From contig JADFLR010000006.1 of NCBI GenBank assembly GCA_022564295.1, forward strand, positions 1 through 64,000: a stretch of DNA of 64,000 bases, written 5' to 3'. Below the pieces are notes generated by a model. It saw only the letters and a program-made list of their open reading frames with translations, was not told where the DNA came from and did not search any database. The position numbers were made by a program, and so were the translations under genes. Source of the DNA: Bacteroidota bacterium. Its GTDB lineage: Bacteria > Bacteroidota > Ignavibacteria > Ignavibacteriales > Ignavibacteriaceae. This document shows positions 1 through 64,000 of the stretch, piece after piece. The stretch's first letter is position 1. Each line of letters begins with the position of its first letter.

Positions 1-1
1 G

Positions 2-2968
2 GCAGGTGAAAAAGATGAGGAAAGTTTACCTCCGTATGTTGTATTAAAAACATGGGCTGATTCATATAATGACCCCCACATAGAAAATTACCAAAAAATG
101 TTTGGTGATAATTTTATTATTATAGATAATACATCAAAACCAGGAACAGATAATGCTAAAATAGATGATTTTAATAAGGCAGCAAAACAAGGAGGAAAAG
201 CATTAGAAAAATATATTGAAGAGTCTGAAAAAGAAGCAAAAGTAATTGAAGACCATATAAAAAATAATATTGATGATATCCTCGAAAACATCTGCTTCGG
301 TTTTCTGAGTTTTGCGGGTAAGGATAATGAACTCCTGAGTGAAGAAGAAAAACAAAATTATTTTGATAATGCTGTTTACATATTATTTAGATTATTATTC
401 ATATTCTATGCTGAATCCCGGGAATTATTGCCAATTAGAAAGAAGGAATATAAAGCTAACAGTTTGAATGCATTGCTTAGTAATGCAAGAGGATGGATAA
501 ATTCTGGTATGCTCTCTCCCAACTCAACTGAACTTTGGGATGTTTTCAGAGATTTGTGTATTCACATTGAACACGGAGAGAATACTATGGGTATTCCCGA
601 ATATGATGGAGGATTATTCGATAACCGTGAACGACCTTTTCTGACAGACCCAAAGAATAAATTAACAAATGCTTATTTCACTAAAGTATTATATAATCTT
701 GGGTATTATCAGAAGCGTAATAGTGAAATAAAAATTGAATATCGGGATCTATCCGTAAGGAGCATCGGGAGTCTATATGAAGGAATTCTTGAGTATAAAT
801 TATTTATAGCAAATGAAGAAATAGTTATCAGAGGCAAAAAAATTATTCCTGCCGATACAGCCGGTAAAATAAAGAAAAAGGACAAGGTTATTCCAAAGGG
901 AAATGTATACTTTTCTCAGGATGCTTTTGAGCGACACGATACCGGTTCCTATTATACCCCTGAGGATGTTGTTAATTATATGGTACAGAACTCTGTGAGA
1001 TTGGGGCTTGAAGAAAGATGGATAGATTTTTTGCCAACAGTTCAAAAATACGAAAAAGAGATTATTAGAGCATTAAATGATGATTCCAAACAAAGCATTC
1101 TAAAAAAGTTTGATAACGAATTAATTTATTTCATTAATGAAAAGATTCTTACGTTCAAGGTAATGGATCCGGCAATGGGATCAGGACACTTCTTGGTTAA
1201 TTCTTTAAATGCCATTACTCATTTCATTATTGAGGTATTGCAATCAAAAGTTTTGATTAGTGATGGACCAATTAAACACGATAAAGAAATACGAACAATA
1301 AATTGGGAACTTTTCACTGGCAATAATTATGATATTGACTTAAATCCTGTTGATTGGCGAAGAAAAGTAGTTGAAAGATGTATTTTTGGTATTGATATAA
1401 ATCCACTCTCAACTGAACTTGCAAAATTATCATTATGGATTGCCTCAGCTTCTAATGGCAAACCTCTAACATTTCTTAATCATCATCTTAAATGTGGTGA
1501 TTCGATTATGGGTGTTAAGCTCCAGGACATTATGACTTATCCTTCCAATACTGTAGAAGAAAAACAATTGAAATTTGAGGGGCACATTGATCAGGAAATG
1601 ATTGAAAAGATACAAGAAAAAATCATACATCTATTGTCAATTAGTTCGGAAAAAGTTGAGGATGTTTATAATAAAAAAGAAGAATACTCTGAAATTAAAA
1701 AAGATCCATATCTAAATAATTTAAATAATATGGCAACTCTATGGTTAATGATAAATTTTGAAGTTCAAAAAAAAGGAGAGGTCCCTTTACACTTACCTGA
1801 TGCTGAAAAATATTACAAATATTTGGATAATGCATCAAAATATTTAGATAACTCCGAATGGAATAAATATTTAGGAAATTCATTAGTAGAAACAATAACA
1901 GACTTTAAGTTAAAGAAAAAGGTTTTTCACTGGGAATTGGAATTTATTGAATTGCTGGAAATAAGATTTGATACTGTAATTGGTAATCCACCTTATGTTG
2001 AAGTTTCAGACAATGACTATGTAGGCATTCCACTTATTGGATTAAAAACTAAAAACTTATACAGTTATTTTACTGAAATAAACTATAACCAAGTCCAAGA
2101 TAATGGATTTTTGTGTATGATTACTCCTATGGCGTTAACGAGCGCAAAAAAAATGAAGCCAATCAAAGATCTCTTTCTTAGACATTGTTTGTACCTAACA
2201 AATATATCTGATCGACCAACACAAGTATTCCAAGATGCGGATATTTCAGTTAATATATTTGTGTTAAGGAGGGACTCATCAAATAGAACATTTTTAACAA
2301 ATTATTTACGATTTTCAAAAAATGAAAGAAAACATTTTTTTAATACGATATCTTATCACAAGTTAGAAAATAAAGAATTCATTCTTGGATACACAATTCC
2401 TCGATTATCTAATAAGATTGAAGAAGATATTTTAACTATACTATTTAATAGCGAGAAAAAAATAAAGGATTTCTTAACAGATGAAGATAGTTATTGCAAC
2501 AAATTGTATTATCGGAGATCGGGTGGTAGGTATTATAAACTAGCATTTGATAAACCTCAGTACATCAATGTTAATGGTCAGGATGTTATTTCAGATTCAA
2601 TAAGATACATCAAGTTTCAACCTGAATATTCACAGTATATTCTAATCTCAACTTTTTATACCAGCTTATTTTACTGGTTTTACTCCCTTTATTCTGATTG
2701 CTATAACTTTGATCCAAAAGACATTTACCGTATCCCCCTTGATCTTGGTTATCTGAATAATTATAAGGAAGAGTATAAAACCTTTTATAAGCAAATTGAG
2801 CAGGATTTAGATAAAAACGCTGAAGAAGTAGTATTCAATAAAGTAAAAGGCATAACCAAATATAAAATGTTCAGAGCAAGAAAAAGTAAGGGTATTTTTG
2901 ATAAAATAGATGAGTTCACTGGAGAAAAATTGGGTTTTTCAAAAGAAATGATAGAATATTTTAATTAA
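2..2968 (+). CDS. pglX: BREX-type adenine-specific DNA methyltransferase, PglX-like (5' end outside window)
   Basis: The reading frame is open from base 2 with no stop, and the first in-window ATG at 98 is mid-protein, so the gene is cut by the left edge. From that Met (956 residues to the stop) the SAM-binding motif I DPAMGSGHF starts at residue 357 and the catalytic N6-adenine motif IV NPPY is at 630-633. The long region after the NPPY motif would hold target recognition. In BREX systems this enzyme methylates a non-palindromic site to mark self DNA; the Eco57I-like architecture fits the PglXI form of type 3. It could instead be a stand-alone type IIG enzyme, but the five BREX-like genes directly downstream argue against that. 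No nuclease motif was recognised in the visible part; the missing N-terminus might contain one. The next gene starts 29 bases after the stop. Confidence 0.85.
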   Translation, partial: AGEKDEESLPPYVVLKTWADSYNDPHIENYQKMFGDNFIIIDNTSKPGTDNAKIDDFNKAAKQGGKALEKYIEESEKEAKVIEDHIKNNIDDILENICFGFLSFAGKDNELLSEEEKQNYFDNAVYILFRLLFIFYAESRELLPIRKKEYKANSLNALLSNARGWINSGMLSPNSTELWDVFRDLCIHIEHGENTMGIPEYDGGLFDNRERPFLTDPKNKLTNAYFTKVLYNLGYYQKRNSEIKIEYRDLSVRSIGSLYEGILEYKLFIANEEIVIRGKKIIPADTAGKIKKKDKVIPKGNVYFSQDAFERHDTGSYYTPEDVVNYMVQNSVRLGLEERWIDFLPTVQKYEKEIIRALNDDSKQSILKKFDNELIYFINEKILTFKVMDPAMGSGHFLVNSLNAITHFIIEVLQSKVLISDGPIKHDKEIRTINWELFTGNNYDIDLNPVDWRRKVVERCIFGIDINPLSTELAKLSLWIASASNGKPLTFLNHHLKCGDSIMGVKLQDIMTYPSNTVEEKQLKFEGHIDQEMIEKIQEKIIHLLSISSEKVEDVYNKKEEYSEIKKDPYLNNLNNMATLWLMINFEVQKKGEVPLHLPDAEKYYKYLDNASKYLDNSEWNKYLGNSLVETITDFKLKKKVFHWELEFIELLEIRFDTVIGNPPYVEVSDNDYVGIPLIGLKTKNLYSYFTEINYNQVQDNGFLCMITPMALTSAKKMKPIKDLFLRHCLYLTNISDRPTQVFQDADISVNIFVLRRDSSNRTFLTNYLRFSKNERKHFFNTISYHKLENKEFILGYTIPRLSNKIEEDILTILFNSEKKIKDFLTDEDSYCNKLYYRRSGGRYYKLAFDKPQYINVNGQDVISDSIRYIKFQPEYSQYILISTFYTSLFYWFYSLYSDCYNFDPKDIYRIPLDLGYLNNYKEEYKTFYKQIEQDLDKNAEEVVFNKVKGITKYKMFRARKSKGIFDKIDEFTGEKLGFSKEMIEYFN

Positions 2969-2997
2969 TTACGACAGTGTTTTTCGAGTAGATTGAA

Positions 2998-4098
2998 ATG
3001 CCTAGAAAACAATTAGATAGATTAAAGGATATTTTTTTAGCACACAAAGACAAAAATGAATCTCAGTATCAGGCTAAACTCCAAGAGTATATAGATTATC
3101 TCCGTTGGAAGGGATTTAATAAAAAGGCTGACGAGTTTGAGAAAGAGTTAAACCTAAAAGAAATTAAATCAGATAATATTGAAAATATTAATGGCGACTT
3201 GCTACTTTTTAACGAAGCTGAACCATCAAAAGAACACACCATTGTTAAAGAAGAATTAGAAAAAGTGAGTTATAAGCAAAAGACAACTTGGCAAGTAGCC
3301 AGAGGAGCCGATGTAAATTTACTTAAGGCACAGCAACTACTAAGTAAATTAATTGAGGAAAATCTTGAATCTTATTCCACAGAGCACTTATCTCAAATAC
3401 TTGGTTACTCTAAGGAAAAAACTCAAGGCTTTACTAGAATACTATATTTTATGCGATTAATTGATGATGACTCTAAACAGCCCACTAAGCTGGCAAGAAT
3501 AATATTAAAAGCAGATCCTTATTTCGAAGACTTGGGAACTATATGGTTTTTACATTACAGCATAAGTTCCCAACCGAGTTTAATTATTTGGAATAGATTA
3601 ACTAATAACTTATACCAAAACACAAGTTTTACTCTTTATGATACAGAGGGATTATTTGAAGATCAAAAAAAGACTCATAGTGAATACTCTTATAAGCACC
3701 ATCTAAAGAAAGAATTCAATGTTTGCACAAACGCGTATATAAATTCTGAGTTTAAAAAACTTAATCTTTTAAGTACTAATAATAAAGATGAGTTTATAAG
3801 ATTAAAACCAGTGCAAATTCCAGACAAAGTTTTATTGGCAGTGATACTTCTTTACAGAGATAAATTTTTTAGTAATCAGGTAGCACTGGAAATTAATGAG
3901 TTATATAAAGCTGATAATTCACCTGGTAGATTAACATATATGAATGAATATAAATTTAGAGAGGCATTAGAAAGGTTAAGAATCCAAAGACTCATTTCAA
4001 TTGAGTCTTTTGCTGATCTTGATCAAATTAAGTTTAATACCTCAATGAATTATTTGGAAACACTGGAAAGCTATTTTGAGAGTAAATATAGTAACTGA
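2998..4098 (+). CDS. DUF4007-like protein in the BREX operon
   Basis: This 366-residue soluble protein lies between the methyltransferase and brxF (2 bases to the next start), so it is an operon member. Residues 1-55 are charged and helical, and 60-95 look like a linker. Residues about 105-340 resemble DUF4007: an HTH-like segment near 120-150, a conserved-looking block D173-P-Y-F-E-D178 then T-I-W-F-L-H186, and a C-terminal winged-helix-like stretch. DUF4007 proteins are known near PAPS-reductase-like and BREX or phosphorothioation defence genes; their function is not established. The N-terminal part of the family, around an aromatic/Arg motif, is not obvious here. The gene occupies the place where BrxA or BrxB might be expected, so it may be a functional substitute, which is inference. 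Confidence 0.55.
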   Translation: MPRKQLDRLKDIFLAHKDKNESQYQAKLQEYIDYLRWKGFNKKADEFEKELNLKEIKSDNIENINGDLLLFNEAEPSKEHTIVKEELEKVSYKQKTTWQVARGADVNLLKAQQLLSKLIEENLESYSTEHLSQILGYSKEKTQGFTRILYFMRLIDDDSKQPTKLARIILKADPYFEDLGTIWFLHYSISSQPSLIIWNRLTNNLYQNTSFTLYDTEGLFEDQKKTHSEYSYKHHLKKEFNVCTNAYINSEFKKLNLLSTNNKDEFIRLKPVQIPDKVLLAVILLYRDKFFSNQVALEINELYKADNSPGRLTYMNEYKFREALERLRIQRLISIESFADLDQIKFNTSMNYLETLESYFESKYSN

Positions 4099-4100
4099 TA

Positions 4101-4586
4101 ATGGCAATTAATCTTATCAAATTAATCCGGAAACTTAAAACTGAGGAAAGATATGTTGGGGCGATTTTGTTTGGACCAGCGTACTGTGGAAAAACATGGT
4201 ATTTAAAAAGGGTGATCAGTCAAAATAAAGATCAAAGAATATTATATATAGATTCGCAGAATTATTTTGAAAGACACAACAATCCGGAAAGTTTGCTAAC
4301 CACCAGGCCCAAATCATACATTGAGCAAATTCAAAAATATTCAGTAGAATCTGATATAGAGCACGAAGCAATAATTATTGATCATTCAGATGCACTTTAC
4401 AATATTTGGTCAAATCAGAAACAAGAAGAATTTATCAAAATGATGCTTAGGGTTGAAAAATCTGCCTTTAAGCTTCCACTTGTTTGGGTGCTGCAAGGCG
4501 ATGAGAGATTGGAGAATCTTTATTCTGACCAACATTCTAACACACTTAAAAAGATTATAAAGTTTAATGAATTAGAGGCAATCTAA
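4101..4586 (+). CDS. brxF: BrxF-like small P-loop ATPase (BREX type 3 hallmark)
   Basis: A 161-residue P-loop protein. Walker A is GPAYCGKT at residues 25-32. A Walker B-like strand is at 90-97 (AIIIDHSD). The size, the isolated NTPase fold and the position immediately before brxC match BrxF, an accessory ATPase reported for type 3 BREX. Its partner and role in defence are not known. The start is 2 bases after the preceding stop, so translation is probably coupled, and a 15-base gap with an AAAGGAG Shine-Dalgarno separates it from brxC. A generic AAA-like fragment is possible, but the neighbourhood makes BrxF the best call. Confidence 0.7.
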   Translation: MAINLIKLIRKLKTEERYVGAILFGPAYCGKTWYLKRVISQNKDQRILYIDSQNYFERHNNPESLLTTRPKSYIEQIQKYSVESDIEHEAIIIDHSDALYNIWSNQKQEEFIKMMLRVEKSAFKLPLVWVLQGDERLENLYSDQHSNTLKKIIKFNELEAI

Positions 4587-4601
4587 AGGAGTTAATATAA
4601 A

Positions 4602-7600
4602 ATGGCAAAAATTGCAGAAGTTATAAAATTATATCCTGGTATGTCCAATACTGTAAACCTCTCAGCAGAATTTCTGGATCCTGAAAAGAACAGAAAAAGA
4701 ATGCAAGGTTATAAACCTATCAGTTCTCATCGAAAAATTTTTCTGAAAATAGCTAAATCGTTTTTGCCAAATCAGGAAAAAGTACATCTGTTTGTTGGCC
4801 AGTATGGAACAGGCAAATCTCATTTGCTACTTATGATAGCAAATTATTTTTCAAATAGTTTGGATATGCCGGAGTTAAAAACATTTTTTAAAAATTTTGA
4901 TAAAGCTGACAAAGAATTAAGTAGACAAGTTAAAAATTTAAGAGGAGAGGGACGATATTTAATTGTCATCCCTGATTATGACTCTCTTGAAGATTTTAGT
5001 GAAAACTTGTTATCATCTCTAGAAGAAACTTTCAAAAGAGAGGGTGTTGAAGAAAAAATAGACTCTATTTATTTAGAGGCTATTAGAACTATTGCCCAAT
5101 GGCAAAAAGATGAGGATAGCGGTATTGATTCTCTAAGAAAATACAGTGCATTTATTGATAAACTAGGGAAAGAATCGGGTTACTATAATTCAATTAAAAC
5201 ACTTAAGGCAGGATTAAAAGATTACGAGCGCGCGGCTTTAATTACCTTTAAAACTATTTACAATAATTTAATAGGGACAAGCTTTAGATATAGTTCTTCA
5301 AATATTGTTGATATACTTAGAGACTTAACTAAATCGAAGTCGTTTAAAGAAAGATTTAAAGGAATAGTGTTTCTATATGATGAATTTGACCATACTCTTA
5401 AAAACAGAAGAGTATCAATCGAAGTTGTTCAACAATTTGCAGAATTATGTAAAAATTCAAATAGCATAATGTTCATCGGCTCATTGCATAAAGAACTATC
5501 TTCATTTGCTAATGATTATTCTGTCGAAGATTTTAGAACAGTACAACAGCGCTTTAAAACTATAGATATGAAAAAAGATGGTTTGGAAGAAATTGCTTCA
5601 GCAATAGTTAATGTAAAGAAAGATCATCCGTTGTATAAAGAGCAAGTTGCTCCTAATCTTCCCGGAGTTTATAATAAAGTAATCCATTTACAGCAATTAA
5701 ACTTACTCAACTGGCTAACTCCTCAAGAAATAAGAGAAAAAATTATTGATGCCGTATATCCTCTTCACCCGCTAACGATGGCTTGCCTATTAGAATTATC
5801 TACAACAATAGGATCATCCAATAGGACTCTTTTCACTTTCCTAGGCGGTGAGGGAATAGATGAAGATAACGAGTATTCTTATAAATCCTTTATAAATACT
5901 AATGATATATTAGATAGCAATGGACTCTTGAATTACTATACACCTGATTATCTAGTTGAATACTTCCAAAAAGAACTTGATATAAACAATGCCAACTTAA
6001 GAGAAACAATTAAGAGATCTGTAATTGCTTACCAATCTTCCTTGAAAGAATATAAAAGCAACCTTAGCAAAAGTGATTCAATGTTCGATGAATCAAATCC
6101 TATTTTTACTAGAATATTTAAACTTATGCTAGTTTATGAAATTGTAGGAATTGCTGGTAACGAAACCAATTTACTATTTGGTTTGAATCTTCAATTAATT
6201 GATGCGAAATCACTAAAAAATGCATTGAAATTATTAACACAACAGAAAGTGATATTTTTTAATAAACAATCACAAATTTATGAATATAGAAGAGGTTTAG
6301 ATATTGATTGGGATAGCGTTATTCAAACTGAGAAGGAATTGTTAATTAAATCAAGCAATTATGATTTGGCAAAAGACTTTTTGAATATTTATAAAGACCC
6401 AAATTATGGAAGTATCATTGATGCTAAAAAATATAATAGTGTTAAGAGTGCTGATAAAAATCTTCTCAGAGTTTTTGAGTCGGCAAAGAATTTTGGTAAA
6501 CTGAAACAAACAAATGATGGTAGCACTGTTGACTATTTCCAATATTACGAAAATCAATTACTGAACGTAGGCTCATGGAAGGATGGTTATGATGGTATAG
6601 TTATATATGTTATTACAGAAACCGCAGAGGAAATTGCAGAAGCTAAAACTATCGCAATAAAAAATAACTCTAGTTATATAATGGTTGTTATACCAGAGGT
6701 TCCCATTCCCATTAAAGATTCGTTTATTGAATTATTAGCAGCAATTAGGGTGAAAGACTCTGACGAATACAAAAATTCACCTATTGGTGATCAATCGAGA
6801 TTGGATGAAAATTATATAGGTGACATTAACAAAGGATATGTTAAAAAATATACTGACCAGAGGACCAAATATCTTAGTGGTAAATTAAGCAGTTGGTATG
6901 GAATTAAAGGAAATATTTTTGATTCAAAGCCCTCAAGCGAACAAGATCCCTCTTACAGATTTTTAATAGAACTCTATAATAAGTTTAATGATATTAATGA
7001 CGAAGAAATCAATAGAAGTCATAAAGGCTTATCGAGTAGTAAGAAGCTAATTCTACGAGATGCGATTAACCATTTACTAGAGGCGGGACAAAAAATCAGC
7101 ATCGACAAAAGTTATGGCAATGATAAAGGATTTATAAGATACCTAAAAAATGTTTTGTTTAATAAACAGTTGTTAAGAAAAACTGATCTAAATGGCTCTA
7201 TAATTTATTGTGAGGTTGAAAAAGATACTGAAAAATATAAAGATACGTTCCCAGCTCTAAAAGATATGATTGAAGAAATTCACAATAATAATTCAATTTA
7301 TTTATTAAAATTTATAAATAAATATAGATATGCTCCCTATGGGTTAAGCGAAGTGGCTCTCGAATTATTTATTTCGTTTGTTATAAAGTACTTTGGTGAT
7401 GAATTAGCATATAAACAAATTCAAAACCAGCCGGGTGAAGTTCTTCTTCAATCATATGATCAAATAGAACAAATTGTAAATAATTGTGGTCCATTCGCTG
7501 TTTTTGAAAAGAGAATACTTGATGACGTTCAGAAAGGATTAATTCAAGGATTGTATAAGAAATTTAGTGACAATCCTCTAACTGTTGGCATAACACCAAG

Positions 7601-8684
7601 GGCTAAAGAGCTATCTGATATAATAATGAATTGGTATGAAAGCCAATCGAAAATATCAAAAGCCGAGCAATTCTATGAGGATACAAAAGTTAAAAGTTTT
7701 TTACAGTTTGTAAAGTCAGATCTAATATCCGATCCATATTCTTTCCTTTTCGAAAAACTTCAAACTGTATTTGGTTATGAGCCCGATGATAAATTAGATA
7801 CTAAAATGACGGATACTATTTTTAATTCAATCGATGCCATACTAAAACAGATATCAGCAAAGAAAGACCAAGTGGAAAACAAAATATTCAGAGGATACCT
7901 CGAAATGTTTGGTGCCAAGGGTAAAACTTTTGGTAACTTAGAATCGACCATTTCTGAATGGTATAATAGTCTTGATGCAAACCAACTTGACACTAATGCT
8001 GACTGGCAAACAAAAAATACTCAACCTTTAGTAAAATTCCTCAAAGACACCCAGAATTTAAGGGAAGTAATTTATGAAAAGATACCGGGGAGTAATGATT
8101 TTGGTTTAGGAGTGATTTCAGATTGGAGTGTCGATAATGTAGATGCTTATTTGAGTAAGGTAAAAGATGGACTTGAACTGATTGGAAATGCAAAAATTTT
8201 AGTTGACATTCCCATTATTGAAGTTGAGAAAGGAGTTGAAGATTACAAGTCAGACCTTGATTTGTATGTGACATACGATAGTAAAACTGAGTTTAGGTTG
8301 AAGGTGAGTAAACCAGAGAATGCAAAAGAAATGTGGATCTGTCACGAGGGCGCTAATCCTACAGAAAAGGGAGTTCAAAAAGAAGTAGTTAAAAATGCAA
8401 CTTATATTAAACCTTCCAAAAGTCATCAGGTCATACGGTTAGTCTCTGTGGATAGTGATGGTAATTTTAGTCAAATTTTACAGATTAATTTAAAAGAAAG
8501 ATTTATTGGGACAGTAAGTGTGAATGTTTTTGGGTATGAAATAAATAGACCTAAAAATTTGGAGGAGTTTAAATTGGCTTTGAAAGATTTGCTTAATGAA
8601 GTAATTGAGAGTGATAATCTAAATCGTGAGGACTTAATTAAAATTTTAAATGAAATAGCAGATAATCTTAAAAATGAAACTTAA
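4602..8684 (+). CDS. brxC: BREX ATPase BrxC/PglY
   Basis: This is a large 1360-residue ATPase, within the usual 1200-1400 residue range of BrxC/PglY. Walker A (GQYGTGKS) is at residues 66-73 and a Walker B strand ending in YDEFDH lies near residues 255-265. The rest is long and helical, with a proline-containing beta-rich segment near residues 1200-1300. BrxC is an essential core component of all BREX types and is thought to be an ORC/Cdc6-like or Dnd-like motor acting on DNA with PglZ and PglX. An AAAGGAG ribosome site lies upstream of the start. The 3' end overlaps pglZ by 11 bases, indicating translational coupling. No frameshift or internal stop is seen. Confidence 0.88.
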   Translation: MAKIAEVIKLYPGMSNTVNLSAEFLDPEKNRKRMQGYKPISSHRKIFLKIAKSFLPNQEKVHLFVGQYGTGKSHLLLMIANYFSNSLDMPELKTFFKNFDKADKELSRQVKNLRGEGRYLIVIPDYDSLEDFSENLLSSLEETFKREGVEEKIDSIYLEAIRTIAQWQKDEDSGIDSLRKYSAFIDKLGKESGYYNSIKTLKAGLKDYERAALITFKTIYNNLIGTSFRYSSSNIVDILRDLTKSKSFKERFKGIVFLYDEFDHTLKNRRVSIEVVQQFAELCKNSNSIMFIGSLHKELSSFANDYSVEDFRTVQQRFKTIDMKKDGLEEIASAIVNVKKDHPLYKEQVAPNLPGVYNKVIHLQQLNLLNWLTPQEIREKIIDAVYPLHPLTMACLLELSTTIGSSNRTLFTFLGGEGIDEDNEYSYKSFINTNDILDSNGLLNYYTPDYLVEYFQKELDINNANLRETIKRSVIAYQSSLKEYKSNLSKSDSMFDESNPIFTRIFKLMLVYEIVGIAGNETNLLFGLNLQLIDAKSLKNALKLLTQQKVIFFNKQSQIYEYRRGLDIDWDSVIQTEKELLIKSSNYDLAKDFLNIYKDPNYGSIIDAKKYNSVKSADKNLLRVFESAKNFGKLKQTNDGSTVDYFQYYENQLLNVGSWKDGYDGIVIYVITETAEEIAEAKTIAIKNNSSYIMVVIPEVPIPIKDSFIELLAAIRVKDSDEYKNSPIGDQSRLDENYIGDINKGYVKKYTDQRTKYLSGKLSSWYGIKGNIFDSKPSSEQDPSYRFLIELYNKFNDINDEEINRSHKGLSSSKKLILRDAINHLLEAGQKISIDKSYGNDKGFIRYLKNVLFNKQLLRKTDLNGSIIYCEVEKDTEKYKDTFPALKDMIEEIHNNNSIYLLKFINKYRYAPYGLSEVALELFISFVIKYFGDELAYKQIQNQPGEVLLQSYDQIEQIVNNCGPFAVFEKRILDDVQKGLIQGLYKKFSDNPLTVGITPRAKELSDIIMNWYESQSKISKAEQFYEDTKVKSFLQFVKSDLISDPYSFLFEKLQTVFGYEPDDKLDTKMTDTIFNSIDAILKQISAKKDQVENKIFRGYLEMFGAKGKTFGNLESTISEWYNSLDANQLDTNADWQTKNTQPLVKFLKDTQNLREVIYEKIPGSNDFGLGVISDWSVDNVDAYLSKVKDGLELIGNAKILVDIPIIEVEKGVEDYKSDLDLYVTYDSKTEFRLKVSKPENAKEMWICHEGANPTEKGVQKEVVKNATYIKPSKSHQVIRLVSVDSDGNFSQILQINLKERFIGTVSVNVFGYEINRPKNLEEFKLALKDLLNEVIESDNLNREDLIKILNEIADNLKNET

Positions 8685-11028
8685 GGTTGTTCTGGATAAA
8701 ACTAAACTTATTACAGACTCAACTTCCAATATATTTGAACAAGAGACTGATTACTTTAAGGCCTTTGGCTTCATAAAAAAGAAACTAAAGGAAAAGAGAG
8801 ATCTAAGGGTAATCGTTCACAATTATTCTTTGTACAACTGGCTACTTAAGGGATTTTCAAAATATGATTTCTTGGAACTAGAGTCAGAGGAAATTAATTA
8901 CAAAGAATTATTGGCTAAAAAATGGAATATCGAGTATGACATTAATATTTCAGATGCCGATATCCTAGAGAGCAAACTTTTGGAAATGTCGCTTGAAGGA
9001 GAGTCAAAATTAAAATTTTCTGATTTTATTTTTGAACATTTTATTAGTACAAATCTAAAAATTGATATATTTTCTAAAGTTAAATTTGGTGAATTATTAA
9101 ATGATTTGATACAATTTGATAAACAAAAAAATAAATTACCAGAAATCATTCAACGTGTATATGATCAACGTATAAGAATAATCATACAAAATAATAATAA
9201 CATTAAAATCCTTGAGTTATTAGGTAAAGACATCCAAGAAGCTTACGAAATGTCTTGCATCTATAAAATTGTGTCCGGTTATTCTACCCGGATTAAACTG
9301 AATTGTTTGACGACAGAATGGTTAGAGTACTTTGATGAAGAAAAGTTAAATTTAGCAAAACTTGATGTTTCTGAATTTATTAAACACTCCCAAAATTACA
9401 AGTCTAAAGTAGTTGCAGAATTGTCTATTTATTATAATAATATTTTCATTGAAAATACTGAAGAAGTTAAAGATTTAATAAATCATTCTTCCGGAATAAT
9501 AAAAGAAGAAATTAACTACATTCTTGAAATTTTGAGGAATCAACCCGTATTTATCACCAATGAGATAATTACAATTATTAGAAGTAAATTTAAATCTATT
9601 TTATCTCTATACGGCCAAGATATTGAAGAATTGAAAGAGTATATACCAGCACCAGTACCTGGCGCTTTCAACTCTAATTGGAACATAGATCAAGTTATTG
9701 ATTGGGCTATAAATGAATACTTGCCATATAAATTCTGGATGGATCGGACTAAGAAGTATGACGAAGAAATCTTAGCTTATGGCAGTGGTTTTTCAGATTA
9801 TATTTATAATAATTATGATAAAATAAGTTATCATTATAACAATTTAGCTCACCGCTTTCTTTTCAACCTTAAAGACATTATCAAAGAAACTGACGTTGTT
9901 GTATTGCTTGTCCTCGACAATTTTAACTACAGATTTTTTCAAGCACTCAAATCTTCCTTAAAAAAATATCAGTTTGTAATCAAGAATGAAGATCCATACT
10001 TAACGCTTCTTCCCACGGAAACTGGAATTTCTAAGATCAGTATCATCTCCGGATTTAGAGATAAAATGGATAATAAAGGTTTAAGCTATGAAAAAAGTTT
10101 GATGGAAAATTGGAAAGAATATTTCCCAGATCATAAAATTACTTATACGTCTAAAATTGGATCACTAAATGATTATGAAGCATCGGGAAAAGAAATTATT
10201 CTTGTAAATTATTTAGAGCTTGATAAGGAACTTCATAGATCGTTCGAGAAGACTGCAATTGAACATCAAGAAACGATTCGGTTTTTAATTAATGGAATTA
10301 CAAAAGCTATAGATAAATTTAATAAAGCAAATAGTTTGGAGAATAAAATTAGGATATTCTTTATTTCTGATCACGGATCTGTTATAATTAATAAGGAAAT
10401 TAAAAACGAACTCGATATTAAGTATTTTAAAGAATATAAAATTGATCCCAGTCACCGATTCTTAAGATTAGATGAGAAGGAATATAAAAATTTTAAGGAA
10501 AATGTTAATATTTCGGATGGAATCTATTTTTTAGATAAAGAAATATCTGGAGATGGGACTAATTACATTTTAGCAAGAGGATACAATAGATTTATTGATA
10601 TCTCTGAAGAGTTTTACGTTCACGGCGGAGCATTACCAGAAGAAGTAATTGTACCTGGCGGATATTTTGAATATCAATATGGAGCTCATAAATTACCTAT
10701 TATACAATTGAAAAAAACGGATTATCGGTACTTAGTAAAGGATAATATTCGTTTACGAATTGCTAATCCAAATGAGTTACCATTGGAAGATATTGTAATT
10801 GAGGTCTCAGGGAATGAAGGTATATTTACCCAAATAATATTAGATAAAATTGGACCTAATGGTGAAATGAACATTGAAAGACCTATACGTATAGAAGAAA
10901 AAGATTTAAAGGAATTACAAATAAATCTAAGTTATAGAATAATAAATGAATCAAATGAGTTTATAGTAAAATTTCCTATTAAACTAAAAACTATTGTCGA
11001 AAATAAATTTGATTTTGAAGATTTTTAA
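8674..11028 (+). CDS. pglZ: BREX phosphatase-superfamily protein PglZ
   Basis: A 784-residue protein with a C-terminal half in the alkaline-phosphatase superfamily. The expected landmarks are present and in order: a metal-binding VLDNFNYR strand with D415, a nucleophile-type LPTETGIS segment with T450, the SDHG motif with D566 and H567, and VHGGALPEE with H650. The N-terminal 400 residues are helical and unassigned. PglZ is the signature protein of BREX; a nuclease or phosphodiesterase activity has been described for some homologues, and it is needed for both methylation and phage exclusion. The start overlaps brxC by 11 bases and brxL follows after 10 bases. Catalytic residues look intact, so an active enzyme is likely. 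Confidence 0.87.
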   Translation: MKLKVVLDKTKLITDSTSNIFEQETDYFKAFGFIKKKLKEKRDLRVIVHNYSLYNWLLKGFSKYDFLELESEEINYKELLAKKWNIEYDINISDADILESKLLEMSLEGESKLKFSDFIFEHFISTNLKIDIFSKVKFGELLNDLIQFDKQKNKLPEIIQRVYDQRIRIIIQNNNNIKILELLGKDIQEAYEMSCIYKIVSGYSTRIKLNCLTTEWLEYFDEEKLNLAKLDVSEFIKHSQNYKSKVVAELSIYYNNIFIENTEEVKDLINHSSGIIKEEINYILEILRNQPVFITNEIITIIRSKFKSILSLYGQDIEELKEYIPAPVPGAFNSNWNIDQVIDWAINEYLPYKFWMDRTKKYDEEILAYGSGFSDYIYNNYDKISYHYNNLAHRFLFNLKDIIKETDVVVLLVLDNFNYRFFQALKSSLKKYQFVIKNEDPYLTLLPTETGISKISIISGFRDKMDNKGLSYEKSLMENWKEYFPDHKITYTSKIGSLNDYEASGKEIILVNYLELDKELHRSFEKTAIEHQETIRFLINGITKAIDKFNKANSLENKIRIFFISDHGSVIINKEIKNELDIKYFKEYKIDPSHRFLRLDEKEYKNFKENVNISDGIYFLDKEISGDGTNYILARGYNRFIDISEEFYVHGGALPEEVIVPGGYFEYQYGAHKLPIIQLKKTDYRYLVKDNIRLRIANPNELPLEDIVIEVSGNEGIFTQIILDKIGPNGEMNIERPIRIEEKDLKELQINLSYRIINESNEFIVKFPIKLKTIVENKFDFEDF

Positions 11029-11038
11029 GGAATAATAA

Positions 11039-13069
11039 ATGGAAAAATTCGAATCGTTATCGCTGGATTACTTTGGAGAAATAGTAATAAAAAAGTCTCT
11101 TATTCACGAAGCTGGATTTGGGAGTAGGGCTATTCCAACATATGTGGGTGAATGGATCATATCTAATTTTGTAAAAGATAAACAAGAATTGAATAAAACT
11201 AGTCGAGAAAAAATTGCTAATTTTATTAGCGCATATGCTCCTGCAAAGGGTGAGAAAGAGAATCTGAAGAATAGATTATTTGAACAGGATGAGATTAAAC
11301 TCTTGGATAATTTTTCTGTTTATGTGAACTTAGTAAAGGGCGATCGATTTTTAAATATTCCTTTTTTAGATGAAAGTTCTGCATTTGTTTCTCCTCAGAT
11401 TGTTGAAACTAACGAAATGCTATTGAGTAGTGGATTATGGGGTGTAGGTACTTTATTCTACATTCCTCCTGGAGATGAAAATCCTAAGGGTCAGATTTGG
11501 ATGAAAGAATTCAAACCTTTTCAGTTAGCTAATGTTGATATTAGCTATTTCTGTGAAACAAGGAGTCAATTTTCTACTGACGAATGGATTGAATTAATCG
11601 TATCCTCAATGGGATTTAATCATAATCTTTATAGTGACAGACAAAAAATTCTTCTCATTTCTAGGCTTTTGCCAATGGTTGAGCCGAGATATAATTTGGT
11701 GGAACCAGCTCCAAAAGGTACTGGCAAATCATTTGTATTTGATAATATGTCAAGATATGTAGCAGTAAGATCCGGATCAATTTCACCTGCAGTACTTTTT
11801 TTCAATGATACAAGAAAAACGCCAGGATTAATAACAAGATATGATTGCGTTGTTATAGATGAGGCACAAAAAGTAAAAACGGATAGTAGTGGAGAATTAA
11901 CAGCATTACTTAAATCTTATCTTGAATCTGGAAAATTTGGAAGAGGAAGTGCGGGTTCGATAACTTCAGAAGGAGGAATTGCCTTACTCGCAAATATTGA
12001 TATAGATGAAAATAGACTTCCGGTTAACAATGAGATAGGTCTTTTCAGAACATTTCCGAATTTTTTAAGGGAAACGGCTTTTATTGATAGATTACAAGGT
12101 TTACTTCCAGGTTGGGAATTACCAAGGATAACAAAAAATACTCCTTCTAATAGTTATGGATTTAAAGGTGACATATTTGGTGAGATATTACATTCACTAA
12201 GAAGTGATGTCAGTTTCAGAGACTATGTAAAAACAAATATGGAACTAGATCAGTGTGATGATATGCGCGATAACAAGTCTATTGAAGCTGGAACAAGTGG
12301 ATTGCTCAAGATTATCTTTCCGAATAAAAATCCCAAAGAGGAAGAATTTTATAAGTATTGTGTAAATCCTGCACTTGAGTTAAGACAAAGAGTGAGGGAC
12401 GAATTGTGCAAAATAGATAGAGAATATTTTCCAAAGAACTTGAAATCAAAATATCCAGATTCGTTTCAAGTTAATCATATATTACCAATTTATTATGATA
12501 TTGACACTGACGGTAAAAAAAATACACTAGCCATACCAAAATCCGAAAAAGATAGTGTAGATGTGTTTATTGATGATCCATTAAAAGTTAATCGTAAACC
12601 AAAAGATACAGTGTTGAGAATTAAAGAAGGTGCTAAGGGTTATTCATATAAGAACTTATTCTATCCCTACTTGAAAGAAGCAAAAAATATTAAACTAATT
12701 GATCCTTACATTAGGAATGAATATCAAATAAAAAATTTCATAGCTTTTTGCGAAATTTTAACTCCTCCTGAAGGTAACATATCAATTAGTCTAAGTACGA
12801 AATTTGGAGATAAATATCAGAAAGAAGATCTAGAACAAAAATTCAAGGAATTACAGAAGGATTTATTAGTCCATGGGATTATGTTTTCATATTCATTTGA
12901 TGATTCAGCGCACGATAGATACATTGAGTCAGATAATGGATGGAGAATTTCATTGGGGAGAGGATTGGACATATTCCAAAAACCAGAGAGTAATTATGGT
13001 TTGGGTGAATTTGATCAAAAAAAAAGAAAATGTAGAAGAACAGATATTAATTATAGAAGAATGGGATGA
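11039..13069 (+). CDS. brxL: BrxL-like AAA+ protein with MITD1-type C-terminal domain
   Basis: A 676-residue protein. The N-terminal about 200 residues resemble the BrxL DNA-binding region (YFGEIVIKKSLI then a YVGEWI motif). The AAA+ core has Walker A APKGTGKS at 224-231 and Walker B VVIDEA with D274 and E275. I see no Lon-type Ser/Lys protease region. Instead residues about 536-676 match my recollection of the MIT C-terminal (phospholipase D-like) domain of MITD1: DPYIRNEYQIKNF, H625-D-R, N633-G-W, G640-R-G-L-D644, and a terminal R-K-C-R run. BrxL is a multimeric DNA-binding ATPase in type 1 and 4 BREX. A stand-alone MIT_C-fused ATPase outside the BrxL family is an alternative. The domain assignment needs a profile search. 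Confidence 0.75.
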   Translation: MEKFESLSLDYFGEIVIKKSLIHEAGFGSRAIPTYVGEWIISNFVKDKQELNKTSREKIANFISAYAPAKGEKENLKNRLFEQDEIKLLDNFSVYVNLVKGDRFLNIPFLDESSAFVSPQIVETNEMLLSSGLWGVGTLFYIPPGDENPKGQIWMKEFKPFQLANVDISYFCETRSQFSTDEWIELIVSSMGFNHNLYSDRQKILLISRLLPMVEPRYNLVEPAPKGTGKSFVFDNMSRYVAVRSGSISPAVLFFNDTRKTPGLITRYDCVVIDEAQKVKTDSSGELTALLKSYLESGKFGRGSAGSITSEGGIALLANIDIDENRLPVNNEIGLFRTFPNFLRETAFIDRLQGLLPGWELPRITKNTPSNSYGFKGDIFGEILHSLRSDVSFRDYVKTNMELDQCDDMRDNKSIEAGTSGLLKIIFPNKNPKEEEFYKYCVNPALELRQRVRDELCKIDREYFPKNLKSKYPDSFQVNHILPIYYDIDTDGKKNTLAIPKSEKDSVDVFIDDPLKVNRKPKDTVLRIKEGAKGYSYKNLFYPYLKEAKNIKLIDPYIRNEYQIKNFIAFCEILTPPEGNISISLSTKFGDKYQKEDLEQKFKELQKDLLVHGIMFSYSFDDSAHDRYIESDNGWRISLGRGLDIFQKPESNYGLGEFDQKKRKCRRTDINYRRMG

Positions 13070-13071
13070 TA

Positions 13072-13105
13072 TTGTTAATACCCAATAAAAATTTTTTTAT
13101 ATCTG
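13072..13105 (+). promoter_or_regulatory. Possible Bacteroidota-type promoter for the AIPR gene
   Basis: A TTG at 13072-13074 is followed after 23 bases by TATATCTG at 13098-13105, one mismatch from the TAnnTTTG -7 element of Bacteroidota housekeeping promoters. It sits in the 90-base gap between brxL and the AIPR gene. The spacing is at the long end and the background is very AT-rich, so chance is a real possibility. Confidence 0.22.
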
Positions 13106-13159
13106 ACCGAAGATTATATAAACAATGTACATCTGTGATATTAATTAAGAGAGTTAGCG

Positions 13160-14926
13160 ATGTCAATCACACAACTAGACAAAAAGGAATTAAATAAATA
13201 CTATATTGAATTTTCATCAAAGTATGGTGGAATGAAGGAAGATTATTTTGCTTTCCTTTATTTGACGAAAAAATTTGGTAAGGGTATAGGTTTGTTAGCC
13301 CAGCAAGTAGCCTTCGGCGGAAATGATTATGGAATCGATGGATATTACATTGATAAAGACACGAGGAATTTTTATTTATTTCAATTTAAATGGTCTGAAA
13401 ACCATAATCTTTTTAAAGAATCACTTGAAAGATTAACTAAGGCAGGATTAGAACGTATATTTGGTGATCCGTATCAGGATCCTGGTATGAATGAATTACT
13501 AGTGAGTCTTAAAAATGAACTATTCGAGTATAAGAATCTTATTGATAAAATCTATATCCAGTTTATCTTTAAAGGCAACGTAGAAGATGCTGAGAACTCA
13601 TCGGGTCTTAATTACCTGAGAGAAGAATTGGAAAATAAAAAATGGTTGATTGATAAATATTTTGGTGATAAAAAAGTTGATTTAATTTTTGAATTCATTT
13701 CAGATAAAAAAACTTCCACCCGTACTCAACCGGTTGAGACACACACGTTAAGTATTTCAAGCTTTGTGGAGCATTCAATAGACAATAAACAAAAAATGTA
13801 TATTGGCTTTGTACCTATCTACGAACTTGATCGTATTTATCAAACTTTAAATCTTAAATTTTTAAATCGTAATATTCGGGCTGGCCTGTCGGATGAAAAT
13901 CCACCAAATAGAAAAATTAGGGAGGCATTACAAGATATTGCTATAAATAAAGGAATTACACCAGATATTTTTCCATTTAATCATAATGGAATTACACTGG
14001 CAGTCGAAAGAATCAAGACAACTAACAATAAAGTTGAAGTTAAAGTACCACGTTTGCTGAACGGTGCTCAAACTATCAGATCTGTAAGAAAGTTTTTGGA
14101 AGATAATTCTGAACACCCAGAGTTTGACGAATCGATATTCAAAGAAATAAAGGTACTAACCAAATTTGTTGTTGATACAGTAACAAGTAACTTCATTACT
14201 ACGGTGACTATATGCAATAATAGACAGAATCCAGTTGAGCCTTGGCATTTAAGAGCGAACGATAAAATCCAATGCGATATTCAGGATAAATTTCTGTATG
14301 ATTTGAGTATATACTACTCCCGCCAAGAGAATGCCTTCGAAAACTTAACCGATTCTGACTTGGAAGAGATGGGTGTAGAGGATCATCGTGATATAGAAAT
14401 CAAACCCCTCGCAAAAACCTTTCTAGCAATTCAGGGAGAAATTGATAAAATATCCAGGTTGACGGATGTTTTTGAGAACCAGAAATTTTATGAAAATACT
14501 TTTCGTGCATCTTACTTAAAAAGTGATTTTTCCAAGCTGCTGTTATCATACAAAATACTATTATTATTAAATCCGGTAATAAGACAAATGAGAGAAGCAG
14601 GGCCTGAATATTTATACTATGGGCTAAATAGAGCGAGAAATGTAATTGCTGCGTTATTAATTCAGGGAACCCTTAACGATGGTAAATTAGAGCAGTTAAA
14701 AGAGTGGTATGGATATAGTTTAAGGAGAGAAGCAGACTATAAGGAGTATTTAACAAAATTGGGTAAGAATAAAATTTTACCAATTATTAAAGAAGTATTA
14801 AAAGAAAAAATCTATAGAAAAAAACTTGATGAGGAAAAGTATAGCATCTTTCGTACAAAAGAATTTTTTAGGAGATGTATGTGGGTTTCTGAAGATTGGT
14901 ATGGTTGGAGTAAAAAATCTATTTAA
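13160..14926 (+). CDS. AIPR-family abortive-infection protein with PD-(D/E)XK-like nuclease motif
   Basis: A 588-residue protein typical in length for AIPR (abortive infection phage resistance). Near the N-terminus GGNDYGID with D60 is followed by F-Q75-F-K77, the spacing of a PD-(D/E)XK nuclease core in its D..QxK variant. AIPR landmarks follow: NHNGITL near residue 272 and LLNGAQTIRS near residue 299. Family members act in abortive infection; a nuclease role is inferred from the motif. It lies 90 bases downstream of brxL on the same strand, so it may be read through from the BREX operon or have its own promoter. It could be a second-line suicide module triggered when BREX fails, which is inference. 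Confidence 0.8.
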   Translation: MSITQLDKKELNKYYIEFSSKYGGMKEDYFAFLYLTKKFGKGIGLLAQQVAFGGNDYGIDGYYIDKDTRNFYLFQFKWSENHNLFKESLERLTKAGLERIFGDPYQDPGMNELLVSLKNELFEYKNLIDKIYIQFIFKGNVEDAENSSGLNYLREELENKKWLIDKYFGDKKVDLIFEFISDKKTSTRTQPVETHTLSISSFVEHSIDNKQKMYIGFVPIYELDRIYQTLNLKFLNRNIRAGLSDENPPNRKIREALQDIAINKGITPDIFPFNHNGITLAVERIKTTNNKVEVKVPRLLNGAQTIRSVRKFLEDNSEHPEFDESIFKEIKVLTKFVVDTVTSNFITTVTICNNRQNPVEPWHLRANDKIQCDIQDKFLYDLSIYYSRQENAFENLTDSDLEEMGVEDHRDIEIKPLAKTFLAIQGEIDKISRLTDVFENQKFYENTFRASYLKSDFSKLLLSYKILLLLNPVIRQMREAGPEYLYYGLNRARNVIAALLIQGTLNDGKLEQLKEWYGYSLRREADYKEYLTKLGKNKILPIIKEVLKEKIYRKKLDEEKYSIFRTKEFFRRCMWVSEDWYGWSKKSI

Positions 14927-15314
14927 TTAATATTGTCAATTTATTAAACAAATTTTAGTCTAACATCATCCAAAAATATTTTATGTTTTTGTAATAAAGT
15001 AGAAATTATTGATTTTCATTTTTATTTAAATGAATAGTTTGATTATTTATATAAAATTAATATCTTTAAGATGTAAATAAATATCAGTCGTGATTTAATA
15101 GACAACTTGCACGACATTAAATAATTAGCTAAAGCGTCAATGAAGAGAATACGATCACCCTCCCCCTATTGGCGAGGGATTTTTATTTTAAAGAGGAAGT
15201 GGAAATTGCACCGTATTGCACCACTATAAAAACTGCTAAAAAGGTATAACAGAATTTTAAGCCTGTTGCTATCCTTTTAGTGGCAGGCATTTTTTTATTA
15301 ATAGGGAAAATAAA
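14927..15314. other. AT-rich spacer after the defence island
   Basis: About 390 bases without a credible gene. It contains a 6-base inverted repeat GTCGTG (15087-15092) and CACGAC (15110-15115), a short CCCTC/GAGGG hairpin followed by T-rich sequence (15158-15190), a tandem ATTGCACC motif near 15205-15222, and the strong hairpin listed separately. No tRNA, integrase remnant or terminal repeat is visible. Confidence 0.6.
15261..15296 (+). terminator. Hairpin with T-tract, intrinsic terminator or leader attenuator
   Basis: An 11-pair stem (GCCTG...CAGGC with three internal G-T pairs, 15261-15288) around a 6-base loop is followed by a run of seven T (15290-15296). It has the form of a rho-independent terminator. 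It ends only 18 bases before the ATG of the small gene at 15315, so it may be a leader attenuator rather than the end of the upstream unit. Confidence 0.5.
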
Positions 15315-15563
15315 ATGAAAACAAATAATAAAAAATATCGCAATGAAAAATGGACAATTGTCAGCGGAGATATAGATAATTATAAATGCTTTAGTGATGA
15401 GAGATTTTACATTACTTTTCACGCATACACTAACGAACTATGGAATGTAGATGATGATCCCTTCGAAACCATTCCACAATTATACATATGGCCGGAAGCA
15501 GAGGAAACAATCTTAGATGATTTTAAAGATGAAGCTGGTGGTGTAAAAATCTTACTTAACTGA
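15315..15563 (+). CDS. Small hypothetical protein (82 aa)
   Basis: I do not recognise this 82-residue, acidic, tryptophan- and tyrosine-containing soluble protein (WTIVSGDIDNYKCF near the N-terminus, PQLYIWPEAEETILDDF near the C-terminus). The ribosome site is weak (AGGG 9 bases before ATG). It sits directly after a hairpin with T-tract and is followed after 15 bases by another small gene on the same strand, which supports it being real. It could be a phage-related or defence-accessory gene by location, but nothing in the sequence shows that. Confidence 0.45.
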   Translation: MKTNNKKYRNEKWTIVSGDIDNYKCFSDERFYITFHAYTNELWNVDDDPFETIPQLYIWPEAEETILDDFKDEAGGVKILLN

Positions 15564-15578
15564 TCAGAGAGTGATGAA

Positions 15579-15830
15579 ATGTCAAGGGATCTACTGGATT
15601 ATGCTAAATGGTATCTTTACGAAGAAGATTATTTAATTTCCACAAGCGGAATTTTAATTTATAGTTATCCTCAATGTAAGCAACATATAGATAAACAATA
15701 CGGGAGGGTATACGGTTTTCGGTGGTTTCTCCCTGATAACGACAATACTACAGTAAAATTCTTTGATACTGGTAAACCAATAGTCATTGTTCCTCGAGAT
15801 ATAGTTCCGATAGAGCGTTGGGAAGTTTGA
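15579..15830 (+). CDS. Small hypothetical protein (83 aa)
   Basis: An unrecognised 83-residue protein rich in aromatic residues (YAKWYLYEEDYL near the start, YGFRWFLPDND in the middle, IVPRDIVPIERWEV at the end). A purine-rich AGAGAG lies 8 bases before the ATG. It follows the 82-residue gene by 15 bases, so the two are probably co-transcribed. No signal peptide or membrane segment is seen. The composition, with charged and aromatic residues well mixed, looks coding rather than random. Confidence 0.45.
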   Translation: MSRDLLDYAKWYLYEEDYLISTSGILIYSYPQCKQHIDKQYGRVYGFRWFLPDNDNTTVKFFDTGKPIVIVPRDIVPIERWEV

Positions 15831-15907
15831 TAGATTCCTTACATTTATTCGGTTCAAGAGTTTCCCTCTCCGCTATAAAAAAGCTACTAATAAGAGAGGC
15901 TTCATTA

Positions 15908-15934
15908 TTAATTATTATATATAATAATAATTAA
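15908..15934. terminator. AT-only inverted repeat between convergent genes
   Basis: A near-palindromic AT stretch centred on TATATA lies between the end of the small + strand genes and the end of the PhoD-like - strand gene, and is followed by TTTT. It may form a weak bidirectional terminator. Such AT palindromes also arise by chance in this AT-rich DNA. Confidence 0.25.
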
Positions 15935-16009
15935 ACTTTTCTTGACTAAAATTCTTTTAAAAATGATCAAATAATAATATCCAATAAATTTTAACTAATT
16001 ACTTCTTTT

Positions 16010-17512
16010 TTAATAAGTAACTTTTATACAATAGATCTCAACCATTTTAGAAGTCTCAGAATTTAATTCATAAAACTTTACTGTTACGTTTGCCGTTGAA
16101 CTCTCGGTATCTATTTCAGCAACACCATACACAGATGTTATTATAATATCATCATTATACTCTACTTTTTCTGGCATCGCCCATTCAGGTCTGAATATTT
16201 CATACGAAAAGTGTGGATCCTCCTGATTTGCCGGTATTAGAAGATGCCCGGTTGTCTTTCTATAATGTAGGGGTGAAGCCGAAAAATCAAAAACAGCAGT
16301 ACCTAAATTTTCAAATGAATATTCGATTGAACTATCAGTTCTGGAAACATAATTTAACGGGCTTTTCCAATTAAGAATATGCGAACTAGGGTAATGCTGG
16401 TCGCCGGAAAAAATCATAACACCATAGATCTGATTTTTTTCTATAAAAGATAAAATTTTATTGCGTTCAAATGTGTAGCCCATCCAGCTATCAAATCCAT
16501 CTCTGCCTGATGAAGTATCGCCGCCATAATCGTTTGAAGGAACACTTGAGAACACAATTTTAAATTTGGCTTTCGAATTTTTTAATTCAATTAATAACCA
16601 TTCCAATTGTTCACTTCCCAGCATAGTTTTCATTTCTCCATCCTCATTTTGCATAGGTGAACGGTACCAACGTGTATCAAGCACAAAAATATCTACATCC
16701 GCAATAGAAAATTTATAATATATCCCGCCATCTTTTACTACAAACGAATAATCAGGAAAATTCTCTTTAAAAACTTTTCTTGCTTCTTTTTTATATGGAT
16801 ATGTCCTATCAGAATTATCCAAGCCATAATCATGATCATCCCATATAGCCATCAGCGGAATACTGCTTACCATATTTTGAAAGTTTACATCAAACACACG
16901 ATTATATTTATTTCTGAATGCCCCCAGTACTGTTTTATCATCGAGAATAATTTCACCTTCCTCAACCATTGCCTGCCGAATGCTATCATTATTAAGATAT
17001 AGTTCGAGCTCATTTAAATTGCCATCGTAATCGGAATACATTTGATCACCAAGTAAAGCCACAAACGAGGGAGAAGATTGCTCAATTTTTTCAAAAATAT
17101 TATAGCCCATATATTTTTCTCTTAAACAAGCGGAAAAAATGAAATTAAATTTTCCCGCTATTCCTTGTTCCGGAAAGGTTTTAAACCTAAACCACTTAGA
17201 ATAATTGCCATCCCCGAATTCAACTCGATAATTATACTTAGTATTTGAATTGAGATCAGTTAATATTAAGTTTGCTGAGTTCGAATATTCGTCTGAAAGT
17301 TTTTCCCATTCGGTAAATCTGCCGGGTGATTCATCAGTTCTTTTGTATTCTATACGAACTTCGCTTTCGGCTATAGTTTTTATAAGTATGGGAACCTGGT
17401 TGTTTTGAATGATACCAACAACTGGTTGGCGTAATAAATCATTAGACTCTTTTCTGCTGCAAGCAAACAGAATAAGAATTAATAATAATATTGTTGTGAT
17501 TTTTCTGCTCAT
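16010..17512 (-). CDS. PhoD-like phosphoesterase lipoprotein
   Basis: A 500-residue protein with a lipoprotein signal: a hydrophobic stretch ending LFAC, with the lipobox Cys near residue 18. A fibronectin-like N-terminal domain (to about residue 115) precedes a PhoD-type metallophosphatase domain. Metal-binding motifs are visible: the SACLREK block, GDQMYSD, WDDHDYG and SGDQHYPSSH. PhoD enzymes hydrolyse phosphodiesters or phosphomonoesters outside the cytoplasm and usually need Ca/Fe. It is a close paralogue of the adjacent upstream gene, with long blocks identical in protein, but lacks the T9SS tail and is anchored by lipid instead. Substrate is unknown; glycerophosphate polymers are a guess from the glycerol genes nearby. 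Confidence 0.82.
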   Translation of the reverse strand: MSRKITTILLLILILFACSRKESNDLLRQPVVGIIQNNQVPILIKTIAESEVRIEYKRTDESPGRFTEWEKLSDEYSNSANLILTDLNSNTKYNYRVEFGDGNYSKWFRFKTFPEQGIAGKFNFIFSACLREKYMGYNIFEKIEQSSPSFVALLGDQMYSDYDGNLNELELYLNNDSIRQAMVEEGEIILDDKTVLGAFRNKYNRVFDVNFQNMVSSIPLMAIWDDHDYGLDNSDRTYPYKKEARKVFKENFPDYSFVVKDGGIYYKFSIADVDIFVLDTRWYRSPMQNEDGEMKTMLGSEQLEWLLIELKNSKAKFKIVFSSVPSNDYGGDTSSGRDGFDSWMGYTFERNKILSFIEKNQIYGVMIFSGDQHYPSSHILNWKSPLNYVSRTDSSIEYSFENLGTAVFDFSASPLHYRKTTGHLLIPANQEDPHFSYEIFRPEWAMPEKVEYNDDIIITSVYGVAEIDTESSTANVTVKFYELNSETSKMVEIYCIKVTY

Positions 17513-17556
17513 CTTACTTCTCCATTAAAAAATTGTTTTAGTATTTTTTTCAATTA

Positions 17557-19329
17557 CTATTTAAGATAAACCATTGCTTTAGCATCCATCCATAATTTGT
17601 TGCCATTCTCACCCCAATAAGCAGTTATTCTATAAAAGTATATTCCACTTGGCATTTGTACACCAGAAGAATTTTTACCGTTCCAGGTAACTTTGTATTC
17701 TCCCGCACTCTGAAAATCATTCACAAGAGTTATAACTTCGGTTCCAAGAATATCATAAACAGCAAGCTCAACGTCCCTGTTTTCAGGAAGCGAATAAATA
17801 ATATTTGTCTCCCCATTAAATGGGTTTGGAAAGTTTTGTTTTATTAAAAAAGATGCTGGAATTTCTACTGACTGAAAATTTACTGCTGTCAAACTATCTC
17901 TTGTCACAGTTATATTATATAACCATATCATTATTTCATTTACTGAGTCCAATTCATAAAATGTAACAGAAACACTTTTTGTAGAGTATCTTGTATCAAC
18001 TTCAACTAAACCATAAACTGAAGTCAACCCGCCGACAGATGGTGATTCAACAGGATGTCCCCATTCGGCTCTAAACACTTCAAAAGAGTAAAGTGGATTA
18101 TTCTGATTATCCGGGATGAGAGGATGACCTGTTGCTCTTGTGTAATGAAACGGCGAAGAAGAAAAATCAAAAACAGCTCTATCTAAATCTGACAAAGAAT
18201 AAGCGATTGATGTATCTGTTTGCGATACATAATTCAGGGGAACCTTCCAATTTAGAATATGTCCGCTGGGATAGTGTTGGTCGCCTGAAAATACCATAAC
18301 ACCATAGATCTGATTCTCTTCTATAAAGGATAAAATTTTATTGCGTTCGAATGTGTAGCCCATCCAGCTATCAAATCCATCCCTGCCAGAGGAAGTATCG
18401 CCACCATAGTCATTCATTGAGACACTTGAAAAAATTATCTTAAATGGAGCCGTTGATTGCTTCAATTGATTCAATAACCACTCAAATTGTTCTTCGCCAA
18501 GCAATGTTTTATCTTCATTGTCATCTTCATCCATTGGTGATCTGTACCAACGTGTATCCAGAACAAAAATATCTACATCTGCAATTTTAAACTGATAATA
18601 GAGGCCTTCATCTTCTACCTGGAAAGGATAGATTGGAAAACTTTCTTTAAATACTTTTTTAGTTTCTTCTTTATAACGATAGGTGCTATCAGAATTATCC
18701 TGACCATAATCATGATCATCCCAAATTGCAACTATTGGTATGTTACTGCTCATCGCTTGAAAATGTTCATCAAAGTTTCGTGCATATTTACCTCGCAATG
18801 CTGGTACCACAGAATTTGGAGGACCTATATTAATATCTCCGTCCTTATCTGCATATATATTATCTCCAAGAAGTGCAACAAAGGTTGGTGATAATGTTGA
18901 TATATTATCAAAAATATTGTGAGGTACCCATTTATCCCTAAGGCACGCAGAGAAAACAAAACTGAACTTCCCGGGTTGGGACTGTTGAGGAAATGTTGAA
19001 AATGTAAACCATTCCGAACTGCTGCCATCTGTAAACATAACGCGGTATGTATATTCAGTATTATAATTTATCTCATCAAGAATCAGGTTTGTTGTGAGAT
19101 CATCACCATATGATAAATTTCCCCATTCGCTAAATTTAGATACTGAACTATTAACGTCGTGATACTCAATACGAACATTCCCAGGCACTGTGCCCTTAAC
19201 CAGAATGGGAACCTGTTTATCTTGAATGATTCCCACTATTGGGGACCTTAATAATCCGTCACTGCCTAATGCAAATATTATGCTTTGGCAGAATAGTGAA
19301 AAAAGCAAAATTACAGTTATTAAATACAT
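17557..19329 (-). CDS. PhoD-like phosphoesterase with T9SS C-terminal sorting domain
   Basis: A 590-residue secreted paralogue of the neighbouring lipoprotein. It has an N-terminal signal peptide (hydrophobic to about residue 22), a fibronectin-like domain and the PhoD catalytic domain with SACLRDK, GDNIYADKDG, WDDHDYG and SGDQHYPSGH. The last about 80 residues are a type IX secretion sorting domain beginning near QNFPNPFNGETN and ending in YLK. It should therefore be exported through T9SS and attached to the cell surface or released. Between the two paralogues, stretches of about 50 residues around RDGFDSWMGYTFERNK differ by only a few residues, indicating a fairly recent duplication. It is 40 bases downstream of glpK on the same strand. 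Confidence 0.84.
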   Translation of the reverse strand: MYLITVILLFSLFCQSIIFALGSDGLLRSPIVGIIQDKQVPILVKGTVPGNVRIEYHDVNSSVSKFSEWGNLSYGDDLTTNLILDEINYNTEYTYRVMFTDGSSSEWFTFSTFPQQSQPGKFSFVFSACLRDKWVPHNIFDNISTLSPTFVALLGDNIYADKDGDINIGPPNSVVPALRGKYARNFDEHFQAMSSNIPIVAIWDDHDYGQDNSDSTYRYKEETKKVFKESFPIYPFQVEDEGLYYQFKIADVDIFVLDTRWYRSPMDEDDNEDKTLLGEEQFEWLLNQLKQSTAPFKIIFSSVSMNDYGGDTSSGRDGFDSWMGYTFERNKILSFIEENQIYGVMVFSGDQHYPSGHILNWKVPLNYVSQTDTSIAYSLSDLDRAVFDFSSSPFHYTRATGHPLIPDNQNNPLYSFEVFRAEWGHPVESPSVGGLTSVYGLVEVDTRYSTKSVSVTFYELDSVNEIMIWLYNITVTRDSLTAVNFQSVEIPASFLIKQNFPNPFNGETNIIYSLPENRDVELAVYDILGTEVITLVNDFQSAGEYKVTWNGKNSSGVQMPSGIYFYRITAYWGENGNKLWMDAKAMVYLK

Positions 19330-19369
19330 GATATTTTAAATATAGTTATTATTTAAACGCTAATTATTA

Positions 19370-20860
19370 TCAATCAATCCATTTCATAGATCGTTGCACT
19401 GCCTTCTTCCACTGTTTAATTAATGTTTTTCTCTCGTCGTCACCAATTGAAGGAACGTATCTTTTATTCGGTTTCCAAATATTGTTTATGTCTTCAACAG
19501 AATTAAAATCCCCTATACCCAATGCACCTAAGAATGCAGCACCTAAAGCGGTTGTTTCGTTTATCTCGGGAACGTCAATAGGAATTCCCAATATATCAGC
19601 TTGAAACTGCATAAGAAATTCATTAACAACCGCACCACCGTCAGCTCGCATTGTATCGATATTCATACCAGAATCTTTTCGCATAACATCTAAATTCTCT
19701 GCAACCTGAAAAGCTATTGCTTCCAAAGTTGCCCTAACAATGTGTGCTCTTGTAGTACCGGCTGTTATTCCTATTATTATACCTCTTGCATATTGATCCC
19801 AATAGGGTGCAGCCAATCCTGTAAAAGCAGGAACAAAATACACCCCTCCTGAATCTGAAACTGATTTAGCCACTGCTTCGGTTTCATCAGCACTCTTAAT
19901 AATTTTAAGACCATCCCTAAGCCATTGAATAGCAGCACCGGCAATATATACACCGCCATCCAATGCAAATGTAACTTTTTTATCTATACTCCAAACGGCT
20001 GTTGTAATTAACCCATTTTTAGAATGAATAGTTTTGTTTCCTGTATTCATCAGCATAAAGCAACCCGTACCATAAGTGGTTTTTACAGAACCTTTATCGA
20101 AACAAGCCTGACCAAATAGTGCCGCTGCCTGATCAACAACACTTCCGGCAATCGGAATTTTTGCATCTATAAAATCGGTTGAAGTGTAACCATAAATTTC
20201 AGCGCTATCTTTTATTTCAGGAAGAATAGACTTAGGAATTCCTATGATATTTAGGATTTCATCATCCCATTGATTCTTATGAAGATTAAATAACATTGTT
20301 CTGGAAGCGGTAGAAGAATCCGTAATGTAAATTTTGGCTTCAGTCATTTTCCATAGCAACCATGTATCCAAAGTACCAACCAATAATTCTCCCTTATCAA
20401 CTTTACTCCAGGCATTTTTTACATTATCCAATATCCATTTTATTTTCAAGGCAGAGAAATAAGCATCAACCGTTAAGCCCGTTTTTTTTGTAATAAGATC
20501 TCCACATTTTTCTTTTAACTCATCAGCACTTTTTGCTGTTCTTCTATCTTGCCAAACGATAGCATTGTATATGGGTTTGCCGGTGTTCTTATCCCAAACC
20601 ATACAGGTCTCACCCTGGTTATCTAATCCAATTGCTCTCAAGTCTTTAGCTTTTATTCTTGCCTGATCTAAAGCCACCGCAACAGACCCTTTCGTTTTAT
20701 TCCATATTTCTATCGGGTCATGTTCCACCCATCCAGGTTTAGGGTAATACTGTTTGTGTTCTGAATAACCTCTTCCACAAATATTCCAATCTTCGTTAAA
20801 TATTAATGCTGTTGTCCCGGTTGTGCCTTGATCGATACCCAGGTAATATTTCTTTGTCAT
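19370..20860 (-). CDS. glpK: Glycerol kinase
   Basis: A 496-residue FGGY-family kinase matching glycerol kinase in length. It carries the N-terminal phosphate-binding GIDQGTTGTTAL, the GWVEHDP block and the C-terminal GLAAPYWDQYARG block, all characteristic of GlpK. It phosphorylates glycerol to sn-glycerol-3-phosphate with ATP in the cytoplasm. The start overlaps the stop of the APC permease by 4 bases (ATGA). It is the last gene before the PhoD-like pair in a run that also has a glycerol-3-phosphate dehydrogenase and transporter. No glycerol facilitator gene is seen nearby. Other FGGY sugar kinases are less likely given the context and motifs. Confidence 0.9.
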   Translation of the reverse strand: MTKKYYLGIDQGTTGTTALIFNEDWNICGRGYSEHKQYYPKPGWVEHDPIEIWNKTKGSVAVALDQARIKAKDLRAIGLDNQGETCMVWDKNTGKPIYNAIVWQDRRTAKSADELKEKCGDLITKKTGLTVDAYFSALKIKWILDNVKNAWSKVDKGELLVGTLDTWLLWKMTEAKIYITDSSTASRTMLFNLHKNQWDDEILNIIGIPKSILPEIKDSAEIYGYTSTDFIDAKIPIAGSVVDQAAALFGQACFDKGSVKTTYGTGCFMLMNTGNKTIHSKNGLITTAVWSIDKKVTFALDGGVYIAGAAIQWLRDGLKIIKSADETEAVAKSVSDSGGVYFVPAFTGLAAPYWDQYARGIIIGITAGTTRAHIVRATLEAIAFQVAENLDVMRKDSGMNIDTMRADGGAVVNEFLMQFQADILGIPIDVPEINETTALGAAFLGALGIGDFNSVEDINNIWKPNKRYVPSIGDDERKTLIKQWKKAVQRSMKWID

Positions 20861-22278
20861 TCTACTAATCTACTTCTTTTTATTAACCTACTTCTAAAAA
20901 ATAGGAAATAAAAGATCACACCAATAATCAACATGAAGCTGGAAATAATAGTTGCAGTGTGAAAATCTTTCGGTATTGTGAGGATGCCAATTTCGAGAAT
21001 GAGCCATAATATAGCAAAGGTGAAAACTGGTTTTGAAAATTTGCCAAGCGTAAAACTGCCTGATTTAAACTTCACATTTTTTCTGGTAATTCCATATGCG
21101 ACAATTGTAGTGAGATAAATTAATGCTGGTAATACGGCTGTCGCGGCAACGAGATCTATCAGTGATTCAGCAAAATAGGTAGAGATTAAACATAATATAA
21201 GAATTAAAAAAAGAGCTGCCGTAGGTACTTTTGTTTTTGATGAGACCTTTTTAAAAGACTGACTAAAAATAAATGCATTGTCCCGTGACATAGCATATAT
21301 TAGGCGTCCTGCAGAAGTAGTAATAACTAAACCGCAGGCGAAAATTGATACGCTAACTATTACTAAAAATAATTTGCCGAATACACCACCAAGATTTGTC
21401 ACTATGATATAAGGAAGAGGATTATCCGAATTCAGGACATCATTAAGATTTGGAATCGCCCATGTCGCGGCTATCAAAAATAACATACCAAAAATTCCTG
21501 ACAATGCAACTGAGGAGATAATTGTTTTGGGGATTGTTTTACTCGCATTTACAGTTTCTTCACTCAAATTTGCAGCTGCTTCAAATCCCACAATCGTGTA
21601 AGAACCCATCAACATAGTTAAAAGGAAAGGAGCAATATATGATGTTCCTTTTGCAGCATTTCCAGTGCTTAGTAGGATGGAAGGGTCTGCATCATGTAAA
21701 AATGCAACAATGAATAAAATTATTGCTAAACCCACTGCTCCGATTATTTCAGTCCATACAGCACCGTTATTGATAAGAGTTGTTATTTTTACACCAATTA
21801 TATTCAAGGTTACCTGCAGCACAATTATACTCATAACAATAACCTTGAGGTTTAGATCTGAAGCTGCAATATTGAATAATCCTGCAAAAACTAAAGCGAA
21901 CCCCCAATCAACAGTCGGAATAACCAAAATAAGAAAACAAAATGATATCCATCCGGTCATCCAACTAACAAAGGGAGTAGATAATCTTTTTAACCATTGA
22001 TAAGAATAACCACTGATAGGAATAATTCCAACAAGTTCAGCAAAAACTAATGCAACCAATAATTGACCGATAATAGTAATTGGCCATGACCATATTCCTG
22101 CCGGCCCACCGGTTTGGATAACAAACTTATAATTTGTGAAAATACCAGTAGTAATTGAAATAAATGAGAAGGCAATAGCAAAAGAACTGAATGATTTTAA
22201 GCTTCGTTTCAATTCCTGTTTATAGTTAAATGCTTCTACAATTTTTTCATCTTCACTGAATGCATCATCTTTTTTCAA
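20857..22278 (-). CDS. APC-superfamily amino acid/amine permease
   Basis: A 473-residue inner-membrane protein with about 12 hydrophobic segments. The N-terminus (FSSFAIAFSFISITTGIF, then GGPAGIWSWP) is typical of the APC superfamily, near eukaryote-like GABA/choline permeases and bacterial amino-acid permeases. The substrate cannot be read from sequence. It is translationally coupled to glpK by an ATGA overlap and follows the small FAD oxidoreductase by 24 bases, so it belongs to the glycerol-3-phosphate operon. One possible role is uptake of an amine headgroup freed from phospholipid-derived glycerophosphodiesters, which is inference only. Confidence 0.78.
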   Translation of the reverse strand: MKKDDAFSEDEKIVEAFNYKQELKRSLKSFSSFAIAFSFISITTGIFTNYKFVIQTGGPAGIWSWPITIIGQLLVALVFAELVGIIPISGYSYQWLKRLSTPFVSWMTGWISFCFLILVIPTVDWGFALVFAGLFNIAASDLNLKVIVMSIIVLQVTLNIIGVKITTLINNGAVWTEIIGAVGLAIILFIVAFLHDADPSILLSTGNAAKGTSYIAPFLLTMLMGSYTIVGFEAAANLSEETVNASKTIPKTIISSVALSGIFGMLFLIAATWAIPNLNDVLNSDNPLPYIIVTNLGGVFGKLFLVIVSVSIFACGLVITTSAGRLIYAMSRDNAFIFSQSFKKVSSKTKVPTAALFLILILCLISTYFAESLIDLVAATAVLPALIYLTTIVAYGITRKNVKFKSGSFTLGKFSKPVFTFAILWLILEIGILTIPKDFHTATIISSFMLIIGVIFYFLFFRSRLIKRSRLVE

Positions 22279-22302
22279 TCTTAAACTCCGAATCCATTTG
22301 GT

Positions 22303-23271
22303 CTACGAAAGATAATTTGCTACCGCACGGGCAACACGTTGACCATTGAAGTAACACCACTCAGCACCATGAAATCCGCCAAGTATATTTCCAGCAGCAA
22401 ACCAACCTGGCTCAGACAATTGATAATCTTTTGCCACAACAGGTTTCCTTGAATGAAGTTCTACTTTTATATCACCATTTAGTGCAAGTTCGCTATTGGG
22501 AATAAGCTCCCCACAAATAACAATGCCATCGCACGGAATATTTTTGCCATTAAGATTAACTCCCGAAGCGGTTTTGATTCCTGTTACTTCAATTGATTTT
22601 GCACTTAATCCCTGATAATCCGGATTGCTCCATATTCGGAAATAAAGACGTTCAAAGAAACTACATTTTGGTCTACTGCAATTATCAACTATAACTGCTT
22701 CCGATGCACCCGCCGCTTTTAACTTTGCCGCTGCCGCATAGCCTATTACATCGGAACCAATGATAAGAGGATTATTCATCGGCAATAAATGGTTACCATC
22801 TAACAGGCGAAGTAATTGTTTTGTATAAAATACCCTTACCGGTCTGGAACCAGCGATCCAACCTCTCTCAGCCGGTGTTTCTTCTCGCGAACCGCAAGCC
22901 ATTACAATTGCATCCGCAGAATAGTTTACCTCACCTTCTTCAGGACTTACTAAAGTCAATATCTTTTTTTTCGCATCTATATTGAGGACCTGGCTTTGTA
23001 ATTCAATTTGTACTTTTGTTTTTATTAATTGCTTTTCAAGCCATTGTGCATAGTCTTCACCGAAAACCGGAATGCCGCCTCGCGACCACCGAACAAATGT
23101 TCGTACTCCGCCTTTTTTCTTTTTGTAAAAGGAAGGTATTCCACCAATTTTATCACTGCGTTCTATAATTGCTATTGATTTTATTCCGCGTTTGGTTAAT
23201 GCAACTGCAGCACCAACACCTGCAGGACCAGCGCCAATGATAAGAACATTAAAATGTTTTACAGAATTCAT
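22303..23271 (-). CDS. FAD-dependent pyridine nucleotide-disulphide-type oxidoreductase, GlpB-like partner
   Basis: A 322-residue flavoprotein with an N-terminal FAD-binding GAGPAGVGAA motif, a second dinucleotide-binding region near IIGSDVIGYAAAAKL and a C-terminal AAGNILGG motif. It lacks the CxxC redox pair of thioredoxin reductases. It starts 9 bases after the GlpA-like gene, so the two likely form a dehydrogenase complex of the kind seen in opine/hydrogen-cyanide synthase-type enzymes and anaerobic glycerol-3-phosphate dehydrogenases: one subunit oxidises substrate and the other passes electrons on. The exact role is inferred from context. Confidence 0.75.
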   Translation of the reverse strand: MNSVKHFNVLIIGAGPAGVGAAVALTKRGIKSIAIIERSDKIGGIPSFYKKKKGGVRTFVRWSRGGIPVFGEDYAQWLEKQLIKTKVQIELQSQVLNIDAKKKILTLVSPEEGEVNYSADAIVMACGSREETPAERGWIAGSRPVRVFYTKQLLRLLDGNHLLPMNNPLIIGSDVIGYAAAAKLKAAGASEAVIVDNCSRPKCSFFERLYFRIWSNPDYQGLSAKSIEVTGIKTASGVNLNGKNIPCDGIVICGELIPNSELALNGDIKVELHSRKPVVAKDYQLSEPGWFAAGNILGGFHGAEWCYFNGQRVARAVANYLS

Positions 23272-23280
23272 TTACTACCT

Positions 23281-24831
23281 TTATTGATATTGTTCGGCAT
23301 TGGTAGAAATAATTTCACTTCCCGGTCCGCGTTTTGTAATCTTATTTAACGGAATATTACAATAGTTAGAAATAATCTCAGCAACATTTACCATACAATC
23401 AAAGCCTTGGCACCTTCCCATTTGGGCACGGGTTCTACGTTTTATCGCATCCAATGTGCGAGGTTTTAGCGGAGAATCTAAATGCTGAATAATTTCACCA
23501 AGGGATATCTGTTCGCAGTAACAAACTACCCTTCCATACTCCGGAGATTCTTTAACCAATTCATTATTTGAATATGGTCTTTTCCACCAGCCGGGCCAGC
23601 TACTTTCTGAGCGGCTATCTATAGCTACAGGGTTTACATTAAGATTTAATCCTAATTTTTCATGCAGTTCACCAATCAAATATTCAGCTAATGCAGGTGA
23701 AGATGTAAATCCGGTAGAGCGGATTCCGGAAACTGTAATGATACCCTGATGACCGTCATTGCAGCGTATCCAATAACTCCCCTGGCTGCAATTGCAGCGA
23801 ACACCTGAAAAGGTAGTGATCACAGACTGTTCATATAATCCAGGATACAGTTTCGAGGCTCCATCTAATAATTCCTGCAACCGCTCAACAGTAGTATCTG
23901 AAACTGTGTTATCATCAATTATAAAATCTTCTGCGGTTGGTCCCGCAATTAAATTCCCGAATATTGTTGGAATAACCAATACACCTTTTGTATTTGCTGT
24001 TGGTATTGGAAGCAGAATATGATCGATTGCGGATCTACTAAATTTATCAAATATCAGAAACTGTCCCCGGCGGGGATTGATATCAAATGGTTCGCCCCCG
24101 TAAAGGTCAGCTAATTTTCGGCTGCCCAAACCAGCAACATTTACGATAATCCTAGTATCAAATTTTTTACCGCAATTAGTAATAAGACTTTTAACTTTCC
24201 CATCTACATTCTCAATTCCTATTACTTCAATACCAAATAGAATATCTACACCATTGGATAGAGCAATCTCTGCATAAGCTATTGAAGTTGAAAACGGATC
24301 AGCAATGGATTCTCTTGGAATGAGGATGCCCCTTAAAACATTTTTTGTAATTTGAGGTTCTAACTCAAGTACTTGTTCTGCACTTAACTGTTGAACATCT
24401 GTGACACCATTTTTTAGAGCTTTTTCATAAACCTTATCTAACTGTGTATTCTGCTCATTATTAATTGCTATTAACAGTGCTCCACATTCCTCGTAAGGAA
24501 TTTTAAGTTTTTTAGCTAACTGTGGCCATTCCCTCGATGCTTTTGTAACTAACTCAGATTCGAGTGTGCCAACAGCAGCATCAAACCCGGTATGTACGAT
24601 TGCACTGTTTCCTTTGCTGGTTGCCTCCCCAACATCGTAGTTTTTATCGAGTAAAAGAACTCGAAGTTTATACATTGAAAGCTTATATGCTAAAGCACAA
24701 CCCACAACACCGGCACCAATAATCGTTACATCATATGGGATATCTCCCAATTGTTCGGTATCTATAAACTTTAACGATTCATCAAAATCTTTATCCATCC
24801 AATGATAGAACAGTTTACCGGAAACACTCAT
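23281..24831 (-). CDS. glpA: Glycerol-3-phosphate dehydrogenase, GlpA-like, with BFD [2Fe-2S] domain
   Basis: A DAO-family flavoprotein of 516 residues from the start chosen here. An open frame runs 18 codons further upstream to an ATG at 24885, but the ATG at 24831 has an AGAGGAG ribosome site 11 bases before it and avoids overlap with the transporter gene. FAD-binding GAGVVGCALAYKL lies near residues 40-50. The C-terminal 90 residues form a BFD-like [2Fe-2S] domain with CYC and CQGFDC cysteine pairs, as in anaerobic GlpA. It would oxidise glycerol-3-phosphate to dihydroxyacetone phosphate. No GlpC-type membrane subunit is nearby; the next gene may take electrons instead. A related L-2-hydroxyglutarate-type oxidase is a less likely alternative. 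Confidence 0.82.
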   Translation of the reverse strand: MSVSGKLFYHWMDKDFDESLKFIDTEQLGDIPYDVTIIGAGVVGCALAYKLSMYKLRVLLLDKNYDVGEATSKGNSAIVHTGFDAAVGTLESELVTKASREWPQLAKKLKIPYEECGALLIAINNEQNTQLDKVYEKALKNGVTDVQQLSAEQVLELEPQITKNVLRGILIPRESIADPFSTSIAYAEIALSNGVDILFGIEVIGIENVDGKVKSLITNCGKKFDTRIIVNVAGLGSRKLADLYGGEPFDINPRRGQFLIFDKFSRSAIDHILLPIPTANTKGVLVIPTIFGNLIAGPTAEDFIIDDNTVSDTTVERLQELLDGASKLYPGLYEQSVITTFSGVRCNCSQGSYWIRCNDGHQGIITVSGIRSTGFTSSPALAEYLIGELHEKLGLNLNVNPVAIDSRSESSWPGWWKRPYSNNELVKESPEYGRVVCYCEQISLGEIIQHLDSPLKPRTLDAIKRRTRAQMGRCQGFDCMVNVAEIISNYCNIPLNKITKRGPGSEIISTNAEQYQ

Positions 24832-24847
24832 TTTGTAATTTTCTCCT

Positions 24848-26176
24848 CTAAAGCTTATCCTTTTTAGTTTTGCCGGGAAGGGCATTCCATTTTGAAATCA
24901 TCAATAATCCTGCAATCAAAACGGATACACTTAAAAACATAAATACACCATCCCACCCCCAGCTATCTTTAAAAAATCCGGGTATGGTCCCACCGGCAAT
25001 AGCACCAACAGAACCCATTCCATTAATAACACCCGAAGCGGTGGAAGCTCCTTTACGCGTTCCAAAATCAACAGCGGCTGTTGCACTAACAAGCGAATCA
25101 GGTCCATAAATCAAGAAGCCAACAGAAAACAGTAACCCTGCTGAAACCAGACTGCTATGTACTGAAGCAAGGTCATTAAAAAAGAATAACAATATTGCTA
25201 AGGCAAACATTGAGATTACACAATATGGCATTCTTCGCGATTGGAATATTATATCTGAAGCGTAACCAGCTGCCAGAACACTAAACGGTCCCGCTAAAAA
25301 GAAAGCTGCATTTACAATCGCCGATTCCGCCATCCCGGTTCCCAACAATTCACTGATATATAATGGGCCCCAGAATAGTATTGCATATCGTGTTGGTTTT
25401 ATAAAAAAATAAACTGCACCTAAACGAAGTACCATCGGATTTTTTATTACCTCAATGATCGATTTCCAGGAACCTTCTTCCGGTTCACTAATTATTTCAT
25501 CATTTGAAACCTCTTCGGAAGCCGGTTCCTCCCTATGATATTCTTCGATAGGTGGAAGACCCATGTCCTGTGGTTTGTTCTTTTGTAGTAGAAAAAATAA
25601 AATCACTATTACTGCAAGAACAATTGCCGGAATAAAAAATGCAAATCTCCAACCACCAAAATATACCGCCATTAAACCTGCGAAGGGTGCCCCGATCAAT
25701 CCACCAATTGTATAATTAGTTGCCCACCATCCCATAACTACTCCACGCTCTCTTAGCGAGAACCAGTTAGTAATATTTTTTGCAAGCGGTGCCCAACCCG
25801 TTGATTGACTCAATCCCTGAAGCAGAGCAAACACACCAAAAGCAAGCATAATAGAAGAGACCCCCATTGCAAAACCAGTAATTATAGATCCTATAAGACC
25901 AAGAAGCACTATCTTGCGTGTACCGACTTTATCACCCAACATTCCCCAGACAAACTGCCCCACAGCATATGCAGTCAGATACAGACCATCAATCACACCC
26001 ATGTTTTCAGTTGTTAATGATAGGTTAGGATCTTCAAGGATTCCAATTTTAGCAACTGAAAAAGATGCCCGGGTTAAATAAAAGCCGGCATAAGCGAGCC
26101 AGGTAATGCCAAAAATCCTCAACCGCCAAAATTCATATTTGGGATCCTTTTGAAATCCTTTGATTACATCTGTCAA
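24848..26176 (-). CDS. glpT: OPA-family MFS transporter, probable glycerol-3-phosphate importer
   Basis: A 442-residue MFS protein with 12 predicted membrane segments. The N-terminal GFYLTRASFSVAK and the GWAPLAKNITNWF block are typical of the organophosphate:phosphate antiporter family (GlpT, UhpT, UhpC). A central charged cytoplasmic loop (EEYHREEPASEE region) separates the two six-helix halves. It is the first gene of the glycerol-3-phosphate operon, which supports glycerol-3-phosphate import in exchange for phosphate, though hexose phosphates cannot be excluded. Its ribosome-binding and operator region is the 94-base gap upstream, which holds an unusual palindrome. Confidence 0.8.
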   Translation of the reverse strand: MTDVIKGFQKDPKYEFWRLRIFGITWLAYAGFYLTRASFSVAKIGILEDPNLSLTTENMGVIDGLYLTAYAVGQFVWGMLGDKVGTRKIVLLGLIGSIITGFAMGVSSIMLAFGVFALLQGLSQSTGWAPLAKNITNWFSLRERGVVMGWWATNYTIGGLIGAPFAGLMAVYFGGWRFAFFIPAIVLAVIVILFFLLQKNKPQDMGLPPIEEYHREEPASEEVSNDEIISEPEEGSWKSIIEVIKNPMVLRLGAVYFFIKPTRYAILFWGPLYISELLGTGMAESAIVNAAFFLAGPFSVLAAGYASDIIFQSRRMPYCVISMFALAILLFFFNDLASVHSSLVSAGLLFSVGFLIYGPDSLVSATAAVDFGTRKGASTASGVINGMGSVGAIAGGTIPGFFKDSWGWDGVFMFLSVSVLIAGLLMISKWNALPGKTKKDKL

Positions 26177-26228
26177 ATTTTAAACCTGATAATGATGAAA
26201 ATTGCTATGTGTCTTAATTAAGTATTTC

Positions 26229-26253
26229 CGAAAAATTTTCGAAAACGCTTTTC
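26229..26253 (-). promoter_or_regulatory. Candidate operator upstream of the glycerol-3-phosphate operon
   Basis: A perfect 13-base palindrome CGAAAAATTTTCG (26229-26241) overlaps a second palindrome TTTTCGAAAA (26236-26245) and is followed by GAAAACGCTTTTC (26241-26253), a sequence with LacI/CcpA-like operator character. It lies 53-77 bases upstream of the transporter start on the coding strand. The regulator is not identified. Confidence 0.3.
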
Positions 26254-26270
26254 ATTCATTTAACTTTACT

Positions 26271-27824
26271 CTATAACCCCCAGGCAGGATCAACGGTGGG
26301 AAAAGCCAATCTGCCACTGCTACTTTTAAATAAAAAAACAGTTGTGGCGCGAGATTTATCCGAATCTGAAACTGTGATAGTATCAAGTACCACTCTGTTT
26401 ATTTTAACTAAAGTATTTTTTTTAAGCTGTTCAATCTTTGTTTCAAGAAGTCTTTTTGCTTGTTCTATATATGCATCGCGCTTAACCTGACTCACAACTT
26501 CACTAAACTCCGGCTGTTTTCCGTTTTGAGTTACATAGCGGGATAAATGATCGTCAAAATATTTTTTTGCTTCGGTGTTATCAATTTTTATATCCATTGT
26601 ATAAAAGCGCCGCGCCTCTTCATAAACCCATTTGTTTCGCCAGGTATCCAATTGATTTACAACTACTTCTGATCTATCCAATCCCAGGTAAATTGCTTCC
26701 TTCACAAAAAAGAAATTGCGTATAGTAATTGCAATTTGATGTTTAAGCTGCTTCCGAAATAACTGTTTATTGAATGCTTTAGCTTTGATAGAATGCGGAT
26801 CAAACCTGTTTAAAAATTCTTTTACTGTCCAATCTTCATCAACAAATGTGATAAAAGTGTTTTCCAAATTATTTTTCAATTCCAATAATGCCGGTTCTGT
26901 TTTACCTGCTTTTTCTACACTTTCTAAAAAACTATCTGAATTAGATCCGTGCTGTTTCCATTCGATTAAGGCATTCGCTAATATCCTAAATTCATTTCCT
27001 TTAGTAATAACATTTTTGGGATTCATAAAATTTGCTACAAAGCTTGCGGCTCTTACATTTTGTTTACGATAAAAAAGAATTTGTTTAAATCTATTATATG
27101 TGTTTTTATAATCGTGGTCTGATATTCCGCTTCTGGTAATATCCGTTATCTGAATAAGTAAATAAACTCCTTGTAATTCAATTGGTTTTGAAATTTCACC
27201 TATTTCCAGATCTTTTATTTTCTCAAGTAATTCCGGTGGAATATCCAACCAAGTTAAATATCCGGTCTCCAAATCATTCAGATCACGATTGTCCTCCGGA
27301 TTGCCGGCTAATATTTCTTGTACAACTTTTGTATAACCACTTACTTGCATAGAATTATAAACATCGAGAGCATCTTCTGAATTTAATTCTACCCAATATC
27401 GTAATTTCCATTTTACAGATGATTTTGTAATCGCATCTTTTATCTCGTCATCAGCAATTATGATATTCTCATCCACTTTCTTTCTAAAAAGTTCTTCAAC
27501 AAGCAACTCTTCCAAAAGTTGAGCTTCCTGGCTTTTAACTCTTTCCGATTCGTCCAAGCCGAGGCGATACCCCTCTTGAAATAGCAATGTTTCATTAATC
27601 ATATATTTGAGATAAGAATATTTTCTATCATTTGTTTCTTTTAAATGTGCAAAACCAAATTCGTAATTTAACTGAAAATCTCTTGCAGATATCTCTCGTT
27701 CTCCAACATAAGCAACAACATCCGGATTAGATTCTGATTCGTTTCTGCTGCAAGCACTAGAAATTAATAACAAGATGAAGAAAATTATAATAGACTTGAT
27801 GATTGTGGTTTTTAGTTTCCTCAT
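26271..27824 (-). CDS. Parvulin-like peptidyl-prolyl isomerase lipoprotein
   Basis: A 517-residue protein with a lipoprotein signal (hydrophobic segment then SSACSRNES; lipobox Cys near residue 25). The region to about residue 110 resembles the SurA/PrsA chaperone domain (VVAYVGEREISARDFQ). Residues about 190-235 (ETGYLTWLDIPPELLEKI, then EISKPIELQGVYLLIQI) match the C-terminal part of a PpiC rotamase. A long helical C-terminal region follows. Such proteins assist folding of secreted or outer-membrane proteins in the periplasm. It follows a PorV-like gene by 45 bases, consistent with a role in handling surface proteins. Whether the isomerase is active is uncertain. Confidence 0.72.
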   Translation of the reverse strand: MRKLKTTIIKSIIIFFILLLISSACSRNESESNPDVVAYVGEREISARDFQLNYEFGFAHLKETNDRKYSYLKYMINETLLFQEGYRLGLDESERVKSQEAQLLEELLVEELFRKKVDENIIIADDEIKDAITKSSVKWKLRYWVELNSEDALDVYNSMQVSGYTKVVQEILAGNPEDNRDLNDLETGYLTWLDIPPELLEKIKDLEIGEISKPIELQGVYLLIQITDITRSGISDHDYKNTYNRFKQILFYRKQNVRAASFVANFMNPKNVITKGNEFRILANALIEWKQHGSNSDSFLESVEKAGKTEPALLELKNNLENTFITFVDEDWTVKEFLNRFDPHSIKAKAFNKQLFRKQLKHQIAITIRNFFFVKEAIYLGLDRSEVVVNQLDTWRNKWVYEEARRFYTMDIKIDNTEAKKYFDDHLSRYVTQNGKQPEFSEVVSQVKRDAYIEQAKRLLETKIEQLKKNTLVKINRVVLDTITVSDSDKSRATTVFLFKSSSGRLAFPTVDPAWGL

Positions 27825-27869
27825 GCTTAAAAATTCATTGCCTTATTAAAACCGAATCATTTATATAAT

Positions 27870-29009
27870 TTAGAACCGAAGATTCAGACCGAAATTGTGG
27901 ACAGCATTTAACAATCCTAAATCAATGTAGGCATAGTCAACAATCACTGCAAATTGTGAATCCGAAGGAGATAATATTAAACCAACACCAAGAGAGAGAC
28001 CCCCGGTATTTTCATCAAGAAAAAGTGATCGATAACCAGCACGTAATGCAAAGGTATCGAAAATTAAATATTCCATCCCAAGGTTTACACTCTCCTGATC
28101 GTTATTTGGTTTTAGTAAATCGACAGCAAATGTTATATCTGAACTGATAGAACTTAGAATCAACTGATAGGAAACACCGAACCTGAACAACAGTGGAAGT
28201 GCAAATGAACCGGTTTCATAATTGACAGGAATATTATCCACTCCTTCGTTAATAACATCCGGATCAACGACATTAAGTAAATCTCTTCCCGACATCTGCA
28301 TATCCGTACCAAAATTTGAAATGCTGAAGCCCAATTGTAATCCTTTAAACTGTGTCAGATATATTGCACCAACATCAATTGCAAAACCAGTTGCGCTGCT
28401 ATGCCAAATTCTTTGGTTAATAAATTTTGCATTAATTCCAAACGAAAATCTGTCTGTAAGATTTAGAGCAAGTGAAACACCAATAGCCACATCCTGTGCG
28501 GTATAAAATTCACCTGTCCCATCTACAAGCTGCACTGTACGAACAGGTTGCTCGCCAACACCAAAAATCGTAACATTAGCTCCAACAGAAAACATTTCAT
28601 TAATTGATGTAGCAATGCCGAAGTAGTCATAATTCGTATCCAGTATCCAATCAATGTGTGAAAAGGTTGCTTCAAACCCGGATAGCCTGCCTATACCTGC
28701 AGTGTTCCAATACATTGTGGTTGCATCTTGTGTTATAGCAGTAAAAGCCCCGCCCATTGCCTGGGCTCTTGCACCTACCCCAATTTCCAGGAAAGCCGCA
28801 GCCGTGGTGCCAACATTTGTTCCACTCGATCCGGAACCACTCACTGATCCATCCTTTTGTGCCATAATTTTATTTGTTGATGCAAATAGTAGTATAAAAA
28901 TCAAAATAGACAAAAAATGGATTATAATTTTTGAATTAAAATTATCAGATAATTTATGTATCCGATTTAGAAATAATAACGTGCTTTCTTTTTTATTCAA
29001 TATTTGCAT
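27870..29009 (-). CDS. PorV/PorQ-family outer-membrane protein
   Basis: A 379-residue protein with a long basic leader and signal peptide ending near IMAQ (about residue 50). The mature N-terminus has a glycine/serine-rich stretch followed by AAFLEIGVGARAQAMGGAFT and ATTMYWNTAGIG, which are signatures of the PorV/PorQ (UPF0164) family of 14-strand outer-membrane barrels. The protein ends in Phe after a beta-strand pattern, as expected for barrels. PorV is the shuttle that hands T9SS cargo from the translocon to the attachment complex; PorQ acts with PorZ. The gene lies among T9SS cargo genes, which supports this. Which subfamily it is cannot be told by eye. Confidence 0.85.
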   Translation of the reverse strand: MQILNKKESTLLFLNRIHKLSDNFNSKIIIHFLSILIFILLFASTNKIMAQKDGSVSGSGSSGTNVGTTAAAFLEIGVGARAQAMGGAFTAITQDATTMYWNTAGIGRLSGFEATFSHIDWILDTNYDYFGIATSINEMFSVGANVTIFGVGEQPVRTVQLVDGTGEFYTAQDVAIGVSLALNLTDRFSFGINAKFINQRIWHSSATGFAIDVGAIYLTQFKGLQLGFSISNFGTDMQMSGRDLLNVVDPDVINEGVDNIPVNYETGSFALPLLFRFGVSYQLILSSISSDITFAVDLLKPNNDQESVNLGMEYLIFDTFALRAGYRSLFLDENTGGLSLGVGLILSPSDSQFAVIVDYAYIDLGLLNAVHNFGLNLRF

Positions 29010-29052
29010 TTAGGTTATCTCTAAAATTTCTTATAATTTCAAAAGAATTCAT

Positions 29053-32000
29053 TTATTTTATTATAGCAAATCTGCCTACTTTTTCACCAATTCCCGGTGC
29101 ATCTATATGAAAGAAGTATATACCATAGGCTACCTCAAGTCCGTCTGTACTTGTTAAATCCCAGGGTTCACGACCGTTATCCTGTGAAGCATTGTGATCA
29201 ATAACCTCTACAAATTTTCCACTTACTGTATAAATTCGAATTGTACATTGCCTTGGAAGGTTAACAAAATCAACCCGGCGTTCTCCTCTTCCGGATAAGG
29301 ACGATGATCGTTTGCGCTCCAATGAGTTCACACCTACGTACGGATCTGGAACGACGAATACATTATCCAGCAAATTCTCGTCTTGTTCATCAGCAGCGTT
29401 CCAACCAACCGTTGAAAATTCATAAACATCTTCAGAAGAAAAAGGTTTGTATGTTGTTACTAGCAGGATATCCCCACCTTCCGGTAAAATGAGATCTAAC
29501 CCGGTAGTGATACTGAATTCAAGCCGCCATGTTGTTGAAACATTAAAACCCTGACGTCTTGCGATTAGCGTCAGTAAGTCTCCTGGGCTTATCATATTTT
29601 CGTGACTGGTATCCGATTCAGTAAATTGAAATTCCATCTTTACATTTTCTGTGATATCCCAAACCTGGAAATTAACCGGTATGCGAAAATTAGCAAACTG
29701 AGCATACGATGTGTCAGCAATTTCATCAAAGAACCGAATTTCAAAATCAATTGGTACACGAAGTTGTGGGGAATCATTTATGTCTACAGTAAGATTACTT
29801 TTGCCAGTCCATTTCACACTATTGATATCCGGTACTTCATCATTATCAAAGCTGAACTTTAAACCATCTATTAATTGTTTTTCAAGTTCGCTGGAACCAA
29901 ATAGATCAGAACTGCCTGTCAATAATATTTCGCCAGTTGCCTGGTCAATAATACTGAATTCTGTTGTCAGGTGTTCCAATGTTGAATCATCGACAAAGAA
30001 TACTTTATAATCTCTATCTATAACCTCTTCCGGATCTGTTATCACAGCCAAAAAAGAACCCGTAGCATTTCCTGTTACATGCTCTATTCCACTTTCTATA
30101 ACCGGCGGCTGGTTTCCTGCTGCCGGTTCTCTTGGAACTATAGCAGTTACGTTTATATCCAGTGAAAGCACATTGCCCAGAATGTCAACCTCTATCGTTT
30201 TACTTGTTTCACTAGGAGAGATAGGTTCTAAATTATCTATTGCTGATATTCCTCTAACGAAAAAATCTGTATCGTATCCCTGATCTACACCCACAACTGC
30301 GTAATAGTAAGTTCGTCCATTATCAAGTAACGTATCGATATATGAATGCCGAAGCCCTGAATCAGTTCCCATATCATAACTGACACCCAATCCTTCAAGT
30401 GGTATTGGATGCGGTCCGAAAAGTCCATTTTTCAAATCGAATTGCGCTATCGGCTCCCATAATATCGGATTACCGAATGCATCGGTAATAGTTTTAATTG
30501 AGTTAAAAAATGGATCGGTAGATCTGTATATTTTATACATTTCAAAATCGTTGCCATAAATAGGATCTCGCGAATTTTCAGATGCGTCATCCCACAATAA
30601 ATAAATTCTTCTATCACCTGCAACAGCTTTAAGAAATGGAGTAAGCGGTGGTTTTACAAAATTGAAATCAGCATCATAAATTCTTTGCATGGTTCTTTTG
30701 TTTCTTAGAATATCATCAAAATCATTACCGAACAAATTAGCAATCGCAAAACTTTCCGATGAACCGGGTGGAATACCAAAAAATCCGCTGCCATAGCTGA
30801 ATGCAATATCAAATCCAGAAACATCTGGAGTAAACATACCTGGTTGAATTTTCGTTTGCCAATAGTCTTCGTCATCTTTAGCTACGAAGCTTCCACCAGT
30901 ACCTCCACCAAAATAACTTGTCAAACCAATTTGATCAATCTCATCGTTATCTGTGAACTCAAAATTTGGCTCACCAAGGTCATGCATTCCATTTCCTTCA
31001 GTGCCATCAGTGTCAGGACCTACATAGTTGGGATCAAAGGGAACCAACCCGTCAGAGCCGGTATCATCGTTCAACCGTTCTCCAGGGTCCCAAATCCCAT
31101 TGCCATTATCATCTGAAAATGTTCTCCAATCATTATCATTATCTATTCCATCCTCCTGGCTTTCATCTATCAGTCCATCGCCATCGTTATCTATGCCATC
31201 TATAAGACCGGGACTTTGTAAAAAGGCGAATCCAAAATATCCTGTTTGCCTGCCCTGTAAGTCTAAACCATCCAAATCCCACTGAAAAGTTATATCATCT
31301 ACAATATCAAATGATGAAGCATCATCTTCCGAATCTCCCTGACCAATATCAGCATCCACATACATACCTACTATATTTTTATTTAAGGGCTTTTCACTGA
31401 CATTTTTTATCAGGTAAATTGAAATTAAAATGTCCTCTGCAAGCGGATTACTCCATTGAAAATTACGTACTTCTACCTCAAGTCCGACACCCCTTCTGCC
31501 GCCTTCAAGAAACGGTTCGGGATTTTCAGGAAATGGAAAATACGGAAATTCATCATTAGCTCGATCATCCATCAAATAATAACTTTCCTGATCCGCTCGT
31601 ACAAAAGCACCAAACAATCCATTCCATTTATTACGGCGTGTGCCGGGTTCGCCCGGGAAACTACCTTCCGGCCAATCAAAAGGCCAGGTTTCCGGACGAT
31701 GGCTCATAGCAGGGAATTCTACCCTGTTTATCAGTTCATGATCAAGTACCCCATTGTTGTTCAAATCCTCTCCCGGATCCAATACTCCATTATTATTGAG
31801 ATCTTCATCGACACCACGAATGATCTCTCCATCATTAAAATAACCTGCCAATGGTTCCCATCCCCAATTATGATCCTCTGGTGATGGTACATCACGTGCA
31901 CTGCCGCTATACCTCTCACTTATTATATGAATTGTATCGCCGTTATCGGTTATTACTTCTGATGCTACAAAAAATATGAATTCAAATCCGTATGTTACTC

Positions 32001-32238
32001 CACTACCCACCGGCCATTCCATCCTGGCTTCCTGAAGAGTACGGCTTCCAAGGTTTCCATAATTTGAATAAGCTGATCGAATAAGATTTCCCGTATGTAT
32101 ACCGGTTCGGTTTAGGAAAAAGCTAAATGTTGGCTTGGATAATATTTTCTCATCGCTTTTTTCCTGTGCTTGTAAGTACGAAACAAACAACAATGATACT
32201 AGGACAACTATTTTAAAAGATATAAATATATTTTTCAT
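29053..32238 (-). CDS. Large secreted protein with Asp/Asn-rich repeats and T9SS-like C-terminus
   Basis: About 1061 residues from the Met used here, which gives a clean signal peptide (basic start, hydrophobic core, SYLQAQ end); an upstream in-frame ATG at 32277 would add 13 residues and spoil it. Asp/Asn-rich EF-hand-like or thrombospondin-type-3-like motifs occur near residues 155-175 (two copies of DLNNNGVLD) and 350-440 (DNDGDGLID, DDNGNGIWDPGE and others), implying calcium binding. Fibronectin-like regions follow. The C-terminus (VVPDPYVGVN block, then IRIYTVSGKFVEVI, ending FAIIK) resembles a divergent T9SS sorting domain. The function is unknown; a surface structural or adhesin role alongside PorV is plausible. 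Confidence 0.78.
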   Translation of the reverse strand: MKNIFISFKIVVLVSLLFVSYLQAQEKSDEKILSKPTFSFFLNRTGIHTGNLIRSAYSNYGNLGSRTLQEARMEWPVGSGVTYGFEFIFFVASEVITDNGDTIHIISERYSGSARDVPSPEDHNWGWEPLAGYFNDGEIIRGVDEDLNNNGVLDPGEDLNNNGVLDHELINRVEFPAMSHRPETWPFDWPEGSFPGEPGTRRNKWNGLFGAFVRADQESYYLMDDRANDEFPYFPFPENPEPFLEGGRRGVGLEVEVRNFQWSNPLAEDILISIYLIKNVSEKPLNKNIVGMYVDADIGQGDSEDDASSFDIVDDITFQWDLDGLDLQGRQTGYFGFAFLQSPGLIDGIDNDGDGLIDESQEDGIDNDNDWRTFSDDNGNGIWDPGERLNDDTGSDGLVPFDPNYVGPDTDGTEGNGMHDLGEPNFEFTDNDEIDQIGLTSYFGGGTGGSFVAKDDEDYWQTKIQPGMFTPDVSGFDIAFSYGSGFFGIPPGSSESFAIANLFGNDFDDILRNKRTMQRIYDADFNFVKPPLTPFLKAVAGDRRIYLLWDDASENSRDPIYGNDFEMYKIYRSTDPFFNSIKTITDAFGNPILWEPIAQFDLKNGLFGPHPIPLEGLGVSYDMGTDSGLRHSYIDTLLDNGRTYYYAVVGVDQGYDTDFFVRGISAIDNLEPISPSETSKTIEVDILGNVLSLDINVTAIVPREPAAGNQPPVIESGIEHVTGNATGSFLAVITDPEEVIDRDYKVFFVDDSTLEHLTTEFSIIDQATGEILLTGSSDLFGSSELEKQLIDGLKFSFDNDEVPDINSVKWTGKSNLTVDINDSPQLRVPIDFEIRFFDEIADTSYAQFANFRIPVNFQVWDITENVKMEFQFTESDTSHENMISPGDLLTLIARRQGFNVSTTWRLEFSITTGLDLILPEGGDILLVTTYKPFSSEDVYEFSTVGWNAADEQDENLLDNVFVVPDPYVGVNSLERKRSSSLSGRGERRVDFVNLPRQCTIRIYTVSGKFVEVIDHNASQDNGREPWDLTSTDGLEVAYGIYFFHIDAPGIGEKVGRFAIIK

Positions 32239-32347
32239 GCAATTATCTTGAATATTTTCAGCTTCTATTTTTTTCAAATTCTATTATTGTTTCTTAGTAT
32301 TAAAATTAAATTAAAATTCCCATTTCAGAAAAATGAAATTTATGAGT

Positions 32348-35188
32348 TCAGAAAGAAAATGTTAAACCCAACTCAATTTTACGTGGCTCAGAAAACCAGT
32401 TCAGATGAGTATCAACATCCTGAAGAGTAAATAACCCTACGAGTCTTTCTCTATCTAATTGTTCTTGAACTGCAAACCTATGATCTCTGCCTGCAGTACC
32501 TGTAACAGAATGAACAGTTAATTCATTAGCCTGATCGTATACATTGTAAATGCGTAAGAATAAAGCAACTGTTGAACTTCCAAGATTAAATCCTTTCCTA
32601 ACAAACAGATCGACACTATGCTTTACCGGTTTACTTTCACTATTTCTAAACGTTGATTGTACATCTAATCGAAGGGCAGTTGGAGAATATGGCTGACCGC
32701 TCTGAAGACGACCAATTGCACTTATTGTCCATGAATCAAAGTTCATTGCTAATGTTGTATTTAATGTATGTGTTTGATTCCAATCAAGTGGGACAAACTC
32801 TTTTGTAGGTTCTTTTACAGCACTACCTCCTCCGCCTGCAGTTTGAATAATTGCAATATTATCCGGATCGGATTCGCTGCCTGAACCGGTTTGAAATGTA
32901 TAATCAATGGAACCGGAAAACAGACCGCCATCATGTCGTTTTTCAAAAGCTACTGTAAATCCTCTGTTTGATGCTTTATCAATATTGGTTCGTTGCAAAT
33001 AGCTGCTTACGTTACCAATCTGCCGAATAACTTCGAGACCAATAAGATTGCTAAAATCAGAATAAAAGAGCGTTACATCAATACTGAAACTTTGAAATAT
33101 CCCCTGTTGTAAACCAATTTCATATGCAATTGTCTTTTGCGATTTAAGCAAAGCATTGCCAACAATCGGACCATCAATACCATTAACTTTATATTCAGAA
33201 TTATCATAAATAAATTCAAAAGGAGGTGTTTTAAAGAAATGCCCATATGCAACATGCACTACTCCATTTGTAGAAATTGGGTAAGCAATGCCTAACCTCG
33301 GACTAATATTAGTTTGAATCTCCACAGGTTCTAAAGTGGTTGCACTTAGCAGACTCACACTTCCTATAGCAGGAATAACTCTCGGATCGGTAAGTGCTTG
33401 ATGATCGGGATCAAATAAATCAAACCTTAATCCTGCATTTATTATAAGTTGATCAAGTTCCAAAGTATTTTGTGCAAATATTGAAAATTCCATTGGTTTG
33501 TGTTCATACCGGATATCACTAAATCCTGTTTCACCTGTGACAGTTAATTGCGGCGCTACTAATTCAGCTGGCCTTGATAGACTCAAAAATTCTGCGAAAG
33601 AAAGATTTGGAGTAGATGGGAAAAAATTGGACCCTACGAGCGGATCATCAGAAAATTCAGGTGTTATGCTACTTGTAACTATCTTGTATCCAACTACTTC
33701 ACCTCCAATTTTTAGGAGATTATAATCATCTATCTGCCAGGTAAGATTAATCTTTGCCAATAACTTATCGTTTTCTAAATTATCAATACCTGCTTTAGTT
33801 CCGCCAAGATGAAATCTATCTTTAGTGGGTGATACAGTTTGCAGCCGGGGATCAATAATATCTTCAAAAAGGAATATTTTATCACGTTGCGATGTGTAGC
33901 TTAAACTAAGATCGTAAAAAATTCTTGCATTTAATGTGTGATTAAAATTGAGGATATGAATCTGACTTTTAGTCTCAATGTTTTTCAATGCATCCGGTGT
34001 GTACCTATAGTCATCATCATAAACTTTTCCAGTCTCATCTTGAAAGAAGAAGTTATACCCCAATCGGATTAATGGTGTTATTGCATAGTTAAGTTTAAAA
34101 TTTAGGAAAGTACGATCCCGCTGACTCATAGCCACTGCAGAGCCATCGCCCGTTAGAAGTGAATCGGGTATTTCTATAATATCACTTTGTACGCTGGGAT
34201 CATCAGGAAAACTTCTTCTGAACCAGGTTTCATATGCAAATATATTCCAGGCATCTTCAGGTCTTGCTAACTGCTCTCCAAATAAATAACCTTCGTCTGA
34301 TGCATACCTACCGTAAAAATAAAAACCCAATTTACTTATACCTGGTACAGGTCCGCTTAAAAATCCTTGGATATTTTTAATATTCAATGGACGAAATTGA
34401 GTTGTACCTAAAAAGACACTATTATCATTAGTTAATCTGTCGCCTGTAAAAGCTGTAATAGAGCCCGAAAAAGAATTTCCCGGTTCTTTAGTAATTACAT
34501 TAATTACTCCTGATTGAGCCTGACCGTACTCAGCATTAAATGTTCCGCTGATCACCTGTAATTGTTGTATATTACCGCTTTCAAGATCAATCAGGCTGCC
34601 ACCCTCGGTGGAAAACTGATCGCTTATGGGGACTCCGTCAACCAAGTATGCAACTTCACTCGATCTTCCTCCGCGAATATGTACGCCGCCACGAGTATCG
34701 AGAACCACACCAGCTTGTAATTGAACCAAGTCTTTCAATTCTTGCACAGGCAATTCGTCTATCTGCTCTGCATTCATATTAGCTGAAGTATTCGTTTGAT
34801 CCATCTTAACTACCGGTATATCTGCAACAATAATAATTTCTTCAACACCAATAGTTGCCGCAGATAAATTAAAGTCCTGAGTAGTTGTTAAGTCAACATT
34901 TATCTGAACTTCTACTATTTCAGTTGTATAACTGATGTAAGAAGCTTTTAGATTATATTTTCCAGGCGGGATATTTAAAATTATATAGAAACCTTCTACA
35001 TCGGTAGCTGCACCCAGGGATGTTCCGTCAAGCCATACGTTTACGCCAATTAATGCTTCCCCGGTTTGTTTATCGAAAATATGTCCTTTTACTTTTCCTG
35101 TTGTACCGGCAAATACTAAATTAACACTCACTAGTACGAAGAATAGGATAGAAAACTTGGTTAAGGAATAAAAAATATTCATACGCAT
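32348..35188 (-). CDS. TonB-dependent outer-membrane receptor with carboxypeptidase-regulatory-like domain
   Basis: A 946-residue protein. It has a signal peptide (hydrophobic to about residue 27), a CarboxypepD_reg-like domain (GHIFDKQTGEALIGVNVWL, residues about 33-110), a plug domain (GVVLDTRGGVHIRGGRSSEV, near 160) and a large beta-barrel ending in LTFSF, the terminal aromatic expected for barrel insertion. Such receptors import siderophores, vitamins or glycans with energy from TonB. No SusD partner is adjacent; the next gene is a large secreted protein. The substrate is not known. Confidence 0.88.
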   Translation of the reverse strand: MRMNIFYSLTKFSILFFVLVSVNLVFAGTTGKVKGHIFDKQTGEALIGVNVWLDGTSLGAATDVEGFYIILNIPPGKYNLKASYISYTTEIVEVQINVDLTTTQDFNLSAATIGVEEIIIVADIPVVKMDQTNTSANMNAEQIDELPVQELKDLVQLQAGVVLDTRGGVHIRGGRSSEVAYLVDGVPISDQFSTEGGSLIDLESGNIQQLQVISGTFNAEYGQAQSGVINVITKEPGNSFSGSITAFTGDRLTNDNSVFLGTTQFRPLNIKNIQGFLSGPVPGISKLGFYFYGRYASDEGYLFGEQLARPEDAWNIFAYETWFRRSFPDDPSVQSDIIEIPDSLLTGDGSAVAMSQRDRTFLNFKLNYAITPLIRLGYNFFFQDETGKVYDDDYRYTPDALKNIETKSQIHILNFNHTLNARIFYDLSLSYTSQRDKIFLFEDIIDPRLQTVSPTKDRFHLGGTKAGIDNLENDKLLAKINLTWQIDDYNLLKIGGEVVGYKIVTSSITPEFSDDPLVGSNFFPSTPNLSFAEFLSLSRPAELVAPQLTVTGETGFSDIRYEHKPMEFSIFAQNTLELDQLIINAGLRFDLFDPDHQALTDPRVIPAIGSVSLLSATTLEPVEIQTNISPRLGIAYPISTNGVVHVAYGHFFKTPPFEFIYDNSEYKVNGIDGPIVGNALLKSQKTIAYEIGLQQGIFQSFSIDVTLFYSDFSNLIGLEVIRQIGNVSSYLQRTNIDKASNRGFTVAFEKRHDGGLFSGSIDYTFQTGSGSESDPDNIAIIQTAGGGGSAVKEPTKEFVPLDWNQTHTLNTTLAMNFDSWTISAIGRLQSGQPYSPTALRLDVQSTFRNSESKPVKHSVDLFVRKGFNLGSSTVALFLRIYNVYDQANELTVHSVTGTAGRDHRFAVQEQLDRERLVGLFTLQDVDTHLNWFSEPRKIELGLTFSF

Positions 35189-35291
35189 ATTTTTAACAAT
35201 GTTATATTTCTTATCTCAAAAAAAAATATGTGATCACTATCATTAAATTATTGACAATAGATAAATAATTACATTATCTATAAAAGGTGAA

Positions 35292-35331
35292 TAAACAAGA
35301 GCAGAGAGTATTTTTCTCTGCCCTTTGTTTA
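35292..35331 (-). terminator. Strong hairpin between T9SS protein gene and TonB receptor gene
   Basis: TAAACAA plus GCAGAG (35292-35306) pairs with CTCTGC plus TTGTTTA (35316-35331), giving a long stem with a small bulge and a short AT loop. It lies after the stop of the T9SS-sorted gene at 35385 and about 100 bases before the TonB receptor start, so it probably ends the upstream - strand transcript. The T-tract is interrupted, which lowers confidence. Confidence 0.45.
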
Positions 35332-35384
35332 CTCAATAATCATTATACATTCATAAACAAATGAACATATAACTATAATTACAC

Positions 35385-37211
35385 TTACTTCAACAACAAC
35401 ATTTTTTTAGAACTAGTGAAATTACCTGCTGTTATTTTGTATACATACATACCGGCTGCTAAGTTTTCAGCGTTAAAGTTTACATTGTAAGTTCCTGCAT
35501 TTAAAAACTCGTTTACAACCGTAGAAACTTCTTCTCCTAAAGCATTGTAAATTTTCATTGTGACAAATTCGCTTTCGGAAATTGAGAAGTTAATAATTGT
35601 TGATGGGTTGAACGGATTAGGATAATTCTGTTCTAAGCTGTATTCAGACGGTACGGTGCTTGTAATTTGATTGACTGAAACCACTGTACCATTATCCACA
35701 TCTATTTGCACAGGACTGTTAGTTGTATAACTATTCGCTCCATCCGGTGGTGAGTACATTCTGAGTGCTTCAAAAGACGAATTTACAACCATTACATTTC
35801 CGGCGGCATCAACATTTACATCACGAATGCTGCTACCTCCTCCACCGGGAAGATCTGTAATAACTCCACCGACTACAGATTCTGCAGATGCAAAACTGTT
35901 CATAAACGTTCCATCACTCATGCTGTATATAAGAACATTGTGCAACGGACGTGCTGTATTTTTACGACTTACATAAAGATATCCTGCAGCCTCGTCCATT
36001 CCAAGCCCATTAAAATTTGTTGCACGGGCATCAGCGTTTGCAAGCGAATCAGCATGTTCAGGAGCATCATTTAAATCTGTATGCCATACTTCAATTGCAG
36101 GTAAGGATGATACATCCCACTTGCTTAGACCGTATAAATTATCCATTATTGCTAAAGCAGCGTAAGATTGCTGTACTACATAAAGGAAGCCATCAGAATC
36201 CATTTCTATACGAAATGAATTTTTCATCATTGATGAAGGGATAACTACTTCACCGGGTCCCGTGAATAAACCACCGGCATCACCAAGAGCATATCTCTTT
36301 ACATGAGAAGTGTCAAATCCATCTCCATCAGTTGCGCTATCATTATCTGAACCTGTTCTTACACTTGTTTGCTCAACTGTATAAAGCCACCGGTCAGCAC
36401 CAAGCCCAACAACTAAGGCATCTGAAATACTATTATGGTTCGACTGGTCATCAAAAGCCAAAATAGTTTCTACACTACTGGAAGACCATAAAGCATCGCC
36501 AACAGCTAATCCACCTTGCTTAGGATCATCACGGTTGCTTGGAAGTACAAAACAGTATACTCTATCGTCCGGACCAATTGTAACTCCCCATGGAGATCCT
36601 TCGTCAGTTGCAAAATCAGCCCACGGAATTTGCGAATTTCCTTCTGCATAAGCTATATTCTGCTGCCCACCACGATATTGTCCAAAAGAATTGTGTAAAT
36701 ACAAACCTTTGATAGTTTCCTTGCCACCTGGATTGCCCGAAGTACCGCCAGTACGTTCAGTGACATAAGCCATACCAAAATTAACGCTATTGTTGCGTCT
36801 ATTGCCAACTACCCCGGCTGAACTCCAATACCAGCTGTCCGGACCCGTATCATAGCTGACTAATTCAAACCCGTCTGAACCAACATTATCACTTGCATCT
36901 ATGGTAATTGACCAAACACCACTTGTAGCTGTTCCGCCCCCATCCAAAGACCCGTCCCAATCTACATCGTTAAAGCCTGCGTTTACACCATTACCTGATG
37001 TTACTGTAATAGTCGCTACACCAGGTCCACCATCCTCAGTAATAGTAATTATCACCATAGTAGCAGGTTGATTGAGAACATATGAAATATTAGCAGGGAA
37101 ATTCCCATTAAATGTGGCTCCTATGGCCGATGCAAAAACATTTGCTTTGATGTTGATTGTGCCAAATAAAATTAGGGTGCCTAATAATAAAAAGAATATA
37201 AATTTTCTCAT
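35385..37211 (-). CDS. Secreted protein with T9SS C-terminal sorting domain
   Basis: A 608-residue protein with a signal peptide (MRKFIFFLLLGTLILFG start). A FlgD-like immunoglobulin domain is suggested at residues 35-110 (SYVLNQPATMVI, WDGSLDGGG). The middle (about 150-500) is rich in Gly, Asp and aromatic residues, with repeats reminiscent of a beta-propeller. The last 80 residues are a T9SS type A sorting domain starting at YSLEQNYPNPFNPSTIINFS and ending in LLLK. It should be surface-attached through T9SS. No catalytic motif was recognised. Only the RpiR-type regulator lies upstream on this strand. Confidence 0.82.
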   Translation of the reverse strand: MRKFIFFLLLGTLILFGTINIKANVFASAIGATFNGNFPANISYVLNQPATMVIITITEDGGPGVATITVTSGNGVNAGFNDVDWDGSLDGGGTATSGVWSITIDASDNVGSDGFELVSYDTGPDSWYWSSAGVVGNRRNNSVNFGMAYVTERTGGTSGNPGGKETIKGLYLHNSFGQYRGGQQNIAYAEGNSQIPWADFATDEGSPWGVTIGPDDRVYCFVLPSNRDDPKQGGLAVGDALWSSSSVETILAFDDQSNHNSISDALVVGLGADRWLYTVEQTSVRTGSDNDSATDGDGFDTSHVKRYALGDAGGLFTGPGEVVIPSSMMKNSFRIEMDSDGFLYVVQQSYAALAIMDNLYGLSKWDVSSLPAIEVWHTDLNDAPEHADSLANADARATNFNGLGMDEAAGYLYVSRKNTARPLHNVLIYSMSDGTFMNSFASAESVVGGVITDLPGGGGSSIRDVNVDAAGNVMVVNSSFEALRMYSPPDGANSYTTNSPVQIDVDNGTVVSVNQITSTVPSEYSLEQNYPNPFNPSTIINFSISESEFVTMKIYNALGEEVSTVVNEFLNAGTYNVNFNAENLAAGMYVYKITAGNFTSSKKMLLLK

Positions 37212-37303
37212 TATTTTTTTACTCCTGTATATAATTGTTTATTAAAATTTTTAACTTTGATTTCCTTTATTTTTACCTCCTTTGCCTAAGGAAAGTTTAA
37301 TTG

Positions 37304-38152
37304 TTAAGATATAACTAATGATTTATTTTGTCTTGAATTAAAATTTGAGTAATCGGATTTGAGCAACTTTGAAATTTCATAAAGTATCAATTCTAGAATA
37401 ACTAATTGTGAGATTCTTGCCTGGCAGGAATAACTTCCCAATAATATGGAGGGAACGACGGTTAGAAGTAGATACTGCGCTGCATCAGCTAATCCTGAGG
37501 GTAAAAAATTAGTTATCCCAATAGTTACCGCTCCATATTCCCGGGCTGTTTTTATAGCCGAAATTACTTCTTCAGTTTCCCCCGAGTGAGATATACCCAC
37601 TAATACATCATTTGATTTCAACATGGGAACAACATTCTGAATGATTGATCGATCTTGCAAAAAGCTACTGTAAATACCGAGGCTACCAAGAGAATCGCAG
37701 AAGATTTGTGCCACGCCAGCAGACCCGCCTAAGCCAATAATCATTACCTTGTTTGCTTTTGAAATTTTTAAGGCTAGCGAGCTCGCGATATTAATATCAC
37801 AATTATTCAAAGTTGATTCAACCTGATTAATAAAATTCTGTTTCAAACCCTCTTTAATATCTGCTGCACCATCCTTATTGTCTGCTTCAAAATAAACTTT
37901 TTTGCCGCTGCGAAGTAGTTCCGGTACCAAAGAGATTTTAAAGTCAGCAAAACCCATATATCCTAAAGACCTGCAGAAACGAAGAACAGTTGCATCACTA
38001 GTACTACATTTCTTCGCGAGCCCCTGAAGAGTTAAGACAACTGCATCGGCCATGTGCTTTTGTATATATTCAGCAACACGTTTCTCAGATTTACTAAGAG
38101 AATTATAAAGTTTATTTATCCTAAAAATTGGATTTATCTGACTAACGCTCAT
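37304..38152 (-). CDS. MurR/RpiR-family transcriptional regulator
   Basis: A 282-residue regulator. The N-terminal helix-turn-helix domain (VAEYIQKHMADAVVLTLQ, then CSTSDATVLRFCRSLGY) is followed by a SIS sugar-phosphate-binding domain at about 110-250 (IIGLGGSAGVAQIF, VGISHSGETEEV). RpiR proteins sense phosphorylated sugars and control their catabolic genes. It is the most upstream gene of the long - strand run, 92 bases before the T9SS-sorted gene, so it may regulate that run, including the glycerol-3-phosphate genes; this is inference. The last 20 residues are Ser/Asn-rich with no recognised motif. Confidence 0.85.
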   Translation of the reverse strand: MSVSQINPIFRINKLYNSLSKSEKRVAEYIQKHMADAVVLTLQGLAKKCSTSDATVLRFCRSLGYMGFADFKISLVPELLRSGKKVYFEADNKDGAADIKEGLKQNFINQVESTLNNCDINIASSLALKISKANKVMIIGLGGSAGVAQIFCDSLGSLGIYSSFLQDRSIIQNVVPMLKSNDVLVGISHSGETEEVISAIKTAREYGAVTIGITNFLPSGLADAAQYLLLTVVPSILLGSYSCQARISQLVILELILYEISKLLKSDYSNFNSRQNKSLVIS

Positions 38153-38512
38153 GCATACTTTCCAGGTTATATTTTTTAACTGGCTATAATATAATGACTA
38201 AGATAAAATAAAGTGGCTACAACATCTTTTTTGTTTTCACGTTTATTTTACAACACACGATATGTTAGTTACTCAATTTAAATATGAATGTCAAGGAATA
38301 AACATCATTTGGGAATTGTAATAATTTTGCCAACACCAACTACTTTGAGTTCCTGTTTTTTCTAGCATGATTGTAATCGTAAATCTTTACTTCCAAACAG
38401 CTTTGAGTCAATAAAAATTGAAACTATGTAGACGATTGTTTCAGTATGACACAATAATCTGAACAAGGTAGAGAATTGCTCGCAGTAATTCCAAATTTGA
38501 TTTATTCAAGAT

Positions 38513-38599
38513 ATGATTGGGGTGACGGAGATTTTTAAGAAGCAATTGAATGGACTGGTCATTGGTATCGCCTTCGGAGTGATCATGCTATTCACATGA
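38513..38599 (+). other. 28-codon ORF with one hydrophobic segment, doubtful gene
   Basis: The ATG-initiated frame gives a short polar start (MIGVTEIFKKQLNG) followed by a hydrophobic stretch LVIGIAFGVIMLFT, then a stop. No ribosome site is evident. It could be a tiny membrane protein, the remnant of a transporter gene, or chance. A long hairpin lies 35 bases downstream. Confidence 0.15.
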
Positions 38600-38633
38600 G
38601 AATTATAAATATTTTTATTTAATAAAAGGAAAA

Positions 38634-38667
38634 AACTCCACCATATTAAAATAATATTAGTGGAGTT
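38634..38667. terminator. Two-tier hairpin in gene-poor interval
   Basis: AACTCCAC (38634-38641) pairs perfectly with GTGGAGTT (38660-38667), and inside it ATATTA (38643-38648) pairs with TAATAT (38652-38657) around a 3-base loop. A-rich sequence lies on its left and a moderately T-rich stretch on its right, so it could terminate in either direction or be a small structured element. Confidence 0.4.
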
Positions 38668-39119
38668 CTCCTCTAAATTTTTACCATTAAACACATAAAG
38701 TGCAATAATAGTTTAATTTAAGAATTCCCTTACTTTTCCCCTTCCAGTGGTACTTGCACAATTATCAACAAAAAGTGAACCAAATCAAATATTGCGAAAG
38801 GTATCAATAACAGCACTAAGAATTTTTCATTGAGGAGAAAACAGTCTTTCCTTTTCCTGTTTTTCAGAAATTTAATAGCGTTGTGTTTGGATAATTTATC
38901 AGTGTTTTAAATAAAATGAGCAATAGATATCATTTGATTATAGTTATTTGTTTTTGTCCCGACTTGTCTGGAAACTCACATTATAATCATCTTTACTAAG
39001 TAGATATTGTTACTTACTTGTTTCACAAAAAATCATAAACCAGAAATTATTGCTAATCTGAGTTAAATTATTTTATTATCTTATATAAATAAATTTTTAT
39101 TAAATATGAATAAAGAATT

Positions 39120-39566
39120 ATGAAGAAAATATTTTTCCTGATAACATTAATGTTAATAATTCAATCAATTACATTTGCGCAGGAAGAAACCCATAGATGG
39201 AAAAAGCTCGACACAATTTCCGGCGAGCAAATATGGTTTGATGCTTCTTTTACGGATACATTAAAAGGAGACAAGTTTGATGTGTGGGTTTTAAAGGTTC
39301 ATGCTCCGCCAATGAAATCGGAAAGTGTTGATGGAGATATTTATCGTTCAAAAATTTTATATGCGATCAATCTGGCAACAGTTCGATACGGAATTATGAA
39401 ACTCCGCTATTACGATGTTAAGAATAGTAAACTTTACAGTTTCGATTATGATACTCCCCCGCCTCCGACTGACGCTTTAAGATATCCGTACCCGGTACTT
39501 GAAGAATCCCCTCTTTATTCAATTATAAAAGATATATTTAAAGATCGGGTAAAAGGTAAAAAATGA
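39120..39566 (+). CDS. Secreted hypothetical protein, possibly surface-adhesin E-like
   Basis: A 148-residue protein with a signal peptide (MKKIFFLITLMLIIQSITFAQ). The mature part has WKKLDTISGEQIWFDAS, FDVWVLKVHAPP and a YAINLATVRYGIMKLRYYDV strand pattern, which loosely resembles the surface-adhesin protein E family. I am not certain of that. The stop overlaps the next gene's start by 4 bases (ATGA), so the two are translated together. It is likely periplasmic or surface-exposed, whereas its partner is cytoplasmic. Confidence 0.65.
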   Translation: MKKIFFLITLMLIIQSITFAQEETHRWKKLDTISGEQIWFDASFTDTLKGDKFDVWVLKVHAPPMKSESVDGDIYRSKILYAINLATVRYGIMKLRYYDVKNSKLYSFDYDTPPPPTDALRYPYPVLEESPLYSIIKDIFKDRVKGKK

Positions 39567-39976
39567 GAAACGGAAAAAGTTATGAAAAATTCGTTGTCGT
39601 GAAAGAATCAGATATTCATGGCAAAGGAATTTTTATTTCAAGCAAAGTTCCTAAGGGCAAAAAAATAATGGATATAAAAGGAGATGTAATCGATGGCGAT
39701 GAATGCGAACGGCGTGAAGAAGAGGATGACAACGTTTACATTTTTTGGAATGGTGACGACTGTTACATTGATACTTCGATGACTGAAAATATAAAGTACA
39801 TTAATCACGGGTGCGATTTTAATTGTGATGTTGTAGAAAATGACAGCGGCGGATTGATGCTTATCACTTACCGTACAATTAAAGCTGGAGAAGAATTAAC
39901 AATAGATTATGGTTATGATGATATTTATGAAAATTGTGAATGTAATTATTGTGTTGCAGATACGGAGAGCCCATAA
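39563..39976 (+). CDS. SET-domain protein
   Basis: A 137-residue protein with a compact SET domain. It has the N-terminal VVKESDIHGKGIFIS strand pair, NHGCDFNCDV (the NHS/C substrate- and SAM-binding motif), GEELTIDYGY and a cysteine-rich post-SET-like tail CECNYC. SET proteins are lysine methyltransferases using SAM; bacterial members modify unknown or ribosomal-type targets. Length matches small bacterial SET proteins. It overlaps the preceding secreted-protein gene by 4 bases. The cellular target is unknown. Confidence 0.85.
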   Translation: MRNGKSYEKFVVVKESDIHGKGIFISSKVPKGKKIMDIKGDVIDGDECERREEEDDNVYIFWNGDDCYIDTSMTENIKYINHGCDFNCDVVENDSGGLMLITYRTIKAGEELTIDYGYDDIYENCECNYCVADTESP

Positions 39977-39988
39977 TTAAATGGGCTC
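39967..39988. terminator. Hairpin shared by convergent genes
   Basis: GAGCCCAT (39967-39974) and ATGGGCTC (39981-39988) form a perfect 8-base stem with a 6-base AT loop. It overlaps the stop of the SET gene and lies 11 bases beyond the stop of pepD on the opposite strand. A T-run follows a little later on the + strand. It probably serves as terminator in at least one direction. Confidence 0.5.
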
Positions 39989-39998
39989 CAGAAAATAA

Positions 39999-41468
39999 CT
40001 ATTTTTTGTTTGCGTATTCCTTTAATATCCCTTTCAACAGATCATAAAATTTTGATACAGTTTCAATATTAACTTTTTCATCGGGTGAGTGTGCATTCTG
40101 AATAGTTGGTCCAAATGATATCATATCCATTCCGGGATTTTTTCCTTCAAGAATTCCACATTCCAAACCAGCGTGAATTGCTTTAATTTTCGGTTCTTTA
40201 CCAAATGATTCTTTAAAAACCCTTTTAGATACTTTTAATAATTCAGAATCCATATTTGGTTTCCATCCGGGATAACCGTCCCCTGCTTCTACATCAGCAT
40301 CGGTTAGGTTGAAAACTGCCGTAACGCTGTTTTCAATATACTCTTTCGCACTATCTACAGAACTTCTCTGGCTGGTTCCCATTCTTACATTTCCATCAAC
40401 TAAATTAATAGTTGCAAGGTTTGTAGAAGTTTCAACCAATCCCGGAATATCCTGGCTCATCGAAATCACTCCGTGAGGTAGTGCAAGAATAACATTAATT
40501 ATCTCCTTTGTAAATTCTTCGGTAAAAACATTCTCAAATTCCAAATCAGTTTTTTTTTTAATAAACACTTTTACACCACTATCCACTGAACGGTATTCGT
40601 TCTGAATAGTTTTTTGAAATTCAGTTATTACTTCTTCCGTATTTGGAAATTTGTTTTCATTCAAAAACAAGATCGCTTCAGCTTCTCTTGGAATAGCATT
40701 TCGCAAACTTCCGCCTTCAATTGCAGCAAGTCTGTAATCAATGTTCTCTAACTTTTTTAATGTTCTTCCCAATATTTTAATTGCATTTCCTCTGCCTTCC
40801 TGAATATCCAAACCTGAATGACCCCCCTTTAATCCGGTAACATGCAATTCGTAAGCCTTACTGGAAGGATTTTTCTTTTCTGCTTTAATTTCAAAAGTTG
40901 CAACTGTATCAACTCCCCCTGCACATCCAACATAAAATGCTCCGTCTTCTTCCGAATCCATATTTAATAATATCTTTCCTGTTATAAATCCCGGCTCAAG
41001 ATTATTTGCACCTGTTAATCCCGTTTCTTCATCAACAGTCATTAAAATTTCAATAGGACCATGAACAACATCAGGATCGGTAATAATAGCGAGACTGGCT
41101 GCAACGCCAATTCCGTTATCACTGCCAAGTGTTGTTCCATCAGCAACAACCCAACCGTCTTTAATGGAAACATTTATTGGATCGTTATCAAAATCGTGCT
41201 GCTTATCTTTATTCTTTTCACAAACCATATCAACATGACCTTGCAGAACAATTGTAGGTGTATTTTCGTATCCGGGAGTGGCTGAAACAAAGGCAATAAT
41301 ATTTCCAGTTGCATCTTCTTTGAATTCTGTGTTAAGACTTTTTAGAAGTTCTCTAATATGCGTTAGTATTTTTTCTTCTTTTTTAGAAGGTCGGGGAACT
41401 TGAGTAATTTCATAAAATCTTTTCCATAAATGTTTTGGTTCCAGTTCAGCAACAGCAGTATTTACCAT
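39999..41468 (-). CDS. pepD: Aminoacyl-histidine dipeptidase (M20C)
   Basis: A 489-residue M20C metallopeptidase of expected length. Zn-binding and catalytic landmarks are visible: VLQGHVDMVCEKN (His and Asp), SDNGIGVA (bridging Asp), TVDEETGLTGA (catalytic and metal Glu), GGHSGLDI in the dimerisation domain, and a C-terminal HAGLECG plus SFGPTIQNAHSPDE (metal His). It hydrolyses dipeptides, including Xaa-His, in the cytoplasm. An AGGAG ribosome site lies 7 bases before the ATG. No operon partner is evident; it converges on the SET gene. Confidence 0.92.
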   Translation of the reverse strand: MVNTAVAELEPKHLWKRFYEITQVPRPSKKEEKILTHIRELLKSLNTEFKEDATGNIIAFVSATPGYENTPTIVLQGHVDMVCEKNKDKQHDFDNDPINVSIKDGWVVADGTTLGSDNGIGVAASLAIITDPDVVHGPIEILMTVDEETGLTGANNLEPGFITGKILLNMDSEEDGAFYVGCAGGVDTVATFEIKAEKKNPSSKAYELHVTGLKGGHSGLDIQEGRGNAIKILGRTLKKLENIDYRLAAIEGGSLRNAIPREAEAILFLNENKFPNTEEVITEFQKTIQNEYRSVDSGVKVFIKKKTDLEFENVFTEEFTKEIINVILALPHGVISMSQDIPGLVETSTNLATINLVDGNVRMGTSQRSSVDSAKEYIENSVTAVFNLTDADVEAGDGYPGWKPNMDSELLKVSKRVFKESFGKEPKIKAIHAGLECGILEGKNPGMDMISFGPTIQNAHSPDEKVNIETVSKFYDLLKGILKEYANKK

Positions 41469-41677
41469 TTAAATTCTCCTATATTCTATAAATTGATATT
41501 GATAATAATCAAAAAAGTTTAGATGTAAATCTTCCCTAATCTAAATTGCTATTTGCCAAAAGAATAACGATAATGGAAGTTTCATCAGAAAAATAATAAA
41601 CAAATTTTAACTGATGAAATATAAAGATTGGCTATTCGATTAAAAAACCAGTGGATTGTATAATTGATTTTCATTAA

Positions 41678-41968
41678 TTAAGTAACAATTTGTGTGTGCA
41701 GTGCTATCTCTTCCAAAACCGACGATACACTAAGGCATTCTTTCAACTCACCATAAAAAATAACGGAATTACCTTTAACATGGGTTTCAAATGCCTTTTT
41801 GCGTGCTTCGGTATTAGAACATTTAATTGCCTTAATTATTTGCAATATGACTTCATCAAATGTATGCAAGTCGTCATTATACAAAATCACCTTGCTCTTA
41901 AGCCCAATGCTTACATCTTCTTCTACGACAATTTCAATGCCGGGTATTTCTTTGCCTGGAGTTTCCAT
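41678..41968 (-). CDS. clpS: ATP-dependent Clp protease adaptor ClpS
   Basis: A 96-residue protein. The conserved ILYNDDLHTFDEVI motif (binding of N-degron residues) and the AFETHVKG segment define ClpS. It delivers substrates with destabilising N-terminal residues to ClpAP. The N-terminal 25 residues are the usual flexible extension. It is monocistronic as far as can be seen, divergent from etfB. Confidence 0.92.
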   Translation of the reverse strand: METPGKEIPGIEIVVEEDVSIGLKSKVILYNDDLHTFDEVILQIIKAIKCSNTEARKKAFETHVKGNSVIFYGELKECLSVSSVLEEIALHTQIVT

Positions 41969-42049
41969 ATAATAAATTTAATCGATCAATATTTAAAATT
42001 TAAATATTAATTATCCAAACATAATAAAATTTCAATAGTATATTATGAA

Positions 42050-42081
42050 TTGATTTTAGATTGGTCTGTCTTTATATTTTG
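42050..42081 (+). promoter_or_regulatory. Possible promoter of etfB-etfA
   Basis: TTG at 42050-42052 and TATATTTTG at 42073-42081, separated by 20 bases, approximate the Bacteroidota -33/-7 promoter elements (one base insertion relative to TAnnTTTG). A GGAGG ribosome site and the etfB ATG follow about 25-33 bases later. Position supports it; the AT background weakens it. Confidence 0.35.
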
Positions 42082-42113
42082 AGTTATAAAAAATGCAATT
42101 AAACGGAGGATAA

Positions 42114-42866
42114 ATGAAGATTGCAGTATGTGTTAGCCACGTGCCCGATACAGCCACAAAGGTTAAGATCGGTGAGGATGGAAAATCAATTGACCCAAAT
42201 GGTGTTACGTATGTAATTAATCCGTATGATGAATATGCAGTAGAAGAAGCGCTGAAAACCAAAGAAAAAATTGGGGATGATTCTGAAGTAATTATAATAA
42301 CCTTAGGTTCTGATATTTCTAAAGAGTCTATAAGAAAAGCACTTGCAATGGGTGCTGATAAGGGAGTGCTTCTAAAAGAGGATAATCAAAGAGATTCATT
42401 TGGTATCGCAAAAGCATTAGCAGAAGAGATTAAATCGCAGGGCTGCGAATTGGTTTTTTGCGGTAAACAATCTGTTGATTATGATAATTCGATTATAGGA
42501 CAGTTGATTGCAGAATTGCTTGGTTATTCCTGTGTTACAGTGGTTGTTGAATTAACCATTGACGTCAATAAACTTACCGCAGAGAGAGAAATAGAAGGCG
42601 GCAAAGAAATAGTTGAATCCGAACTGCCTGCGGTTATTACAACACAAAAAGGATTGAATGAACCAAGGTATGCATCACTAAAAGGAATTATGACTGCAAA
42701 GAAAAAAACCATTGAAGAAAAACCGGCAGTAGATTCAATAAATTTGACAGAAGTATTAAGAATGCATTTGCCTCCTTCGAAACAAACTGGCAGAATATTA
42801 GGAACTGACAAATCTGCCGTTCCGGAGTTAGTTAAATTATTAAGAGAAGAAGCAAAAGTTTTATAA
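42114..42866 (+). CDS. etfB: Electron transfer flavoprotein beta subunit
   Basis: A 250-residue EtfB of expected size. N-terminal MKIAVCVSHVPDTATKV, INPYDEYAVEEAL, and FCGKQSVDYDNSIIGQLIAELLG match the family. It binds AMP and forms a heterodimer with EtfA to carry electrons from acyl-CoA or other flavin dehydrogenases to the quinone pool. A GGAGG ribosome site precedes the ATG, and etfA follows after 12 bases. Confidence 0.93.
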   Translation: MKIAVCVSHVPDTATKVKIGEDGKSIDPNGVTYVINPYDEYAVEEALKTKEKIGDDSEVIIITLGSDISKESIRKALAMGADKGVLLKEDNQRDSFGIAKALAEEIKSQGCELVFCGKQSVDYDNSIIGQLIAELLGYSCVTVVVELTIDVNKLTAEREIEGGKEIVESELPAVITTQKGLNEPRYASLKGIMTAKKKTIEEKPAVDSINLTEVLRMHLPPSKQTGRILGTDKSAVPELVKLLREEAKVL

Positions 42867-42878
42867 GGAAAACAAACT

Positions 42879-43850
42879 ATGGCAAACAAAATTTTAGCAG
42901 TACTCGAACAAAGAGATGGTTTATTAAAAAGATCTGCATTCGAAACAGTTAGCGTAGCAAATAAATTAGCATCAGAATTAAATTTAGAAGCAGAAGCTGT
43001 TGTTGTAGGAAATGAAATTTCAAATATTAATGATGTGGGAAATTATGGTATAAGTAAAGTTGCACATTTGAAAAATGCAGAATTAGTTAATTACTCTTCC
43101 AGCGGATATAGAGATGCAATAGTTAATTATGCAAATGAAGTTGATGCCGATTACATTATGCTGGCTAACACTTCGTTGGGTAAAGATCTGGCACCAAGAT
43201 TGGCAGTTAAACTTGGAGCAGGTTGTTTAATGGATTGTGTAAAACTTGATACATCATCAGGCGATTTAACTGCCACACGTCCTGTTTATGCTGGTAAAGC
43301 TTTAGTGGATGTAAAGTTTAATTCTGGCAAAAGGGTAATTACAATACGACCGAATGTTTTTAAGGCACAACCATCGGATAATTCTTCAGTTGATATAACA
43401 GTAAAAGAAGTATCTTCTCCTAACCTTAAAACCCGTGTTGTTGAATTCAAAAAATCAGAAGGTAAACTTGATGTTGCTGAAGCCGATATCATAGTTTCCG
43501 GCGGAAGAGGTATGAAAGGACCTGAAAATTTTTATCTAATTGAAGAATTAGCTGATTCGCTTGGCGCCGCTGTTGGTGCCTCAAGAGCTGTGGTTGATGC
43601 CGGCTGGAGACCGCACGGAGAACAGGTTGGACAAACAGGCAAAACTGTTTCCCCTTCTTTATATGTTGCTTGCGGAATTTCCGGAGCTATTCAGCACTTA
43701 GCTGGAATGTCTTCATCCAAATATATTGTTGCAATAAATAAAGATAAAGATGCACCAATTTTTAATATTGCAGATTATGGAATCGCAGGTGATGTTTTTG
43801 ATATTCTACCTGCACTTACTGAAGAAATTAAAAAAGTTAAACAAGGATAA
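42879..43850 (+). CDS. etfA: Electron transfer flavoprotein alpha subunit
   Basis: A 323-residue EtfA of expected size. The C-terminal FAD-binding domain is clear: SGGRGMKGPENFYLIEELA, GAAVGASRAVVDAGW, GQTGKTVSPSLYVACGISG, and IVAINKDKDAPIFNIADYG. It holds FAD and shuttles electrons with EtfB. It lies between etfB (12 bases) and a DUF151 gene (11 bases) in one + strand operon. Confidence 0.94.
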   Translation: MANKILAVLEQRDGLLKRSAFETVSVANKLASELNLEAEAVVVGNEISNINDVGNYGISKVAHLKNAELVNYSSSGYRDAIVNYANEVDADYIMLANTSLGKDLAPRLAVKLGAGCLMDCVKLDTSSGDLTATRPVYAGKALVDVKFNSGKRVITIRPNVFKAQPSDNSSVDITVKEVSSPNLKTRVVEFKKSEGKLDVAEADIIVSGGRGMKGPENFYLIEELADSLGAAVGASRAVVDAGWRPHGEQVGQTGKTVSPSLYVACGISGAIQHLAGMSSSKYIVAINKDKDAPIFNIADYGIAGDVFDILPALTEEIKKVKQG

Positions 43851-43861
43851 TCGGAGTTCTT

Positions 43862-44458
43862 TTGAATAAAATTGAATGTGAAATATTAGGTTTATCATCC
43901 AGCCCTTCCACCGGAGGAGCTTATGCTATCTTATTAAAAGAATTGGAAGGACATCGCCGTTTACCAATAATCATTGGTGCTTTCGAAGCGCAGGCAATTG
44001 CTTTAGAGATGGAAGGGATTAAACCACCAAGACCTTTAACACATGACTTACTAAAGCAGATTACCGATAACCTTGGTGCGATAGTTAATGAAGTTATTAT
44101 TGATGAATTAAAAGAAAATACTTTTTTCGCAAAAATAATACTCGAAGTATCGGGATTAACTCAGGAAATTGATGCAAGACCGAGTGATGCAATTGCTTTA
44201 GCAGTAAGAGCAGAAGCACCAATTTATGTTGCTGCATCCGTAATGGATGCAGCAGCCTTCATCCCTTCAGAAGAAGATGAGATTGAAGAAATATCACCGG
44301 GAATTTCACCTGACAGCAAAAAAAGTAAGAATCCGGCATCTAAAGAAACAAAATTAGCTGAAATGCAAGATAAACTAAGGGAAGCAATCGAGAAGGAAGA
44401 GTACGAACGCGCGGCTATAATAAGAGATGATATAAAAAGACTGACAAGCGATAATTAA
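43862..44458 (+). CDS. Bifunctional nuclease-family (DUF151) protein with UVR motif
   Basis: A 198-residue protein that uses a TTG start, placed 5 bases after a GGAG ribosome site; the N-terminal MNKIECEILGLSSSPSTGGA aligns with the family from its first residues. Residues 1-130 are the BFN domain (LPIIIGAFEAQAIALEMEG, RPSDAIALAVRAEAPIYVA). A charged linker leads to a C-terminal UVR motif (LREAIEKEEYERAAIIRDDI) as found in UvrB/UvrC and McsA. This fusion is common in Bacteroidota. The biochemical role in bacteria is unclear; DNase/RNase activity was described for plant homologues. Confidence 0.88.
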   Translation: MNKIECEILGLSSSPSTGGAYAILLKELEGHRRLPIIIGAFEAQAIALEMEGIKPPRPLTHDLLKQITDNLGAIVNEVIIDELKENTFFAKIILEVSGLTQEIDARPSDAIALAVRAEAPIYVAASVMDAAAFIPSEEDEIEEISPGISPDSKKSKNPASKETKLAEMQDKLREAIEKEEYERAAIIRDDIKRLTSDN

Positions 44459-44471
44459 TATTTATCGTCCT

Positions 44472-45980
44472 CTATTTAAATACTATCTTACCAATTTCAC
44501 ATTCCATACATCTTCCCTTCACACAATAATGTCTGAATAACTCTATCATCCCTTGCATGTGTATGCTTTTGCTTTCCGAATTAGTGATGTGCAAACTATC
44601 TATCACTTGATCAACTATCCGGTTGTTACTTTTCTGATGAAAGTTTAAATATAAATTTTTTACCCTGCGGGCTGCTGCTTTATCATCAAATATTTCGAAA
44701 TAAACGGCGAATGCCGGGAGTATTACATTAATTATAATTTCGTCTGCCCGGGATAATCCGATAAAATAATTTATCACTTCTTTTGCAGGTTTATCAAATA
44801 CATAATGATTACGCCAATAACCTCCGGCATTTACTATTATCATATTTCTCAGCATCGAAATAATTTTCTTCTGTTTGTGGTCTTCAGTAAAAAACGTTAT
44901 GATGTTTCTTAATAATTCATCCCTGATCAATCTTCTTATTATCGTACTGCCTCCTGCTATTCTTACCGTGGGAAAATTCTGAGGTCTTAGTTTGAAGAAA
45001 TTCCATTTCTCCATTTTGAAATAAGCTCCGTCATACTGATCTTTTATTTCAGACCATTTCTCAATCAACACTCTCAAATATTCCGTTGATTTCTCATCCG
45101 AGTTTGGTTGATCGAATGAGATAATTCCACTCACATTAAAAAGGGCACACTCTATTATATCCTGAAATTTTTCTTCTTGTTTAAATTTTATAAGAAAATC
45201 GAGATTAACTGCCTTTGCCAGTTTAAGCATGTTATCCTTGTTTTTTGAATATCCCAACGCTTCAAAAATCATTTCATAAATTAACTGCTGCCAAAGTAAT
45301 GGGTCATTAAATTCATCCGGAGTGAATTTTTTATTTTGAAACTCTTCACCAAAATCATAGCGTACTATCGGTTCCCTTATATTCATTTCTTTTAAGTAGA
45401 CCATTTCTTTAAGACGCTCAAAAATTTTCTTCTCTTTCTGTTTAAATCTTTCAATCCCTAAATCCGTTAAGAGTTTTAGTTTATCCTGTAATAAAATATT
45501 TCCGTTAATTTCTGTACAAGGCATTACAAAACCACGATTTGTCCTTTCGGATTCAATGGCATTTCTGAGAGATGATTGGTAGCTATCGTTAATAAAATCT
45601 ATTAAACAAATAGAATTTATTTTTCTTCCATCTTGTGTATAAACATAGGGTCGGAATCTTTCCTTAGAAAGTACGATGTGAAGAATAACTTTGTTGTATT
45701 TTTTATCGAGATAATGCCCGTGTGATTTCCAATCGGAATGCCAGATGTCTATTTCAACATCACCAAGGTAAGTAATATTGCCAATCTTAATTCTTGAATT
45801 GAAAAAATCGGGACCGGCATAATCTTTATTGTTTTCACCAGCATGAATTATTTCAATTATTTGATTATCAATAGTTTTTAATTGTGTTTCAAAATTTTCG
45901 GATTTCCAAATCTCGTATAATAATTTCTCGCCTACTTTACCTACTTTAAACACAACTTCCTCGGTTGATCTTTTGTCCAC
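44472..45980 (-). CDS. DUF2851-family protein
   Basis: A 502-residue protein. The N-terminal block GPDFFNSRIKIGNITYLGDV followed by EIDIWHSDWKSHGHYLDKKYN and VILHIVL is the signature of DUF2851, a family largely confined to Bacteroidota and relatives. The Asp/Glu/His spacing suggests a nuclease-like fold, but this is inference. The C-terminus carries a cysteine cluster (HYCVKGRCMECEIG). No function is known. It is convergent with the DUF151 gene, with 13 bases between stops. Confidence 0.82.
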   Translation of the reverse strand: MDKRSTEEVVFKVGKVGEKLLYEIWKSENFETQLKTIDNQIIEIIHAGENNKDYAGPDFFNSRIKIGNITYLGDVEIDIWHSDWKSHGHYLDKKYNKVILHIVLSKERFRPYVYTQDGRKINSICLIDFINDSYQSSLRNAIESERTNRGFVMPCTEINGNILLQDKLKLLTDLGIERFKQKEKKIFERLKEMVYLKEMNIREPIVRYDFGEEFQNKKFTPDEFNDPLLWQQLIYEMIFEALGYSKNKDNMLKLAKAVNLDFLIKFKQEEKFQDIIECALFNVSGIISFDQPNSDEKSTEYLRVLIEKWSEIKDQYDGAYFKMEKWNFFKLRPQNFPTVRIAGGSTIIRRLIRDELLRNIITFFTEDHKQKKIISMLRNMIIVNAGGYWRNHYVFDKPAKEVINYFIGLSRADEIIINVILPAFAVYFEIFDDKAAARRVKNLYLNFHQKSNNRIVDQVIDSLHITNSESKSIHMQGMIELFRHYCVKGRCMECEIGKIVFK

Positions 45981-46175
45981 TAATTAACACTATTAACAGC
46001 ATTACAAATATTAACATAAAACCTATATTATATTAAGTAAATAGAAAATTATATACCCGATTATCCTTGTTATTATCTTTAGTTTTCAATTAAATAGTTA
46101 ATAATAAATTTGTAACCAATAACCATGTTAATCGAATTGGAAAAAAACAGGAAGAGAGAAGAGATTAATTCAGTT

Positions 46176-46988
46176 CTATAAGTTTAATATTTTATCTATT
46201 TCATTATTCAATCTGAGAATTTCCTCCCTGGCTTTCTCAGCAAAATCTTCCCCGCTGCTTTTATAAATTATTCCCCTGCTTACATTTATTAAAAAAGATT
46301 TTCTGTTTACAGTTTTAAATGATTTTACAACATCTTCCAAACTGCCGCCCTGTGCACCAATACCCGGTAATAAAACAGGAAGAGTTTCGAAAAAATTAAT
46401 ATTTTCTTTTAACTCTTCACCGTTTGTTGCCCCAAAAACAATTCCGCAGTTATTATTCAAATTCCATTCTTTAACTTTTTCAATTATTTGTTGATAAAGA
46501 AACTTTCCATTATCGAGCTTTAATTTTTCAAAATCATTTGCGCCTTTATTTGATGTAAGTGCGAGAATAAAATTAAGCTTATCGCTATAATCTAAAAATG
46601 GTTCCAGTGAATCTTTACCCATCAGAGGATTGAGTGTGACCGCATCACAATTATAATGCTCGAACACAGATTTTGCATACATGCGAGATGTGTTGCCGAT
46701 ATCGCCGTATTTTGCATCCGCAATAATTAAAATGTTTGAAGGGATGTAACTGATGGTTTCTAATAATATTTTTAATCCCTCTTCCCCATCCTTTTCATAA
46801 AATGCAAAATTTAATTTATAGGCAGCACAATATTCACTTGTAGAATCAATTATAGCTTTGTTAAAATTTAACACAGGGTTGGCTGATGACTTTATGTGCA
46901 ATGGAAGCTTATCAAAATCAGTATCAAGCCCAACACAAATAAACTTATCGTCGTTATTCTTATTGACTAACTTTTCTAAAGCATTCAT
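46176..46988 (-). CDS. pyrF: Orotidine 5'-phosphate decarboxylase (type 2)
   Basis: A 270-residue enzyme of the type 2 PyrF subfamily. FICVGLDTDFDKLP at the N-terminus and the catalytic IIADAKYGDIGNTSRMYA block with Asp-Lys are intact, followed by LPGIGAQGGS. It decarboxylates OMP to UMP in pyrimidine synthesis. It follows rodA by 12 bases and is the last gene of the elongasome operon. Confidence 0.92.
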   Translation of the reverse strand: MNALEKLVNKNNDDKFICVGLDTDFDKLPLHIKSSANPVLNFNKAIIDSTSEYCAAYKLNFAFYEKDGEEGLKILLETISYIPSNILIIADAKYGDIGNTSRMYAKSVFEHYNCDAVTLNPLMGKDSLEPFLDYSDKLNFILALTSNKGANDFEKLKLDNGKFLYQQIIEKVKEWNLNNNCGIVFGATNGEELKENINFFETLPVLLPGIGAQGGSLEDVVKSFKTVNRKSFLINVSRGIIYKSSGEDFAEKAREEILRLNNEIDKILNL

Positions 46989-47000
46989 AATAAATTAATG

Positions 47001-48245
47001 TTACGCATAATTTTTTCTTGTTCTGTATATGTTGGCTAAGATACCAAGCATAATCATATTTACTACAAGTGAACTTCCCCCATAACTTATAAACGGCAGA
47101 GGTAATCCAATTACAGGCATTATTCCCACTACCATACCTATATTGATAATAAAATGCGCAAAGTAAACAGAAAGGATGCCGATTGATAATAAACTTAAAA
47201 ATTCATCCTTAGAGCCGGATGCAATTTTAAGAATTCTTAAAAACAAAAATGTGAATAATCCAATTGTGATTATCGCACCTACGAATCCAAACTCCTCGCC
47301 TATTACGCAGTAAATAAAATCTGTCCATTGTTCAGGGATAAATTGTAATTGTGTTTGGTTGCCTTCAAGGAATCCTTTCCCAAACAATCCGCCTGAACCA
47401 ATAGCTACTTTTGCCTGAATTGTGTTATATCCGGAACCAAGCGGATCGGACATTGGATCGATAAACGCTTGAATTCTTTTTTGTTGATGAGTGCTGAGCG
47501 CTTTAAAAACATAATCGGCAAAAAATCCGCTTGCTAAATTAAATGCGAAGATAGAACCGCTAAAGAAAAAATCCTTTCGGAAAACAAATAACATCGCAAT
47601 AACAAATAATAATGCTCCAAAAAAGTAGTATGAACCAAATAAAGAAGATACCGCTACAAAACCAGGTGATAACACTACAAACATTGCAAATACGCTTATC
47701 CCTTTCCAAAATATTAATGTTAATATCATTGCAATAAATACGAATGCAGTACCCATATCAGGCTCAAATAAAATTAATATTACAGGGAAAAATCCGATTG
47801 CTAACGTGAATGACAAATCTTTAAAGGAATCGATGTTTGCATTCTGTCTGCTTAAATATTTTGAAAGCATAAGTATAGTAGCGAGCTTAGCAAATTCAGA
47901 CGGTTGAAATCCGAACGAGCCGATAGCCAGCCAGCTTTTCGCTCCTGAGATTCTTTGACCGATTAATAGTACAACAATAAGAAGAAAAATAGTTATGAAA
48001 TATGAAGGGATTGTTATCTGTTTAAAAGTATTTGTGGGAATCGAATAAGTTATAAAGAAAACAATTACAGCTACTATTCCCCAAATTAATTGTTTTTGAA
48101 AATTACCCTGAGCGATAGCATTACTGAAAGTTGAACTATAAATTGCAGTTAATCCAAATATAAAAAGAATTATTACAGGAAATATTAATCCGAAATCAAA
48201 CTTGTCTTTTAAATGATAATCAATTCGCAATTCATTAATCCACAT
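47001..48245 (-). CDS. rodA: Peptidoglycan polymerase RodA (SEDS family)
   Basis: A 414-residue SEDS protein with about ten membrane segments. [33 protein letters not shown], and the C-terminal [15 protein letters not shown] block are characteristic. It polymerises glycan strands for cell elongation with its partner PBP2. It overlaps mrdA by 11 bases, indicating coupled translation. Confidence 0.94.
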
Positions 48246-50043
48246 TCTTATTTTCTAATTTTGTAATTGATCTATTCTTAATCGGAGTATCTTTCTTCAA
48301 AGAATTAAGATAAGCTTCAATCACTTTTTTCGCGATTGGCGCAGCGTGTGTTCCGCCGAAACCAACATTTTCCACCAATACGGCAATTGCAATCTTCGGA
48401 TCATCAGAAGGTGCAAACGCTATAAACAATGCATGATCTGCACCATGCGGATTTTGAGATGTTCCTGTTTTCCCTGAAATTTCATACTCACCGTACCTAA
48501 TGTGAGTTGCTGTTCCTTTCCCGTTTACAACTAAAAACATTCCTTCTTTTACGATGTCAAATATCTTTTGATCAATACCTAAATCTAACTCAGTGTAGAC
48601 AAAATCAATAATTATATTATTTTTTCTGTCAACAAACCCTTTAACAAGATGCGGTTGATAACCTTTCCCTTTATTAGCAATTAACACTGTGTATTGTGCT
48701 AACTGTAAAGGAGTAACACTAACTTCACCCTGACCTATTGAAAGACTTAGCATTATGCTTTTTGGCCATTCCGGTCCGTACCTTTTCTTATAATATTCCT
48801 CATCAGGAATTAAGCCCGCATTTTCTTCTCCGATATCAATTCCGGTTATTGAATCAAATCCAAGCAGTCTGCTATACTTAGCCCAATTATCAATACCAAT
48901 TTTAAGAATCAACTGATAAAAAAACGAGTTGCAGGATTTTTCAATTGCGGTAATTACATTTACATTACCATGTACACCATGGCATTTAAAGAATCGCCCG
49001 AATGTCACACCACCACTGCAAAAGAAAGTGGTTGATGTAGTTATAATTCCCATATCGAGTGCTGCAATAGCAGAGAGTACTTTGTAAGTTGAACCGGGTG
49101 ATTGAATAGAGGTTATCGCCCGGTTAAAAAGAGGTTTGCCGGGGTCGTTGTACAAAGATCTTAAATAGTCCTTTGAAGTAATGTAGGAGAACTCATTCAG
49201 ATCAAACTCGGGTGCACTTACAAGAGCAAGTATATCTCCGTTAGCAGGATCAATTGCAACGAGTGCTCCTTTTTTCCCTTTAAACTCTTCTTCAGCGACT
49301 CTTTGTGCATTAGTTTCAATTGTAAGAATTAAATCATTTCCTTTAACAGCAGGAATATCTTCAGAACCGTTATTAAATGCGTCAATTACTTTTCTTCGGG
49401 AATTAACTATAACAAATTTATTCCCCTTAGTGCCTCTTAACTGTTTTTCATAAGTTTTTTCAACACCTGTATTCCCAATATTATCTCCTTGGTTATAATA
49501 TTCATTTTCTTTGCTTAATTGCTTTTGTGAAATTTCTTTTAGATAGCCAAAAACATGTGAGCCATTAATACCACCCGGGTAACCCCTGTGCATTTCAACT
49601 ACATAATCCACACCGGGAAGATTGAGTGAATTTTCTTCGATCCAGGCAACAGCATCAAAACTAATTCCTCTTTTAATTTTTATAGGAAGATATTTTGAAA
49701 AGTTTTTATACTGATCTAATATATTGCTTATATATCCTGAATCAACTTCAAGAATTGTTTCTATGATACTATTTAATTTTTTATCGTAATCTGCTGGTGT
49801 TATTCGCAAAGTATAAGCGGGAACATTATTTACAAGCAGTTTGAAATTTCTATCGTAAAAAACACCTCTCAACGGAATTTGTTCAATCGATTTAATGCTG
49901 TTATCAGTTGCTTTATCCTGATAGGATGTTTGATTGAGGATTTGCATCTGAAAAAGACGAAATCCGAGTACTGCCGCACTGATAATAATTATCATGGAAA
50001 TGATGGTTGTACGTTGTATGGACGCAAATTTTTCGCTTCTCAA
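48235..50043 (-). CDS. mrdA: Penicillin-binding protein 2 (transpeptidase)
   Basis: A 602-residue class B PBP. There is one N-terminal membrane segment, a dimerisation domain and a transpeptidase domain with S318-T-Y-K321, S370-C-N372 and K525-T-G527, so the active site is complete. It cross-links peptidoglycan during elongation in complex with RodA. It overlaps mreD by 4 bases and rodA by 11. Confidence 0.94.
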
Positions 50044-50528
50044 AATTTTCTCCTTCTAAAAGGTGAAAATATAAATAATATACTTACCATTGCAGTGTAT
50101 AAAGATGACAGTAATGCTTGTTCGAAAAGTAATTTAATTATATTTGTTTGTACATCAAATGCAGAAAAGAATGAAAATATGACCGAGTCAATCAACGCAC
50201 AGATAAATACAATTAAAGAAAAAATGTAAGTGCTTATATTAATATCTTTTTTTGTTTCCGTAGAAAAATATCCTGCGGTAAATCCTGCAATAGTTTTAGA
50301 CAGCATTGAACTTCCAAGCAAACTTCCTGTGATTAAATCGATAAAAAAACCATAAGAAGCCCCTAATACAGTTCCGTAATACTGGTCCCGCGATATTGAA
50401 AAATAAACTAATGAGATGAGAACAAGATCGGGGATAATGCCGGCAATAGCTATTAAGGGTATCACTGTTATTTGAACGAGCAGAACAACAAAAAAAGTTA
50501 TGAAAGGTGTTATCAGTTCCCATTTCAT
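50040..50528 (-). CDS. mreD: Rod shape-determining protein MreD
   Basis: A 162-residue inner-membrane protein with about five hydrophobic segments, matching MreD. Sequence is poorly conserved in this family, but the position between mreC and mrdA and the LVYFSISRDQYYGTVLGASYG stretch support it. It is part of the elongasome. The start is 1 base from the mreC stop, and the stop overlaps mrdA by 4 bases. Confidence 0.85.
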   Translation of the reverse strand: MKWELITPFITFFVVLLVQITVIPLIAIAGIIPDLVLISLVYFSISRDQYYGTVLGASYGFFIDLITGSLLGSSMLSKTIAGFTAGYFSTETKKDINISTYIFSLIVFICALIDSVIFSFFSAFDVQTNIIKLLFEQALLSSLYTAMVSILFIFSPFRRRKF

Positions 50529-50529
50529 T

Positions 50530-51363
50530 TTACTGCCGCCTGTAAAAATTTAATTCTAAATTATCGATCTGCTTGCTTTTAACCTTAGCCAATATGAATA
50601 CGTTTTCAACAGATGTAAGATCAGCAAAAGGTTTTACTCTAATGTAACTGAAAACTCCTGTTTCACCTTGTCTGAAATCTTCTACAATACCAACAGGAAT
50701 TGGAATTGGAACAATTGAACTAACATCGGATGTAATTATTCTATCACCTGTTTCAACATCAAATGTGTTAGGGATATTAATAATAATCAGTTCTTCGCCC
50801 GTCCATTTAAGAATACCGTTTATTCTGCTTCTCTCATCCATCACCGTCAATCTCAAATCAACATTTTTAAGAGTTCGTGCAATTGAGAAATCTTCGGCGA
50901 CGGAATTAACAATTCCAATAAATCCTTTATCATTAATAACGGGCATACCGGGCAGTACACTATCTTTTTTACCCGCATTAAGAGTAATTGTATTTTGTGT
51001 CATCGAAAGCGAACGGGAGACAATACTTGCAGGGATTAAAGGAAAACCGGTTGTATCTTTAAATGCTAACAAATCTTTTAATTCCTTATTAACTATTCCG
51101 AACTCTCTAAGTCTGCTGACCTGAAGCATTAACTTTGCATTTGTTTCCCTTAATTCTTCGTTTTCTCTTTGTAGATTGGTAACGCTAAAAATATCGGAAA
51201 TAACTGAAGTTATGGTTGCAAAACTACCGAATGCAATTGCTCTTATTTTTTGAACATTGGGATTTTTATTTTGGGACAGAATAATAAGACTTAATAGAAT
51301 CAGTAAAACAAGCGCAATGTATTCTCTAAAATTGGTCCATACTTTGGATAAAAACCTAAACAT
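50530..51363 (-). CDS. mreC: Rod shape-determining protein MreC
   Basis: A 277-residue protein with one N-terminal membrane helix, a coiled coil (LQRENEELRETNAKLMLQ, about residues 63-85) and a periplasmic beta domain with GFIGIVNSVAEDFS and IPVGIVEDF. It links MreB to RodA and PBP2. The start overlaps the mreB stop by 1 base. Confidence 0.92.
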   Translation of the reverse strand: MFRFLSKVWTNFREYIALVLLILLSLIILSQNKNPNVQKIRAIAFGSFATITSVISDIFSVTNLQRENEELRETNAKLMLQVSRLREFGIVNKELKDLLAFKDTTGFPLIPASIVSRSLSMTQNTITLNAGKKDSVLPGMPVINDKGFIGIVNSVAEDFSIARTLKNVDLRLTVMDERSRINGILKWTGEELIIINIPNTFDVETGDRIITSDVSSIVPIPIPVGIVEDFRQGETGVFSYIRVKPFADLTSVENVFILAKVKSKQIDNLELNFYRRQ

Positions 51364-52388
51364 TAATATCTTCTATTGCGAATAAGAACTTTCTGATAAT
51401 CACTTAGATTATCTATTACTTTTCCGGTTCCCAAAACAACGGCAGTAAGCGGGTCTTCAGCAACGTGCACGGGAAGGTTCGTTTCCATTTTAATTCTTTC
51501 ATCCAACCCTTTTAGTAAAGCTCCGCCACCGGTTAGCATTACTCCGCGATCTAAAATATCGGCTGACAATTCGGGTGGTGTTCTTTCCAATGTTTGCCTT
51601 ATTGCTTCAATTATTTGAACGACTGATTCATTTAGTGCTTCTCTTATTTCAACAGAACTTACTTCAGTAGTTTTCGGAATTCCTCCTACAAGATCTCTCC
51701 CTTTAACCTGAATAGTAATTTCTTCTTTTAGCGGAACTGCTGAGCCAACCTCGCACTTTATAGCTTCTGCCGTTCTTTCACCGATTAAAATGTTATGATT
51801 TCTTTTAAAGAATTGCATAATAGCATAGTTCATTTCATCTCCCGCAATACGAATCGATTCTTCATTCACAATACCTGATAAAGCTATCACCGCAATTTCT
51901 GTTGTACCGCCGCCGATATCTATAATCATATTTCCAACAGCAGCGTCAACATCAATTCCTATTCCAATTGCAGCAGCCATCGGTTCCGCTATAAGATGAA
52001 CCTCCTTTGCACCAGCATGTTCGGCACTATCGCGAACGGCTCTTTTCTCAACTTCGGTAACACCGCTGGGAACTGCCATAACAACCCTGCGGCTGCTAAG
52101 CACACCAGCACGCACCCTTTTAATAAAAGCTCGTATCATTCCCTCGGCAATTTCAAAATCTGCAATCACACCGTCACGCATGGGTCGTGTAACCCGAATT
52201 TCTTTATGTTCTCTTCCCAGCATTTCTTTAGCTTTATTGCCAAGAGCAATAATTCTTTTAGTATTTTTATCAAAAGCTACAATAGATGGTTCGTTAAGAA
52301 CAATACCTTTCCCCTTTATGTATATAAGTGTGTTTGCCGTGCCAAGGTCTATTGCAATATCGGTTGCAAATAAATCGAAAATACCCAT
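51363..52388 (-). CDS. mreB: Rod shape-determining protein MreB
   Basis: A 341-residue bacterial actin. The phosphate-binding DLGTANTLIYIKGKG, the IDIGGGTTEIAVIALSGIV block and the adenosine motif TGGGALLKGLDERI are clear. It forms membrane-bound filaments that guide elongation. It follows purH by 7 bases, a gene order known from Bacteroidota, so the cell probably is rod-shaped. Confidence 0.95.
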   Translation of the reverse strand: MGIFDLFATDIAIDLGTANTLIYIKGKGIVLNEPSIVAFDKNTKRIIALGNKAKEMLGREHKEIRVTRPMRDGVIADFEIAEGMIRAFIKRVRAGVLSSRRVVMAVPSGVTEVEKRAVRDSAEHAGAKEVHLIAEPMAAAIGIGIDVDAAVGNMIIDIGGGTTEIAVIALSGIVNEESIRIAGDEMNYAIMQFFKRNHNILIGERTAEAIKCEVGSAVPLKEEITIQVKGRDLVGGIPKTTEVSSVEIREALNESVVQIIEAIRQTLERTPPELSADILDRGVMLTGGGALLKGLDERIKMETNLPVHVAEDPLTAVVLGTGKVIDNLSDYQKVLIRNRRY

Positions 52389-52395
52389 TATACCT

Positions 52396-53913
52396 CTAAT
52401 GTTTGAAGTGTCTTATTCCTGTAAATACCATTGATACATTATGTTCATTTGCAGCATCAATAACATCTTGATCGCGAACCGATCCACCTGGTTGTATAAC
52501 TGATATTGCGCCGCAATTAATTATTTCAATCAAGCCATCTGCAAAAGGGAAAAAAGCATCAGAAGCAGCAACTGAACCATTAAGATCTAATCCTTGTTCT
52601 TTCGCTTTCATAGAGGCTATCTTTACCGAATCTAATCTCGACATTTGTCCAGCTCCGATTCCTAACGTAGCTTTAGATTTTGCAAAGACAATAGCGTTTG
52701 ATTTAGTATGTTTAGCAACTTTCCATGTAAAATACAAATCTTCTAATTCTTTCTCATCAGGTTTTTTGGTTGTTGGAAAAGAAATTTTTTCTTCTACAAT
52801 ATCAAGTTTATTTGTTTCTTGCCGTATTATGCCACCGGGAATGCTTTTCAGATAGAATTTTTCTTTCCCGATTGGCTTAATTTGTTTTAATAATCTTCTA
52901 TTCTTTTTCCTCTTTAAAATTGAAAGAGCTTTATTTGTAAATTCAGGTGCACTTATTACTTCGAGAAAAATATCATTCAACTTGTTGGCTATTTTTTCAT
53001 CGATCACATCAGTAAAAGCAACTATACCCCCAAAAGCCGATACAGGATCGCACCGTAGTGCTTTTTCATAAGCATCATAAATATCACTGCCTATAGCTGC
53101 ACCAGCCGGGTTACTATGCTTAATAATTGTGCAAGCGTTTGTTCCTAGGTCCTGAACTAATTCAACAGCAGAAACTAAATCAAAAATATTGTTGTAAGAT
53201 AATTCTTTGCCATTCAGAAATTCAAAATAACTGAAAAAGTCTCCATGTAACTGTGCAGATTGATGTGGGTTTTCACCGTATCTTAATGTTTTTGTTCTAG
53301 GAAGATTAATTCTAAGAGATTTATTTTCAGTTTCAAATTTAAACTCGAAATAGTTTGCAATACAAGTATCATACTCCGCTGTATTGGAGAATGCATCAAC
53401 AGCTAAGTTCCTCCTTGTTTTTTCTGAAATATTTCCGGATGACAATTCATCTAAAAAATCATCGTACTGATCGGGGGAAGTTAAGATTGATACGTACTTA
53501 TAATTCTTTGCCGCCGCTCTTATTAAACTTGGTCCTCCGATATCAATATTTTCAATTGCAGTATCTATGTCAACGTTTTCTTTTTTTATAACTTCAATAA
53601 AAGGATAAAGATTAACACACACTACATCAATCGGGTAAATATTGCTTTGCTTCGCTTCCTTCTTATCTGAATCATTTTCTCTTCGGAATAAAATTCCTCC
53701 AAATATTTTCGGATGAAGTGTTTTCACTCTACCGCTAAATATCTCCGGGAATCCTGTAATTTCCGATATTTCAGTTACTTCAACTCCAGCTTGCCTAATC
53801 CTTTGAGCAGTATTGCCTGTTGCAATAATTTCATAATCATTATCTGCTAATCCTTTTGAAAGCTCTGTTATATTTGATTTATCAAATACACTGATTAACG
53901 CTAACTTCTTCAA
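52396..53913 (-). CDS. purH: Bifunctional AICAR transformylase/IMP cyclohydrolase
   Basis: A 505-residue PurH. The N-terminal methylglyoxal-synthase-like IMP cyclohydrolase domain (LALISVFDKSNI, FSGRVKTLHPKIFGGIL) precedes the AICARFT domain (LRYGENPHQSAQLHG, IIKHSNPAGAA with catalytic Lys-His). It performs the last two steps of purine synthesis. It follows purN by 31 bases and precedes mreB by 7. Confidence 0.95.
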   Translation of the reverse strand: MKKLALISVFDKSNITELSKGLADNDYEIIATGNTAQRIRQAGVEVTEISEITGFPEIFSGRVKTLHPKIFGGILFRRENDSDKKEAKQSNIYPIDVVCVNLYPFIEVIKKENVDIDTAIENIDIGGPSLIRAAAKNYKYVSILTSPDQYDDFLDELSSGNISEKTRRNLAVDAFSNTAEYDTCIANYFEFKFETENKSLRINLPRTKTLRYGENPHQSAQLHGDFFSYFEFLNGKELSYNNIFDLVSAVELVQDLGTNACTIIKHSNPAGAAIGSDIYDAYEKALRCDPVSAFGGIVAFTDVIDEKIANKLNDIFLEVISAPEFTNKALSILKRKKNRRLLKQIKPIGKEKFYLKSIPGGIIRQETNKLDIVEEKISFPTTKKPDEKELEDLYFTWKVAKHTKSNAIVFAKSKATLGIGAGQMSRLDSVKIASMKAKEQGLDLNGSVAASDAFFPFADGLIEIINCGAISVIQPGGSVRDQDVIDAANEHNVSMVFTGIRHFKH

Positions 53914-53944
53914 TTTGTTTTCGGTAATAATATTTTTTTTAACG

Positions 53945-54553
53945 TCAGGATAATACTTTCACTCTGCCATTACTGACAATAATCTTATCGAGTGCGAACT
54001 TCTCTATAACATATGGAAGCAATTCATGTTCAACTGCAAGAACTTTTTCTAAAATTTCTTCGGGCGAATCAACCTCAGAAATATCTACGCACCTTTGAAC
54101 AATTATATTTCCAGTATCATACGTTTCATCAACAAAATGAACCGTTGCACCGGAAACCTGTGCTGATGAGTCATATACAGCTTTATGAACATTCATTCCA
54201 TACATTTCCTTTCCACCGAATGATGGCAGTAATGCTGGATGAATATTAATAATCCGGTTACGGAAATCTACGATCATATCAGCGGGAATCATTTTCAAAA
54301 AACCAGCTAATACAACCAGATCGATCTCCAGAGATTTTAAAAATTTAGAGAGATTGTTATAGGAAATAGATTTTTTCTCATTCCCAACTACATACTGATT
54401 TATAGAATATTGTTCTGCAATTTTAAAAGCCCGGCAAGTAGCTTTATTGCTGATCACTGCCTGAACTTTAATAAGCTTACGAAGTTTAGGAGAATTTAAT
54501 ATTGCTCTGAGATTTGAACCTCTACCTGAAACAAATACAGCAACTTTTAACAC
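53945..54553 (-). CDS. purN: Phosphoribosylglycinamide formyltransferase
   Basis: A 202-residue PurN. FVSGRGSNLRAIL binds the phosphate, and catalytic residues appear in IINIHPALLPSF (Asn, His) and HFVDETYDTG (Asp). It transfers a formyl group from 10-formyl-tetrahydrofolate in step three of purine synthesis. It lies 31 bases upstream of purH. Confidence 0.94.
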   Translation of the reverse strand: MLKVAVFVSGRGSNLRAILNSPKLRKLIKVQAVISNKATCRAFKIAEQYSINQYVVGNEKKSISYNNLSKFLKSLEIDLVVLAGFLKMIPADMIVDFRNRIINIHPALLPSFGGKEMYGMNVHKAVYDSSAQVSGATVHFVDETYDTGNIIVQRCVDISEVDSPEEILEKVLAVEHELLPYVIEKFALDKIIVSNGRVKVLS

Positions 54554-54608
54554 AATTGCACTTTTTTTAATAGAACAAAGCTACCTAATCATCACTGAAT
54601 AATCAATG

Positions 54609-56156
54609 CTATGGCACAGCATCTTCAAGCATTTTAAGTTTATACTCAACTGCATTAAGCATATTTGCCAATTTATTTTCATAAAAATAATTCGAATATT
54701 TTTTGGTTTCTTCTATGTATTTTTTTGCATCTGCAAGATAATTCAGTTTTAAACTAACACGGACAGCAAAGTAATATGCAAAAGGTTGTATCCACTTTTC
54801 ACCATCATCATTTGCAATTGCCGAAAGCGCATAGCTGTACGCTTGTGTAAGACTATCTAAATGAAACGAAACATCGCTTAAATACAAGTTAATTTCTGCA
54901 AGTTGCGAATTTGAAATACCTGCCTTTGGAAAATTTAAAAGTGAATCCAAAGCTTCATTATATTTTCCGGCTTCTCTTAAATTTTTAATAAAAATAAATT
55001 TTCGTTGAAGAGAATCAGGTGGATTTTCCAAAAATCTTTCGCCAATAATTTTTGCATATCTGTCATCATCAATATCCGGGTTTCCTTCATTTGTTAATTT
55101 ATAATACTTCGCAGCATTCAAACTATCACCAATAAATGTATAACATAATCCTAACCTTAATGCTGCGATACCGCGATAATAGTCTTCCGAACCATCGCTA
55201 AGAAAAATTTGATAATAACTACTTGCCATATCAAAATTATTTCTGTAAAAGTAAATATCGCCGATTGATAAATTGGAATAGAGAATAAGCTGGCTAAAAT
55301 TTGTATCTTTTGATGTGATAATTCTACTAAATAAGTTTTCAGATTTTTCTAATCTTGAAAGTCTAAGATAAAAACTTGCTAATGAATATTTGAAAAGAAG
55401 ATTCTTCCGGTATTTTTTATTTAGTGAATTCAGTAATTCTTCAGCTTTTTCATACTCCCCATAAAACTCTGCAAGTATTTGTGAAAGATAGAATTGTGCT
55501 TCAACTTTGGAAAATTTTCCCTTATCCGCAGCTAGTTTTAAATACTCTATACCTTTATCTTTTTCTCCTTCAATTCCTGTCATCCGCATTGCCCATTTCA
55601 AACTAGGAGGAGTTTGCCCAATAATAAAATTAAAAAGTCCCAATCCCATGTAAGCATCGTAATAAGTACTGTCAATAAATACGAGATTGTTCATGTAAGA
55701 AAGTGATTTCTTAGTTGCAAGAACAGCACCCAGGTAGCTTTCCTGCCGGGTAAAAGCCATTGCACGGTAAGAATATGATGAACCTAAAATATAATACAGA
55801 AAGGTATCAACAGAATCTGATTCTAAAAAATCATTTACTTTTTTTATTGTGCTGTCGGAAAGATTGATAAAACTAACAAAATCCGAATCATTTTTATTAT
55901 CTAAATATTTCCATAAATAAGGAATCGATTTGAAATGATAACCTGTAGGAGAGTCAGGATATTGTTCAATTATGCTGTTAAATATTTTTTCACTTCTCTC
56001 AAAATCAAATTTAAAAGCTGCATCAAGTCCTTGTAATACTTGTTCTTCAAATTGATGAAAAGGTTTGCTATTTTGAGGGTAAATTACTTCTGTTAATGTG
56101 ATAACAATCAACAAAATAAAAATGAAATATTTCCAACTAAGTTTTAGTTTCGACAA
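54609..56156 (-). CDS. Secreted TPR-repeat protein
   Basis: A 515-residue protein with a signal peptide (hydrophobic segment about residues 10-26). Multiple tetratricopeptide-like helices follow: DAAFKFDFERSEKIFNSIIE, YLKLAADKGKFSKVEAQFYL, DMASSYYQIFLSDGSEDYY and others to the end. TPR proteins act as scaffolds for protein assembly; a periplasmic or outer-membrane role is likely. No more specific function can be read. It lies 55 bases upstream of purN. Confidence 0.78.
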   Translation of the reverse strand: MSKLKLSWKYFIFILLIVITLTEVIYPQNSKPFHQFEEQVLQGLDAAFKFDFERSEKIFNSIIEQYPDSPTGYHFKSIPYLWKYLDNKNDSDFVSFINLSDSTIKKVNDFLESDSVDTFLYYILGSSYSYRAMAFTRQESYLGAVLATKKSLSYMNNLVFIDSTYYDAYMGLGLFNFIIGQTPPSLKWAMRMTGIEGEKDKGIEYLKLAADKGKFSKVEAQFYLSQILAEFYGEYEKAEELLNSLNKKYRKNLLFKYSLASFYLRLSRLEKSENLFSRIITSKDTNFSQLILYSNLSIGDIYFYRNNFDMASSYYQIFLSDGSEDYYRGIAALRLGLCYTFIGDSLNAAKYYKLTNEGNPDIDDDRYAKIIGERFLENPPDSLQRKFIFIKNLREAGKYNEALDSLLNFPKAGISNSQLAEINLYLSDVSFHLDSLTQAYSYALSAIANDDGEKWIQPFAYYFAVRVSLKLNYLADAKKYIEETKKYSNYFYENKLANMLNAVEYKLKMLEDAVP

Positions 56157-56264
56157 TTTAGAATCTTATAAGAATTATTTTAATGAGGAAGATACGGTAA
56201 TCTTTGCAAATTTATTCGAAATTACTTTATTAGGGTATGTGAAATTAATTATTAGAGTAATTAG

Positions 56265-57908
<1,644 letters not shown>

Positions 57909-58078
57909 CTAAATATAGAACAAGATGGAGTGAATTGCAATTTCCAATAAAGTTTACGGTGAACGTTAAAAGTAAAAAAACAGAGGCACTAAAATATTTT
58001 CCAGATAATTATAATATTCTTCAATAATCAATTGCCATTCGCCAACTTTTTTATTATTGTTGAATGAAGGAGATATGA

Positions 58079-58477
58079 ATGAAAGACACAATTAAAATAT
58101 CAGAGGTTTTTCCTGTTAGTGCAAAACGATTGTATGATGCATGGCTGAATAGTGATGAGCATTCAGAATTTACAGGTGCCAAAGTAGAAATTCGTCCCAG
58201 TGTTGGTTCAAAATTTTCTGCCGGAGATGATTACATAAAAGGGAGCAACATTACTTTGCAGCCGTACGGAAGAATAGTACAAACGTGGAGAACAAAAGAT
58301 TTTCCCGCCGGTGCAATAGAATCGAGATTGGAAATTCTTTTTGAAAAAGTCAATGGTGGTACACGGGTTACAATAATTCATACTAGAATTCCAACCGGGC
58401 AGGCAAAGGAATATGAGATGGGATGGAAGAAACATTACTTCAAACCAATGAAGAAATATTTTAAAAAGCAGAAGTAA
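58079..58477 (+). CDS. SRPBCC/AHSA1-like protein
   Basis: A 132-residue protein of the START/SRPBCC fold. ISEVFPVSAKRLYDAWLNSDEHSEF at the start, IVQTWRTKDFPAG in the middle and TRVTIIHTRIPTGQAKEYEMGW near the end match activator-of-Hsp90-ATPase-like (AHSA1) domain proteins. These bind hydrophobic ligands or partners; the ligand is unknown. A GAAGGAG ribosome site precedes the ATG. It stands alone, divergent from pyrG. Confidence 0.85.
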   Translation: MKDTIKISEVFPVSAKRLYDAWLNSDEHSEFTGAKVEIRPSVGSKFSAGDDYIKGSNITLQPYGRIVQTWRTKDFPAGAIESRLEILFEKVNGGTRVTIIHTRIPTGQAKEYEMGWKKHYFKPMKKYFKKQK

Positions 58478-59047
58478 CTTTCTCTGTTATTATTTATAAT
58501 GCAGGTAAATTCCAATTCAACCGGCAAGCTCAGAAGAAAATCAAAATCACTTTATTCTTTTTATCAACGTCAAATAAAATATTGTGCAAATATTAATGAA
58601 CTAAGCAGTTGCCCGTTTATCCACCTATTTATAATTTATCAATTTTGTCAAATGAAACTCGCATTATAATCCTTCCCATGTGTGTAAATATTTTTGCATG
58701 CTCGTTTCAGCATTCTTTTTACTTTTAAATATTATATTTAAACCTTAATAATTAACAAATAGTCTAACTGGTAAGAAAAAACTCATTTGTCAATACAACG
58801 CTGATATTTTTATTTATCAAAAAAAATAATTCTTCCTGATATTACCTTTGTTAAAAGAGCACATAAAATTACTTGCACGCAAGAGAATGATTATATCTGT
58901 GAAATCGGAATATGTATGGTTGAATGATTGTATGGATAGATGAAAAATGATTGACAAAAATTATCAAGAAGTATCCAAGATTTATAACATGCAGGCATAC
59001 AGCCATCCATTTATACTTAGCCACAGTAAGGCTATAAATATAAACAG
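58478..59047. other. Intergenic interval of about 570 bases
   Basis: AT-rich sequence with no convincing conserved gene or RNA. The only coding-like item is the 34-codon ORF listed separately at its right end. The promoter of the Sel1-repeat gene must lie here, but I could not identify it with confidence. Confidence 0.5.
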
Positions 59048-59051
59048 ATGA
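58947..59051 (+). CDS. Possible 34-residue upstream ORF/leader peptide
   Basis: An ATG-initiated frame of 34 codons (starting MIDKNYQEVSKIYN, with a His- and Ser-containing second half) ends in a TGA that overlaps the ATG of the Sel1-repeat gene as ATGA. That arrangement permits translational coupling. There is no clear ribosome site before it and no known relative, so chance is quite possible. Confidence 0.22.
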   Translation: MIDKNYQEVSKIYNMQAYSHPFILSHSKAININR

Positions 59052-60616
59052 GAAGAATTACCACACTTATTTACATAATAATATTTTCCGTAATATTTGC
59101 CGGATTATCTGTAGCGCAGGATAGTACGCAAAGTCTAGCATTTAAAAACAATAAACCTTTCAGGCGTTCACCTTATTTTTACCGACCAGACCTGGGATAC
59201 CAAATATGGCAGCAATTTAAGTTAATAAAGGAAGCCAATTCCGAGGATGTGCTTGCACAGCACGAACTCGGTCTAAGATATTTGCTCGGGGAAGGTATGA
59301 CGGCTGATACTACAAAAGCAGTTTACTGGCTCAGCAAAGCAGCTGAGAAGAAACTGCCTTCCGCTATGTACAACTATGCAATTCTTCTAATCAACGGCTG
59401 GGGTGTCGATTGGGATCCATTCAGAGCTTTTAAATATTTTAAAGGTGCCGCAAAAGTTGGTATGATACAAGCACAATATGTTATCGGCATTCTTTACACT
59501 GATAACCTTATTGTTAAAAGAGATTTAAATTACGCTTATTACTGGGTAAAAAAATCTGCCGACGAAGGATATGAACCCGCCGAAGATGTTGTCGTTCAGA
59601 TCGAACCCAAAATCTCACCATCAACAGTAGATTCCATCGCAGTAATTGAGGAAGGAAATGACTTTGATATAGAGAAGAATATCGATCCCGAACACAAATC
59701 GAATTTAACATCACCTGTAGATTTGGTCTTTATAGAATTCGATACTATTGGTGATACTATCACCTCAATTACAGATAGCATGCTTATTAGCGATTTAGAT
59801 AAAATTGGTATTGACAGTTTATTGATAAAAATGGATGCAGATTCAATTACATCTTTAACATTTTTGGTATCACCTGAAAATGTGGAAAAGCTTTTGGAAC
59901 TTGCCGAAAGCGGAAGTCCCGAAGCGCAAACAATCATCGGGAAGTTGTACGAAGAAGGGATTTATTTTAGTAAAAACCTAATTACTGCTACTGCATATTA
60001 CTTCCGCGCGCTGCGAATAGATTCACCTAAGGCACGATACCTATTATGGCAATTGAGCAAATCACCCGTTCTTTTAGCTAGGATTCAAAGGAAAGCTAAG
60101 AACAATGATGCAGAAGCAATGTTTGTATGGTACGGTCTCAACTCGGTTAATTACGATAACCAGCTTGTAATTGATGACGCAATTAATCTACTTCAAAAAT
60201 CTGCGTATGATGATTACATTCCTGCAATGATTGAGTTAGGATTGAATTATTATACGGGAAGATTTACTCTTGAAGATAAATCGGAAGGATTGCAATTTTG
60301 GGAGGATGCTGAATTAATGGGAAGCACGGAAGCTAAAGTAAGAATAATAACTGCATCTTTATACGGTGATACGGAATTAGAAAATCCCAAATCAGCATTC
60401 GATGAATTAATAAAAGCATCTGAAAATGGTTCTTTACTTGCCCAGGTTGGATTAGCGCATTGTTATCAAAACGGTATCGGGACTGCTCCATCGAAAGGTG
60501 AGACAGTAAATTATTACAGAGTCGCTTCACAAAGAGGAAGCCGATACGCCTACCGCGAATTACAAAAACTATATGATGAAATCCGTCCTGATGAAACAGA
60601 GTTTAGTTTAGATTAA
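59048..60616 (+). CDS. Secreted Sel1-repeat protein
   Basis: A 522-residue protein with a signal peptide (MRRITTLIYIIIFSVIFAGLSVAQ). Sel1-like repeats are clear at residues about 60-180 (AQHELGLRYLLGEGMTAD, ALYNYAILLINGWG-type units) and 290-500 (AQTIIGKLYEEGIYFSKN, AQVGLAHCYQNGIGTAPSKG). An acidic, Asp/Ser/Thr-rich linker of about 80 residues separates the two repeat blocks. Sel1 proteins are adaptors for signalling or envelope assembly. The target is not known. The aminotransferase gene follows after 35 bases. Confidence 0.85.
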   Translation: MRRITTLIYIIIFSVIFAGLSVAQDSTQSLAFKNNKPFRRSPYFYRPDLGYQIWQQFKLIKEANSEDVLAQHELGLRYLLGEGMTADTTKAVYWLSKAAEKKLPSAMYNYAILLINGWGVDWDPFRAFKYFKGAAKVGMIQAQYVIGILYTDNLIVKRDLNYAYYWVKKSADEGYEPAEDVVVQIEPKISPSTVDSIAVIEEGNDFDIEKNIDPEHKSNLTSPVDLVFIEFDTIGDTITSITDSMLISDLDKIGIDSLLIKMDADSITSLTFLVSPENVEKLLELAESGSPEAQTIIGKLYEEGIYFSKNLITATAYYFRALRIDSPKARYLLWQLSKSPVLLARIQRKAKNNDAEAMFVWYGLNSVNYDNQLVIDDAINLLQKSAYDDYIPAMIELGLNYYTGRFTLEDKSEGLQFWEDAELMGSTEAKVRIITASLYGDTELENPKSAFDELIKASENGSLLAQVGLAHCYQNGIGTAPSKGETVNYYRVASQRGSRYAYRELQKLYDEIRPDETEFSLD

Positions 60617-60651
60617 ATTTGTTATTATTTATTTTTTAAATAAGAATAACC

Positions 60652-61803
60652 ATGCGTGAAGTAAATCTTCAATCCAAACTCCCCGGAATCGGTACAAGTA
60701 TTTTTACTGTAATGTCTAAGATGGCAGTGGATTACAATGCGATTAATTTAGCCCAAGGTTTCCCGGATTTTAATTGCAGTGATGAATTGATTGAGTTAGT
60801 GAATCATTATCAGAAAAAGGGTTATAATCAATATGCACCGATGGGCGGAGTGCAAAAATTGAGGGAACAGATTTCAAAAAAGATAAAAAAATTATACGGA
60901 AGGAAATATGATGTTGAAAACGAAATTACTGTTACTGCAGGAGCAACCCAGGCAATATATACTGCAATAACTACAGTAGTTCAAACGGGTGATGAAGTAA
61001 TAATAATAGAACCGGCTTATGATTCCTATGTGCCGGGTGTGAAAGCTTCAGGCGGCATCCCGATTTATGTTAAACTAAATCCTGAAGATTATTCATATAA
61101 TTGGGAAGCAATCCGCAACAGTATTTCTGATAAAACAAAGCTGATAATTATTAACTCGCCGCATAATCCTACCGGCAGCTTAATAACAGAAGATGATATT
61201 AAACAGCTTGAAGCATTAATAAAAAATACAAATATTTTTACTATAAGCGATGAAGTTTATGAACACATTATATTTGATGGAGAAAAGCATATTAGTCTTG
61301 CAGAATCTGATGAGCTGGCAAAACGCACATTTTTAATTTCCTCTTTCGGTAAAACATTTCACACCACAGGATGGAAGATGGGTTACTGCGCTGCACCGGA
61401 TAACCTGATGAAAGAATTCAGAAAGATGCATCAGTTTATTGTCTTTTCTGCTAATACACCAATACAATATGCCTATGCAGATTACCTACAGGATGAAACG
61501 CACTATAATTCCCTGGGTGATTTTTATGGGAAAAAGAGAGATACATTCCGTGCGCGAATTAAAAATTCTAATTTTAAATTGATGCCTTGTTCGGGAACTT
61601 ATTTTCAGTTATTAGATTACTCAGATGTATCAAAATTAAATGATATGAAGTTTTCAGAATATTTAGCGAAAGAAAAAAAAATAGCAGCAATTCCAAACTC
61701 TCCGTTTTATGATAGAGGAGATACAAACAAAATCATCCGTATATGTTTTGCAAAACGGGATGAAGTTTTACTGAAAGCAGCTGATATACTTTCAAGGATT
61801 TAA
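60652..61803 (+). CDS. PLP-dependent aminotransferase, methionine aminotransferase-like
   Basis: A 383-residue fold-type I class I/II aminotransferase. NLAQGFPDFNC at the start, GATQAIYTAI, NSPHNPTGSL, FTISDEVYEHI and SSFGKTFHTTGWKMGYC (the Lys that binds PLP) are all present. Similarity is closest, by eye, to YbdL-type methionine/kynurenine aminotransferases. It would convert methionine or aromatic amino acids to 2-oxoacids, for instance in methionine salvage. Specificity is not certain. Confidence 0.87.
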   Translation: MREVNLQSKLPGIGTSIFTVMSKMAVDYNAINLAQGFPDFNCSDELIELVNHYQKKGYNQYAPMGGVQKLREQISKKIKKLYGRKYDVENEITVTAGATQAIYTAITTVVQTGDEVIIIEPAYDSYVPGVKASGGIPIYVKLNPEDYSYNWEAIRNSISDKTKLIIINSPHNPTGSLITEDDIKQLEALIKNTNIFTISDEVYEHIIFDGEKHISLAESDELAKRTFLISSFGKTFHTTGWKMGYCAAPDNLMKEFRKMHQFIVFSANTPIQYAYADYLQDETHYNSLGDFYGKKRDTFRARIKNSNFKLMPCSGTYFQLLDYSDVSKLNDMKFSEYLAKEKKIAAIPNSPFYDRGDTNKIIRICFAKRDEVLLKAADILSRI

Positions 61804-61969
61804 TTTGTTATTTTACAATTTGAGAGTATATCCATTTTGATTACTGCCGTTCCGAACTATGCCGATTTTGCAGTTACGAAGACTGTGCTGTGAGAGAAGA
61901 AAAACGATCCGTAATATTTGATTGGGATGTAAAAAAACTTACAGGCTATGCTGTTTTTAGAATTCATAA

Positions 61970-63193
61970 TTAAGATGCCGTCTGTGCGTCAGGGTCTTTC
62001 ACTTTGCTTAGTATCAGCATTCCAATCACAAAAAATACACCAACAGATAAAATTGCTATCCTTTGACTTCCTGAAAGAAAACTGACCAAACCGAATACCA
62101 GTGGGCCTACTACTGCTGAACTTTTACCAAAGAAAGAATAAAAACCAAAGAACTCTGTTTTTTTATCTTCGGGTGTAAGTTTAGTCATCATACTTCTGCT
62201 TGTAGATTGACTTGAACCCATTGATGCGCCGGCAAGTAAACCAACAAAATAAAATCCAAATTTATCGTAAATAAAAAATGCAAGAGCAACAGTTATCAGC
62301 CACATAAACAAGGTTATCATAATTGTTCTTTTCTGCCCAATAGAGTCCGCAATTATTCCAAAAACCACCGAGCCGGCAATAGCTGTTGTTTGAACTGTTA
62401 AAAAGAAAATCAATAGTTCAGAATCGCTAAAACCTAAAGTGGTACTTGCATAAATACCTGAAAAGAAAATGATTGTATTAACGCCTTCGATATAAAAGAA
62501 ATAAGCTAATAGAAATAATGCGAGATTTTTATAGTTTTTTAGATGCGAGATAGTTGACCATACTCTTTTCAATCCTATTATATGATATGGTTCGGTTTTA
62601 ACTATTTTTTTTCTTGAATCGCGGATGAAGATGAAAAACGGAAGAGAGAAAACCAAAAAGAAAAGTGCAGCAACGGGAAAAGTTTCTTTTATCATATCGC
62701 TTTGAATGAAAGGATAAACAATGGCAAGCGTAGCCAATGAACCGAGATAACCCATTCCAAAACCGTATCCGCTTACTCTTCCGTAATTTTTAGGCACTGT
62801 TACTTCGGGAAGAAAAGCATCGTAGAAAACCAAACCCGCTTCAAAACCAATATTTGCTATAATGAATAAAATTAGTCCTAAAACAATTTGCCCCGGACCC
62901 ACAAAGAACAAGGATGCAGTAGCAGTAATGCACATTATTGTAAAGAATAAAAGGAATCTTTTTTTACCTGCAGAAAAGTCGGCAATCGCTCCTAAAATAG
63001 GAGAGATTAGAGCCGTTACTATCATCGAAATTGAAGTACCAAAACTCCAATATAAATCACCAATCGGTTTTCCATCGGCTACTATGTTTTTGAAATAAAC
63101 GGCGAAAAGAAAAGTAACAACTACAATTGAAAATGATGTATTGGCAAAATCAAATAACGTCCATATAAAAATCTTCTTTTTGTTTTGCATCAA
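61970..63193 (-). CDS. MFS transporter, UMF1/BtlA-type
   Basis: A 407-residue membrane protein with about 12 hydrophobic segments. FIWTLFDFANTSFSIVVVTF at the N-terminus and FEAGLVFYDAFLPEV are typical of the UMF1/Atg22-like branch of the MFS found in Bacteroidota. The substrate is unknown. Its start is directly adjacent to the nusB stop. Confidence 0.83.
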   Translation of the reverse strand: MMQNKKKIFIWTLFDFANTSFSIVVVTFLFAVYFKNIVADGKPIGDLYWSFGTSISMIVTALISPILGAIADFSAGKKRFLLFFTIMCITATASLFFVGPGQIVLGLILFIIANIGFEAGLVFYDAFLPEVTVPKNYGRVSGYGFGMGYLGSLATLAIVYPFIQSDMIKETFPVAALFFLVFSLPFFIFIRDSRKKIVKTEPYHIIGLKRVWSTISHLKNYKNLALFLLAYFFYIEGVNTIIFFSGIYASTTLGFSDSELLIFFLTVQTTAIAGSVVFGIIADSIGQKRTIMITLFMWLITVALAFFIYDKFGFYFVGLLAGASMGSSQSTSRSMMTKLTPEDKKTEFFGFYSFFGKSSAVVGPLVFGLVSFLSGSQRIAILSVGVFFVIGMLILSKVKDPDAQTAS

Positions 63194-63676
63194 CTACTTA
63201 TTATCCGGCTTCTTCGTAATTGATTCCTCAACCAAACCCCTTCCCTCCTTTTTTAATTTGCCGGATTTTCTTTCATTTGAAAGGATTACATCCAATATTC
63301 CGTTAATAAATTTTCCGCTGCCAGCAGTACTGTATTCTTTTGCAATTTCAATTGATTCATTTATCGAAACCTTTGGTGGAATATCGGGAAAGTAAAGCAT
63401 TTCACAGATTCCCATTCGTAGTAATATTTTATCAATCAATGCAATCCTACTCATCTCCCAGTTGGCAACGCGCTCTTTTATCATTTCATCCAGCTCATCC
63501 TGATGAATACGTATTTTGTTTATCAACTCATTACCAAATTTCAGGTCAACTTCACTTTCATTTTCTTTAAATATTTCATCAATTAAAAACTGCAATGATT
63601 CATCATTCATCTCATAGGCGAATAAAACCTGTAGAACTTTTTCCCTTATTAGCCTTCTTTTAAATTTTTGCTTCAC
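63194..63676 (-). CDS. nusB: Transcription antitermination factor NusB
   Basis: A 160-residue NusB. RRLIREKVLQVLFAYEM at the start, ANWEMSRIALIDKILLRMGICEML and PPKVSINESIEIAKEYSTAGSGKFINGILD are diagnostic. It binds boxA RNA with NusE in rRNA antitermination. The C-terminus has an extra Lys-rich tail of about 25 residues. Confidence 0.93.
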   Translation of the reverse strand: MKQKFKRRLIREKVLQVLFAYEMNDESLQFLIDEIFKENESEVDLKFGNELINKIRIHQDELDEMIKERVANWEMSRIALIDKILLRMGICEMLYFPDIPPKVSINESIEIAKEYSTAGSGKFINGILDVILSNERKSGKLKKEGRGLVEESITKKPDNK

Positions 63677-63731
63677 TTTTTATTTACTTGATCCTAGTAA
63701 TAAGTTTAAAGTTAAGTTAGTTACAGAAACG

Positions 63732-64000
63732 TTATAAAGCAAAACTCCAAAACACAATAAGTGCAATACTTTCGCGCAATTGCATGTAAAACTTCTTTTT
63801 ATAATTCAGATGACTTGGTGAAGCAGCAACTTTAATGTTGATATTAAAAAATTTACTTATTTCAATGATTCTCACTAAATGATATGCATCCGAAACAACA
63901 ATAACATCATTAATATTTTCTTCATCAATTAAATACTTTTTGATATATTTTAATTGCTCGCTTGTTGAAGTAGTTAGAGATTCATACCTAACTTTCTCCA
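63732..64000 (-). CDS. DUF218/YdcF-family protein (5' end outside window)
   Basis: The reverse strand is open from 64000 to a TAA at 63732-63734, giving about 89 C-terminal residues: an ESLTTSTSEQLKYIKKYLID stretch, NDVIVVSDAYHLVRIIEI, and FNINIKVAASPSH. These match the DUF218 (YdcF/SanA/ElyC) domain, linked to envelope or vancomycin-sensitivity functions in other bacteria. The N-terminus, normally with a membrane anchor, lies outside the window. A short gap of 55 bases separates it from nusB. Confidence 0.8.
   Translation of the reverse strand, partial: EKVRYESLTTSTSEQLKYIKKYLIDEENINDVIVVSDAYHLVRIIEISKFFNINIKVAASPSHLNYKKKFYMQLRESIALIVFWSFAL

Follow-up and report, generated by a model that had tools for sequence, protein, structure and literature searches.

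In the stretch of DNA analysed here (the window, 64,000 nucleotides from the start of a contig of an Ignavibacteriaceae genome), a phage-defence ATPase of the BrxL type ends in a domain that resembles the C-terminal domain of human MITD1. What could such a domain do on BrxL, in what kind of system is it encoded, and how is it related to the human protein? There is still no agreement on how BREX systems arrest phage DNA. A BrxL protein with a probable nuclease tail, as sequence comparison and structure prediction suggest for this one, would couple a DNA-encircling motor directly to cutting.

Domain composition of the BrxL protein

The gene lies at 11039..13069 on the plus strand, as do all genes and domains of the locus described below, and encodes, from ATG to stop in an intact frame, a protein of 676 aa (P0001). 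The original prediction, made from the sequence and its open reading frames, ascribed BrxL-like N-terminal and AAA+ regions to it. Both were recovered: BrxL_N at residues 11-141 (11069..11461; PF20442, 3e-26) and the BrxL AAA+ ATPase domain (BrxL_ATPase) at residues 154-466 (11498..12436; PF13337, 3.7e-98). The NCBIfam equivalog model for BrxL, TIGR02688, scores 432.5 bits against a curated cut-off of 329.3 bits, and the PADLOC BrxL model PDLC02508 (698 positions) spans residues 9-674, i.e., the full length. The Walker A stretch G227-T-G-K-S231 and the Walker B residues D274-E275 are invariant in 63/63 sequences (alignment A2, window included).

A Lon-like tail, which had been predicted to be missing, was ruled out using the NCBIfam model for Lon-tailed BrxL. 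With TIGR02653 the score is 242.8 bits (cut-off 628.25 bits) and the match is confined to residues 8-468, so the Lon part is absent. In a phmmer search of the PDB with the single sequence, BrxL 8EMC was matched over residues 6-464 only, and human MITD1 was retrieved over residues 526-671 (E 6.2e-29). The tail at residues 534-672 (12638..13054) matches PF16565 (MIT_C) with 148.3 bits (cut-off 25; E 1.8e-43; profile positions 1-140 of 142). The tail motifs quoted for the MITD1 assignment, including HDR, NGW and GRGLD, are all found in the translated sequence.

The predicted structure of the full-length protein (63-sequence alignment) has a mean pLDDT of 85.5; from residue 521 on, the blocks are mostly at 92-97, with two at 82 and 85. 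Its best matches are the BrxL structures 8EMH/8EMC, and over the tail the top Foldseek match is MITD1 2YMB_A (E 2.7e-15, TM 0.91 by target, rmsd 1.7). When the tail was modelled alone (pLDDT 95.7), it superimposed on MITD1 with a Z of 22.7 and an rmsd of 1.6 over 152 residues. Judged by family models and predicted fold, the BrxL of the window carries, instead of Lon, a C-terminal domain of the MITD1 type, as originally proposed.

The locus and its relation to known BREX types

The genes from 98 to 13069 are collinear; neighbours overlap slightly or are a short gap apart. The first (98..2968) encodes an Eco57I-like adenine DNA methyltransferase (PF07669, 6.4e-21). Its frame is open over 2-97, up to the first bases of the window, which are also the first bases of the contig; thus, its N-terminus is probably cut, and anything upstream is missing. 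Among the PADLOC models, DrmMI of DISARM matches it best (7.9e-71, 237.3 bits), PglX-type models being weaker (47.8 bits with the mixed 'PglX|PglXI' models). Therefore, the BREX label rests on BrxL, BrxC/SspC and PglZ. The second gene encodes a DUF4007/SspB-like protein (2998..4098; PF13182, 1.6e-22; SspB model, 2.3e-17). In two related loci, the DUF4007 proteins (L141:871-2358 and L144:936-2198) have an N-terminal UPF0758_N match of the helix-hairpin-helix type. This match, an additional module of their branch, passes the cut-off in L141 and falls just short of it in L144. A small P-loop protein follows in place of BrxF/BrxB (4101..4586; AAA_22, 1.2e-5, below the cut-off); it was placed there by its size, position and rapid divergence (alignment A5), not by a BrxF profile. 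Its motif reads GPAYCGKT in the window and is eroded in L141 and L144, which is reminiscent of the inactive STAND proteins of BrxB/BrxF described in the available part of PMC12839542. Next come an SspC/BrxC-like large ATPase (4602..8684; PADLOC SspC 4.7e-38, BrxC 6.9e-13) and PglZ (8674..11028; PF08665, 0.00091, below the cut-off; PADLOC PglZ 9e-9). The PglZ residues D415, T450, D517, H521, D566, H567 and H650 are invariant in 15/15 sequences (alignment A4) and presumably represent the metal-site pattern expected for its superfamily.

An AIPR/AbiU-like abortive-infection gene (13160..14926; PF10592, 6.9e-22; AbiU, 1.3e-20) starts 90 bases 3' of BrxL. It has no match in the compared loci beyond the window's own locus and is probably exchangeable cargo of this copy. 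Upstream of BrxC, relatives carry cargo such as GmrSD with a weak HEPN match (L036), AAA_21 with DUF4276 (L040) and Schlafen AlbA_2 (L044). The G+C content is 29-31% across 1-16 kb compared to 33-40% from 16 to 30 kb, a contrast compatible with horizontal acquisition of the locus. A PhoD-like phosphatase gene at 17557-19329 carries sorting domains of the type IX secretion system (Por_Secre_tail, CHU_C), which points to a Bacteroidota-like host, and a second PhoD gene lies at 16010-17512.

The same genome also holds a Type-1 BREX system with an MIT_C tail: a second BrxL-MIT_C protein is encoded beside PglX (1143.7 bits), PglZ type A and BrxC, which pass the Type-1 or BREX cut-offs. The BrxC, PglX, PglZ and two small upstream proteins of this Type-1 system have no match within the window, the queries for the two small proteins being insensitive (they matched 1 of 83 Type-1 loci). 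The BREX-1 PglX model gives 77 bits in the window against a cut-off of 500. The window locus was therefore rejected as Type-1, its PglX score being below the cut-off and no Type-1 relatives having been detected in the window. In a comparison with Type 3 by models, we found BrxL rather than BrxHII, and P0002 had no BrxF model match.

With the Type-4 systems compared (L151, L152, L174, L175), the locus shares the BrxL lineage and the order BrxC, PglZ, BrxL, and with L152 also DUF4007; the fit to Type-4 extends to these features only. The Type-4 references carry a PAPS reductase for phosphorothioation (by annotation, and by Pfam for L174 and L175) and L152 also a cysteine desulfurase, whereas neither was detected in window-type loci. 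Three Type-4 PAPS reductase proteins found no match in the window, which begins at the methyltransferase at the contig start. The PAPS reductases, the cysteine desulfurase and the Type-1 queries have no relatives in the window, in L149 (see below) or in the 24 loci with the best tail matches (L032-L055, scored with window-type and Type-1 reference proteins); the PAPS queries gave zero positives among the searched loci. Pfam models applied to six upstream ORFs (L141, L142, L144, L145) recovered no sulfur-gene or Type-1 relatives. Moreover, the Type-4 BrxL proteins have 474-485 aa and lack a tail, in contrast to the tailed BrxL of the window. Thus, the window locus matches neither the Type-1 nor the Type-4 BREX systems that we compared.

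To place the BrxL core, we used a tree of 53 rows; it was made by a quick method and has long branches (L152, L155, L151), so that its details are unsure. The window clade comprises 21 rows: the window, L143, L037 and, of the 24 loci, the 18 that are full-length. One branch (SH-aLRT 100) separates these 21 rows, the four Type-4 references and the tail-less L149 from 27 Type-1 rows, whose tails are of the HRD or the Lon kind. If the tree holds, this suggests that the BrxL core of the window belongs to the Type-4 lineage. The window clade has a support of 99 with L149 and of only 24 without it, so L149 may sit inside the clade. L149, from an Abditibacteriota plasmid (AP024153.1), has the order methyltransferase, DUF4007, small P-loop protein, BrxC, PglZ, BrxL, and its BrxL of 486 aa ends without a tail. 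The gene after this BrxL has an ArdC N-terminal match just below the cut-off. In a tail tree of 72 rows, tails of the window type and those of two Type-1 sets are for the most part separate from one another; those of the window itself and of L032 fall near the base in no settled order, and the tail of L023, an MIT_C protein without a BrxL core, groups with the window clade. The trees give no sign of recent tail swapping, and either an ancestral tail with losses or several gains may account for them.

A tail of this kind has been described. According to the available part of PMC12839542 (Rakesh and Krishnan 2026), which cites Li et al. 2025 on this point, a 'HKD-endoDNase' tail with an HRD motif occurs in 1030 cases among 2913 Type-1 taxa with BrxL and is specific to Type-1; a C-terminal extension is lacking in Type-4 BrxL, and Types 2 and 3 do not have BrxL. 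The HRD motif is read there as likely preserving enzymatic activity, and a small unassigned fraction was discarded from the survey. The name MITD1 does not occur in the main text of that paper. PMC12715929, as far as its available part goes, names PF16565 among the BREX Pfams and cites an earlier study, so that the link is in print. From motif, fusion partner and context, we infer that the published HRD tail and MIT_C are the same family; the tail itself is thus very probably already known. Within the openly licensed PMC literature, we found no paper connecting MITD1 to BrxL and no report of the tail on a Type-4-lineage BrxL with a methyltransferase. The protein of the window has in common with the published Type-1 proteins a BrxL core and a PLD-type HRD tail that replaces Lon, and differs from them in the Type-4 lineage of its core and in its locus, which encodes a methyltransferase and DUF4007. 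Neither the window nor its relatives fit the scheme of a Type-1-only tail and a tail-less Type-4 BrxL given in the available part of PMC12839542. If the core tree holds, the HRD tail extends beyond Type-1 BREX, and the Type-4 branch also includes systems with a methyltransferase replacing the sulfur machinery.

Predicted function of the tail

After MITD1, the tail model is closest to SauUSI (Z 9.2), yeast Tdp1 (9.1) and phosphatidylserine synthase (8.8), with further matches to the NgoAVII R-protein (8.4), NucT (8.4), Zucchini (8.1) and BfiI (7.8). The 50 rows of this fold comparison carry chiefly names of the PLD superfamily, lipid enzymes among them. The PLD-fold nucleases among these rows have a Z of 7.7-9.2; values of 7-9 are modest and, according to the tool's own warning, may reflect a shared arrangement only (MITD1 excepted). 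A Lon fold is absent from these rows, an absence that alone is no proof. We conclude from the model that the wider fold of the MIT_C tail is that of phospholipase D, as in SauUSI, Tdp1, NgoAVII and BfiI. SauUSI, titled ATP-dependent, and NgoAVII/BfiI likewise have a PLD-fold domain in a restriction enzyme, but their motors are different, and they share 6-10% identity with the window tail.

The original prediction named H625/D626 as a candidate PLD-like site. In alignment A2, D626 is variable (D in 55, A in 7 and R in 1 of 63 sequences), so this pair was rejected as the active site. H625 and R627 are invariant (63/63), and position 632 is D in 56/63 and N in 7/63. The triplet H625-x-R627-x4-D632 (12911..12934), a predicted half active site, has the spacing of the HxKx4D motif of PLD nucleases, with K replaced by R in every aligned member. 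SauUSI and NgoAVII/BfiI have K in their HKD motif, and PLD nucleases with one such motif per chain work as dimers. D555, R559, Q563, N566 and W635 are also invariant in A2. A loose text scan covered 113 tails, that of human MITD1 among them; H-x-R was present in all, followed five positions on by D in 102, N in 10 and S in 1. Part of this conservation stems from the searches themselves: the pattern for genome_contigs prescribed the RGLD stretch, and two patterns for viral_contigs prescribed parts of the DPYxR..Q and D/N-N/T-G-W stretch, which affects 11 of the 63 rows; H625 and R627 lie outside all patterns used to find loci.

The original prediction spoke of a membrane- or nucleic-acid-binding effector. 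Its leaning towards membranes or ESCRT is the weaker side, and membrane/ESCRT function, given the fold list and the gene context, is demoted from the main reading to a rival. MITD1 itself reportedly binds membranes (Hadders et al. 2012), and a tail that binds or acts on the inner membrane in the manner of MITD1, killing the cell or tethering the complex, would agree with the family and with the phospholipid-acting PLD folds in the fold list, which also count against a nuclease. We nevertheless think such an effector improbable, since the domain is fused to the AAA+ part of BrxL and encoded with a DNA methyltransferase and predicted DNA-binding partners, and since several DNA-acting enzymes are among the folds that rank highest by Z after MITD1. 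A DNA nuclease appears more likely because restriction nucleases and Tdp1 are among these top folds, because the HxRx4D spacing is kept and because the partners (relatives of a methyltransferase, DUF4007, BrxC and PglZ) are DNA-modifying or predicted to bind DNA.

On balance we favour, as the more probable reading, a BrxL that acts as the motor-effector of restriction in a BREX-like system based on methylation, with a DNA-loading ring and nuclease tails that pair across a double ring. By analogy with the assembly of Type-1 BrxL on DNA, the AAA+ ring would load on unmodified invading DNA, and the tail, a built-in nuclease rather than a membrane effector, would cut the DNA that the ring encircles. 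The tails of opposing rings may pair at the equator and form composite active sites of the H-x-R-x4-D kind, turned towards the DNA inside. The methyltransferase would mark self DNA; DUF4007, BrxC and the small P-loop protein may recognise and license; and PglZ, with its likely metal-site residues retained, could be a second nuclease. According to the available part of PMC10164562, Lon-tailed Type-1 BrxL forms a double ring around DNA in which opposing rings meet at the equator through their C-terminal domains; its Lon tail lacks a conserved protease site and dimerises the rings tail to tail. Equatorial pairing is proposed because of these contacts of the Lon tails and because of the half-site dimers mentioned above.

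The same contacts also suit a purely structural role, in which the PLD-fold tail would only dimerise rings or grip DNA in place of the inactive Lon, and PglZ would cut. Since the Lon-type tail has no protease active site (available part of PMC10164562), BrxL can work without an active tail, a point that also counts against the nuclease reading. The invariance of the likely metal-site residues of PglZ agrees with this role, as do the replacement of K by R in all aligned members and the tail-less BrxL of L149, a close system; the last two also speak against the nuclease reading, as does the N in place of D632 in seven aligned sequences and in human MITD1, where the third motif position appears dispensable. 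A structural domain, however, need not keep H and R at the exact HKD spacing in 63/63 sequences while the D626 between them varies, and we regard a structural role as rather unlikely, if still the stronger of the rivals to the motor-effector.

Distribution of the domain and its relation to human MITD1

MIT_C was found at E <=0.001 in 29 of 395 genomes of the phylum, 26 of them over the cut-off, own genome included. In genome_contigs, at least 591 stretches match the search pattern and at least 568 encode a relative, of which the best 80 were retained. The tail also occurs in 29 IMG/VR loci, which may in part be host DNA, and in 24 plasmid records. No tail was found among 50,697 phage records, which speaks against a phage origin. 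Thus, the combination of BrxL with MIT_C, given at least 568 related stretches and the published Type-1 HRD tails, is not rare. A chance fusion or an assembly artefact in a single genome might be suspected, as 97 bases of contig precede the start of the first gene and as, outside the own genome, no window-type BrxC match in the 395 phylum genomes exceeds 40.7 bits. This explanation has a negligible probability, since the same architecture recurs in the 18 full-length relatives of the window clade and at least 568 stretches in genome_contigs encode the tail.

Recurrence of the tail next to BrxF/PglZ had been named as support for the original prediction, and in the relatives it does lie beside PglZ, BrxC and a BrxF-sized protein. 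Window-type BrxC and PglZ are both present in 15 of the 24 best loci, one of the two in 3 (L033, L038, L053) and neither in 6. In five of these six, the BrxL or tail ORF lies no more than about 200 bases from the contig start. The sixth, L041 (7967-9010), is a counter-example and probably a remnant: the BrxL start is joined directly to MIT_C, most of the ATPase domain is missing, and 7.9 kb upstream contain no BrxC or PglZ relative. A methyltransferase relative is found in 10/24 loci (7 within the locus, and L036, L040 and L055 in upstream DNA; the L043 match is the same record as one of the queries), and DUF4007 with the small P-loop protein in 7/24 (L032, L037, L043, and the upstream DNA of L036, L040, L045 and L055); for these genes the remaining loci are cut or have their upstream DNA outside the comparison. 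The second context is that of Type-1: 72 of the 83 loci L058-L140 carry at least one relative of the Type-1 queries (PglZ 65, methyltransferase 56, BrxC 15), and window-type BrxC, PglZ, DUF4007 and BrxF are found in 0/83. A relative of the window-type methyltransferase is found in one of the 83, L076, a locus without a BrxL core. In L037 (8412-10462), separate ORFs with a 4-base overlap encode the BrxL core and the MIT_C tail (455 + 228 aa), close in summed length to the fused homologue L043 (685 aa), which may be a real split or a frameshift; the same genome has a fused copy too (L143).

The C-terminal domain of human MITD1 (2YMB, 4A5Z) shares with the window tail the family, the fold and the DPYIR, HDR, NGW and GRGLD motifs, but is joined to an MIT domain, which binds ESCRT-III, instead of BrxL, and has N at the position of D632. 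Its identity is 36% to the window tail and 52% (73/141 residues) to the BrxL tail of Pseudomonas L084, a locus with distant Type-1 methyltransferase and PglZ relatives only (89 and 34 bits). In the tail tree, MITD1, a flagged long branch represented by the single human sequence, joins one Type-1 tail group (20 rows including MITD1, support 100/99). A grouping with the window clade gave a p-AU of 0.0567, which is no formal rejection. The nearest bacterial group without MITD1 has a branch support of only 60/4, so a position inside it and one beside it both fit. These data suggest that eukaryotes captured the MITD1 domain from BREX, the bacterial origin being deduced from the greater diversity in bacteria. 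The 52% identity suggests in turn that the domain of a cell-division protein came from phage defence, and the relationship raises the question of residual phosphodiesterase activity in MITD1. We hold the wider reading tentatively, at somewhat less than an even chance: that eukaryotes captured a BREX nuclease domain and put it to new use as the membrane-binding domain of MITD1, with H and R retained, and that the window locus is a further methylation-based BREX type whose Type-4-lineage BrxL carries the predicted nuclease.

The domain also occurs outside BrxL. In L076 (9329-12526), MIT_C occupies residues 233-370 of a 1065-aa protein, followed by 17 Sel1-repeat stretches, near an Eco57I-type methyltransferase. 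The L023 protein (805-3414), which is cut, has a tail similar to that of L076. It is possible that these two represent a further defence use of the domain. In L026 (1033-1959), a 308-aa protein that lacks a BrxL part matches MIT_C in part (32 bits).
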